The position numbers and the translations under genes were made by a program. A stretch of DNA of 64,000 nt from Cloeon dipterum (lineage: Eukaryota; Arthropoda; Insecta; Ephemeroptera; Baetidae), in assembly GCF_949628265.1 (NCBI RefSeq), contig NC_088790.1, positions 16,558,545-16,622,544 of the forward strand, written 5' to 3'. Below the pieces are notes generated by a model, which saw only the letters and a program-made list of their open reading frames with translations, was not told the origin of the DNA and did no database searches. This document shows, in pieces, positions 1 to 64,000 of this stretch. The stretch's first letter is position 1. Each line of letters starts with the position of its first letter.

Positions 1-1773
1 CAACAATGCTTTTACTGACCGCCCGTCCGTCCGCGCGTCCCGGGAAATTACGCAACAGATCGCGTCGCGAATATTGATATCTCCGCCGCGCGCTCTTTTC
101 CTTTGCTTTGAATGCGCTGCCCGTGCCTCTCTCACCCAGACAAATTCATCACTCATCAGAGCTAGAGCTATTGATTTTTCTGCATTGCTTTCCAATTAGA
201 AAAGCTTTCAGCTTTATTTAAAACAGGTTTCACACTGCATTTTTTAATTTCAATCAATGGGTCTCGGTAAAATAATTATCTGTGTTTTCTTTTCACATTC
301 AGGAAAAAGAAGCAAAAATCGACAAAAAGGGCAATTAATTCTACCGGCGAAAACAGATAAGGGCGACGCATTAAATCGAGAATTAAATAAATAGCGAAAC
401 AGAAAATATGAAAGAAGAAAAGGTGCCACAAGAAAACAAATTTAGAGACAGGTACTGGTAAATTTAGAAATATTTCGAATTTGACAAAACTGGGTACATG
501 CCAACCCTGCAGCAAATTACGAAAATTCTGGAATGATTTCTCGTTAATTTCCAAAGGTGCAGTCCAGCTGACTCTTAAATTTGCTAATTTTTGCTCCTCA
601 TTAACTTCTCCCTTTCTTCTTCTTCTTTTTTTTATAAATTAGACGATTTAATATACAACATATTTGGAAATACTGAAAGTTTTTCGAAACATATGTTTCA
701 ACTCACTTGTCCCGTTTATCCTCTTTAAATAAAATAATATCATCAATTTGTACATTTTGGCAAATGTCACAATATACAATAACCTCAAAAGAATTAGAAC
801 AAATGGTCGTTTAGGGAAGCTGTGCTATACAGATACTAAAAAAAAACCGGAAAATCCTTGTTGCTAATGCATAGGTCAATCTCTAAGGATTCAGTTAAAG
901 CCTAAATTGACCTTGGTAGCACTGTAATTTTTTTAGAAAAGTGGCTGCATAGTTAACATAATTTGTAAATGGCGAGGACTGTCTCCTTACTTGTAATCTT
1001 AATTTATTCCACAATAAAGAGTTTTCTCCAAAAATTGTCATACATACACCGTTGGATAGATCTTGACGAAACAAATTGAAATCTTCCTAAGAATGTAATC
1101 AAGCGCTGTAAATTTTGGAGAAATTTTGAAAATTTTAATATTTAGTATAGCAGGCCAGCAGGGTCCTATTTTGATCATTGCAAATCGCAGATAAATTGTT
1201 GCCAACAATGCTGAGAATTTTCAATTGTTGCCCTATATCAATCCGTTCTGAGGAAAATTAGGTATTTTAAATTAGGAACTTTCAAGGAACAAATGAATTG
1301 TAACTGAATTATTTGTTTCTTTAAAATATTATAAAAAAAATAGAAACTGCAACAACGATCATAGTCACGTGTTTGTCATCAAGGAAGTTCTCTAAGGAAA
1401 TACAATATTTTCACAACTGGTGAGACCATTGATCGAAAATTTAAAAACACCGAGGCACAAGAAGGAATAAAGTTTCTCACTTGACGCGGTTCGCCGGCAA
1501 CTCTGATTGTGAGAGATTCGTTCTGCCAGAATTCCCTGGCCGCGGTACTGGTACACTGAGTTGCTGCTCGCTGACTCACAAAGGACATTTATAAACTACC
1601 TTTCTCGCCGCTTCTTCTCTCTCACTCATTATAAAAATCACCGACAGACGCCGTCATCGAGCAACCGGAAATCTGTCACAAGCGGCGCATTGTAAATCCT
1701 CACGCCGGCGGGATTGGCAAATGACAGGCGCCGCTCGCATGTCGATCGCATCCGGCTAACCTGCAGTCTGAAC

Positions 1774-1804
1774 TGACCTTTGATCACAAACAGCACTATC
1801 AGTT
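1774..1804 (+). promoter_or_regulatory. candidate initiator with adjacent DR1-like nuclear receptor site
   Basis: TGACCT-T-TGATCA at 1774-1786 is one base away from a perfect inverted-orientation DR1 (two AGGTCA half-sites, 1 bp spacer). It is followed 12 bp later by an insect-type initiator TCAGTT at 1799-1804. DR1 is the preferred element of the TR2/TR4 group, to which the downstream gene belongs. I see no TATA box, and no convincing splice donor after this initiator, so a start site here is only a possibility. Confidence 0.3.
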
Positions 1805-2949
1805 CCAACGCACTAAAGTGGCACGAGTCAGAGGATTTATTGCTCTTTAAAGATGTCTCTTCCCAGAACTGTTATTTGGAGACGGTAGTTACATGGTTTA
1901 GTCGGTTCATGAAATCGGTAATTGATACTTACTTGCCACGCATTCCATGATTTAAAGTATGTTTGGACGTTGATTCAACGAAAATAAGTCTATGTTTGCT
2001 TTCGAACTATAAATTTATACCGTGTTGCAAGGTATTTCCCAAAAAATAGCATAATTGATAAAATCATGAATGATTTTAAATTGTTCTCGATCAGTATCCA
2101 AAGGAAAATGAAAGTTATGTTAACAATTTGAAGGCAACTCCAATACCGTGCGCGCAATGAATTAAAGGGTTCAATTTATGCTGGTATCCAAAATAATGCC
2201 GCAACCAGGAAAAAGAATCAGCAAATGTGGCAGCTCAACTGGAAAACTCTATTGAAAAGAGATAAATTATTTACCAAAAGAGTGAATGGAACAAGGAAAG
2301 TAATAACTAATGGCAATTTTATTAACTGCAAAGTCCTAAAGAAAATTATTTACTTTAACTTAAAATTCTCCCGAAAATGGGAGAAAGAGCTAAATTTTTC
2401 CCAGGTTGCCGTTTAAATTTGTAAGTAAATCAGCTCTAAAGTTTGCTTTATAATCAAGTGGTGAGCATTGTCTCCATACTTGAAAATCAACATTTATTTT
2501 GCCAGAAGAGAAATTAAGCTATTGATTCGCACGTTGGATATCAAATCTAGCAAAAAATTCATTGATAAACCGTTTAATTTTTTGAAAAATATTGCAAAAT
2601 TCGAGATTTAACTGTTACTCGGTCCTGACTTCTTTACTGCGCATTGTAGAGACAAACTGTTGCTAAATTCCACAAAAAATAGACTCAATGAACTACTTTC
2701 CACTATCCAGCAAAGTAAAATGTTCTTAATCGTTGGAATGTAAAGGAGCTCCCATTAAACCAGAATAATTTTGTGCTCGACCGTTATTTAAATTAATTTT
2801 ACTTCATTGGTGGCTAAAAATTATGCTTTATCATCCACAATATATACCAGTTTTCAATTTAATCCTAGCTTTCAAGAAAGACAGCTGACAGTTATGGTGA
2901 AAAACGTGAACTAATTCTTAACTTGTCGCAAAGCCAGCGACTTCTGCGG

Positions 2950-2974
2950 CACACACACACACACACACACACAC
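2950..2974. repeat. CA dinucleotide microsatellite
   Basis: About twelve uninterrupted CA units in the region upstream of the nuclear receptor gene. Confidence 0.95.
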
Positions 2975-3181
2975 ATTGCGAAAAGTGACAGGACGATAAG
3001 CGGCGGCAAAAGAGGCCAATTGCGGTTCGATTGTGGGCCACACGTATCTGCTGATAAAACGCACGGAGCAGCGTCTATGCGACGGCCCGGTGCGGGTCGC
3101 GGTTCGAGGAAGGCGATTTTACAAATAGGCAGGTCTGGAGGGCTGCGATGCTGCCTCTCCGGTCTATTTGTGTGTGCAGTT

Positions 3182-3189
3182 TGACGTCA
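3182..3189. promoter_or_regulatory. perfect CRE palindrome TGACGTCA
   Basis: An exact cAMP response element about 600 bp upstream of the Hr78 start codon, in a GC-rich patch. It is the consensus site for CREB/ATF bZIP proteins. Function is inferred only. Confidence 0.45.
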
Positions 3190-3791
3190 GTTTGCCGCGC
3201 GCGGCCGACGGTGTGTGTGTGTCACACTCACCAAATAATTATCACGTGCGTGTTGTGCGGTAAAGGGCACCTTTCCATTGACCTCTGCCTCTGCTTGGCT
3301 GGGCAGGTGCAAAAATAAAGCATCGGCGGCCGCACCGACGCTCGCTGACGCAGCTTATTGCTCCAATCCACGTCACGATTTCTGTGCCGGACTGAATGCA
3401 TTTGGAGATTTTTTGTCTTTTTTTGTCACGATTTAAAATGCGAAACGGAGACAGTTGAAAAGGAAATTTATAACAATTTTAAGTAAAATCTAAATTTAAT
3501 TTTCCTAAATTATCCTGACTCTGCTCTTTTTATTTTCCCTTCTAAAAATTGCGGTTATTATTTTTTCGAAATGATCTCAGTGTAATCTAACTGAGAAAAG
3601 TGTGACGCTCGCCTGTGTTCCAACGCGATAAGTCATGCTCGGCTGATTACTGAAAATTGTGATGAATGACATCACCTCTGACACTCTCCTAGCAAAGTGT
3701 CTTTAGTTTGCAGAGAGAAAGGAACTGTTGAACATTCGGTGTGGCTTTCTGCTCCGCAGGTCGGCTGTGATGCTGTTGGACTGAATCTGCT

Positions 3792-6700
3792 ATGGTCAAG
3801 ATGGACATGATGCAGGAGGTGAGGTCTCCGCCTCCGACTAGGCTCATCCTGGAGCGAATCAAAGCGGAACACGACCAGATGGGCTCCCTCCCCTTGTTGG
3901 CCACCGCGGCCGAAAAGGCGTCGCACAGAACCCTCTGCCTGGCCGCGGAGCTGTGCGTCGTGTGCGGAGACAGAGCTTCGGGTAAGTTGAAAAAATAACC
4001 GAACAATCTAAATTAATTCTCCTTTCGGTTTTTCAGTTTCACAAACTTTAAAGGAAAAATATAATTCAAACGAAAATAGGATACTTTAAAGACAAACATT
4101 GAAATACATACAAGATAGCTAATTGTAGTTACTAATGTAGTGAAACCAGTTAGTGGAAAATTTATATTTGTATTAAATTGGTCGCTTCAACCAAAAATTT
4201 AAAAAGATAATTTCTGAAATATATAAATTTATGTTGAGCTAATTTTAAATAGAATAAATTAAATACATTGATTTTTTTACTTTAAAAAATAAATTGCAAG
4301 AAATAAAAAGAAAAATTAAATCACTTCAAAATATAAATCTTAAAAAGTATTTTCTTTCTTTTAATAGCACTTGGTTTATGAATGCAAAAATACAACAATA
4401 ATACAACTACCTAATTCTATTACTCTTTACTCTGATCATAGATCAGAAGATTAACTGATCATAATTGTTTTCTATCGCAGTTTGTTTTAATTTCTTTCTA
4501 TGCAAGTTTATAAATCTTTCAGTGCTCAGCGGCTAAAAAAATAAACAATAATTATTAAAATTTTTGAGCTAATGCAGAGATGTTACTGCTCACAGGTCGG
4601 CACTATGGCGCCGTCAGTTGTGAAGGGTGTAAGGGCTTCTTCAAGAGGTCGATCAGGAAGCAGCTCGGCTACCAGTGCAGAGGTAGCAAGTCTTGCGAGG
4701 TGACCAAGCACCACAGGAACAGGTGCCAATACTGCAGACTTCAGAAGTGCCTCACCATGGGGATGAGAAGTGATTGTAAGTCGACAATAATTAATTCTGA
4801 ATAGATTAGACGAGGAATTTTTGTTTTTACCATGCAAACATGTAAAATCATCCAATTTTTATTTATAAAATTCTTTTCACTAAACCAATAGTTATAACCA
4901 TCAGCATCTTTTAGTGTTTTTCACTTATTTTTATTTTTTTTATTGATCCAATTTATTTATTTTGTTCAAATTGATTTTTTTGCCTTCTCAGGATTTTAAT
5001 AGCCATTTTTTCACTTTTTACACCAACTTGCATTGCTCGAATTTTGAAAGCGGGCAACCCGCGAGACGGAGCCGTCCCGCGGGTTGCCTATGCAGCAAAA
5101 ATTTCGAGCCGGTGCAGTCTACTCGCCTTGCTAGTCTCCAATAAGTTTTCGCTAGTGTGCAAAATGCTTCCAGCCGTGCAGCACGAGCGCAAACCCATCG
5201 GGGTCAAGAGTCGCGACTCGGCCTCAACCCCTTCAAGCCAGAGGGAGCAATCGGGCTACGCGTCCAGTTCGAGCCGATACTCGCGCGGCGTCAAGGACCT
5301 GATGGGCCGCGCACCGCCGCCCGGCATCAACCTGTCCGAGCTCGGCCTCATGAGCCACCTGATCTCTTCCAGAAATAGTTTTGGTAGGAAATCACAAGAA
5401 AATTTTCGTTTGTTAATTTATTCACTTGCGCAAATTACGGGGCGAATATTTTCATAACATTTGCTGGGGAATTATTATTATTGTTAGATGTTGTTCTCAA
5501 GTTACAAATGAACGTCAAAATTAATTTACCTAATATTTTTATTTAATGCTAAAATTATTCATTTTAGGTTTTGATCCAACCAGACGACAGCAGTCACCCA
5601 TTAGCGCAGATGAAGAAGCCTCCGGGGACAGCAGCGGAGGTGACATCACAGACGCCATGGCAATGGCCCAGGAGAGGGAAGCTATCACACGAGCCTTGGA
5701 CACTATGGTCCAAGTAAGTCAAATTTAACATTTTTTACACCGTGATGGAGTTCTGTAATTATTTTTTCCTGTGCAGAATTTATACCACCCTGCGAACGGC
5801 TCAGAGAACGGCATGGACGAGACGGCGGAGATTGAAGGTCCAATCATTTCCGACCAGCAAATGTCGTTTAATCTGCAGGTGCCCAACCAGATTCCGCCAT
5901 ACTTCAACAACCACTTCATCTGCGAGAGTGCCTCCCGGCTGCTCTTCCTCTCTGTCCACTGGGCAAGAAGCATTCCTGCTTTCCAGATGCTCAGGTATAA
6001 TTTATTAAAAAGTAATGACTTTCGGGCCGCGTGGAAAATTGACTTGTTTCACAAATAGATATTCAAAGCTAAATGATAATTTTTCTTGGAATGCTTCAGT
6101 GTGCGAAATAGGTTCAAGATGAATTAAATTCAACTAAAAGCTTTGAAACTGATAAAAAAAGTAGAAAATGTCTCATGTTTCTGTGATATTAATTTTTTTA
6201 AAACTATGACAGAGTAATAAAATAAAACTTGTTTTGCAGCGTTGAAAACCAAATCGAGTTGGTCCGCCACACTTGGCCTGAATTATTCACGCTGGGGCTG
6301 ACGCAGTCTTCAGACACACTCTCCGTCCAGTCCATCTTGTGCACCGTTCTGTCGAACCTGCAGGCCTGCCAGGACAGACTGTCACCTCAAAAAGTAAAAG
6401 AGGTAATAAAAATACATCGTGAAATACAAATTGAACTGCAAAAAAATCTTCCAAAAAAAAACTGAAAACCCCTTTAATTTTACAAACGTCCATTAAAAAT
6501 TATATTAATTAATTTAATAATGTCTATCTATTCTTGAAAATGATGAAAAATTGTTTTACAGATTTGTCAGCTGCAGATTTACGTTAACATCATGCAAAAA
6601 CTGAAGCTCTCAGACCAAGAGTTCGCCTACATGAAAGCCTTAGCCCTGTTCAGTCCTGGTAAAAATTATAATCTGAATATCTAACTCTTTAACTCTCGTA

Positions 6701-7425
6701 ATATTCAGATGTGCCAACCTTGAGTTCAACCTCCGTGATCTCCAGCATTCAGGACAAATTGGTGCTGGAATTCAAGAGCAACTTGTCCGCCTCAGGAGAT
6801 TCAAAACGCTTCTCGCAGCTGCTTCTTCGAATGGCGCCTCTGAAGGCTTTCCAGGCGCGCCAGCTCGAGGACATTTTCTTCTCCGGTCTTATTGGCTCGG
6901 TGCAAATCGACAGCGTGATTCCTTACATCATCCGCATGGAGGACGAATTTTTCAATGGCCAACTCACAGGTATATAACTAAATTTGTTTGAATTACTTTT
7001 ATTCTGACCTTTGGATTCAACATCAATCTATAAAAACCCTTCAATCTAAAACGGAATTTTATTGCGATTTTTAAAAAGCAATTTCAATTACCTCTAGTGT
7101 AATTATTTTAAGGGACTAGGAATCAAGCCTAATAGTTGCTAGTCTATCAATGAAACTACGTAATATTGGATGACAGTTATAAAAATTTTAAATTTACAAA
7201 ATGTATGTACAGTAAAAATTACATTTTTTCAATTTTAATATGGATTAAAACAAAAATAAACTCTACATCATTTTTAATGTGTTTACTGCATTTTTTTTAC
7301 AAAATAATGGCTTTCTTACAGGAAATCCAATCAACCTGACATCCCTGAGCAGCCGCAGGTCGGCAGACAGAAGTCGGGAGGAGGAAGTGATGGCTCAAGA
7401 TGTAGATAACGAAGACTCGGAGTAA
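3792..7425 (+). CDS. Hr78: nuclear receptor, NR2C type (Hr78 / TR2-TR4 orthologue)
   Basis: A ligand-type transcription factor of the testicular receptor group; the fly member Hr78 acts in the ecdysone hierarchy at metamorphosis. Coding exons are 3792-3981, 4596-4775, 5174-5383, 5568-5713, 5777-5994, 6240-6402, 6562-6658, 6709-6969 and 7322-7425. They give 522 residues, with every phase closing. The DNA-binding domain spans residues 55-120: finger 1 cysteines C55, C58, C72 and C75 with P-box CEGCK, and finger 2 cysteines C91, C97, C107 and C110. The segment [20 protein letters not shown] and the [14 protein letters not shown] tail are diagnostic of NR2C. The ligand-binding domain starts near residue 275, with [20 protein letters not shown] as a clear NR2C signature. 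Exon 3 is taken to begin at 5174 because that restores the post-finger S-V-Q-x-E-R-K-P motif. A strong 3' splice site at 3759 suggests the 5' UTR is split. Confidence 0.93.
5053..5088. repeat. GC-rich near-perfect hairpin in Hr78 intron 2
   Basis: A 36-nt inverted repeat with 17-bp arms (GGCAACCCGCGAGACGG and its complement), one A/C mismatch and a 2-nt loop. It stands out in an AT-rich intron and lies about 85 nt before the 3' splice site of exon 3. It would be very stable in the pre-mRNA. Confidence 0.85.
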
Positions 7426-8002
7426 AACTTGTTCATCTCTTAATTAGTTTCACTTTTCTGACACTCACAGTGGTCTCAAGCTTGTGTATTTTGTGATTTC
7501 CAGTCATTTAAGGCAACTGTTAAGTGGATGGTATTGTTCGACGAAATGTAGTATTATTTTAATTTATGAATTCATACAAAAACTTGCAGGAGCGGTTTGC
7601 GCACGGTGCAATTCAAAACAGTTGTCTAGTCTGTGTGCAGGTATTTTAAAAAGTAATGCGAAAACCACAACATATATTATATGTGTGTATCATACTTAAA
7701 AACGCAAACGCAGCCACAAATGTCCATGTGCCTTGCAAATTATGAGAACTCTTCCATTGTACACAGTTTGCAAAATTATTTTTGGCACAACCAAATAGCA
7801 AAAATTAGCAGAAGTCGATATTTTAGCCCCGTGGAGCATTATAGACGTGCAGTTGGAAAGCAGTGTAGCATTTAAATATGTGAAGAACTTTACAAATATT
7901 TTGGTACTCTCGTGTTATATAAAGTTAACAAAAGTAATGAGAAGTCGTGATTCTAGCGGAACATAATGTAATGTGTCCAGATAACTGTAATATAAAACTG
8001 AA

Positions 8003-8008
8003 AATAAA
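8003..8008 (+). terminator. polyadenylation signal of the Hr78 gene
   Basis: AATAAA followed within 20 nt by a GT/T-rich stretch, 578 bp after the stop codon. It is the best candidate mRNA 3' end for the nuclear receptor. Confidence 0.6.
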
Positions 8009-11000
8009 ATTGGTGATTTATTCAAAATCCTCTCTTTTATTGATCAGGCGTGTAAAAACTGTTTCAAGAGAAGGAAACTCTTAGTCAATGCGGTAAATTT
8101 ATTTACTTCAAGCACTTTTCAACGATTCGGGTTGCTAAAAGTTATGCAGGTGCTGGCATATTGTGGAGTTCACTTTTATAGAATATTTTTAAAACTAAAT
8201 TTTCGTTCAACCAAAACGATTATTTGATCTTTTACAAAACCGCAAATAGATCAAATTCTCCTGAATTCAACATACTGTTCTTTACAATCAAAAACAAAAT
8301 ATCTTGATGATATTCCTAATGAGGTCTTTTTTGTGATGGTCGTTTATAAATGCCAGACATTTTCCTCGAAGCGAACAAACATCATCTTTCATTGCATTGC
8401 TAAATGTTTCGAATCAAGGTTCTGAAATCTTTCTGTTTGTTCATGAATTAGAGCTTTGGACCACAGAAGTAGCAGAGCATTAAAAAGTGACGATTATCCG
8501 GCATTATAATTTCAAAATCAAATTTGAAATAGTTGATAATTTTGTAAGCTTTCCGTGTATCGTTTAAATTAGTTATAATTACTACCACAAACTCAATTGA
8601 TTTCTAAATTGGCTAAACTAACTATGCATACCAAATGTTTCCTTGTCAAGTGGAACTGTGAATCTTAAAAGACTAAAATTATCAGAAACAGCCAACCAGC
8701 AGCTACATGAGCCAAAATACAGACCGGAATATGACTTTCAAAACCAAAATTCTATTAATTCGATTGTTGAAACTAATAATTCCAATCTTACGCGGAATCT
8801 GAACTGATTATAGTTAATTTCAAAGACGATGAGGTTTCAACTTTGTGTTTCTTGGAGCATAAAAATTCATTCGTTTGATGTTCCTCTGTTTATTGGAGAA
8901 CTAAACAAATATTTACCGGCCGTTCAAATTTACAACCTCATGAACAGGAGTCAGTCAAATGTCAAATCAATCCAAGAGTGTTTAAACCGCATTCCAAGTA
9001 TTTCAAAATCGAATTTTACTCATTTCGCGGAAAACAATTAAATTATTTTCCACCAGGGAAAAGCAAGAGCGGAATGAATGAAGTGTGGCGCTACTTCCTC
9101 ATACGCCGACTTGTTGGTCTAATAAAATTTCGCGTTCCGCTCTGCAAATGTGAGGTAATAAACGGGCGCGGGCAAAATTTACACGCATGTCTGATGCTTG
9201 GCAAATTATTCAGCTGGGAATCGCGTTACACGGAAACAAGTGACGCTGCTTTTCCGGGAAAACCCGATGTTAAAAAGTAGTATCCGCACCACCGGTCGAC
9301 TACAAATCTCAACGTGTGCTTCCTCGAACTGTGCCGTGCAACTTTTGCCGCCGCACAAAGGGTCCGCACAGCCTTCATTGTCGGCTCTTTGGCCGCACGC
9401 CCGACACTTTGGGAAATACGAGACTTGGGAATTCTAGTCGATCGACTGAACACCTACACGTAACAGCACGCGGAAAACCGCAAAAGCGGGATTTAAAAAT
9501 TGTGTTCAGAGGTGTTGAGGTTTTAAACAGGCAAATAATATGCGTTACTCAAAATGTATTTATAAAGATGAAATCTCGAGAAAAACGATTGGATCATTCT
9601 GAAAAAAAAAATTGAGAGTTAATTTAGAATTGAAGGAACTCTGTCTTTCAAATCAGTTTTATTTTTTCCTTGTGATTTTTTCTTACACATTCATTTCCAA
9701 CTTACAATAAAATTTTCTTATAGTTCAGAAAAAGCTCAGAGAGTAGTACGAATAAAAGAGATCAGAATCCTGAATGACGTCACCCGTTAAAAGAGGATTT
9801 TCTATCAAGAATCATCGAATTTATGCAACCTGCGCCGCGCTGGTGACGGGCCAATTGCCGACACGCGCAGCTTGCGTCAAATCCGTTTCAACGCAGTTAG
9901 TCGACTCACCTCTGCACGGCCATAATTATACCGTACCATTAGCTTACTTATCCAAGCTGAGCTAAAAAAGGCAGCGTTTTCATCAGGTTGTGATACAAAA
10001 CAAATAAAAATGGCCCAATTACAGATGTCTATTTATGGCTTATCAGCTGGCGCGGACAAAAAGGATCAAAAATAGCCGGAATTATGCAAAGGCGTGTTTC
10101 GACAGAGGAGGCGGAAAACTGCCTCGCAAGAATTCGCATCAAGACGGTGGTTTTACGATTGTTTGCCGAAGGAAAAACGGCGGCGCCGGTCGACGCCCCA
10201 CGCAAAAATGCCACCGCAGTCACACTAATCGCGCGTCTTGATATTTATTTATTATGTCACACATTATCTATATTTCTCAATGCGAGTGTGTGTGCACGCG
10301 GCTAGCCAGTGAGTATTTTTGGGCGCCGCGCTAGCGTGATAGAAATCAAAATTTAGCCTTGTGACGTCACGACGGCCGTGTCACGCGTGACGTAGAACGC
10401 TACTTGCCGGCACGTATCGCACGCGCGTACTTGCTCACCGCCATTCATTATGGGGCCCAATTTACTCGCCGAATAATAGTAAACAACGAGTTTGTAGGCG
10501 TTGGAACTATTTAGGATGGCAAAGAACGAGTTTTTGTTTATTTTAAAGAGCCATAAATGCGAATTATGCTCAATTTAAAAAAAATACTTTAAAACAAAAT
10601 TATAGTAAGAATGTTAAAATAATATTTCTTAACTATATATAAAAAATTGACGTAATGAAATGTTCCTGATGGTATATACTAGAGAAGAAATTTATTTTTT
10701 CCAATGAAAAAGAAAAATGTTTTCTAATAAATTTACACTGAAACTAATTTTAAAAAATTACTAATTGTGAAGAGCGAAATTTTAACAATTGTTTAACTCA
10801 TTCCTGACCCTTACTGGTCAGCCACTGTTCCAGCTCTAAGGCTTTACTTGCAAACAATATTCATAGCTATAGGGCTGTGAATTTTAGATGGGATTTTTTG
10901 CCAAAAGTAGACATAATTTAAATTGTATTTGATGCAAAATAGGAGGTTTTATGCGGTTTGGTCATATTAGCCCAATATACACAGTTCCCTATTAAAATAA

Positions 11001-12862
11001 CTTTTCATCGATGCCAAAAAACCTTAGGTTAGAAATTTCGATATGTTATTATCTTGTCAAAAGAAATTATAACAACCTAGCGTGCCCATGCCTTCATTGG
11101 CACACATATTAATAATTGTACTGTCTTAGGGAGTGTTGCAATGAAATCATGAACTAAGAATGTTAAAAATAAATTGGAGGGGCGTAGTTACTTTTATATA
11201 AATTTTGACAAACAAAATTGTAACATAAATGAAAACTTATCGTGATTTTTTAGTACTTCTAGTAAATTTCTTTGCCATCAAAACGGAAAAGGCATAAGTT
11301 TTTTTCCATGTTTGCACCACGAGTAAATTATTTGAAAACGTGTAAAAGTAATAGCATTTTCTTTGCCGGAACTTAACCTAAACTGATGAAAATAACAAAA
11401 AAACGACTTTCGCATATAAAAAATAGCAATAAAACCATTAAAAATTAGTTACGGGCTAAACAAAACAAACTCATCAATAATTGAAAACGATTGAAAGGAC
11501 TCATCACTAACAAGAGAGCACTAATAAATAAGCAAGAGAAAAACTTTGTAAACATCGCCACACGCTCTCCCTTCAATAAAACTACTTTCATAAAAAATTC
11601 ACAAGTCCAAAATTCTACCCTTTAATTTGAAAGCTTTTTCCGCTTACCATATATTACGAAAAGTCTAGAATGAATATTTCCGGGTATTTTAACGATCAAT
11701 ATAATTTTTCTAGTACTTAATGCATTGACAATCAAACATAAAATGTAAGACAATGCAGCATAACTACGTTGCTTTAATGCCAGAGTTCAGATGTGAAAAC
11801 GAGGAAAAGGCTGCGGAAAACAAGGCACACGTCACACTTAATGAGTCTATGCGGAGTGCACTCGCCATACAGTATATCCAACACGATGACGCCAAGCTAT
11901 TATTCATATTATACGAGAGTTCGTGCTCTCATGAAAAAGCACGCCCATATCTATCGTTGCATGAAAAGCATTTCGCATGACCGAAAGACTTAAAAATTTA
12001 AAAATTTCACGACAGCGAACGAACTTTCCTGCTTTCGCAGAACTTCGCGCCTAAGATCAGATTGAAGAAATAATACGCGTGAGTGTGCATTGTCGCGCGC
12101 GTGCTGCTTTTCCAAGGCTTGTTCCTTTTCGATTCCCGCAAGCGGAACGCGCTTCTGGAAAATGCCCACGAGACCCACATTTGCGAATCAATGACGTCAC
12201 GCCAGCCACGGCAGAATTCGGCTGCCTTGGGCCGCGTGAGCCTAAAGAGTGCAAACACGCTAGCTCACATCGTAAAAGTCACAGCCTCTTTCGCCGTTTG
12301 TTTTTCAACATCCTCTTTAACATTCTTTCGCGAGAAAGGACGCATTCAAACTGAAGTTGTGTTCGTTTATGGCGCTAAGCTGGACGCGGCACTTTTGATT
12401 GATTGTTGTTTGATGAGCGGAAAAAAATGTGTGGCAAAAATAAACACTGCAACGACATTACTTTCAGCACTTGTATCCTGGAAATCCCCGTCTAGCATTT
12501 CATGACTATAATCGACCAAAACTGATGAATTAATTGTTAAAAATATTTAATGTGATCAATGGCGAGTTTTTTTAATTAATTTTAAAATTTACTTGAAATA
12601 TCAACAGCAGCTTTTAACTTTTAAAATTTTTATTTCTATGTTTTTTGTCTCAATAAGGATTTAAAAAAATCCAGGACTCTGTGTCACGGTTAGGTCGGCG
12701 CAGAATCCTGCTGATTAAACACCCACGTGTGTATCTTCAACCGCTTTGAAAGTGACAAAACATTCCTCTCGCGTCTCCGATTAGAATCATCTGTGTTTGA
12801 ATAAAGCGTTAATGGCCTGTAAGGAGGTGTATCAACATGCTAGCGGGCGGGATTAATTGTTG

Positions 12863-12882
12863 CAACAATGACGTCATTGTTG
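12863..12882. repeat. 20-bp perfect palindrome centred on a CRE
   Basis: The CRE at 12869-12876 is extended by CAACAA on the left and its exact complement on the right, giving twenty palindromic bases without a spacer. This is a symmetric target for a bZIP-type dimer. Confidence 0.85.
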
Positions 12883-14656
12883 GCTGGACGAGCGCGCGGA
12901 TTCTGCGACGCAAGCCGTGTGTGCTTTTTGCGCCTGCCTTTTTTTGCACGCAGAAATGAATCCTTGTTTGGTCACCGCAGCCGGACATCCTGGTCGCGCC
13001 AATCTTTCGCTCTGCACGCCAAAACCTGAACTCACGTGGACCAGTCAGTGAAAAAATCTATTATGTTCAATTCGCAGAATTCTCTCGGTTGTGGGAACAA
13101 CCCAGAGAACGTGTGAATTAATTATGTACAGATAATTTAATGAATATTTTGTTTTTTCCTCTTGTCCTACAATACAATAGAAAATGCAAACTCAGTTTTA
13201 TGTAAATTTTACATAATTTCAGCTACTTTTGACAAGTTTTTTCACAAATTATAAGGTCTAAAATTATTAAAAAAAAAACAATTTAATAATTGTTTTCTTC
13301 AGCAATTACGTCAATTTAGTTAATTGAAAGGGAGAAAAATTATTTGATTTTCTAAATTAATAAAATTTGTACTTGAAATTTGAAATCTTCAGTTATATTT
13401 TTTTTTTAAGTTAGAGTATTAAGTTTTACCAACTTAAACGCCTACATTCTTAGGACGAAAAAAGGTTTTTAATTTCAAGATCAAATTTGATTTTTTTTTT
13501 TTAAACTTGGTACATACAAAAACATTAAAATTGTTTGTTTTTACAGTTTACTTTATGAGAAATAACAAAACAGGAGTAGAGAACTTGCCGAGCCCCCTTT
13601 GTGCATGTCCAAGCACAAACAAACGAAGTTAAGATACGCGTGCGTGGGTGTGCCAAAACAGCATTTGTTTTTTCCCCGAGTTTTGGTACATTTGGCGGAG
13701 GGTGGGGATTTTGGCACGTTTGGCCGCGAGAGAGTAAATTCCGGTGCCGCTCGAGTGCGGCTCACTCGTCATTGTTGAGCGGCCGGCGAAATGACGGGCG
13801 GCGCAACAATGGCTAAGATAGCGGACGGGGAATCCCTCGCGCGGCTGCATTATTCACCGCGCGACTCGCTCGCTGTGTGCAGTGCGCGCCTCTGTGCTGC
13901 ACGCCCAAGCGCATTAACTGACGGCAAAAAACGCACCGAATCCGGGTGCGATCTAAATTATTAGCCGGCTGCCCCGAGCTTCTTTGTGTTTTGCTTTTAA
14001 TGGTTTTCTCCGCTGCCGCGTGGAAAGTCCCGTTCAGATTGTTCCTGGAAAAACCGAATCGCTCTCACTGCACTCAGACTGATTTCTCGCTTCGAAAGCA
14101 CGCAGGTGTTTTATCTCTTTTTGTGCTCAAATTTTGCAATTCAATTTACAAAAGTATTTTGAAGGGATATTAGTCTTGGTAAAAAATTTGTGGCTGGAAA
14201 GGATTCGGTTTAAAAACGGTTTATATTGCTTTGTATTTTTTGTTCATAATTGGACCTTGAAACAATATATCTGATGGTAAGTAAAACAGGATTATTTAAT
14301 TTTTATTTTCGGTTATTTGGACAACATGGAACATAATCATGACTTTAAAAAAGTTAAAGGTTTTCAGTTTGATTGTTAAAAAAAAATACTCAACTACGAG
14401 TTAAAATATAAAATTTCATTGATCGGAGGACTCAATTGCCATGAGGTCAAGCAAATTCCAAAAAAATTACACAAGAAATCTGTTGTCCCTAGTAGATTGC
14501 GTCATTTTCAACAAAATAATTATATGTACTGGAATCATTTTTTGAAAACTTCGAGACTTCATGATCTCGTCTCCTCGTGAAGCAGTTTCAAAAATAAGTC
14601 GTTCTTTGCATTCCTCTTGCCGAGCCCAATCGAACTAGCACCAAATTTGATGTCCT

Positions 14657-14674
14657 AGGTCAAGGTCAAGGTCA
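14657..14674 (+). promoter_or_regulatory. three head-to-tail AGGTCA nuclear receptor half-sites
   Basis: AGGTCA is repeated three times with no spacer (DR0-DR0). The second and third copies also fit the extended monomer site TCAAGGTCA used by ERR/FTZ-F1-type receptors. It lies in the gene-poor interval between the nuclear receptor and the TGF-beta gene. Confidence 0.45.
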
Positions 14675-17600
14675 AACATCACACTTCTTTTAATTTTGAC
14701 ATAGAGGAACAGTTTTAAGCTTTTGATTGTGTAAGATAAAATATAAGTTTTTCATTTATAGAGTAACATTTTTATTGGGGAGAATTTCGGGAATTTTCTT
14801 TGTATTTCTATCGAAAATTAGTAGATGATTCTTATTTTAAATCATTTTAAAAGCAATTAAGGATTGAAAAGGTGGTGTTTCCAAAGAAAAAACACAGAGC
14901 AGTCTCTTTTTGTTGAATTCTGGCCAAATCCTAATTTAAAAATCAAGGAATTGCGTTTATATATATTTTAAATGGGCTTCAACCAGCTTCTCGTCCCGTT
15001 TAATCGTAAGTTTAAATTTTTTTATAATAATTAAACAGAAATAAATTCAGTTTAAAATTATTTAAGAAATTTTGTTTGTTTAAAAATTTTAAACAGCGAT
15101 CTCAGTCAGCTGAAGTTAACACCATTTTAACTTCAGCAGGCATGCAGATTATGTCCTTTAGGGGCCTTGACAGATTTACACGATTTGATTGGCTACACGC
15201 GTGAGAGAAGCCTATTTTTAGGCGAATGACGAGAAAAATCGTACTCGCGAGATGGATTAAAAATAATTCCTACTTCCTATAAGGAAGCAGCGTGTTGATC
15301 AGAAATAAACCTCTTCCACGCTGCACGGCGTGAAAATAAACGCAGTAAAATGCTAAGTTCGGAGGCCGTAAATTGGCGGCGCGGCTCCAGAAATATTTGG
15401 CAGGAATCAAAAACAATAAAGCAGCGGCGCGTTCGATCCTTGCGCTGCGCAGCGACATTATTTCTTGAGCAGCTGCTGACTTTAATATCAAATAATGCGG
15501 ACTGGAATTCGGCGAGGCGCCGCCTTGCTCGAATTATTTTTAAAGCGCGCGGCGCCTCGCCAGTCGCGCGGAAAAGTAAATAGCATAACTAACCAGAAGA
15601 GTTACAAGTTGTGTGATGAAAAAGCGGCCGAGTACGTTGTGTTGTGTTCTGGGCAGACGAGAGGGATTCCCCTGATGGCTGGAGGGATTTCCCTCGCGGC
15701 AGGAGAGACGAGATAATTAGCACCTTCATGCTCGACGCCCACGCTTACGCTATCACTCGGCGATTTTGTTTTTGCTGCCGGCGAACACACGATTTGGAAG
15801 ACAACGGGACGCTTCCCATGCCGTCGCATCACTGTTTATTTTTGTTGTTATTTCCCAAAACATTCAAATCAACGAGTAAAAAATAATACACGTATCAATT
15901 CAAGCAACAAGTTTAAATTTACGAAACTGTGTCCTTTAATTTAACAAATCTAAAAAAGGAGAAGATAATCTTTGACAAGCTGTAAATTGATATAATTTGA
16001 TTTGCAATCTCGCGTCTTGATCCTTATAACGATGCTCCAGAAATTTACGGAAGAGAAGAATTTTTTAGGATTATGTTATTATAGATTCCGAAACGTCATA
16101 GATTAGACGTCAAGATATGAAAAGACATTGAAACCCTAATACCAAAAAGATTAACCTCGTAGAGAATGCAAAATATTGATCCAGTTTCTAACTCTCACTT
16201 TTTTATATTTGATCCCAAGAAAGCTATGGAATATTATATTGTAAATTGATTACTATATATACCCGCATGAATTTTAATTTCAGGAAAAATGTCAGCCTAC
16301 TATATTAGGAAATTTATAATATGTTATGCAAAATTTAAAATTCATCTCGGATATTTCTTGATAACAATCGATTCATTTAGAACAAATCTTTATTGACCAC
16401 CTGACCTTTCTCTTTCATCAGTCGGCGTGGCCACACTTCTTGTGTGCATGACTGATAGAGAGACAGAGATATGGAGCGCAGGGTTTTTCCGACAAAGTCT
16501 CTCTCCTTTCTAGGCTCACTGGTCTAAAGATGCACATTCATTAAGTACCGCTTCGAGCTCTATTTTGACTGTTCAAAAGAGAAAAGCAGGTGTGGTTGGC
16601 AGATAAGAAACTAAAAATTACGAAATGTGCATGCATTGACGGTGCATAATTATCAAAAGCAATTTATTAGCCACGTGAATGCCATGGACACACTTGAAAA
16701 TCATTATCTGTGATGCTGAGTTAACGGTGCCGTGTGTAAACACCCGCCGGAAAAGTGAAGATGAACAGACATCCTACGGGCCCTTTTTATTTATTTTTCA
16801 CTGAGATTATTCAAAAATTATTTTTTAAAAAGTATTTTCTTTTTCTTTTTCAATTTCAATTTTTCAGCACTTTCTAGACCCCACTGTATCTTTTTTAGAT
16901 TTATCAAAGTACCTGTCTGTTTTTTCTCTATCTAGCTATCAAGTAAAAAATTAGAACGCATCATATAAAATGACATTTGATTGATATGTGTTACTAAAAA
17001 AATTCACTTTCTAAATGATTGATCGAGGATTTTAATGATCAGGTAATTTGTAATAGTAAAATTCGATATTATCTAACCCCAAATATTTCAATTTGTACTT
17101 AGCCATTCGAAGAAAACTATCTCTCTTTAAATTTTTTGTGATGTGTTTTTTGCCCTCCAAAATATAAGTTATCGCTGTGACAGTTAGATCGAAAATCGTT
17201 TCTGAGAATCCGGAAGAATTTAGATCAAGCTGCTGAAGTCAATGCCATGCCATGACGTTTAATCAATGAAATTCTTCTTGAATTACGTTAATAGACACTA
17301 GATAGACAAAATTCTTCCTGAATCCTTAAATCCCTTTCGAAATCTCACTTCACAATCATATTTAGATCATTTTAAAATGAACTTGAATGCGCCTAAATTT
17401 TTTTTTTTTAAAAAAAAGGAGGAAATGTAAAGTAATTGATTTTTTTTTTAAACAGAGTGAGATTTTTTACAAATACTTGTGAGTTCGGCACTCGAGCAAT
17501 TAAACAGGAGTGGAATTTTCTTCAATCCTGAATAGAAGGAGTGACCAAATGAGTAAGTATAAATTTTTCCATTGTAAAAATAGCTTCAAAATATCTTCAG

Positions 17601-17988
17601 GAACCATTTGTTTGGGGGAAATGAAACGCAAAGCTCAGCTGCTTAATAAAAAAGCAATGAAAACTCAAACAAAAGGAACTCGCACAGGTCCGCGAGATTA
17701 ATTATTGCACTTTGATTGTTTGTTAGGGTTGCTGGCGCGTCTTTGGGCTTATTCACTGGTCTATTTCTGCGTGCGGGGGCTCGTCCCGTGCCTTTTCTTC
17801 ACTTCCTCGCCACTCGCTTGTTTTACGAGCCGTTTGCCCACCCGCATTCCGCCGCGCACAAAGAACTGCTTTAAGCGCGCGGGGAAAATCAATCGCGTGG
17901 TTGCGGGCCAGGGTGAAACTGCAGTTAGCTTAATAGCTTTTATTGGGTCAAGCCCGAGCGTTGCCTCCGCAATTGAAACATTTGGTGA

Positions 17989-18015
17989 CACACTCACTCA
18001 CTCACTCACTCACAC
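17989..18015. repeat. short CACT tetranucleotide repeat
   Basis: About six tandem ACTC/CACT units, slightly degenerate at the ends. No function is implied. Confidence 0.85.
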
Positions 18016-20066
18016 TCTCGCAATATGGACCGCCAAAAGAGTTTTTGCAGCAATTTGCCGGTGAGATCACCTCTCTCCTTCGCGGCTAGGCAATAAAAAT
18101 ATGCAGCGGCTGATATAATGCGCGCGCGTTTCTCCTGAACTCTGCTCCGAGCAGGGTGATGTCAGGCATTTTTGACGGATAGGTGTTGTTTTGGTGACGT
18201 CACCTCCCATTCAAATTATATTCCAATTACCTGCTCTTTCAAAACACTCAATCCGGCTACGGATTTGAAGTGCACGAGGCTCTTTTTGCTGAGCCACTTG
18301 AAGAGAAGTTGATACTGCACTTAATTGAATTAAATTCAAATGTTGTTTTGAAAGCAAGATGACGCAGACTCAAATGATGTGAGATGTTTGAGCAACAATA
18401 GACAAGTAAACACATAAATAATAGGGTTAAGTATTTATATTTAATCGTGGCTTTGTCTTGCATATTTCAGTAAATTAAAATAATTATATATTATGTTGTA
18501 AATTTTTAAGAAAATTGGCAAAATTTGTATTTAAACTGTAGCAAGGTCATTATTTGATCCAAACTGCTTATTGAAGCCAACAATTCCATAGATGATTTGT
18601 GTTTTTTACTTTATAAAATATATAAGTCATTTTTGACGCCGCAAACAATACCAGATTTAATTTCATTTTCTTTTCCCCTTAATCATTTTGCGCTGGAAAT
18701 CAGAATTTTTCCTATTAAATCATTTTCATTCACAAAACGCGAAAATCTGGTGATCCACCAAATGAAAATACCTGCTTCCACCCACACGCGTTGTTGTCCA
18801 TTGTCATGGCTCGCTTTCACAGTAATAGTTTGAGGAAAGTCGGCGGCCGCGACGGGAAGGAAGCATGAATGAATCAGTTTTTGCACGCCTCTCGACGCCA
18901 TAACCTTCACCTTCTTTCATACATTATGTGTATCGATCGATCCAGATTTATGAGGCAAATAGTCTGACGTCTTACAACAACGCTCAGGGGCAGCAAAAAT
19001 AATAATCAGCGTCGCTCATGCAACTGAGTAAGATATTTGCGGGGAATACGTGCCGTGATTCAGGCACTGCGAATTAAAATACCATCGCACCGCCGTTCAA
19101 ATGCCAAAAGCGGCCGCTGAATGGCAAAATGTTCTTGTTTGTCGGCACAACCAGTTAGGACACTGAAGAGTAAAATTGGTCCTGCAACCTGCAGATATCG
19201 CTGGGGATTTCCTTTATTTAGGCCAGCGAGAGCAGGATTTTTGTCACTCTGAGATGATGAGATTAATATACAGCAATAAATCCTTGGTAGTTACTGCTAT
19301 GGATAAAAACCTTGCTATAGCTAAAAATAAGTTAAAAAATATTAAAAATGCCTTAATATGATAAGGCAAGGGTTTCCCCAGTAATTATTAAAATATCTCA
19401 AAGCTTCCTCTTCGTTTAAAAAATAAATGATTTTTTTCTACAAGATACAAAGAGTGACATTTTAGAATAAAATCCAAGAATGTGAATTTAAAAGCAGAGC
19501 AGGATAATTTGCTTCTTTTCTAATTTGTTTCTTCAATTCCGATCTGTAAACAAATTTAAAAAACAGGCGATTTAAAATTTGCTGCGGTATAATTTTATTT
19601 TGAACATTGAACTATGTCAGTTCCCCTTCACACTTTCCACCACCCATGTAACTGAATTTCAAATCACCAAACGTGTTGCAAAAACTTGATTTCCCAGAAA
19701 ATTCTAAGCAAATTAGCCGTCACTTAGTGGCAAAAATTCGCGCTCTTCTGCGAAAAGCATCAAATCTAAATTTCCGCCCCAGCACACTCATTACCAGTGC
19801 AGCGGCGGCAGGTAAAAAACACAGCCGACGTTTCAACGAACCGGAGAGAGCGAGTGCGAAAATTCTCGCAGCCTGCACCGAGGGGATGAAGCGCGCGGAT
19901 TGGAGAAAAACGGGCAGAATTCCGAGAGCGAGCTGCCGCTAGCTTAATGAATGAATAAAAGGGCGCAGAGCGGCCGTCACAAGGCACACGCGGCGAGCGA
20001 GTCTCACCCCATTAGGCTTCCTGGAAGGGGTGGGCCACCTGTTGGCCGTGCCACCCCTCTGCAGGC

Positions 20067-20104
20067 TATAAAGGAGGCGGCGGTGGCGGCCGAGGCGTTC
20101 ACTC
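20067..20104 (+). promoter_or_regulatory. TATA box and initiator of the TGF-beta ligand gene
   Basis: TATAAA at 20067-20072 is followed about 31 bp later by TTCACTC, which fits an initiator with transcription starting near 20099. The spacing is canonical. It also settles the start codon: the longer upstream reading frame opening at 19951 would lie before the promoter. Confidence 0.75.
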
Positions 20105-20185
20105 GCTCGCCAGAGGCCGCTGCTCGCGCGCTGCTGCCCCATCCACATTGCTCTCTCGCAGTCGCCGGCTCGCGCGCCTTCAAAG

Positions 20186-20214
20186 CCAACAATGCACCAG
20201 TGATGCATTGTTGG
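20186..20214 (+). promoter_or_regulatory. start-codon hairpin with a three-codon uORF
   Basis: Perfect 11-bp arms (20186-20196 and 20204-20214; CCAACAATGCA and its complement) flank a 7-nt loop. An upstream ORF of Met-His-Gln-stop (20192-20203) sits in the first arm and loop. Its TGA overlaps the main ATG (20203-20205) as TGATG, so the main start codon is at the loop/second-arm boundary. Both elements would be expected to lower or regulate initiation. Confidence 0.65.
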
Positions 20215-23200
20215 TGCGTCCTGCTGGTGGTGGTGGTGAGCGGAGGCTTCGGTGCGGCCTTCCAGGACCTCCAGCAGCACCACGTCCAGCGTCTCAAGAA
20301 GAAGCTGCTCGCCGGACTCGGCTTCAATAATCAGCCGGACATTTCTAAGGTGAGTCCTACCCGTTTTCTACCTCGGTCGCCGCGTGCTTCCGCGATCCGG
20401 GTCTATGAGAGCACGGCCTCTAGCACAGAGGAAACACTCATTCAACTCGTCAGAGTGCTATAAAATTTATAAAAAATTTACTTTTTTTAGATGTTGAGAT
20501 TTTCGTTGCAAATCTGACTTTACCCCGGCGATATATATATGGTTCGAAATGTTAAAAATTGCCTAATTAGTTATAATTTGGTCAAAAAAATTATGTTTTC
20601 CTAAAGAAATGGATTTTTGGAATACAAATATTTAAAAAATTATTGTATTTTTCAATTTTCTACATATTTGCATTTTTCGGTCAACTTAATAAAAATTATT
20701 ATATCACTACTTTTTATATTTTGAGAAGTATTAAATATTTCCCGACTGACGTTTTAAATTGAGTTCAAAATGTGATTTCGCATTGGGCAGCTGTCGTGGT
20801 GTTGTGTTGCACATGGTTGTGAATGATCGCGTTTCTGTGAACATGCGATTTTCATTTATACGGACAAGAGTTTTAAGTATAATAATCGAGCGCTTTCCGT
20901 GATTTTCGTGCCAGCCTGAAATATGTCATTGGGATAACCGGTTGATATCAGATACTTCACGCAATGATGAAACATTTTTCGCCTCCTCCATCATACAAAT
21001 ATAAAAAATTGCTCTTATACGGAGACGGAATAATCCCGAAACCGATGATACATTTCTTCCCGGCGTCCGCTTTCTAATCTCTCGCACACATCTGCGTTTC
21101 AACACACACTCATATTCATACAAACACTCACTTCACGCATTGTTTGCCGCCGCCGTTGCGAATTCTCATAGCTCTCTAGCAACAAAATATGTTTTTCTGT
21201 TAATGTCGGTGCTAATTACACAACGGCTAATCGCGGCCAACAAGCAGAATTCCGAGATCAATGGTCAAGAACCCGTCGTCACAGCAGCTTCAATTTTATC
21301 GCCTGCCGAGTATGCAGCCACACAATGCAGGCCAATGCGTGCGCCGCGATCGTGGCCAAGCCCTCTCTCTTTCTCCAACGTCTAATTGACGGTGCCACAC
21401 CGAGAGCAATTATCAGTTTCCTCAATTGAATGGGGGATTCCACTCCTGTGGAATAATAAGAAGAAATCTTATCAGTTCGGGCAATTGAAGGCAGCCCATT
21501 ACTATTGCTCTACGAGAGCCGCAGAGATAGGCTAATTTCGATTGCTTTTACAGAAAATTTGATAAGAAGTTACTAGAAACTTGATTCATTTTACAAGGAA
21601 TTGCTTATTTAAATCAACTTGTTACTCCTGCATGAATTCAAAAGCAAGGATAATCAAAAATTAAATTATTATTAGCAATGAATAAAGAGCTGCGTAGATA
21701 AAAAAAAACTAGTAAAAAGTTATACAATTGTTGCAATGACGATAAACACCTAAATAATATTTTGCATTCTTGTCTAGAAATTTATTGGTCGCTTTTGAAT
21801 GAAAGGATTATTAGATGAAAAAAATTAAATTTTATTCAAAGCTCTAAATCTAAAAAAAATGAGATTTAAAAAAATGGAGAAAATTGCACATTTGTACTTT
21901 TTGAGAAGAACCAGTAAGTTCCATGAAAATATTTAGACATTCGTCACACGTTTTTTTTAACAAGAGACCATTTAAAAATCACTTTCGCACCAAAGAAATT
22001 ATCATTACAAACAACTAAAAAACCAGTTATAACACTTTTTATCTTCTCATTTCTGGAAGATTTTGACTCTTAGGGGCGTGATAGTGAGTGCACAGCTCAA
22101 TTTAATTGTGTGCCTAAGCAATTATATCGGCAAAATATTATTATTACCGCGAAGGTCGCAACACGGGCAATAAACATGACTCGCGTCCAGCGTGTGTCAA
22201 CGGTGCGTTGTCGCGCCTTTTCATTTCAGAGCGGATGAATTTATTTGACGCGTGGAATCCTTGTCGAACACGTCCCTTTTACTGCCGTGGTCACACTTCA
22301 TCTTCTACTTCTCTCTGAAAACACAGGTAAACAACGCGGATGCCGTGCGAGAAACGGATGTGATTTGCATAGAGTGGATATATTTAATATATTTTCATCC
22401 GGGTGGAGGAGCCGGGCAGAAAAACGAGAAATCCTGCTGCTCCATTGTAATTAATATCGAGCATTGTGAGTGGGAAAAAAATGATGATCGGAGAGCGGGA
22501 ATTCCCGGGCTGCTTTTCATTTTACGCGCCTCGAGCATGAAATCAGAGCGATTGGCCTGAAAATAAAAGAGAGAGATGCACATCAGGTGAAATTCCGCAG
22601 GAAATACCGCGACGATGATGATAATTGCGCGCACGCCGGCACACTCACGCGCAGTGGGACGCTTTATTTTCGTGTACCCAAATTGGTCTGACGACTGAGT
22701 GTGTGTGTAATTCTCTCGGACCAATTACACACAGCACGCCCCTGATCAAATAGAAGCGCCGCGTCGACTTTGCTAACGAGCGGGATTTTTGATCAGAAAG
22801 CGTTCTCGGAAGTTTCTGCATCTCGCAATCATTTTCCTTAACTGGAACGATAATTGAGGGGAAACCGCAAAAACGCAATTTTTCTGCCGGTTTCACTGAC
22901 AGTTTAATTCCCATTTATTCGATTTGTTTCACTTTTTTTAGGCGAAAACACATAGAATTCGTGTGGCCTCCAAGGGGAATCCCAGAATGGCGTGAGAAAA
23001 ATCCTCTTGGTCTGCAAGCCATAAAACATTTACGTAGAACTCGTATGGAAAATTCCGCATAATTATTTATTATGTTTCATAATTTTGTGCACCTCTCTTT
23101 AATTTGTGTCGCCGAGAAATTCTCAACGGGTTCTTGTAGCCGTCAAGAATTTTATCTCGTTAAATAATTAAACTTGAATCAATGGCTCTGCAGAGCATTC

Positions 23201-26200
23201 CTTCGAGGAAAGTTTTATGAGGGGAAAATTTTAATTTTCTCTAGCCGTATAAAATATTTAGAAATATCAGCCACCGAGATTTTTTAATTTCATAACCAAT
23301 CTTTCTAGTTCCGAAAAGAAAATAATATTCTTTGAAAAATTTAAGACCAATTTTTTCTTTATAATAGCAGTTGATTTTAAAAATGTAAAAATTGCAGTCT
23401 AACCTGCAAAGGAACGTATGAAATATAGACTAGACCGGTATAGCATAACTTTTGAGTTGTTAAATGGGTAAATTAAATTTCTAGAGGAAAAAATAAAATT
23501 TTCCAAGATTGTACGTCCAGAAAAAAATAATGCTGAATCAATTTTTTATTTTCTCATAAAAATTATATGAATTTCAAGTCAAAACATTCTGTAAAAATTC
23601 GCATTGTTTCTAGAGATTTCATTTTCCCATTAGAACAACTAAAAATTATATTGTTGACGCAAATTAACACAACGCACGCGCCCATAAATAACTCTTGTCT
23701 GGAAATAAATCGTTATCACGACCTCGACTGATCGATAGCCAATGAAGATTTTAGAGTCTCGAATTTCACAATAAATTTGTTGTTACAGATGAACGTGAGC
23801 CGCGAGGAGTACGAGCGCATGTACCGCGTGTATTTGCAAAGCGTTGAGATGCAAAGACTGCAAGAAGAGGACGAAGAGGCCCAGCAGGCCCTGCCTCAAA
23901 CCTTCCACAGCATTCAAAATGAGCCGAGCAGTGGTGAGTTTCTTTTCCTCCGATCAAGCAAAGCCTTTCAAGACGCGTTTTCCTTCATCGGCCGCCGGGA
24001 TGAATGCAGCGCGGGTTCAAAGAGTTATCAATATTAAGTGACTGTTAAAGATGGTCGTAAAATTACGTTAACTGCAGCATCCGTACAGCGAGATAAAATT
24101 AATCGGAGGCAATTCGTTGAGCAATTAGCATGCTCGCGAGATGATTTACTAATGGCCTCCACTCGATCATTACTTACAAATCTAAATTTTCAGCAAAACC
24201 GTTGATAAAATAACAATTTGTACAATATTTTTTCGATTGTCTTATTAAATTCAAAGATTTTTTTGTTTAATTAAAATAATGGGAGTTGAATGAAAAACCG
24301 GAATGGCAGTATGTAAATTTTGAAAAAAGATGGCGGCTGAGGATCGCCGGGAATGCTCAGAATGCCACACATATCCGTTTAAAGTTGTTAAGCCACACAT
24401 CGCGAGTTACAGCCTTCCTCGTCGTGTGTTTAATAAAGTGAGCCAGTCATTGAACAGATGAGCGTTTATTTCTCAATGGCGGGTGCATGGCGAAGACTCT
24501 TTCTATCATCCACGGCAGCAGATCATAAAGTTCGCCAGCAACAGAAATTCTGGCGCGAGTGCGAAGAATTTTTATTAGCGCTTCCAGATGAAATTCCTCG
24601 GCTCAAATGCCGCGCGAGAGAGATTACAAATTTACCACTCTGTTAAAAAACAAACGCGTTTGGGTTCGCTGTCTTAAACACATCTGCGAATTTTTTTTAA
24701 CTTTGCTCTAAAACCTCAATCCAAAGCAAAATTAAATAAATCGATAATTTCGTCGATCAAAACAATTAAAATGAACTTTACCTCTCAAAATGATTGATTA
24801 ACGCCTAGACAAACCTTTGTTTGATAATCGGAAACGCGTGGAAGATAATAGCTGGTTTATTTCAGTGGTCGAAACGCGCATCAGCAGCGTGCGAGTTACG
24901 TAAGGGGCCGAAATAGACGCGTTTGTCTCGCCCCCGAAAGCACCACTTTCCCCTAATTGGCATGAATGCGAAAGAAAAACGGGACACGGCCGTCAAGGTG
25001 AGACACCCGCGTAGTCTTCTGAAAACGGGGCCAAGACTTTATACATACTGCGCAGCAATATTAATAAGGCCACTTCGATCCTAGAGATGACATATTTCGG
25101 AAATGAGATAGAATATGATTAAAAACCAGGCAATCGGAACAATTTCAATGCGTCAAAGAGCAAGTGAACAGGGTAAAGCAGCTTCACCTTGTTCGGCGTG
25201 AAAAAATACGACAAATTTGCTACCTAACCGATGCAGCCCGGATTTTAAAATCTATTGAATCATGAAAGTATGGTGAAAACCATGATTCTTAAAACTTTTA
25301 ATTGTATCCATTATCAAAGAGAAGATAAGGATCAAATGGCTGATGGGACCATTATTCTGAATTTGTGTACGAAAATGACTTTTCCAAAAATCTTAAATTT
25401 TAATAAATTTCACCCTATGCTGTCTTGAAATATTTTCATTAAAAAAAAATAAGAATACACATACCGCATTTTTTACCCCATTTGAAGAAATTGCTATCTA
25501 AGAAACAGATTTGTAGTCATCACTCATTTTCATGCAAAATGAGACAACACACCCCTTGACATTTTTGCTGTTTGAGCCAAAAAGAGACGCATCACGGTCG
25601 TAATTGATTGGTTCATTTATCGATCCGTCTCACATTTGACGCAAATTGACCGTTTATGGGTTGCATTTGACGGCAGAATTCTCGACGAGTGACTCACAAG
25701 AGGCAGAAAGAGAGAAAGAAAGTTCGTGAGTGCATAAATTTCCCAGCGGCTGGCTCTTTGTTTCGCGGCCGCAGCAGTGCATCCCGCGTCGATTTCCATA
25801 AATAATGCTGGCCGATTGTTGTCGGGGCGAAAATAGCGGCACGCTCATTCAAACGAGGCTAAGAATAGCGGCGCACGCAAATTGATAAAATTAGCTCTGT
25901 GCCTGTGCGGCCGTGGCAAAAGGCATCGGCTGGATTTTTATTATAAAAAAGATAAAAATTCTAGCGAGCGCGCGCGCCGCGGATATTTTTTAATTCCGGG
26001 GCGGCTGCGGAATGCCGAGCGCGCACCGGCGACAGCTTGATTCGCTCTCTAATCGCCAAATTATGTCCCGACATGTGTTCCGGGGCGTGCTTAACACACT
26101 TTCGGACACCCCACGTGAGACGCTGCCGACGACGCCACGGTCAGCTGCCTTCGCTAATCTCAAACGCCGAATTCCGAGAGCACGTCACCACCGTCATCCG

Positions 26201-29168
26201 CCAAATAAGTTACAGATTTTCTGCATTTTGAAAAAGTCGGATTGGTGTCAGACGATGCAATAAAATTTTCATGCAGCATAAATTAATATCTTCTCCAAAA
26301 GATTTGTGCAGTTGAATATTTTTACTGCTTTTTATTTAAAATATTTAAATTGGAGTGTTCGGGTTTGTCGCCACGGAATTTGGAAAATTTTTATCTCTTT
26401 GAATTGGTTATTTATTAAACAGACCAGAAATCTCAACTTTGAAAATAAAACAGACAAAATTAAAATTTGCTAAAAAGGGTAGAAAACAAAAGTATAAAGA
26501 AAATAAGTTATTTTTATCGAACCAAAAATTGAAACGATCTTTAAGATATGATAGCAAATATAATATTTTGCCTTATTCGACTAAGCTCACACACATTAAT
26601 TACCAAAATAGCTATTCCCCAACTAAAATAGCTATTTTCAGATTTACTATTTCTTGGAGCAAATAATTTAATTATTTTGTAGCACAAGAAATTTTTTATG
26701 CATACATAAAAATTAACATTGTTTTGTGGGTTGCAAAACATTAACAGAAAAGATCAGAAAAATTTAAATTTATGTGCCAATATTTGAAGATTTGGAGAAA
26801 GATATTTTTGATCGAAAACAACTTCTTGAGTCTGATAATTTGCATATTTTACATTACACCGAGCGTGAATATTCCAATGCGATCTCGTTTTCACGTTTTA
26901 TGAGAATGCAGATTGCCTCTCTTCTTTTATTGACCGAGCCCCTTGAGTGACCCTTCCGCTGGCGCTGCGCCGATAAGTACCGTCTTTTTTGTTCGTCCGC
27001 CGCCGCTTATCAGACGCGCGTACATGAGCGACTTTTGACGCAGATGCAACAGCTCTCGAGAATGAATCCGAGCGGCGCGGTACTTTTCCTTCGTCGGCTG
27101 ACCTCGCCTTTTGCTTTTGCATCAGCCCGAGTAAATATGCGCTTGATTAGAAAATAGTTTCACAGACAAACATCCGGTTTCGCGGGAATTCTCGGAAATT
27201 CCGCCGACCACTTCCGCGTGGGAGGGAGTGGTGCCGGCAGTTTCCTCGTCGTGCTCGCTGATTGACGCCGCCACCGGTCGACACGCGGCTCGAAACTAGG
27301 CTGCTTGCCAGCTGTTAGGCAACCGGCTGCGCAGACCTGTCGATCCGGTTGCATTTCCCCCTGCAACTTGATGAGGTTTAGCGCCGCTTGCTATGCGGAT
27401 CGGATCACAAAATTCCTGGCTTGCAACTGAATTGGATTTTCCTAAAATAGAAAGTGGTGCAAAATTCTTGAAACAATTAAATTTTCAAAAAACAGAACTC
27501 TTAGGTCAACTTCAATCTTTTGAAAATTTTCTGTGCATATAAAATAATAAAATCTAAATTTTTAAATAAATTATTGTCTTTAGCAATTTTTAAAAAAAAT
27601 GTGGAAGAAATCTCTCCCCAATTGCCCGGGGAGCTGTTTTAAAATGTTATGCAACACCTCAAAAAATTTTAAGTAGCTCTTTATTATGGAAATTATGTTA
27701 GAAAAATAGTTTTAAAAACCCATTATTTTGTGTTTCAGCTCCAAACTCGATGAATGGAGTGTTGTCTCATGACGTGGACAGCTGGTGGCTGTACTTCCCG
27801 GTGCACAGAGAGCTCGACTCAAGCCGCGAACTGGACACAGCGGTGGTGCGTGTGTTCGTGCAGCAGCACAGGCACCGGCCGAGGCGGAAGGCGGTGCCGC
27901 TGGTGCTCAGGGTGTTCCAGCTGCTTCCGGACGGCGAGCAATTGATGCTCGACGAACGCCGCCTCGACCCCGCCGGCGGCGACCGCTGGGTCCAGCTGGA
28001 CGCCGTCCGGGCCGTCGACACTTGGCTCGACGAGCCGGATTCCAACCTCGGATTGAAAATCCAGTGCAAAGGCTGCAGGCTCAACGGGGCCGACATTGAT
28101 ACTCAGGTTAGTAGTGATGATTAGTTTCTAAATGGGTAGAAAAAATGTATTTTTACATGCACTGCCAAAGTAAATCACAATGTATTGTTTAAAATTATCT
28201 TCTGTCGAAAGAAATTTAAGAAAACTACGCATTAGATCACAAAATAAATTGCACTGACGATTGCTTTGTGAGACTAAATGTTTGTTTATTCCTCTAGGAG
28301 AAGCCCCCAAACAGCTTGGATGGTGCAGTTCTCAACGTTCTCACCTCCCCATTCGCCTCGTCCCACGCAAGACAAAAAAGGGCGGCGTGGGAACCGATGA
28401 GTGATCGCAGGACCCAGTGCAAAAACACCAAGAACAAATGCTGCAGGCACAGCATGGAGGCAAGTTTTAAACAATGCTGCTCTTTCAAAATTCTGCAATC
28501 GTATTTCACACACCCACACATAAACTCTTCTTCGAAATAGATTTTGAAGTTCGTTAAAACGCTGAGAACTGTATCTCAAGCTGAAACCCATCCTTTAAAA
28601 CATTTTGATAAATTATTTTACTATAATATTTTTCGTTTACTTTCCACGAAGAAAACGACTGATGGAAATTTTTAAATTAAAAGTCAATCTAGCAAAACAA
28701 GATGAAATATTTCGATTAATCCATATTGGGATGTTTGAAAATATTAAAAAATTGTAACTCAAAACGACGCGGAAATAAAAATAGCTAAAAATCCTGACAC
28801 TTAAGTTCTAAAATATTAAATCCCCTGAATTTGGCATAAAGAAGTTAACAAAAAATCTAAATGTATTTTTTTTGCTGCTGCAGGTGGTGTTCAAGGACTT
28901 CGAAGACTTCCAGTACGTGGTGCAGCCGGCCAAGTACGACGCGGGCGTGTGCAGGGGTCGGTGCCCGGCGAGCTACAACCCGTCGTCGCACCACGCGCTG
29001 ATCCAGGGCCTCCTGTGGCGCAAAGACAGGTCGCGGGCGCCGCGGCCCTGCTGCACGCCGCACAAGCTCAAGAGTCTGCAGATGCTGGTGCTGGACCCGA
29101 AGGACCACACCAAGCTGATGGTGGTCGACTTCAAGGACATGGAGGTGGTCAACTGCGCCTGCAGCTAA
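20203..29168 (+). CDS. TGF-beta superfamily ligand (nine-cysteine type, maverick-like candidate)
   Basis: A secreted growth factor of 368 residues in five exons: 20203-20349, 23789-23933, 27739-28106, 28298-28459 and 28884-29168. Residues 1-20 form a signal peptide (core VLLVVVVSGG). The propeptide occupies exons 1-3 and has the WWLYFPVHREL stretch typical of TGF-beta propeptides. RQKR at 245-248 is a furin site and releases a 120-residue mature chain. Mature cysteines are C261, C268-C269, C297, C301, C330-C331, C365 and C367: the nine-cysteine activin/TGF-beta/myostatin layout, with CRGRC, PCCTP and a CACS C-terminus. The lack of the usual GWxxWI motif sets it apart from dpp, gbb, activin and myoglianin. 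I favour a maverick-type ligand but cannot prove it. Intron 4 uses a GC donor (GAG|GCAAGT at 28460). Confidence 0.88.
20350..23788 (+). other. intron 1 of the TGF-beta gene
   Basis: A 3.4 kb intron with no recognisable coding content. GC-richer patches at about 21.1-21.4 and 22.1-22.9 kb may be regulatory. ORFs there (22252-22560, 22395-22724 minus) show no protein features. Confidence 0.6.
23934..27738 (+). other. intron 2 of the TGF-beta gene
   Basis: A 3.8 kb intron. GC-rich islands at about 24.3-25.0, 25.6-26.2 and 26.9-27.4 kb alternate with AT-rich DNA. No exon fitting the neighbouring phases (phase 1 on both sides) was recognised. Confidence 0.55.
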
Positions 29169-29701
29169 ACGCGCGCACCCAAGACTGACACGAACACAAA
29201 TAATACAAACAAGCAAAGACTCGCGAGAGTGATAACCAAAAATCTTGTTCCGTAGAGCTTCTGTGCGCGGATACGTCTCTCCTAGCGTTAAGTGTACTCT
29301 CTATCTCACGTGCTGTGTGCATCATATCTCGGTGGCTCTTTTAGCGCATTAAAATTCAAACACCGACTTTCTACCTCCGAACACGAACAAATGTTTCTCG
29401 CGGCTTAAATCCATCTGAAACTAATTTTTCCTGGATTGATATTAATTGTAAATGCATTGTTCTTTTGAGCGACGGATTTAAGCTATTGAAATGTTTCTTT
29501 TTTCGCTCTTGAAATTCGTTTCGCAATCAAAAAAAGATTGTATGTGGGCCATCGACACATTTAAAATTGACTATTTCGTCGTGACGCATTTCTGCAAGTA
29601 GCAAGGTCTGAACGAACATTTTAGAGTTGTAAGCTCTCGTTTCTAGATGTAAGGCGACTTAGATCTTGATCATATCACTATGAGCATCTACCAATGCAAG
29701 C

Positions 29702-29707
29702 AATAAA
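29702..29707 (+). terminator. polyadenylation signal of the TGF-beta gene
   Basis: AATAAA 534 bp after the stop codon, the first clear signal downstream, with a GT-rich stretch following (from 29713). Confidence 0.55.
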
Positions 29708-30150
29708 AAAACTGTGTAATAATTTCATACGCGTGCGTGATAAATATTTCGTGATTAGTTCGCTCGAGTGCATTTTGGTTTAAATGAATATATTTATTGA
29801 ATATACTGCAGAGTTACTGTGTGTTACGTTCATTACGTGTTTAAGTTGTCAACTCAGGGAAGTTGAAAATCCCTTTTTATTATTTATATAAAATGAATAA
29901 ATTGAAACTTTTCAGATCCTATAAGTTGATGCAACATTTTAATTTACTTACCCTTTTTGGCGATCAAACAAAATACTACAAAATATAAAAAACTCTTTTG
30001 TTCCAATGGTCTGCTATTTTGAAAATTCGTTATCAAGAGAGCTTGGTGTCACTCGCAGCAGGAAGTTCTTATCAAAAACATTTCCCTTTTTATTTTGCTT
30101 TTGCCTGCTAGAACCACGGAGACCTTTGCCCTGCTGAGTCGAGCGCAGGC

Positions 30151-32308
30151 ATGTGGAAGGTAAAGCTGCTGGTAGTTTTCGTGTTTTTCAACGTGTGCTT
30201 CTGGATTGGAGAAGTCAAACTCGGTCTGCTGCAAAAGGTGGACTTGCAAGCTCTCCGAGACCAATCGCACCAGTTACTTTACAAGTTCATCGACTTTGAA
30301 AAGAAAGACGAGGAGCAGGTCACTCTTCGCATTGCTTCACATGAATTACGAGTTTGCTTGCATTGAAATCTCTGGGATGTTTTACGGAGCGTTCAAGAAG
30401 GGATGAAATTTTAAAATATTGAGACTCCCTCTTCCAGGGACAGTAACTAAAACATTTATTCCTGATCGCTATAGATTTTTTATAATTTCCTCACATTGTT
30501 TGGTTGCTTTAAATGCACTCCATGAAAAACGAGTTGGAATATTTTTATTTGATCAAACGTCAGAGATGTAATAATTTCCATACGTTTCACGTTTCACTTA
30601 ATTTCAATTGAGCCTAGAGTAACTGAATATATTGTATGAAAGTTGCAATGTTCACATAGAAAATAAATACAAATCTTGAGCCGTCCCAATCAAATTAATT
30701 TAAAAAAATCTAAAAATCGAAAATGGTTTAAATATGCCTTTTTTCATTTGAGATAATGATTTATAACTCCCTAAATTATTCAATTTTTTTAATTACTTCA
30801 TGTTCATTTAGTATTGATGAATTATTTTGTAATCAAGAAAAATTACTCCAAGTGCTCGTAGTGGACAACACACTACTGTTCTGCCCCTTTTTAAATTAAA
30901 TTTTATTTTGCTTTAACTAATTTCCACGTAAAGTAAACCCATTATTCTTGATTTCAATTAATTTCCTTGGATTGCGATTTTCTAATTTTTGCTATTTACA
31001 GGAAGCGAAGTATTCGATGTGCCCTAAAAAACCAATAGTGGTAGCGGAACTAACGAGCTTTAACGAATTTTCCGCTCAAATGTGGCTGTATGCTGACACT
31101 TGGGGACTTGGAAAGTACCTAAAACGAAAAGCGTACGCGAGAAAAAGCATGCTTGATCTTCTGAAAACGACCTTTCCCAACCTGACCCTAACACCTTTCG
31201 AGGAAATCTCGCACTGCAACATCTCCCACCACAGAATATCGGAGAATTTCGAGCCCTTGGAGACACTTGAGATGCGGACGGGAAACAAGAGTTTGTGGCT
31301 TTGGACCAACGAAATGCTCCCCGCGGCCGTGCTGCCGTTCCTGGACGAGGCAAGGGTCGAGTTTGAATTCAACACGTCCATCACGGCAGAAGTGAACACA
31401 ACGATCCACAAAATCGGGGGCGTAGGACGAGTCCTCGTCGGGGTGCACGTCAGGCGGTCGAAAAAATACGTGGAAACAATCAGAAACCGCTATCAGTCCA
31501 CTTTGGCCAACGCCAGCTATTACTTGGTAATATAAAATCAAAAAATTACTTCAGCATATGAAATTTGTTGCTTGTATAGGAATTTTCTCAGAGGATCTCA
31601 AATCTCATTAAATTTTTAATATTTGATGTCATTTATTTTTAAGATTTAATTTTTAACAGTTAATGCTGACCAGCTTGGAATTGAAATTTGTATATCCATT
31701 ATTGATACTCTGGAATATACGAAAAATTATTGTTATTACCGGGTTAAAATTAAAATTGTACATATTAACATTTAATTGTTGGTGTATATCTATAACGACA
31801 GATGCATTCAAAGTTTCCATAATGTTCTAGTTGATATTAAACGCTCACTGTACACCAAGGAAGTTGCTTCCAATTTCAAATTAAAAAATTTAACATTCAA
31901 ATTTACTTAAATAGAAAAAACAAATAAATAAAGCAAGTAGTTAAGCTTTACTTTTACGTGTTTTTAATCAGATATTTATTATAGGATGCAATGCAGTGGT
32001 TCCGCGACAACGTCGGTGGGAGGATCCTGTTTGTGATTATGTGCGATGACGTACAGTGGACCAGAACCAATCTTTTGGGGATGGAGGACGTGGTGATCGC
32101 AACGAAAAATAATGCACACGACCTAGCCCTTCTGTGCCACGTGGACCACTTAATCATGGACTACGGCATGTACGGTACTTGGGCGAGCATGATGACTAAA
32201 GGGCACATCATAGCTCTCATGCTATTCGACATGAACAAACATTTTGAGAAGTACAAAAAGTTTCACCTCTTTGACGAATCTAAATACTCCGTTCGGAGCC
32301 AAAGATAG
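30151..32308 (+). CDS. GT11 family alpha-1,2-fucosyltransferase-like protein
   Basis: A predicted Golgi type II membrane glycosyltransferase that adds fucose from GDP-fucose to galactose on glycans. Exons 30151-30318, 31002-31526 and 31985-32308 give 338 residues, the usual size for FUT1/2 relatives. Residues 5-22 form the single N-terminal membrane anchor. VGVHVRR at 202-208 is the GT11 donor-binding motif, but it is followed by SKKY instead of the common GDY. HVDHLIMDYGMYGTWASMM (283-301) matches the second conserved GT11 block. Several N-glycosylation sequons lie in the lumenal part. The first donor (CAG|GTCACT) is weak, so the exon 1 end is less certain. The gene is convergent with the IL-17-like gene. 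Confidence 0.82.
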
Positions 32309-32446
32309 CTGGTACGAAAAATGACTCGTGAAGGAGTTATGTACCATCTTCATCAAAAATTTCCATTAATAACTCATCAATCTTGATTAAAAATATGCTT
32401 GTGTGAAGAAAAATAGTATTTTGAATTAATTTCACAGCACTTTGCA

Positions 32447-32452
32447 AATAAA
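32447..32452 (+). terminator. polyadenylation signal of the fucosyltransferase gene
   Basis: AATAAA 139 bp after the stop codon of the GT11 gene. Confidence 0.55.
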
Positions 32453-32459
32453 AACCTCT

Positions 32460-33515
32460 TGATTAGCAGCCTTCAAGAAGGTATACGAAATTTCTATTTT
32501 CCCTAGCTGCTTTTAGAATCTATTTCGTAATGCTGGGAGCAATTTTTCACTCTTTTAAAATAGCTCACATATAAGAAAAGATGGCTTTTTTGGTTTAGTA
32601 GAACTTTTAAGAAGAAATTCCTATCACAGGGAGGTGCGAGTTGCAGGGTTGTAAAGAATTTCATTTTTCGTGTTTCTTTCCGTTGAGTGCAGGCGGACGT
32701 TTTTCAGTATCGATGATTCAATATTCTCTGCAGCTAATACTGTATGGCTATGGATTTTTTCCGGATGTAAAATACTGCTGATCAGACCCACGGGACCGAA
32801 ACAGCTGCTGACACATGATTTAATTTTTCCTTTTCAATTTTTAGCCACCCATTCTTGTTGTTTGCCTTTGAGTGTAGTCATTGTAAAAATAAAATCAATT
32901 TAATAATTTTTGTGATTTTTATATTGTTTTATTTATTAAGGGAAATGAAAATCCAGCCTCAATTTAAGCAACACCAAGTTTCCATTGAACAATTCGTGCA
33001 AGAAATATGAATGTTACTGATGATTAATACATATTATACCTATTTGTTAAATGGAGTATTTTTAATAGGTTCGTTTTCCTCGTCAATATTGTTTATCGCA
33101 CTGTCAGCGTTGCAATCTCTAATTAAAAACCATTATTTCACTAAAATAATTCTTCAAATATTGGTACTGCAATCTAAAGAACGGGTATTTTAGTGAAATG
33201 GTAATTAATATGAAAACAACTGGAGCTCAGGATTCTGCTGACAGTGCGAGATACACTTTTGCATTTTCTTCCTCCTCTTAGGTTTAAAACATTTATACTT
33301 GAAAGTAAAATCTTGTTTAGACAAATGGAGTTAAATAATTTTCTGGAACAATGGCTCTGGTCTCTTTAAAAATTGATGACTGCAATAATAATAAAATTTC
33401 AGCTTCCAAGCGGCTCATTTCACCAGAAATATGTAATGAAAAATTAGGAGAAGAAATTATATTTTCGAGCTGCTCTTCAAATAAATTTGAGCCTTCCAGA
33501 GCAAAAACTTTCCAT
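32460..33515. other. intergenic region between convergent genes
   Basis: AT-rich sequence separating the fucosyltransferase and the IL-17-like gene. Only short ORFs occur and no domain is recognisable. It may contain the 3' UTR of the minus-strand gene. Confidence 0.5.
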
Positions 33516-34407
33516 TTATTTTTTTATGTTTTCCATATTTGGTTGGATGGCGAGTGCTTTCTTTGACGACCTCTGCATGCACACACAACCAACGGGGACG
33601 ACCTCGTGAGAGGGAATCATCTTCTTATTAGAGCCCAAGCGCAGAATGTCCACCGAGCCGAGGACAGTGGTGCAGTAGTAGCCACCCAGGATGTGGCATC
33701 TTCTGCCCTCGCACGAGCACTGTACGTGCACCAGCAGCTGAGGCATTCGCTTGTTGTCCATTGAGACGCTTAGCCGCGTCGGGCAAACCTCACTGCTCTT
33801 GTCAAACTCATTCTGAAATAATTCACAATAATTTCCTAATTTTATGAATACAAAAAAGGGGAGGTTTTTTATAACAAAACAAAAAAATCAACTTATTGAA
33901 TTTAAAATCAGTCATGGGAATCAAAACCTAGGAATTATAGTTAGTTTGGTAAAAATAGTTATAGAAGCAAATTAACTTTTATTTCACTCAGGGAAAATCC
34001 AAAACTTGCAGCAGAAATTCAAAACCTTTTGAACAGTCTGTAATTTTGTAAAGCAGAGATGTGCCCAAATAAATTATTGGTGTCTAACAGAAAATCATGA
34101 GGGATTTAAACTGTGATACAGAATCACACTCACACAGAGTCCAAAAACACATTGGAAATTTTTCTACGAAAGCATAATACAAAATACACACCATAATTTT
34201 CTGGGCGGCCTCTTTGCTCGACTTGGCGTGGAGGAGCAGCTGCAAGAAGGCGGCCGAGGAGGATCTGCAGTCGTCGATGGTGGCCTCGGAGGCTGCAGCC
34301 TCGGAGGCCACCTGCACGGCCAGCCAGGGGATGTGGGGGTGGTTGACGAAGTGCGATTTGCCCCCGGTGGACGCAAGCAAGCTCACCAGCAGCACTGCCA
34401 CCAACAT
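33516..34407 (-). CDS. secreted cystine-knot protein, interleukin-17-like
   Basis: Two exons on the minus strand (34407-34192 and 33812-33516) join in phase 0 with clean GT and CAG sites, giving 170 residues. Residues 1-15 are a signal peptide (VAVLLVSLLAS core). The domain lies in exon 2: a CP pair at 82-83, NKRMPQ at 92-97, then C104, C106 and C111, C119, the strand GSVDILRL at 124-131, and VPVGCVC at 144-150. The order CP, N-R-x-P, C-x-C-x(4)-C, V-x-I-L-R, VPVGCxC is that of IL-17 family cytokines, in which these cysteines form the knot. Trunk, spaetzle and PTTH are also insect cystine knots and are the main alternatives. The N-terminal half is alanine/serine-rich and not recognisable. An AATAAA overlaps the stop codon. 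Confidence 0.65.
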
Positions 34408-34433
34408 TGTGGTGTCCGACGGGTCAGTGGACT

Positions 34434-34442
34434 CCTTTTATT
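34434..34442 (-). promoter_or_regulatory. TATA-like element of the IL-17-like gene
   Basis: On the minus strand AATAAAAGG lies 27-35 bp before the start codon at 34407. If used at normal spacing, the 5' UTR would be only a few bases long, so either the leader is very short or a more distal promoter exists. Confidence 0.4.
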
Positions 34443-34499
34443 CTGCCGCACCAGCCACCACCCCGTGGGCATCTTCAGTGGATTATCTCCGAGGCTGAG

Positions 34500-36230
34500 G
34501 GTTGTCATGGAAAGCAGGCGTTCAAAGGAAAACAAGCAATGCGTGGGTCGACCCGGATGACGTTGAGTTTATCGGCGTCCATTCGAAAGAGTGTAGTTTA
34601 TAGAATTAACTATAGTATAAGAGAATGATTAGGAATTCAAACTAATTGTCAGGGTCCGACCAATTTGATTCATAAATTGTTTATAAATTATATTAATCTC
34701 TTGTCACGTTGAATTAAAAATGTTCTCTAGAATAATTGTATTTATAAGCAGACCCTTGATCATAATTGTTCAACCACCAGAAAATGACAAAGGTACTTTT
34801 AGTAGCAAAAAAAGAGAGAAAGATAATCTTTCTTGTAGAATCGAAGGAATAGGGATATCCACAATGGTTTTACTTTCTATATATATATATTCATGTAACA
34901 TTTTTGCATCCCATTGATATGAGAAGGTTCCAGATATCGGTCTAAATCCGATTAGAGATTTGGCGTAGGAGATTCACGCACGACATCCTAAAATAAATCT
35001 ATTCTTTTCTCCTTGTGGTTATTTGGATAGATTGTTGAAAAACTATCATTGACTAAGAGGAAGAAAACCAGCTATTTTACAAAGTGTTAAAATGTCTTTA
35101 AAACTTCGCCATCTTTCGAAAATAGTCCCAAAGATAACTAAAGCGTTATCTCTATATGTTTCATTTAAAAATAGACTGCGCAGCATTAAAACAATCTCTT
35201 CAAAGGGCGATAAGAAAAAAGGATTAAGCTATATAATCTAAGAACTAAAGTGTTAACAATAAGAAACAAGTAGAGCTGATTAGAACGATTGTGCGGTTGC
35301 TAGCTGCGAATAAAATCAACACGCTCGTTCCTATTAATCAGCTTATTACACTTCTATCACAGCACTGAACTTGCCACAATTAATTATATTTCATTCTTAA
35401 ATCTTGAACAACAAAAAACAGTATTTTATCAGGTTTATGGTGGTAATCTAAGCAAAACATTAAGCAATTTTATTATGTACTCAATAACTTTTAAATTTCA
35501 CGAAACTATTTGAAATATTTACATAATATATAGAGAGATGAGCTAGTTTTCAAAATAGTTTTACAAGAATGCGAAAAATTGTCTCTTCTGCATTATTTTG
35601 TTTTAGATTGGATGGAGCTAATCTAGGAAAACTAACATCTTATCTTCTTAGGGGAAGTATGAATTAAGATGTAAAAAGCTGACAAATGATAGACACCAAC
35701 TCGGAATTTCCTGGTCCAATTTATACATTATTAAACTTAAACGCCGGAATGGGGACAGAAAAAATAAAAATATGCTTGAAAATTTATTTTGCTTCTAGAG
35801 CTTTTTTATGTAAAAAATCTTTTTATTTAATTTTCACAACATTGAAATAGTTTAAAAAATCAATTCAAAGTAAAAACAAATGCGATCTTTTACCAATATT
35901 TCTTGGGACTGAATCTGTAATAATTTTAGTGTTGTACACCTATAGTTGAAATTTTCTATTCTATTTACCTATATTAAATTGATAAAAAAACAAGTTTTAC
36001 AAAGACAATTTTTGCCAGAAAAATTTCAAACAGCGGATAGTGCAGAAAAATGTAGACCATATAGTTCTATGATTGTTAGTTATGTAACAACCATAAAATA
36101 AAACCATAAATAATTTGAAATGAAATTATTATATAACCATTTTTCCCTGCTCCAATTGAATGACATTTCTCTCGATCGGTTTGCACCGCATAATCCATTT
36201 TACGAAAAGAAATCATCCTTGGCCGAGGCA
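34500..36230. other. intergenic region, no gene seen
   Basis: AT-rich sequence between the divergent IL-17-like gene and the upstream end of the nocturnin locus. Only short unsupported ORFs. Confidence 0.55.
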
Positions 36231-36236
36231 TTTGAA

Positions 36237-36527
36237 CACGTGCGCCGGCGAAATTGGCTCAAGCGAGGCGCTCCATAATGCAGACCTTTAACTTCCAGCA
36301 GACTCACACACAACATAACGTAATGTGCAATAACCTTAGTCTGGTGCTGGGCGGGCTGCGAGCGCGAGACGCGCATGGTTGTTAGTTCGGTGTCTGCTCC
36401 GCGGATGGCCCACGCTGGCAACACTCGCCGATCACGTGCACATCAACGGCGGGATTCGCCAGCCGGCTTTCTTGCTATCACACTCGCACAACGGACGGAC
36501 ACTCCCTTGGACGGGACGCCGCACGTG
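36237..36527. promoter_or_regulatory. cluster of three CACGTG E-boxes
   Basis: CACGTG at 36237-36242, 36433-36438 and 36522-36527, in a GC-rich island. This is the core site of CLOCK/CYCLE and other bHLH factors. Two single sites follow at 37414 and 38553. CACGTG also occurs at scattered positions elsewhere in the window, so only the local density is notable. Confidence 0.4.
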
Positions 36528-36546
36528 GCCGGACAGCGGGACTCAG
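36370..36546 (+). other. possible distal non-coding exon of nocturnin
   Basis: A GC-rich stretch ends in a strong 5' splice site (ACTCAG|GTGAGC at 36547). In the frame that would join the common nocturnin exon there is no ATG, only an upstream stop at 36383, so it could serve only as a 5' UTR exon. The ORFs in other frames are out of phase with nocturnin. Confidence 0.3.
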
Positions 36547-36559
36547 GTGAGCCGGACAC

Positions 36560-39050
36560 TGTCCCAATGGTGGCTGTGTATTCTGATCTTGCTCCTCGGC
36601 TTTTCGCACTGACCCACTAACCATCTCTGGTTGCTTCGATGGATTGTGGTGTTAATTGAGTTGGGTCATCAGACTCAACGTGTAGTTTGTTGCTCAGCGT
36701 TTGGGACGGTGACTTAACTTAAACTCTTTAGGGTTTCACTTTCATTGGGGGGCAAAATTTTCAAAAGAAAAGAGTGCAGGACAATAAAGATATTAAAGAT
36801 CTCTTTACTAACATATAATATGGGCCAAAATTATATGTATTAGCTATTTAATTTTTAATTAATTATTTACATTTATACTAGCTAAAAAACGATTGTGCGT
36901 TTTTTTATTCAATTATAAATTGTTTTTAAATTATTATTATTTAATTTTTAATTTATAACCATTTAAATAAAAGATTTTTAAATGTGTTTGTAATGATATC
37001 CTTTTTTTAAATATTCTTTAGTTTTTTTACTAATATAAAAACAGTTGTTATATAGTAAATAAATATATAGAGAGTAAGCCTATAGTTATATACTGAAATT
37101 AAATTATACTTACTGTTTCATCTGATGTCGTAGGAGGAGCATTACATACATTCAGAATTAAATTTAATCGCTAAACAACACCATATTATTTCGGTCTCCA
37201 AATAAATAGGTCTTTAATTCCCTTCGTTCTCCTCAAAGGAAATAAGACTTTTTGTTAATTTGGTTTGGTAAAAATCATGAATTTTTATTATTTTGTTGTG
37301 CACAAGACTTTGTAATTCATTTTCTACTGCGTATTATGGATAATTGTGTAAACAAATACGTTTAATCCAGTGCTTCTTAGGAGCATTGACTCATCCACGC
37401 ACTTTATTGCAATCACGTGGTTAGTTTCTCGCAGATTTAACATATCGATAGATACATGACTTACTGCAAAAATGCTATATTGTTGATCATTTTCTGCTTG
37501 AGTTCTGGCTTAGAAATTTCTTCACTTATTCAGATTACGAAACTACAGTTGTGTAAGTTCAGTAAGACGAATAATATATAGCGACTTAAACGCTCTTGTC
37601 ACGGTCAAAAGCGTAAAAGGAAAAACTGCGTCAAAAAGGCCCGCATATCAAAAATTAAACTCTATTAGCAATTCTTAAGGTTTGTCTAAATATCCTAATC
37701 TTAGAATGCGGTAGTATTTTTTAGCAAGTAATTAACACATAATTATAAACTTATTGACTTGAAGGATTTTCCTTTCGAGGAAGGCATTTCTGCTGATTGA
37801 ACAGTCGAATTTTTCCTCTTGTTTGAATGTTTAAATTTTATTTTCCTCGACATTTTTCTGCTCCAAATGGAGCCCTGTTTATGATTATTATGAATTTTAT
37901 TTATAAAATATTTTCATTATTAGATTGTTATTTTGACTGTAAAAATTATTTTAAAAAATGCACTTATTCAACAAAATAGCGTGCTAACCGAGTCATAAGG
38001 AGTTCTATCACCTAATAAGCTCTTTTTATTCGTAAATCCCCCGGTATGTGATCCTTTGAGTAAATTCTCCCCCTCCACGACAAGGATTGTATTTTTATTC
38101 CTACTATTTTACAGCACATAGCTTGTTTGGCCTATTGTTGGAAGTTTCAGTCGCAAAAATTGCTTTGACCACCAACCTTTCTGTATATTCTTCTCTGTGC
38201 TTCTCTGCTTTCACAATCTTTCACATTTAAAATTTTTTATTTTGGTCAGATCAAGAATGAATTTGCTTATTGCTTCTCTGCTAAAAAACGATTGAAATTA
38301 ATTAAAATTTTTGTTATTTTTGTTGCTCTAAAAAGCGAATTAGGAACTTTTGACTGTGTCTAAAAATTCACATTTAGGTCAAGGGCCATTCCGCCAATTT
38401 TAGAAACAGTAGCTTCTTGATCTATAATTATAGTTAAGCGGTCGAAAATTGCATTCTGGCTGATCAGCTCGCGTAGCAACAAACAGCAGTAAACATATTG
38501 TCTAGGAAAGAGCTTGAATTAGAATCCACCCACACCGTATAAAAGTATTTTACACGTGCTTTTGTACAAAATGATAATATTTAGTAATATAATTTTAACT
38601 TTGTGATTTCTTGATCGAGATTTTAAATCTTTCAGAATTGTATTATGTTTGCTATGCTTGAGAGTAATATTTTTAACGATACAATGACTCATAAAAGCAA
38701 ATGGCTGCTTGAAATTAAAATATTTGTCTAAAAAATAATGTAATTAATGGTCATCATTATTTTTTCAAATGAAATTACTAAAATAATATTGAACCTTGGG
38801 GCTTTTATTATAAATCAAACTTAATTGGTTAAAAACTTTCCTAAATTTTAAAAATAACTTAACACGAAACAGAAGATTTAATATAAAAAATATCTCAAGT
38901 GGATCCGATATGTAGTTAAGAAATAATATCATATTAAATTTAGTGCTGGGCGAGTAAAAAAATTCTGTTTCCTATTAACAGTTACCAGTTCGACCAGCAA
39001 ACTTCCTGAAACATTGACATTGAAACATTGTGTTTTGTTGCGCACAGGTG
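36560..39050. other. AT-rich stretch upstream of nocturnin, no gene seen
   Basis: No ORF or exon with recognisable content. It includes two isolated CACGTG motifs (37414, 38553). Confidence 0.55.
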
Positions 39051-39061
39051 CATCGGCAAGG

Positions 39062-39296
39062 TCAGTCCTACTGCATTGGAGCGAACAGAGAGCAAGCAGA
39101 AAGCCAGCAACGAGCGTCGACCGAGTCAGCTGATCAGCACCGCAGCAACCGAAAATGAGCGAGCCGCGCGGTGTGAGATAGAGCGAGCGAGTGAGTGAGT
39201 CGTCCAACGAGAGCGGGCAGCCAGCTTCGTGTGCGAATCAACGCAGACCTGAACCCTCGGCAGCCAACATAGGAGGCCTCGTTTGCAAGATCCAAG
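39062..39296 (+). other. non-coding first exon of nocturnin with initiator
   Basis: An insect initiator TCAGTC at 39062-39067 begins a GC-rich leader of about 230 nt that ends in a strong donor (TCCAAG|GTAAGA at 39297). It contains only a short uORF (ATG at 39153, stop after eight codons). Spliced to 51266 it would place the nocturnin Met at 51267 in a good context. It would give the short isoform beginning MGSFTS. Assignment to nocturnin rests on strand, splice site and position only. Confidence 0.45.
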
Positions 39297-40452
39297 GTAA
39301 GAAGACAGTTGAAGAACCTGCAATAATTTCACCTTGCACCTCTCGCAAAAGATAGCTAGCTACCAGTGTCCACACCGCGCGCTAACGAGCAGTTCATTGA
39401 CTCAAATAATGTGGATTAATTGACGCTATAACGTTTGTTCAAGACGAACAGTGGCTGTAAAAACCTTGATTTACGATTTTATTTACCGAGAGGCACTTTC
39501 CTGCTGCTGGAAAGCTGTTCTGCGAAGCTAAACGCAGCTAGAAATAAAATACTGACAATGAGAGAGATTTAATTGGTAGTTGATGAATTATTCACTCCAA
39601 TTAGAATAATCACAAATAGCTTGATTTAAATATAACAAATCAATCTAAAATCGTTTAGTTAAATTATAAAAATTAAAAATTTTATAAGACTTGAATAAAC
39701 TCTCCCAGCAACCTGCTGGAGCGAAATGTTTTCATAAAATAAAATTTAATTCGTGTAGACTTAACAGAAACGATTCCAACTTAAGAAGAAATTTCGAAAT
39801 TAAAATAAGGCGTAAATATTGATTTTTAGTTACCTAAAACATATAAGTTTGAGTTTTAATTGAATTTCCAAGGAAAAGTTTCTAGATTGATAATGGAAAA
39901 ATTACGCAAAAACTGTGCTGACGAGTAGAGTTGAAGTTAAATTAATGGCAATTGACCCACTTAATGCTTTTGTAAAAATTCTTAAAGTATACAATATATT
40001 TATCCCATTTAATTGAGCCGTTTTTTAAATCCAGTTTTTTAATTCGCTTATTTTGTAATTAATCTCAAAATTTAAACCTTCTCGTCCGCCTACCTTAATT
40101 TGTACCAAAAAATTGCCTTATTTCAATTAATTTTTGATACAATTGTTTTATTTTTAAAAGAGCATGCATGACAAAAATGCTCATTATTCGTTGCTCATGA
40201 ATAAGAAATTATTCATTTGTTTATTCTCTATTAGTAAATTATAACACATAAAATGACAATGTCGAAGGAATGAAAGTGAGAAAGGGCAAACAAAAATAAT
40301 ACATGTTATTTCATAAGTTGGAACTGGGTCGATATATTTGAATTAGAAATTCTCCAGATTATTTTCTTTTTGAAATATCTGATTTGAATTTGAAAATATT
40401 TACAGATAAAAGTTTCGCAAATTACTATTATTTTAATGTTTCCTCTTTCAAA

Positions 40453-40489
40453 CATAGGTATTATCCCATTAAATGGGATAATACCTATG
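40453..40489. repeat. perfect palindrome, 18-bp arms, 1-nt centre
   Basis: Arms 40453-40470 and 40472-40489 are exact reverse complements around the single base 40471. Partial copies of the right arm (GGATAATACCTAAT) follow as direct repeats at about 40489-40523. Confidence 0.95.
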
Positions 40490-40526
40490 GATAATAATAC
40501 CTAATGGATAATACCTAATGGATAAT

Positions 40527-40585
40527 AATAAACTCTGGTAACAATGAGAGATAAATTTTATCTCTCATTGTTACCAGAGTTTATT
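40527..40585. repeat. perfect palindrome, 29-bp arms, 1-nt centre
   Basis: Arms 40527-40555 and 40557-40585 are exact reverse complements around 40556. It begins 38 bp after the end of the first palindrome. A diverged relative of its right arm (TCTCT...ATTGTTTATTGTTTGC) occurs again near 40730-40762. Confidence 0.95.
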
Positions 40586-43500
40586 GTTTGCCTCCTAAAT
40601 GCTTTCCATTGTAATTGATTATATTAGGTTTGTTAAGAAAAACTCTATTTTCTTTTGGAAAATATTTTACAAATAAGCGTAAGAGGCACACACTACGTTA
40701 AGTTACAAAAATCAAGTGGAGTCCTATATCTCTCTTATTGTCAGCATTGTTTATTGTTTGCTAGCCGTATTAAGCGACAGAGTTGATGATTGCCAGCGAG
40801 GCTGCCGCGAATTAAAATCGGTCTCAAGGAGAGTCAGTGAACCGCTTGTTTGCCACCGCGGCAATGCACAACTAGATTGATTAAGTTATTGGTCTAACGC
40901 GCGCTTTTTACCAATGGTGAAATTAACGAATATCATTTTATTATCCTTGATGGGCGCTTTCCCTTCATTCTTGGCGCTAATTGCACACGACCTAATTTTG
41001 TCCGTCGCGTGCGAGGGATGAAAGCGTCCGCACAAACATGTGTGTGCAGATTGTGTTTTGGAAGCACGTCAAAACGCATTGCCAGATCATGCAATTTATT
41101 TAAGGCTGTGTGTGTTTCTCAATTTTCCAACAGTTTTGATTTTGTCCTCCGTGTGGAATGAAAACAAAATTATTTGCGATTGTTTTCCGGCTGAAAAACA
41201 GATTTATAACTGTAGGAAATACGTCAAAAATAGGATTTTTTTTTAAAGAAACTAAGAATTAATTTTTTGAATAAAAAATGCTGCGAATATTAATTTAGTC
41301 CCAGGAGATTATTTTTTTATTGTGCAACTGTGCGAAAATTCCACAGTTTAGCACAAGATTAGCCCGACGGTGACTTTCAATCCATATTTAGATTTGGGCA
41401 GCCGCCACTTTTGATGTTTTGGCCGCGAGCAACAATAATATTGCCGCGTGCCAAGTTGGCTGCCAAATCCGCTCCCTCTGCTCCGGCTGATAAGAAAGAC
41501 ACCGGGTTCGAAATCCGAAGTTCATTCCCGTACTCTTGGAGAATATAGCTCAATTTACTCCGCAGTTCAGAAGATTTAATTACGAGAGGTCGGCAGTTGG
41601 CAGCACTCGAACTCGCGTTTATAAACGTGACAATTTATCAAAAAATCTTAAACTGCGATGGGAATAAAACATAAACGCGTCTCTTCTATTATCCGTCAGC
41701 TTGGGTCACTGCAAATTACAGAGTGGTTGACCCGATCATTTGAACTCCCCCTTCTTCCAAGTGGGCCACGTTAGAATCAAAAGTAAACCTTGTCAAGGTC
41801 ATTTAGCTTTTTTTATCCTCACAACGATATGAAAGGATTCAAACCGTGATTGCTAATAGTCGTCTGATTAAATTACAAATTCTGACTCTAAGAGAACAGT
41901 TACAATTCCAGCGGATGCTGCTAAAGGTTCTAAACCAAATATTGCAAATTTTTGTTAACTTGCAAACACGGAGTAAAGAGATGAGTTTCTCAGAAAAGAA
42001 AAAAATCAGCGTAAAGATTAGGGCAGGTCAAAGAATAATTTATAAGAATTGATAGTATTCATTGAAACATATTTGACCCAAATAAGCTGTCCTCATTGGT
42101 AAATAAAAAAACTGTTTTCATCCAATTTTCATCAATAAAATTTCATTCTTCCTCATCAAACATTTTCTCGCAATTAATTTTAAGTTTCTTCTTTGTTAAG
42201 AAAGGATAAAAAAATTACTCTCAAAGAGCGGCCGCGAAGCCATGAAATTAAATGCAGTTTGTTCCTGTGGAAAGGAGAGATGGAAATAAATTGAATGCCC
42301 CGCTTGCTTTAGAGCAGATTTATATCTCTTGTGTCCGGTCGGCGATGGTGAATGAGATGAATGGTGTCACGGTCGTCCCCTTGTGTTTGTGCTCGCGGTG
42401 CTTCACTTTGAAGCATAAAATAAATCCATGCAAGTTTAGTAGGCACTGCAGATGCAATGTAAAAAAACTTCAACAAAAAATGTATTTATAGAGATGAAAG
42501 TCGTTCATTTCTGAATAATCGTAGGGGATGATCGCCTGTGAATGATTCATAGACAAGAAAGGAAACATTTATTTAAAAGCATTTTGAAACGATCACCTTT
42601 TTTGCACCGCAAAAAGTATCAAAGCTTTTTGCCGCAAGTGGCGTTATGCTAAACTTATCGGCCCGTTCGCAAGCGACATCTGTGGAGTTGCCACGTATTT
42701 CTCTGACGATCAGAGAGTGAGAGTTCTTAAATTGAAGGCTCTCGTCGCGTCTCTAAAATTAGAGCTGCGAATTTTATGTCCTTTTTAATTTACAAAAAAA
42801 AATGTAAATTAAAATTAAAATTGAAAAATATCTGCATCACTGCGGCATCACAAATTAGGCGTATTTGTTAAAATCTTTTTTAACTTTGAGATATTTTTGT
42901 GCAACCCGCCAGAATGCACTGCGTTTCCTTTTAAAATTCCTTTTGCCTTGACCGCACTATTGACAAAATAAGCGAGCAGGATCTGACGAACGAGAATTTC
43001 GAGCTTACATTTTCCGCTCGTTGTGCATGGCCCCGAAGTAATTAAAACTATTAAAGGGCGCATGCACAAATGACTAGCAGGAAAAGCATTTATGAGAGCC
43101 ACATTATCAAGCGACGCATTTGGATAATCACACAATCATGATGGGAAATTTCCAAGTGCGTCGTAAATTTTTAGCGGTCAAATTTTAAATAAATGTGGCG
43201 CATATATATGATATTTTAAATTGAAGTTGAACGCTTCAATATATAATGGAACTTTTAACCTCGTCACCACTCTACTTATAAAAAATTATGAAACTCATAC
43301 AAAAAACAGATTCTTTAGTTTTAAAAAGAATATTGTCATTCTCTTTACATTTTATGAGATGCAAAAAAATTTTAGGAAATGCATGACTGAGGAAGTGTTG
43401 GATCCAATTGGCGGAAATATTTGTTTATCACACTGAGCCAAATAAAATCGTCCCTCGAGCTGCCAATGAGACTCATTGTCAGGCGCGTCCGCTCGCTTTA

Positions 43501-43690
43501 ATTATCATCTGCCCGTGAGATGGGAGCCGAGGCAGCGTGTGTTTCGCGACTATTGGCACCTGGACGGCGGACTGAGTGCGTGTGTGCTACCTGCTGTGTG
43601 TGTGGCCGCCACTGCCGACAAGGTTACGGCCGTGATTATGTAAAAGTGAGCCTGCCGAAGAGGTGAAAAACGCCATCGACCCTTCCCCCA

Positions 43691-43735
43691 TATATATGGA
43701 CAAGGGCATCCGACCTGACCCGACCAGTGCACTTC
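43691..43735 (+). promoter_or_regulatory. TATA box of an alternative nocturnin promoter
   Basis: TATATAT at 43691-43697 in a GC-rich setting, followed about 30 bp later by CCAGTGCAC and TTCAG motifs that could act as initiator. It lies about 330 bp before the ORF pair at 44053-44324. A CACGTG E-box is at 43945-43950. Confidence 0.5.
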
Positions 43736-44052
43736 AGACCCGCGAACGGACCGCGTGCAGTTCTCTCGCCGTCGCGTTCACCGCCGTTTCGGTGCATTTT
43801 TATCGGATTTCATACCACCCAAGAAGGTACCAAATATTTTCGCATTTAAATTCGAAAGAAAATTAATTATTCCGCTGGCAAGGCACCCTTTCATTCTCCC
43901 CGCCACTGTCGTTCATACATATGCAAATTAGCCTGCAAAGTGAGCACGTGTGTGTCGGGCAGTAATTTATTTGCTCGCGCTCAACTGGTCTGAATTTGCT
44001 TTTTAAATTGGATAAAAATCGCACCGAACGATAAAATCGGCTGTGGCCTAAA

Positions 44053-44157
44053 ATGAAAGTGTTGCTGGTGCTGCGTCTACTGCTGATCCTGACGACGCAC
44101 ACGGGGCCCTGCCTGGGCCTCTTCTGTCTGCTTGTGGGCCGCATCGTGCGCGACTAG
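44053..44157 (+). CDS. 34-codon signal-peptide-like upstream ORF
   Basis: ATG to TAG, 34 residues. It opens with MKVLLVLRLLLILTTH, a strongly hydrophobic leader. Its TAG stop (44155-44157) is directly followed by an in-frame ATG (44158) that opens alternative exon A of nocturnin. It could be a regulatory uORF with reinitiation, or readthrough could add a membrane or secretory leader. An assembly error or a null allele at the TAG cannot be excluded. Confidence 0.4.
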   Translation: MKVLLVLRLLLILTTHTGPCLGLFCLLVGRIVRD

Positions 44158-44324
44158 ATGGCCCAACTAAAGGAGGCGCTCGCCCTGGCCGAGCGGCTCG
44201 CGTCGGGGGCCGTCATCTCGCCCGCCTCCAAACGACGCTACCACTGCCTGGTCGAGCAGCCCGCCCCTGAGGCGCCTTCCCCGAAGTTCGTGCCACCCAA
44301 GCAACTGCTGCTTTATCTCGTCAG
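44158..44324 (+). CDS. nocturnin alternative N-terminal exon A
   Basis: It encodes 55 residues beginning MAQLKEALALAERLASGAVI and ends in phase 2 at a good donor (GTCAG|GTAAAA). The AG left over joins the G at 51266 to make Arg, followed in frame by the nocturnin Met-Gly-Ser. The product would be 428 residues. The first 20 residues form an amphipathic helix and KRR follows at 25-27. The high GC and the open frame up to the splice site support coding use. Not recognised by homology. Confidence 0.5.
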
Positions 44325-46298
44325 GTAAAAATAGATCCATCCGCGATCCTTGCCGATCGACGCTCTTCTTGCCTGTTGCGCGTTTCAAAGCGAGAAGCAA
44401 TTATATCAACTCCGACTCGGCGTCTACCCAGCGCTTGCAAATTTAATTTTTTAACAGATAAATGTGTGGAAGATTAAAAATTCATCAGGAGAAAAGACAA
44501 TTCTTGTAAAGTAAGAACTCAACAGGGAATTGTAGAACTGTAAAATTCAGACGATTGACTTTTCCTGAGCTTGCAATCGTTGCGAGACCATCAAATGAGT
44601 CGAATTATACACTTGAAGCCATTTGAACCAAACTTAAAATCGTATAAAACTCCCTAAACCATATAAAATGCTTCTAAAGTGCCATCTACATTATGCTAAT
44701 TTTTAGTTTTCTCAAGGTTTTATTTATATTTGAAAATCGTACCACATTACCTTTGATTTAATTTATTAGTTAAGCTGGAAAAATAAATAACTCCAAAATG
44801 TTTATTTTTTCAAAGGGGTATTTTTACCAGTGTTTTTTCTGTAAATTTGTGAACATAGGATAACTATCTCTTTAAGAAATTGACAAAATTCGAGATTTTT
44901 TAGTAAAAATGATATGCTACATTTGTTGCACTGATTTGCTATTCATATCTCTGCACAATTTATTAAAATTTTCAGCCCCTGACCTAACATATTAATAAAA
45001 AGTTTCTTAAGTCCAATTTAGAAATTTTCTCCTCATTCTTACACTCGGTCTATACATCATTCCATAAATTCCCGTAAAATAGGTGTAATGGAACATTAGC
45101 TTTGCTAAAGCATTTTATATTTAAATTCGCAATAAAAAGTCTCTTCTCCCTGATCTTTTGTTTTGTAAATTTTTACGAGGTCACTTTTATTAGGTAGGAG
45201 ATAAATATATATAATAATTGTTGCGGCTTTCAAATATAAGACGCAAAAAGGTATCTGTATATTTATTATTCCACCATGTGACCAATTCGTGATTCCATGC
45301 TGCTGTAATTAATTAATGATGCAGTCTCCTAATTTGGAGTTGCCTCTCACTCAGACACAAAACCGCCGAAAAACAAGGAGTAAAGTGGTTCTCCTTTACC
45401 TTTCACGGAACAGGGCCGAAAAACAATCGCAAACTTCCTGTATATCGAGAGAGGAGAAAAACAAAGGGTTTATCCTAATTGACAGCCGATATAGCCAGAG
45501 GACGAGAAAAACTAAGAGAAACAAACAGCCATAAATGATGTGGTTTGGATTTTCTAGAATATTAAATTTCTCAAAATTCGATAACAAAATTCGATCGAAA
45601 TGGACCTCTTGTAAATATTAGACCGAAAAAATGCTGAAAATTAAGTCTATTTTTCGCATTTTTGCAATCGTTTTTAAATTTTTGGTTGAAAATCAAACAT
45701 ATCAATATATCAAAAAAGCAAAATGCAATAAAAATTATTTATTTAACACATTACATTATAAATGTCATATAGAAAATGTTAAAATAATTGAACAAAAATT
45801 ACCGTTTGCGTAAATTATCTTTCAGAATATAAATGATAAAAATTGTGTATGTACTTATTTTGGAAATTTTAATGTACAAAACAGATTAGCTCTTAGATAA
45901 AATAATTTTTCCAATCTTACATAATTCTCATTTTTTTATTACTTTTAAAGTAACAGAAATTTGTATTTTCATGTTTTTTTTTGCTGTTACGCAAGATAAA
46001 TTATTTAACGTTTTCAATACACATCCTATAGAATCTACAGTGTCATAAGAGCTACTGAAAAAGCGCCTTTTAAGTTAATTTCACCAATGGTTAATCGTGC
46101 GAAAATGCTTTTGAAATTCTTAATTTGGTTAATTTGGCAATTAGGCAGAGCAAAAGAAAAAATATCGGCAGAATTAAAATAAATTTGTTCGAGACGTAGA
46201 TAAAAAAATGATCTACTGCGATTGCCAAATTAATGAAGTGTAGTGGCAGGCGTGTTAATTAAATTGCAGTGTGGTGGTGTGTTAAAGGCACCAGAGTA

Positions 46299-46372
46299 AT
46301 GTTGACGGGGGCGTACACGCGACTGGTGCTCAGGACGCTGGTGCTCCAGATGCGGCCGCGACCCCTCAACAG
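46299..46372 (+). CDS. nocturnin alternative N-terminal exon B (mitochondrial presequence-like)
   Basis: It encodes 24 residues beginning MLTGAYTRLVLRTLVLQMRP and ends in phase 2 at CAACAG|GTAAGC, again making Arg plus the nocturnin MGS start (397 residues in total). It has arginines at 8, 12, 19 and 21, no acidic residues, and alternating hydrophobics: the composition of a mitochondrial targeting presequence. Vertebrate nocturnin also has an isoform with a mitochondrial presequence. A possible 3' splice site (TTGCAG at 46264-46269) suggests it may be preceded by a non-coding exon. Confidence 0.55.
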
Positions 46373-46762
46373 GTAAGCGAACTTGGTTGAACACAAACCT
46401 ATCTCGGCGTTCGATCGCGCCGCTTTCAAACGCAAATTCGGACGCGGCACCGAGGGCGTGGCCCCGCGGCTGTGTCCTTTTCGTGTTCTCGCGACGCGCC
46501 GGGGTTTCACCTTCGTTCCGTCCGTCAATGGGCGCACAAATTGAAAAGAGCCAGGCAAAAAACTTTTGCGCAGCACGCGCCACACTTGTCTTAAAAGCGG
46601 GCTGAAGCGCCTCCGTGACCATATACCTGTGTGTGTGCCTCCGTCGCAGCCGCACTCACTGTCACAGCCATTGTCTGTGCGGCACTCGGAAATCTCGGTT
46701 TGCTTTTGCTGCCAGTGCAGAGCAACTCGTGCGTTGACGCGGCCAACAACTGACGCCAGACC

Positions 46763-46803
46763 ATGGAGAAATACAAGCTGCACAAGCGTATCATTCTATC
46801 CAG
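46763..46803 (+). CDS. nocturnin alternative N-terminal exon C
   Basis: It encodes MEKYKLHKRIILS and ends in phase 2 at TCCAG|GTAATA, joining to the common exon as Arg-Met-Gly-Ser (386 residues). The start has an excellent context (A at -3, G at +4). A pyrimidine-rich stretch and CAG at 46718-46720 could be a 3' splice site. Lysine-rich and without a clear targeting signal. Confidence 0.45.
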
Positions 46804-46814
46804 GTAATATCAGT

Positions 46815-49800
46815 GCACATTTAAAGAAAAATTTATAATTCAATTATATTGGTGAGTTTCTCCACAACTTTTGAGCACAAACAATTCAGTTTGTATAATC
46901 CCTGCTGTTATCAAAAGGAGCCAGCAGAATAAGCAGCAGTTTATTCTTTATTTCAACATCCAAAATAAAACCTGAAATTTTTATTTTGAAATTGCCATTT
47001 GCTCGTGGATTAAGGCCTTTTACTTCATTAGTTTGTGTAAATCAGTTAAAAAATGAGATTATAATTAAATAATGGGAAACCCCACAAGTTTGTTTCAGAT
47101 CTTTGAAATTTAGCTAAATTTTGAAATATTTACAATTTACAAACCTAGCATGAAATATTTAACCCTGTGAACAAGCAATTTTCTGAAGTAATGCTCCATG
47201 GTTATTAAGTTGAAATTTAATTAAATTGAAACCAATGAGTGCTTCTTCATTATTTTGCGTTTCAATATATTTTATGTATATTATGACTTTAGAAATTATT
47301 ACTTAAAGTAAATAAGAAACTTCTACTTACGTTATCAGCTCATTGTCAGCTTTTTCCTGCATTTGATTCTCAAACAATTTTTCCTTAATAAACAATTCCT
47401 CAATCATATATACACAAAATTAAATTTCAACTGACACATTTCCAGGCGAAATTAAGCTCGATTTTGACTCGCATACAATGAAACATCTCGGAATTCGGGA
47501 AATATGCGAAATCTGAATGCTACACGTACTTATTTTTACGTATTTTTATTTTGAAGCACACAATATTTATGTACACTTCCATGCCGGAAATTCCTTAAAG
47601 AAATTTTTATAAATGACAAATCGCAGCTCTAACGGACTAAAAAAATTGTACCATTATTAGACCAACTAAACTCGGAAAACTATTTCTGTCCGCAAATCTA
47701 TTATTTTCTAGTCTCGTGTGACGAAATTAAAAAAAACCCTCAATGGACTCTGCGAATACAAATTTTAAAAAATCCCAGATTCCTAAAGCTATTTGCTTTT
47801 TCTTTAATTTGAATGCCCTACATGTGGCAACAAATTTTGAAATGCTTTTTAGGATAGCGCTGCGACAGGCATGTTTGGAACCATTATTTTAGGAAGATGA
47901 TAAGTTGACCAACTATCTATCTGAGAAAAAGCTTTACCGGGCAGTTCCATCACACAACAAATGTGTTGTTGCTTTCAGATTTTAACGTTCATGAATTATG
48001 AAATATCTCTTAAAAACTATAAATTAAAAATATAGGGGAAAATTAATTTACAAAATTGATATTTCAATGGCTTCTCCCATAGTAAGGGGTGGCTAAAAAT
48101 TGAAATAATTGTGATAAAAAAAACATCACACATTCTCGTACTTCACACCGGCTTTTTTGGCCCCGCAGGCCTCATCAGCAGTACTTTTTAATTCCAAAAA
48201 GAGAGATTCGAGTTGTGAGTTTGTCATGATTTTGTTACTCGTTGGCTCTTTTCTTTTTGTTTGCGTTCACAATCAGAGACGAGTGCAAACAGATGTTTGC
48301 AACAATCGCAGCTAATACTGTCGTACAATTTTTGTTTTGGAAGTTCAGTACTGCCGAAACAGCTGCTGCATTTGCAATACAAGAATGTGAGATATTTTTT
48401 TCTTATACAAGAACATGGATAAGCATCCATTTTTAACCTTCGATTTATTGTTGTTCGCCATTGTAAAATCAAATTAATAATTTTTTATTTTCATGTCCCC
48501 GGCTAGACCCTGGGGACGTTTTATTTATTTATTTATTCCTCTTTCACCATATTATACATCAAAATGTACGTAAAAAAGAGTGAAAATAAGGCACTTGAAA
48601 AAGCAATCAGGTCGCTAAAACGTCGGCAATCAAAAGATAGCCGAGCCAAACTAGGCCTATGCTAAAACACTGTCACAAACAATTTTACCTATCAGTAAAC
48701 GGATTTTGGATTCAAATAAAGATTAGCGAGAAATCTGAATTTTTGACGTCAATAGAAATATTTAATGCATTTCCCTGGGATTGTCGCGTCAGTTTTCTCG
48801 CTCGGAAATCGATTTCGAGGGCACGTGTGTCAACACAATTGGAACGTCGCATTTCCTCTCTGCGTCTCGGCGGGATCAACCCTCTGAAAGGGGATTACAG
48901 CATCTCTGCTCCCTATTTCACTCGAATGCATGTTGCACCGGCGCAGCGCATTATTTTTAGACGCACGCGAGCTCTGGAAATAAGAGAATCTGTCGCCTTG
49001 CAAAAGCAGGCATTAGCTCCTAGATTTATTTATCTAATTGTGCTCGTGTTCACATTATGCAAAAATGAACAAGACACCGGTGACAAAGGCGAATTATTGC
49101 GCAATTGAAAGTGTAACACGAGAAGCCAGACGAAAAGACCGTAAAGATGCACGCAGCGTGACTATGTGTATGTTGTGCGAGGTGGGGAAACGGCACACGT
49201 GCAAACGAACGAACGGAAGAACCAACTTTGACTTTGAATCTATGCTCAAACGGAACGCATGCCGCGAGCTGTTGACGCAATTAAAATTTTTTTATCACTC
49301 ACAACCTGACGCAGAAAGGCAGTATTGTTTGCCGTGCAGTTCTAATCAGTTAATCCTTCGTTGGCGCACCAGGGTGGTCCCGCAATCATGTTTTGTTTGT
49401 CGTGCGTTAATTCCGGAGCGTGCCAGGAAGTTTTAGCGAGGTCGAGTATCCATAATATTTTCTGCTCTTCGCTGAGGTCGCACAGGTTACTTGTGGTTTT
49501 ACAAACAGGAATATGTCACCATGAATATTAAAACATTTATGCTCTTTAGCGACTAAGAAAATCACAATTTTCTCAAGGATCGTGCATCGACGTTTTTGTA
49601 AACATTATAAATACAAAATCATCTCAGTTATTTTTAATAATTTTTTATAATTTGACTGTATCAGCGTGTGTTCCTTATCATTTTTATGTAATTTTAAAGC
49701 AAAAATTCAAATTGGGTTTTTAATAAGGAAATTCAAACTATCACAAAGTATAGCTAATTGCTAAAAATGTTTTTATGGATGGACGAGAAAGATTAATGCA

Positions 49801-51040
49801 TCCTAACAAAACATAAAAGGTGTAACTTTCTCACAATATTAAATTTTATTTTAATTATCAATTGATTATATTTTTGTTGATTGTTACGAGATACGGTCGT
49901 TGCCCTACTGATCCACAATAAACTCAATTTTTTATCTAGTCAACTACAACAAAAATAGATTAGAAAAATGAGTTAACTTCTTTCTACCGTTCTGTGGTTG
50001 TTTTGAATATCTGCGTGGTTAGCCTGCGTGATTAATAGATTTATTTCGCTGAAAACTTGGCCGACATTCGCGGAAACCGAGCCTCTTCCGCGGCCGAGAG
50101 TGAGGGCGAGCACCGAGCACAAAACCCAGTAGTGAATTCACTGCCAGTTAGCTGCAGAGGAGAAATTTCCCGTGGGTGATTCTGACCGCAAAGACTTTTT
50201 TGTCGTTTTTTATGAACGTCATTGCAATCAACTTTTTTAAGATGAACTTTCACGGAAAAAGGACATTTCCAAGAATCAAGTACAAACAACGTGGCAATAA
50301 ATGTTTTATATTCACTTCCTATTTATTTTATAACTGTAATACATGGTAATTGCTCTATATATTGCCTCGGTAAAAGTACTTGAGTACAAATTGAGAGAAA
50401 GGACAATTTTAACATAAATAAAAAAAGAAAAACTTTCCTACTATTTTCAAATACACGCATAAAATGAAACGTCCCCTTATTTTTCTCAAGATAAATTTCT
50501 TATTTCTTTTTGCATTCAACGGAGATGTAATTTTTGTAGCATTCATAAATTTGTTTCTGGTAAAGTCCGAAAGTGAAAAAAAATCTAAACTATACTATGT
50601 TTGATGAAAAAACTACTAATTTTTTTTATTTGAAAAAACTTGAATAAATTTGAATTTACTTGCACTTATGCGATGTGAATGCACCTTCTCTAATAATTGG
50701 GGATAAATTCGAATTAAGTTTTATTTTTAAAAATTTTAGATGTCTGAAAAATGCGTCGGTTAGGGGTTAAGTTTCCTTAACTCAATTTGAGAAAAATAGA
50801 CTTTTGTGTTTTGGTTCGGTATAATTTTGTAACGACTAGCCATGGACTGAATAATTTAATTTATTCTTAATCCTAGTTAATTTCCTGTCCTTTCATAAAC
50901 TGGCCAAAATTTTCTTTCTGTTTCAACTCTAAATATAAGAGCGAAATTAATTTATTAAAAGGGATCAAAATTGACTTCCTAAAGCAACGCGGATATATGC
51001 GCCACCGATAAAAGTATCACAAAATATTTATATTTCTATC
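46815..51040. other. long intron or intergenic DNA before the nocturnin body
   Basis: AT-rich, with GC-richer patches at about 48.75-49.45 and 50.05-50.25 kb. The 149-codon ORF at 48659-49108 has no recognised domain. A CRE lies at 48744-48751 and a TTTA repeat at about 48519-48538. Confidence 0.5.
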
Positions 51041-51049
51041 CATAATCGA

Positions 51050-51265
51050 GATCACGCTAGTGGCGGCGAGCTAGCCTCTTTTTGTTCTGGGTGGGAGCGC
51101 GACCGACGACGACTCCACCGCCGCCGCCGCCTCTTTCGCGAGCGGTGCGCGCGGTGACGGGCACGATGCTGGTTCACAGCTCGATCAGCTGGCGGCGCGC
51201 GAGCACCTTGGATTCTCTTGATTACGTATGTTGTTGAGCGCTGACCTGGCTGACTCGGCTTGCAG
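51050..51265 (+). other. GC-rich region just upstream of the common nocturnin exon
   Basis: A CpG-rich stretch with a CCG repeat (about 51117-51130) that may be a proximal promoter or 5' exon. A 23-codon ORF (ATG 51166) is out of frame with nocturnin. The CAG at 51263-51265 is preceded by a moderate pyrimidine tract and is the shared 3' splice site for the alternative first exons. If it is not spliced, an in-frame ATG at 51228 would add 13 residues. Confidence 0.4.
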
Positions 51266-51266
51266 G

Positions 51267-54200
51267 ATGGGCAGCTTCACGTCGGCGCCCAAGATCCTGA
51301 ACCAGGACCTGCAGGACAGCGAGGTGCACTTCCCGGAGCGGCTGTCGCGCGACCAGTTGCTCGAGAGGTGCCGTCGCGAGCAGCGCCACTTGCCCGTCAA
51401 GCGAGCCTTCCGGCCGTGCGCCTCGGGGGCGGCCAGCCGCGGCCTCCAGGACGGCGTGCGCCTGCTCCGCTGGAACGTGGTCAGCAAGCGGTGCGGAGAG
51501 GCCGCCGCCAGCCCGCACCACATCAGGGTGCTCCAGTGGAACGTACTCTCGCAGGGTGAGTTCCCCCCCCCCCCCCCGAAAAATATTAATGTGATTAAAC
51601 GGCTTTTCACGCACGCATATGCGTTGCCATGGTTCCAAGCGCTGTTAGTTAGCAAAGTTAGGATATTACTTAGTAATATAACTTAAATGTTCAAGAATGA
51701 AATATTTAAATATTAACGATCTGTCTCATATTTTTTAGAATTCGCAACGTTAAGAAATTCAAAATTCATGATATATTGTGTATCATAATTTTAATAGTTT
51801 AACATTTAATTTATTACTGTCGAACAAAACAGTTCGTTAAAATAATACGAATATTAAAGTACAGCATTTTATACAAATTCAAAATAAATCTATATAGCCA
51901 GACGATGATCTCTTACTGTTGGAATATGCAAGGGCTATAATTTTAAAATTCTTTGTTTGCGGGAGTTGAGATAGAAGTTGCACGCTGATAAGCTAGATTA
52001 AAACGATCATAAATTTTTTGTCAATGTGGTTACTTAATATGACTGAAAAAAATTTCCCTTAATGGGCTTTCCAGATTTGATAATTTCTCGAATTGGTCTG
52101 TTGTTGGTTTAAAATTTATTTAAACAAAATTTAAAGACCATATTTAAGTCAAGATAAGTGTTTTCTGTTGTAAAAAAAAACTAAAAATACTAAAAAATGA
52201 CATCTTTTTGTTTTTTAAATATTTGTTCTAAATTTCCAAGTAAAAACGGTCTAAACTAGCGGCTGATAGAAGAGTGCAATAATCAAAAATTTTATTTGCT
52301 ATTGTCTAGCTTATCCTGTGTAAATCAGTTCAGATGGAAGCAATTTCCCTGGATTGTGAGATATTTATTTTGAAGGATGGGCAGCTCATGTTTCAAATGG
52401 CAAAATATTAAATTTTAAACAATGCGCACGTACGTGCTTTGGTTTATTGTTAGCAACACGATTTTCCATGCTTCCAAAGCATATTTAATCTTATCTTGTC
52501 TCTAATGCCTGCTACATTTAGCAAATCCGCAAACACAAATTTCCACATCATTTTGAAAAGGAAATTGCAGTAGTTATTAATTGTAACGAGCTATGCCTTT
52601 CCTGCGCTTAGTCACCCGAAACTCAAGTGATATCATACTTGCCAGAATATTTTCAAGGGTTGAGAGTAATGTGGTTAAAACAAGAAAAAAAACAATAATC
52701 TGATAGGAATTTTTGGCATTGTTCTTGTATTTTTCATCATAGGGAAGCCGGAAAAGTGCTGAATTGCAATTCAATGATGAATTTTAAATCTTTTGCTTAC
52801 AATCAGGAAAGACCCTGCAACTTAATCCCCATTAAACATAATTTGAAATTAATTCGTGATACTACTTGTTCGTGTCGGCAGCTTTGGGAGAAATGAACGA
52901 CAACTTCGCCTGCTGCCCCGACGAGGCCCTGCAGTGGTCCGCTAGGCGCTACCAAATTGTCGAGGAAATCATCGAGTATTGCCCTGACATCATTTGCCTG
53001 CAGGTACGTGCACTGAAGGCTCCTCGGGCGCGCGTCTTACTTGATTTACAAATTGCAGGAAGTGGACCATTTCAAATTCCTGAGCGGCGCCCTCGCCACT
53101 CAGGGCTACACGGGCATGTTCTTCCCAAAGCCGGACTCGCCTTGCCTCTACATCCAGGGCAACAACGGCCCTGACGGCTGCGCCATCTTCTACAGAACGG
53201 ACAAATTCGACTTACTGAACAGCGAGAGCCGCGTTTTGGAAGTCTGGAGTGTCCAAAGCAATCAGGTGATTATCATTTCCTCATTTAAAAAGTCTGACCT
53301 TATTGATTTTAACAAACAATTTTGCCTGTTGTCGTGCAGGAATCTCTAGCTCAATTATATTTTTTATAGAAAGCCGAACGTTATTAATATTCATCTCTCG
53401 TTTTATTTTGAAAAATAAAACCGATTTTAAACTATATCAATTTTTAAAAAAATGTTGTAGCAAGTTGAATGTCTGATATGCGGTCAATGAGTGCTACAAT
53501 AGTTAAATACTAATCAATATGATTTTAAAAAAACTAATTAAAATAAGCAATCTATCATTTAAAAATTAAAAGAAAATTGACTTTGAGAGAGGCAGCAAAA
53601 ATTAGTAACAACAGATAAATGTCAGATTTGGTGTTGCACGCATATTGCGTTTAAAAAATACTGATTGAAGCTTTCTATCATTCACTGTTTGTATTAAAGG
53701 AGAAATTTCAAACCATGAGGTGATTTTATACCAACCTAAATTTAACCATTTACGCCATTTACTTAGCTTTTCAAGAGCAATAAAATGCCATTTTTATTTT
53801 TATTTAACAAAAAATGTAATAAATTTCTTTACATCTCACAATCAGGTGGCGCTTTTGGTCAATCTTCGCATAAAAGAGACCGGGCGCGAAGTATGCGTGG
53901 CAACGACGCACCTGAAGGCGCGCAACGGCGCCCTGCTGTCCACCCTGAGGGAGGAGCAGGGCAAGGACCTGCTGCGCTTTGTCGAGGAGCGGCGGCAGGA
54001 TAGGCCGTTGGTGCTGTGCGGGGACTTCAATGCCGAGCCCATCGAACCCGTCTACAAAAGCATCATGACGCATTCTTCTGGACTGGGCAGTGCCTACGCG
54101 AATGCACACGGCGGACAGGAACCTCCGTACACTACTTGGAAGGTATGGATTTATCAAGATTAAAATATTATTATTACTATTAAACTATCACTGCCCACTC

Positions 54201-55038
54201 AATCCCATTGAACAATCAAAATAAATTTGAATTTACTCGCAATTATTATTTTTCAACTTTTGTTGCTGGGACGTATTCTGAAAGTTTATATTTTTTTTAT
54301 ACAATTATGATTTCTCACGATGTTTTCTGTTGCTTGAGAATTCCTTCTCTAGAAATTTCGAGTACATTTAAATTTTTATTTTTTTAATGTATCTTTCAAT
54401 AAGTATAATCGTTTTTCAAGGCACAATCGGATTTTTTTGCGAGTTAATTTGTAAGATTTTTAAAATTCTATATATCCCATTAATTTCTGTGCAGATTAAT
54501 TTTTTTTAATTTCTAGTTTCTATAGATTAATAAAGTACATAAGTATCGTAACACAAACATTAAGTCTGGATTAATGTGTGTACTTGTGGCGCGCAGTTTC
54601 ATTAGTGCCCTCCGACCCCTTAGCTCAAGCACGCAGAAGATTTTGATTTCTTTGCTGTCTCTCATGATTAATCGTCTCTCAGATACGATTACTCTCAGCA
54701 ACAATAAGAATAGATGTAATATAATGAAAAGTATCAATTTTTATGTCATATTAATAGGGGAAACCACCACAAACCTAATTTGAATGCTCTCTGCGTCCTA
54801 AACTCTATTCTAAATTATCTTATTTTAATTTCAGGTACGTGAGAGTGAAGGTGAGGTGTGCCACACGATAGACTATGTCTTCTTTTCGCAAAGAGAATTT
54901 GCCGTTGACGCAGTTCTCGACTTCCCGACGGGTGAGGAGATTGGTCTCGGAAGGATACCATCATTTATCTACCCTTCAGACCACTTCTCGTTAGTGTGTG
55001 ACCTCAGTTTCAGGGAGCAACGGGGAATGAGCTTGTAG
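51267..55038 (+). CDS. cu: nocturnin (curled), conserved body
   Basis: An EEP-family phosphatase regulated by the clock in animals. Vertebrate and fly nocturnin remove the 2'-phosphate of NADP(H); the fold is that of CCR4-type deadenylases. Exons 51266-51555, 52882-53003, 53059-53265, 53846-54142 and 54835-55038 give 372 residues from the MGS start. Catalytic motifs are all present: N92 in LQWNVLSQ, E138 in LQEVDHF, THLKAR (227-232), CGDFNAEP with D266 and N268, D318 in TIDY, and SDH (353-355). FPKPDSPC and NNGPDGCAIFY are nocturnin-specific blocks. The N-terminus MGSFTS fits the N-myristoylation consensus (Gly2, Ser6). The intron at 53004-53058 is only 55 nt. A run of 15 C follows the donor at 51556. 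Confidence 0.95.
51563..51577. repeat. homopolymer of 15 C beside a splice donor
   Basis: The run starts 8 nt into the intron after the first common nocturnin exon. Probably length-polymorphic and a source of sequencing error. Confidence 0.9.
51586..52881 (+). other. nocturnin intron, no gene seen
   Basis: AT-rich intron of 1.3 kb with no recognisable feature. Confidence 0.7.
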
Positions 55039-55459
55039 TTATTAGATTTTCTTGTCGAGATTTGTCAAAAGTTTAAAAAGACCTGATCAATCGATTGGAA
55101 AGATTTCAATCGATTTTTTGTTATGTATCCTTTTTGTTTTTGGAATGACTGCATTGGTTTCTCTATTCTTTTCTGATAATTGACATGTTTAAAGACACAA
55201 AAGTAATTATTTTTATATTATATAGATGTGATCTCTTCTGTTTGTTGTTGTGCATCTTTCTGATGATGCCAATTACTGTTCATACTGTGTCAACTACTGC
55301 GTAAAAATATAGAATAAATAATATTTATTTTTGTGATTGCGATTTGAAGTGATGTTATGTTATCTTGTGCCAAATATAACCGTAAAATTAAATTGTAATC
55401 GGGCTGGAGTCTCAAAAGTACAAAAGCCGCGTCATCGAATGTTCTATATTTGCATAAGC

Positions 55460-55465
55460 AATAAA
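55460..55465 (+). terminator. polyadenylation signal of nocturnin
   Basis: AATAAA 422 bp after the stop. Another AATAAA at 55313-55318 is an alternative. The convergent CD36 gene stops at 55631. Its nearest minus-strand AATAAA (55329-55324) lies inside this 3' UTR, so the two transcripts may overlap. Confidence 0.5.
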
Positions 55466-55630
55466 ACTTTAAAAACATGATGAAAAATGTATTTTTCGGC
55501 AAGAGAGCTATTTTAAATGACTATACATTGTATTTCTCTGTAAATGATATGTGATTATCTGGTTTTGTTCGTAAAATATATAATATACTCTTTTGAATAA
55601 TACAATACAGTTCGTTGTTCAGATTTTCAT

Positions 55631-58252
55631 TTATGTCGAACGCCTCCTTTTCGTCTGCTTCTTGCTGGGTTTCTTGAAGGAGCCTCGCCTGGATTGCGAT
55701 ATTATGAGCAATCAAAAAGCCATGGAAAAATTGTTAAATCTGTGATTCTCACCAGACAAAGAAGAGGGCCGCTCCAGCGACAAAGACAGCGCACCCTACT
55801 CCAATCAACCCCCAACGGACGCCGTCCACGATGATGAGCTTGCTGATGAGCTCGTCTTTTAAAAGGTTGGTGTTCTCCTCGTTCAGGGTCAAGCCTTCGT
55901 TCACCCAGATGAGAGGGACAACGGCCACAGGCAGATTTTTGGTGATGTCAAAGTTTCGTATCTTCTTGATCATCATGTTAAACTGCACCCTTCGGCCGGC
56001 GCCAAGAGGAGCGCCAGAGAGCTGCGATTCATTCGAGATTAGAATTTGAGCTAAATTCTGAAATTTAAATCACCGTTTCGATATCGAGGTAAATTTGATG
56101 TTTCTCCTTGCTGGGAGTGAGGTTTTCAACCATTATTTCGTAGTCTGGCGCTTGATAAAAGTGAGGCATGGAAAGAATCACAGGCCCATCTGAAATTTTT
56201 AATTTAAGTACATCCATTTTGTAGCTTTGAAAAGAGTGGGGAAATTTCAGTTCTAAAAAAGCTGAGAATTTTTATCAGCATCAATAAATATAGTCATGTG
56301 ATGGGGCGATGCAGTTTTCTTAAAATAAAACCTGTGATTGATGTGGTCTTACAATTTCAAAACTGACACGATTAATTACAGTTTCTAATCTAATAACCCT
56401 GACTTTACACTACGATAATGTTTTCAAGCCAATGCCTTACTGAAACAAGGAAATAGATCCATGGCTCCCTCCTTGAGACATGCTCCGTTTGGAGGACAGA
56501 AGCAGTAATTTTCCGGCCGGGAAGACAAGTTACCAAGCTGCAACGCGTCCACGACGTAGCGGTAGCCACTTATGCCCTCGTGGCTGATTTCTTTGTCATA
56601 GCTCAGATAAATGCTCCTAGAAATGCGAAAGACAAATACTCTCACCTTATCAACTGCTGTATCTATTTAAAAATAAATCTAATATCAGAGAGAAATCGCG
56701 CGCGTACCTGCACAAATCAGTAGCGAACACGTAGATTTTAGTTTCCTTGTCCATAAAGGGTGAAAAAATAGTGGCGTCGCTTCCTTTGATAGCGTTGCAC
56801 TCATCCCCAGACCAAAACTTCAGGGTCGGCTCGTATTCCCACTCGACAATCTCCCCGACTTTCTTCACATCCGTCTTGCCAGTCAGCACCTTAAAGTGGC
56901 CGTCTGTTTTGTTGCTTTTCTGTATTCCATCAAAAATATAACCTTTTTGCTTATTTTAATTAAGAACGATCTCACGTGGTAGAAGAAAGAGTAGAAGAAG
57001 TTTTTGCTCTCATCGTCATAACGGATTGCGGGTGGCAATAATCCATTGTCGAATTGTCTTTTCATCTCGATGCAAACAAATTTCCAAAAAATGTTGGCCG
57101 TAATGGCCTCGCTGCCCTGGCACTTGATCAAAATTCCGTCGAACAAAAGGTCGCGAACCTTGACCTTCGTGAAGACGGATTCCGGATTATCAAAAAGGAA
57201 ATTGAAGCCCGCTGCCAATCCTGTCAGTTGCACTCCATCGTCCTCGATATCGGGAGTTAAAAGCACCCCCTAAATATTTAATTTTCATGTTTAGATAATA
57301 GTGATAAAGGGGAAGCAGGAGATGAGATATCATGTATTCAGCAAAAAATCTCATTTGTACCATTAAAGCTGCATTGAGCACTGAGACTTCGTCATCTTCA
57401 CTCAGAGTGGGACCCGAGAGCTCAGGACTATATTCAAAAAATGTTCTCTGCTCGTACTCGACTATGTTTCCGTCTTCGCTGAATTGGATGTTTTCCTTTT
57501 CTTTGTACTCACTATGAGAGCAAATTAATCATTTCGGATGTCGAAAATGAAAACGAATAAATTATTACAGATACACGTAAGGGCCTTTTTCTCTCATCTT
57601 TGGTTTTGCGCCGGTTGAGTGCACTTCTTCCGGATTTTCCACTTCCATGATGTGCACCTGGAATTCCATGGGCTGCGGTAGTTTTTGCCAATTCTCGTAG
57701 GACATGCTTGTGTTGGTAAGGACTATATTCTGCAGCAGAAATCATGGATTATTAAATTATGTAATTCTTTTAAAAGCCACTTTCGCGCTTGCTTCTTACA
57801 ATAGCTTGATTGCGAGAAACAGCGCACTATCGAGTATTTTAAGAAGGTTGAGATAAAATAAGTAAAAGGTACACGACGGAAATAATCTCTATCATCATCA
57901 ATCCCCGTACTTTTTATCACGCCAATCAAATCAATTATTTTAGAACATCTTATATAAGGTGACGATGTTAAAAGAATGAGATTTTGTGACAGCAAAAAAC
58001 TAATTTTTCATCCTCCTTAAAAATTATATTTTTAGATTACGATTTTAGATATTCAACAACAGAATCAACCTAATTGAAACCTAAAAGTAAACTAACCTTG
58101 ATGACTTCATCTTCGATGATGGACGGGAACAAGCCCCATCCCAAACCGGCGCCGAGCGCGACTAGGATAACCCCTAGGCCGGACACGGAGCCAGCAATCA
58201 CGATCTTGGTGCACATCGTGTCGGTGCCAAGGTGATTATGTCCATCGCTCAC
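55631..58252 (-). CDS. CD36-family receptor 1 (SNMP / scavenger receptor class B type)
   Basis: A two-pass membrane protein that binds lipids or lipoprotein-like ligands in its large ectodomain. Nine minus-strand exons: 58252-58097, 57729-57569, 57511-57361, 57269-56976, 56919-56708, 56616-56441, 56189-56074, 56021-55753 and 55688-55631. They give 530 residues with all phases closing. The N-terminal membrane segment is about residues 16-42. The ectodomain has MEFQVHIMEVENPEEVHSTG, KVRDLLFDG, DECNAIKGSDATIFSPF, TDLCRSIYL and the NYCFCPP...CLKEG cysteine cluster. The C-terminal membrane segment (GVGCAVFVAGAALFF) is followed by a basic tail (GSFKKPSKKQTKRRRST). The layout and size fit SNMPs and SCRB/Emp proteins. 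I cannot decide which subfamily without a tree. Confidence 0.9.
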
Positions 58253-58259
58253 CGTGACA

Positions 58260-58885
58260 CCGGCTTGACCGTTTTATCTAATCACTTGAAAACGGGGTAA
58301 TCAGGCACGCCACTGCTGCTTCTTAGATGATAATCGATGCCTGTTGAGTATCTCTTTAGAGTTGATTCTCACCAGTAGGCAAATAAAAATAGTTAAAAAC
58401 TTGCATAATTTTGAGATCTGAATAATTCGACGCAACTGATTCGATAAGCTCACGTTTAATATACTTCTAAAATCTGCTTTTTACATCAAGTGTAGAAATT
58501 TTTACGAAGTATTGTAGAGCGTATATTAAACGGATGCTATCAGATAATCTTCTTTCTCTTCTTGCATACGTTTATCACAAAAATGGCCCGACCAAAAGAG
58601 TTTGAATGCCCCCCAAAGTTACACTCTTGATTAAAATCTCTTATAGCAATGATTGCAACTGAATCGAGAAAATTGGTAAAAAATATATTTGTTTTAAATT
58701 TAAGCATACAATATAGTGTGCTAAAAATATTTGTATTTCTTGGGCCCAAGAGTCAAAGGTGCAAGAAAGTTGCATTTAAATATTATTTTTTAAAATTGAA
58801 CGTTTTGATACATAATTTTTCGGACAAACAGCTCTTAAAAATTATTAAATAAAAATGGTTTAAGATTTACTGTTCTTACAAAAAT
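58260..58885. other. spacer between CD36 paralogues 1 and 2
   Basis: AT-rich, no gene. It holds the upstream region of paralogue 1 (GATAAAA on the minus strand about 20 bp before the ATG could be a TATA element) and the 3' region of paralogue 2. Confidence 0.5.
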
Positions 58886-58891
58886 TTTATT
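58886..58891 (-). terminator. polyadenylation signal of CD36 paralogue 2
   Basis: AATAAA on the minus strand, 35 bp past the stop codon at 58926. Confidence 0.5.
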
Positions 58892-58925
58892 ATTCTTTTG
58901 AAATAATTTTGTACGTTGAGATTTA

Positions 58926-61828
58926 CTACATGGGCACCTCGCCCTTGTTCTTCATTGGGGCGGTTTGCCTGGAATTCATAAACAATAATAAAAGCCGTAA
59001 GTATAAATTTAATTAATTCTCACTTGTGGCAGTGGAGAGCGGTCCCAATTAAAAAGAGGACACATCCTACCCCAAGCAATGTCCAGCGGACGTTGTCTAC
59101 GAGGCTGATCTTGTTGACAAATATGTCCTTCAAAAAGTCGGTATTCTCCTTATTCAGCTCCAAGGCTTCGTCCACCCAGAATAAGGGGAGGACCGCCTCT
59201 GGCAGATCTTTAGTGATGTTCACGCATCGTAACGGCTTGATCATCAGGTTGAACTGCACCCTGCGGCCTGCACGAAGGGGGGCGCCAGTGTTCTGCATTC
59301 AATTTGTCGCCGTTTGAATTTATTTTTTATAACTAAAAACTTAATTACCGTTTCCACATCGAGGAACATCTGATGTTTTTCCTTGTCAGGTTTAAGATTT
59401 TCAACCATTTGTTCGTATTGCGGAGCCCCATAGAAGTGAGGCAAGGAAAAAATCACAGGTGATTCTGTAAAATATTCCGTTATTAAGTTTTGTGAAAATC
59501 TTGCACTGTCACTATTTTATATACCGGCCAAGAACAGGTTTAAATCGAGAATTTATTCTCAAATCTAAAATTATTTACGTGATACCGCTCATGACAAGGC
59601 CACTCGAATATTGAAGAGAAGTTAAAGTCTTACTGTAACAATTTGTTAAATCATTGGCGCCATCCTTGAGGCACGCACCATTCGGAGGACAGTAGCAGTA
59701 ATTTTCCGGCATGGAAGACACGTTGCCTAATTGCACGGGGTCTACTACATACCGGTGGCCATCTATACCCGAGTGGCCGATTTTCTGGTCGTAGGTCATG
59801 TAAAGGCTCCTGGAAATAGGATTTGCATATATTCACATCATGATATAACTCTTTTAAAGGAATCGAAGATGAATTTTATGCAAGTTGTATTAACTCAAGG
59901 TACGGCGGCACAGCATCCAAGATTAATACATGCTCGCAATATAGTTAATAATTTTTATCATTTTTATTTTAAATCAAAGAGTCATGAAAAAGTTGCTGAA
60001 CAGTAAACGATGAATGAACGAGAGGGAATTTATATCAAACTGCGATTTATGCAGTAAAATGATTTTAAATGCCATTGGGAAATTTGCATCCGTGTAAAAG
60101 GGAAATATAGAAACAAGTTAATTTTTTGCAAAATAAGGAATTTTGGATAAAATCAAGATTTATGGAATTTATGATTTTCTTTTATCAATGCTCATTGAAA
60201 TTTTCATTTTCTTTTATGCAGCATTTCATATGAAAAATGTTGTTCTCTATTTGTAATTATTATTAAGTGACAATTAAGTTTCCACAAATTCACTTAATTA
60301 ACGAAAATACATTATTTTTATATTTTCAAGACAATTATCTGTTAATGAGTCGGTCATTACAAATTTATGAACTACCCTGATAATATAGAGTTGCACAATA
60401 ATAACTATCTATTAAATGAAAATAAAGCTTTCAGTTAAGTCAAATTTCTTACTCCCTCAATCGAAAAGATAAAAATGTATACCTGCACAAATCTGTTGAA
60501 TATACGTTGATTTTGGTTTCCTCGTTCAAAAAGGGCGGAAAAATTGTGGCATCGCTTCCTCTGATAGTGTTACACTCATCCCCAGACCAAAATTGCAAGG
60601 TTGAGTTGTGTTCCCACTCGACAATCTGTCCGAGTTTACTCACGTCCGACTTGCCAGTCATAACCTTAAAGTGGCCATCGGTTTTTCCATTTTTCTGTAT
60701 TTTATGGGCAAAATTAGTACTCTCTTCTCATTAATTTAATGTTAAACGTTCTTACATGGTTGAAGAACGAGTATAAAAGGTTTTCGCTCTTCTCGTCATA
60801 TCGGATAAAAGGTGGCAACAATCCTTTGTGAGCTGCTTCTTTCAGCATGTTGCAAATTATAAACCACACAATTTCAACTTTGGTACTACCCTGGCACCTT
60901 ATGACCGTTCCGTCAAAGAAAAGGTCGCGAACCTTAACTTTCGTAAAGACGGAAGTGGCATTGTCAAAAAAGTATCCAAAGGCTGTTGAAAACATGTCAA
61001 TTGCTATCGCCGAATTTAGAATTTCAGGAGCCAAAAGCATGCCCTAATTTAGAATTTTAAAATTTAGACACAATTAACAAAATGGCACAAAATAATTAAT
61101 ACCCATAAAGCCGAATTGAGCACCGTGACTTCATCGTCTTCACTCAAATTGGGTGACAGCTCCGGAACGAACTCGTAGAATGTTCTCTGCTCAAACTCCA
61201 CGAAATGTCCATCTTCGCTGAATATAATGTTTTCCTTTGTTCTGTTCAGGCTGCGAAAACACAATAATGGGAGATAATTCAGATGGTTTAAAAGGGTAAA
61301 CAATAAACACCCTACTGGTAAGTATACGGGCCAATTTCTTTCATTTTTGGTTTGGCGCCGTTTGAATGGACCTCAACTGAGTTCTCCACTTCCCAAATGT
61401 ACACCTTGAATTCTATGGGCTGGGGCAATTGTTTCCACAGCTTATAGGAGGTGCTGTCGTTCGCAAGGACTACATTCTGCAGCAGAAAATCACGATTTAC
61501 CACAAATTAGTCCATTTAAAAAGTCTTAAAGTCTGTAAGTTTTAAAGACTTAAAAATTAGCGGAAAAAACGAAGGGGAATTCTCAAAATTAAACTTCATG
61601 TACATTTCAAATTATACATATAATTTGAAATATAATTTCCAGTTGTTCAGACGTTTCAATCAGACTTATATTGAGCCTAAAAAAACAACTAACCTTTGTG
61701 ATTTTATCCTCGATCATGGACGGGAGCAGGCCCCATCCAAAAATGCCGCCAACCGCAACGAGGATAGCTCCTAAACCGGCTATCCAGCCACCGATGTTGC
61801 GAACCATGTTGATGCCTAACTGGCCCAA
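58926..61828 (-). CDS. CD36-family receptor 2 (SNMP / scavenger receptor class B type)
   Basis: A tandem paralogue of the previous gene. Nine minus-strand exons: 61828-61694, 61476-61316, 61250-61103, 61043-60756, 60694-60483, 59809-59634, 59464-59349, 59292-59024 and 58968-58926. They give 515 residues. Exons 2, 5, 6, 7 and 8 have exactly the same lengths as in paralogue 1 (161, 212, 176, 116, 269 nt), and all intron phases match. The N-terminal membrane helix (AGLGAILVAVGGIFGW) and C-terminal helix (LLGVGCVLFLIGTALHC) flank the ectodomain, with CNTIRGSDATIFPPF and the NYCYCPP...CLKDG cluster. The cytoplasmic tail (KQTAPMKNKGEVPM) differs completely from paralogue 1, which implies different trafficking or partners. 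Confidence 0.9.
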
Positions 61829-61839
61829 GTGGTAATGTT

Positions 61840-62853
61840 CCTTTTATACTTCAACACTAGCTTATATAATTATTTGAAATCAGGCATGCCACTGCTGTCG
61901 CATTCCCCTAAAAGATATTTTTAATGTCTCATTTAAAATGAATTAAGTGAAAATATTGTACGTAAAATCGTTAAGAATTATCTCTTGCGGTCTTAGGTGG
62001 ATATTGATGGTTGTTTATCTCTACGGTTAATTAACTAAATGGCTCTCATAAAAACAAAAGGCAAATAAGTCATAAAATAAATGAATACAAATTTAAAATT
62101 AACACAACGTAGTTGCTTTCATTAATTTTCTTTACTTAACAGTGTAGAATAACATAAAAGATTAATTGTTTTGGAAACATTTTTCTGGCGTTTTAGATTG
62201 TAGGTTGGTGTTTAATTTTTAGTCTTGAGTCTCATTATCTATGTTGAACAAAACCTGAAGTGTGTCAAAAATTCTTATTTCTCAACTTGCACGCTGATTT
62301 CTTCAAATATCTGTGAAATTTTTAACATATTTTGTAACTACCTGACACTGAAAATCAGCTAAATACGAACAAGAACCAGCCAATTAATAAAAAGCATACA
62401 AAGAGAGGCTATTAAATGTATTAATCCTTATAAGGGCTGACGACCCTATTGAAAAATGAAAACATATATTTTTTAAATTTCAGTATTTGCAAAATGTAGA
62501 AGTTACAGCAAATGTTTTTATAATTAAGAGATTGAAGGAGGGATTTGAATTTAAACAGAACAATTATAGCTAAGTAAATATATTTCTTCGTCAACAAAAT
62601 ATCACAGAAGTGGCCAGATCACGAATGCATGTGCACCAAAGAAAGCCACACTCGCATATTTAATTTCTTTAACAAATCATAATCAATATTATTTGCATTG
62701 AATCGTTACCTTGCCCAGAAAAAGTGATATTATACTGCTCTTAAAGAATAACAAACGTGCTAAATGTAATCGACATATTATTTTGATATCATGAGTGGTA
62801 AAAAATCAAAATCTTTTTTTAAAAAAGCGTTAAGTAACAAAAAAAATATTTAA
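61840..62853. other. spacer between CD36 paralogues 2 and 3
   Basis: AT-rich, no gene recognised. It contains the promoter region of paralogue 2. Confidence 0.55.
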
Positions 62854-64000
62854 CTAGATGTAACTTTTTATTAAAACAGATTGGGATTGGGTATACATAG
62901 ACACCATCTGCTTCTTGTGCTTCATGGTGGTGATTTTCCTGAAATGCATCCGCAGTAATAAAAGCCGTAAGTGTAAATTGAATTAATTCTCACTTGTGGC
63001 AGTGGAGAGCGGCCTCAACCAAAAAGAGGACGCATCCTACCCCAAGCAATGTCCAGCGGATGGTGTCCACAATGCTGAGCTTGCTGAGCACTAAATCCTT
63101 CAAACTATCAGTTCTCTCCTCATCCAGTTCAAAGTATTCGTCCACCCAGAACAAGGGCAAAACCACCTCTGGCAGATTTTTGGTGTTACTGGGTGATCGG
63201 ATCGGCTTGATCATCAGGTTAAATTGCGCCCTCCGACTGGAGCGAAGGGGAACGCCAAATTTCTAAATTTAGATCGGTGTTTGAAATTGTCGATTGATGT
63301 TATCAAATACAAATTACCGTTTCGATATCCAAAAACATCTGATGTTCTTCCTTGTTAGGTTTAAGATTTTCGACCATTTGTTCATATTGCGGAGCCCCAT
63401 AGAGGTGAGGCATGGAAAAAATCACAGGTGCTTCTGTAAATTGTTCAGTTATTTTATAAATTGATGTTTTGGAATATTTAACTTTCCAAATATAAAAAAC
63501 TTTCGTCTGCTGCTTTTAGGCAACCCAGGGCAGCTTTTAATATTAATTACAATTTTGATCACTTTACAAATTACGGAAAAATGTAGCTTTCTGAAAATGG
63601 TCTGTTTTCAATTAATTAGCTTTTACCCACTGAAAATGACATATCATTGGTAAATTGCCATAAGTATATAAATAGAAATTTCATCAGGTTGCAAACAAAC
63701 TAGAATTTAAAAATTAAAAGTCAATATCCCTTGATGATGAATAAACTTTGTTCACAATTTGGCAGGCTACTCGGATTTAAAGTAAGATATACATTATGTC
63801 TGGGATCTTACTGTAACAAGATGTCAGATCCAGGACGCCCTCCTTGAGGCACGCACCATTCGAAGGACAGTAGCAGTAATTTTCCGGCATGGAAGACACG
63901 TTGCCTAATTGCACGGGGTCCACCACGTAGCGGTAGCCATCTACACCTGTGTGATTAATTTCCTTTTCGTAGGTCATGTAAAGGCTCCTAGAAATTGAAT
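62854..64000 (-). CDS. CD36-family receptor 3, 3' part (runs off the window)
   Basis: The last four exons of a third paralogue: 63987-63812, 63433-63318, 63262-62994 and 62938-62854. The first three have the same lengths and phases as exons 6-8 of the other two genes (176, 116, 269 nt). Conserved pieces are GYRYVVDPVQLGNVSSMPEN, the NYCYCPS...CLKEG cysteines, VLPLFWVDEYFELD, and a C-terminal membrane helix. The last exon encodes a longer tail of about 28 residues starting KKITTMKHKKQMVS. The final intron is clearly similar in sequence to that of paralogue 2, so these two are the most recent duplicates. Exons 1-5 lie beyond the right edge. Confidence 0.88.

Follow-up and report, generated by a model that had tools for sequence, protein, structure and literature searches.

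The nocturnin locus

The window, a stretch of 64,000 nucleotides from contig NC_088790.1 of Cloeon dipterum, carries on its forward strand what is, by homology, an insect nocturnin (curled) gene with an intact catalytic body. Nocturnin is a clock-linked enzyme, and the product encoded here is, as judged from the same comparisons, an NADP(H) 2′-phosphatase of the exonuclease-endonuclease-phosphatase (EEP) family. The gene was resolved into the following exons (a slash marks the splice site in donors):

51266..51555, + strand: exon 2, a G and then ATG GGC (MGSFTS...), the short-form start; donor AGG/GTGAGT
52882..53003, + strand: exon 3, nocturnin body
53059..53265, + strand: exon 4, nocturnin body
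53846..54142, + strand: exon 5, nocturnin body
54835..55038, + strand: exon 6, closing with the stop TAG (55036-55038)

An earlier sequence-only reading had named the gene nocturnin, and the searches bear this out. The best structure match was human NOCT (6mal/6bt1, E 1.6e-93), with CNOT6L (4.3e-19), PDE12 (1.6e-16), and Angel2 (5.4e-15) as weaker relatives; the protein is thus closer to NOCT than to CCR4 (CNOT6), PDE12, or Angel and belongs with nocturnin/Curled. The catalytic domain is 54% identical to that of human NOCT (152 of 282 aligned residues), and all 11 catalytic residues on a list taken from PMC10779419 are common to both (human numbers N149, E195, K219, H286, K288, R290, D324, N326, R367, D377, and H414). 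Pfam Exo_endo_phos matched the nocturnin body (3.2e-21). A protein search of the mayfly's own genome (E<=0.001), which also sought retrocopies of spliced transcripts as natural proof of splicing, returned five matches, all of them exons of the nocturnin locus and none at any other place. The peptides MGSFTSAPK, YLVRMGSFTS, and MGSFTSAPKIL were not found by a literature text search, and in two collections not intended for insects, a search for relatives gave one pattern match (viral contigs) and 15 pattern matches (genome contigs), none of which was confirmed.

Three candidate coding first exons in phase with one acceptor

The acceptor AG of exon 2 lies at 51264-51265, immediately before G51266 (score 3.34). 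Frames and phases support the view that it can be joined both to three coding first exons of matching phase and to one or more untranslated leaders. The coding candidates are as follows:

44158..44324, + strand: exon A ORF, 167 nt, MAQLKEALALAERLASGAVISPASKRRYHCLVEQPAPEAPSPKFVPPKQLLLYLV(R), a 56-aa extension; phase 2; donor CAG/GTAAAA
46299..46372, + strand: exon B ORF, 74 nt, MLTGAYTRLVLRTLVLQMRPRPLN(R), presequence-like; phase 2; donor CAG/GTAAGC
46763..46803, + strand: exon C ORF, 41 nt, MEKYKLHKRIILS(R), short and basic; phase 2; donor CAG/GTAATA

As originally described, the three ORFs start with ATG and end in AG/GT in phase 2. Their coordinates are exact, all end in CAG/GTAA with a length mod 3 of 2, none contains an out-of-frame ATG, and one open frame runs from each of them through to the TAG at 55036-55038. 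The predicted proteins have 428 (A form), 397 (B form), 386 (C form), and 372 aa (short form), and the A, B, and C junctions would all read CAGGATGGGC. The arginine announced for every junction is correct but carries no weight, since any phase-2 AG/GT donor followed by G automatically gives AGG; we dropped it as evidence.

Donor scores, calculated like those of the acceptors from approximate, untrained matrices, were 2.81 for A, 7.79 for B, and 2.81 for C; the introns of the nocturnin body score 4.5-6.7. A and C thus have weak donors, which leaves B as the coding first exon with the strongest support. The position-specific base bias, from a model trained on this single gene, was reached by 0 of 5000 permutations for A and by 0.8% for B and for C, uncorrected for the number of ORFs examined. 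All three sit in GC- and CpG-rich patches within an AT-rich intron. The A stretch and the B/C stretch have one copy each in the genome and are therefore not known repeats.

The B peptide, with five K/R, zero D/E, and a muH of 0.35, is presequence-like by composition and muH rather than by a dedicated predictor; among 1753 random genomic 25-mers beginning with ATG, 58 (3.3%) were at least as presequence-like in make-up. In exon C the ATG stands in a favorable context (A at −3, G at +4); given an acceptor upstream of it at 46721 (3.48), exon C may be either a first or an internal exon. Joining B to C (46372 to the 46721 acceptor) was discarded as a coding route, since the product would end in phase 1 and miss the frame of exon 2. 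Neither TATA nor TCAKTY matched in the stretches scanned near B and C, and no strong acceptor was found ahead of A in 43827-44158.

Candidate untranslated leaders

The candidate leaders are as follows:

36300..36546, + strand: further candidate leader exon, 5′ end undefined; GC 0.61; donor CAG/GTGAGC
39048..39296, + strand: untranslated leader for the short form, first or internal exon; donor AAG/GTAAGA
43691..43826, + strand: TATATA at 43691 and a possible ATG-less leader at ~43722-43826; donor AAG/GTACCA, weak (0.29)

An untranslated exon at 39062-39296 had been proposed to feed the exon 2 acceptor. The exon has its donor; past its last in-frame stop there is no ATG in the MGSFTS frame, and the single ATG of 39048..39296, at 39155, is out of frame. 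Its 5′ limit is less firm. An initiator-like TCAGTC at 39062 gives the first-exon option, but the leader may instead be an internal exon from 39048 fed by the donor at 36546, in view of the acceptor before 39048 (4.67, versus 3.34 at 51266) and of the stronger donor at 36546. The latter scores 7.94, the strongest across 31.5-51.3 kb. Two CACGTG boxes lie within 36300..36546, and none of its ATGs at 36323, 36375, and 36405 opens the MGSFTS frame at this donor, the last two being out of frame. Closer to exon 2, a mini-intron at 51226-51265 after the ATG at 51166 was rejected (40 nt, out of frame).

Chance and alternative readings

The sequence-only reading had held three phase matches on one strand to be unlikely by chance, which finds little backing in shuffled sequence and more in the genomic background. 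With loose donors (score >=2.5 by the approximate weights, ORFs of >=13 codons, 12-kb intron), 10 ORF-donor pairs were found over both strands and three phases, three of which are A, B, and C. Dinucleotide shuffles contained three or more phase-2 pairs in 13 of 100 cases (mean 1.33); by count alone, the three pairs are weak evidence, modestly beyond chance. Exactly three MAG/GTRA donors occur on the intron's + strand, and all three are phase-2 open (A, B, and C), compared to 18 of 106 in a background of 200 kb of the same genome (20 stretches, both strands, real exons unmasked). This gives an expectation of 0.54 per 12-kb strand, a Poisson P(>=3) of 0.018, and a P(3/3) of 0.005, and one of the 40 background ten-kb strands had three such hits too. 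For CAG/GTAA, 4 of 19 background sites were phase-2 open (Poisson 2.6e-4), both patterns having been picked after the three sites were known. The per-frame coding bias is evidence independent of donor choice.

We consider it quite probable that alternative promoters or first exons lead to one acceptor just before Met-Gly, by which the N-terminus and probably the compartment of the enzyme are chosen. The earlier claim of one enzyme with four N-termini holds insofar as three in-phase exons and a leader could share one acceptor, and is weakened by the poor donors of A and C. These donors, at just 2.81, together with the average of 1.33 such ORFs in the loose-donor shuffles and the one background strand with three hits, leave a substantial if lesser chance that one or two coding first exons are real (likeliest B, or A) and that the others (C in particular) are accidental ORFs beside cryptic donors, with perhaps two N-termini. 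The right-frame coding bias in A, B, and C argues against this, as do the GC- and CpG-rich patches and the good ATG context of C. The same weak donors could be taken to mean that none of the intron's coding first exons is used, which is very improbable in light of the coding bias of three ORFs, the three of three donors in phase, and the N-terminal variants of nocturnin known in fish and flies. It is distinctly unlikely that the leaders ending at 36546 and 39296 are parts of some other + strand transcript, not feeding nocturnin, and that the short form starts in the GC-rich patch before exon 2. The stretch 51000-51260 is indeed GC-rich and CpG-rich, and unspliced, the ATG at 51228 would be in frame (MLLSADLADSACR-MGSFTS); however, the good acceptor at 51264-51265 would go unused, the ATG at 51166 lies upstream in another frame, and the 39-nt extension has a slightly negative coding score.

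Another unit could be 44053-44324, which involves an additional feature:

44053..44157, + strand: upstream ORF, 34 codons in A's frame, MKVLLVLRLLLILTTHTGPCLGLFCLLVGRIVRD and then TAG (44155-44157)

Here the 34-codon ORF would be translated first, followed by readthrough of the TAG or by reinitiation at A; we regard this as unlikely, and the same holds for its supposed products, either a form whose N-terminus resembles a signal anchor or a small hydrophobic peptide of its own. In its favor, both ORFs share one frame and are coding-like (0 of 5000 permutations reached the observed bias of the upstream ORF), they are split by a TAG immediately preceding A's ATG, and the ATG at 44053 has A at −3, a better context than the T at −3 of the ATG at 44158. 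The upstream peptide is signal-peptide-like, and a Pfam search with it gave no match. TAG followed by A is not known to be a leaky stop context, which counts against readthrough; the problem would vanish if transcription began between 44053 and 44158, and a single literature search on stop codon readthrough in connection with nocturnin and Drosophila gave nothing. That readthrough of 44155-44157 yields a secretory or ER-anchored N-terminus, in a switch with four or five N-termini, seems far-fetched, and it is just as doubtful that, jointly with this, mitochondrial, membrane-bound, and endomembrane NADP(H) pools are set by separate promoters, some adjoining CACGTG clock boxes.

Proposed mechanism

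From the intact enzyme, the open frames, the phases, and the motifs observed here, we infer transcription, splicing, and targeting of the variants, all junctions being predictions. In the preferred reading of several first exons meeting one acceptor, promoter choice would set the N-terminus and, through it, probably the cell compartment. With an untranslated leader, translation would start at the ATG at 51267 and expose MGSFTS, giving a membrane-bound cytosolic form. MGSFTS fits MGXXXS and a PROSITE-like N-myristoylation pattern, and the short form is a candidate for N-myristoylation via the MGXXXS motif. Exon B would bury MGSFTS behind an Arg-rich, acid-free, presequence-like peptide to make a mitochondrial form, while A and C would place different extensions in front of it, for other functions in the cytosol or at membranes. 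Since the coding exons end in CAG and join GATGG, each mRNA would have a good second start at Met-Gly, and leaky scanning could also produce the short form from A, B, and C mRNAs.

If these junctions exist, the promoter used would determine whether one NADP(H) phosphatase goes to mitochondria, is held at membranes by myristate, or carries some other extension, in an insect only distantly related to Drosophila, and the separate roles of the nocturnin compartments would become testable exon by exon.

Comparison with known nocturnins

Choice of the N-terminus is already known for nocturnin of fish and Drosophila, and the mayfly gene would be a further instance. Literature on nocturnin alternative promoters, covered in part, yielded no insect exon map, and we do not claim that none is published. 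In spotted gar and goldfish, noc first exons 1a, 1b, and 1c are joined to one exon 2; 1a carries a mitochondrial signal, 1b is non-coding with an MGXXXS start, and 1c has 13 bp and gives MEVVA (PMC10779419). Variants I, II, and III resemble the arrangement proposed here in bringing alternative first exons onto one exon 2 near Met-Gly, with 1a parallel to B, 1b to the leader, and 1c, with its Met-Glu start, to C. However, fish exon 1a encodes 60-65 aa versus 24 codons in B, fish 1c has 13 bp versus 41 nt in C, and A has no counterpart in the fish described there. Goldfish variants were seen in mRNA, whereas those of Cloeon dipterum are predicted from DNA alone. The fish exon 1-2 junction is in phase 1 (GTG or GCA codon) and the one here in phase 2 (AGG); we therefore do not claim a strictly shared ancestral splice site, and the two sites may not be strictly the same.

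Drosophila melanogaster curled, an insect orthologue, also has several N-termini, some mitochondrial: six isoforms are given in PMC6542800, two of them with a predicted mitochondrial signal. Form H has 419 aa with the catalytic Glu at 140. The mayfly short form has this residue at position 138, an indication that form H begins close to Met-Gly. Human NOCT likewise occurs as a mitochondrial and a cytosolic form of the same enzyme, though from one transcript or isoform, the choice being made by translation start and not by alternative first exons (PMC10779419, PMC6542800). Should fish and insects alike have a mitochondrial first exon, a short form with myristate, and a brief exon beginning with Met-Glu, this would point to an old origin of N-terminus choice in nocturnin.

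The nocturnin gene and its surroundings

The body of the nocturnin/curled gene consists of five coding exons (51266-55038, + strand) whose splice sites are ordinary, and the product from ATG 51267 is 372 aa long. Human nocturnin was the best solved relative of this product (E 1.6e-93; 152 of 282 aligned residues identical), CNOT6L, PDE12 and Angel2 being far weaker matches, and 11 of the 11 human NOCT catalytic residues listed in PMC10779419 are kept. When the own genome (190 Mb, including five contigs of 33 to 43 Mb) was searched with the nocturnin protein at E<=0.001, the matches were exons of this locus only. As expected, a scan of viral and prokaryote collections gave no confirmed relative.

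Other features of the window
4586-4765, + strand: nuclear-receptor zinc finger upstream of nocturnin (Pfam zf-C4, 3.9e-26)
28875-29165, + strand: TGF-beta ligand domain upstream of nocturnin (3.8e-19)
30948-31535, + strand: 195-aa ORF that by eye resembles a glycosyltransferase (fucosyltransferase-like); no Pfam family passed the cut-off (best ArsP_2, E 0.078)
40524-40588: inverted repeat, nearly perfect (97% complementary arms of 32 nt separated by 1 nt)
48659-49436, + strand: a pair of open frames (149 and 132 aa) that overlap, in an intron patch with raised GC
55752-56027 and 59023-59298, - strand: two adjacent exons encoding CD36-family C-termini (Pfam CD36, 8.6e-18 and 4.1e-17)

The CD36 exons apparently represent tandem scavenger-receptor genes downstream of nocturnin, and the inverted repeat, in the first intron, is possibly a small mobile-element remnant or a hairpin. 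The patch at 48659-49436 holds two CACGTG boxes (48822, 49196), and its 149-aa frame has no Pfam match.

Three candidate coding first exons

Upstream of exon 2 (51266 onward), three ORFs, A, B and C, are as the sequence-only reading described them: each starts with ATG, contains no stop, ends in phase 2 at CAG|GTAA and stays in frame to the nocturnin stop.

Candidate coding first exons, with GC by codon position and the permutations reaching the observed bias (nocturnin frame: 0.59, 0.42, 0.77)
A, 44158-44324, + strand: 0.75, 0.45, 0.82; 0 of 5000 permutations
B, 46299-46372, + strand: 0.62, 0.46, 0.92; 0.8% of permutations
C, 46763-46803, + strand: 0.38, 0.15, 0.69; 0.8% of permutations

The + strand of intron 39297-51265 contains exactly three MAG|GTRA donors (a pattern picked after seeing the sites), those of A, B and C. 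Among 106 such donors in 200 kb of own-genome DNA, 18 close a phase-2 ORF that starts with ATG and spans at least 13 codons, a rate giving a Poisson P of 0.018 for three such pairs in 12 kb and 0.005 for three of three. Three pairs also occur in 1 of 40 ten-kb background strands, and 13 of 100 shuffles reach three when the donor criterion is relaxed. Thus, the three phase matches on one strand, previously judged unlikely by chance, are present, but the argument from phase alone is thin, and the Arg at each junction is automatic and carries no weight. The nocturnin-frame base bias in the right frame of all three ORFs is a better argument.

By approximate, untrained matrices, B has the best donor (7.79), with 2.81 for both A and C and 4.5-6.7 for nocturnin's own introns. 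The ATG context is best in C (A at -3, G at +4), B having G and A having T at -3. Since the 330 bp before A and the 400 bp before B contain no acceptor equal to that of exon 2, these two look like first exons. C may be a first exon or an internal exon bringing its own start codon, as the acceptor at 46721 matches that of exon 2 in strength (3.48 vs 3.34). TATATA (43691) and TCAKTY (43891) lie upstream of A; neither motif was found near B and C in the stretches scanned. The stretch 43636-43950, also upstream of A, carries TTATGTAA at 43636 and CACGTG at 43945; the former motif shows no enrichment in the window (11 copies, a number reached by 12 of 100 shuffles).

A is immediately preceded by a 34-codon ORF in its own frame (44053-44157), whose TAG touches A's ATG. 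This upstream ORF is hydrophobic and signal-peptide-like, has no Pfam match, and shows a coding bias as strong as A's (0 of 5000 permutations). The pair could reflect stop-codon readthrough, reinitiation or transcription starting between the two ATGs, or the upstream ORF could encode a small peptide of its own.

The candidate untranslated leader

The untranslated exon at 39062-39296, proposed earlier to feed the same acceptor, has a good donor (6.33) and no ATG opening the MGSFTS frame, so translation of a transcript from it would begin at ATG 51267, which has A at -3 and G at +4. But the leader may belong inside a longer 5' UTR, as an internal exon and not a first one: an acceptor scoring 4.67 precedes 39048, and 2.5 kb upstream, within a GC-rich patch, stands CAG|GTGAGC at 36546 (7.94), the highest-scoring donor between 31.5 and 51.3 kb.

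The patch itself (36300-36546) is a candidate far-upstream leader exon; its out-of-frame ATGs (36375, 36405) would be an obstacle to translation in any transcript that includes them. Five CACGTG E-boxes (36237, 36433, 36522, 37414, 38553) fall within 36237-38558 (2.3 kb), upstream of the leader, against at most 3 in any 2.4 kb of the 200-kb background. The whole window has 17, a count that none of 100 shuffles reaches (mean 6.3), the motif being enriched genome-wide too (37 in 200 kb vs 22.3 shuffled).

Probable choice of N-terminus

MGSFTS fits the MGXXXS myristoylation motif, which is conserved in fish nocturnin variant II and tied to membranes, according to PMC10779419. Its glycine would be exposed only by a leader without an in-frame ATG. 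The B form would place before it 25 residues with the make-up of a mitochondrial presequence (five K/R, no acid); as 58 of 1753 random ATG-started genome 25-mers do as well, such a presequence is only a suggestion. The A and C forms would place other peptides there. Because each coding-exon junction reads CAGGATGGGC and no out-of-frame ATG occurs within A, B or C, leaky scanning could yield the short form from any of the predicted mRNAs, a route resembling that of human NOCT, for which two forms from one mRNA are described (PMC10779419).

Comparison with fish and Drosophila

According to PMC10779419, gar and goldfish nocturnin join first exons 1a (mitochondrial), 1b (non-coding) and 1c (13 bp, MEVVA) to one exon 2, the goldfish variants being partly shown by mRNA sequencing. 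A has no counterpart among these fish first exons, and the predicted mayfly exon 1-exon 2 junction is in phase 2, whereas that of goldfish is given there as phase 1, so a shared ancestral splice site cannot be claimed. For Drosophila Curled, PMC6542800 reports six isoforms, of which two carry a predicted mitochondrial signal. Given these examples, the mayfly arrangement is of a known type: nocturnin with alternative N-termini is already known in fish and Drosophila, and the mayfly gene is a further, predicted case.
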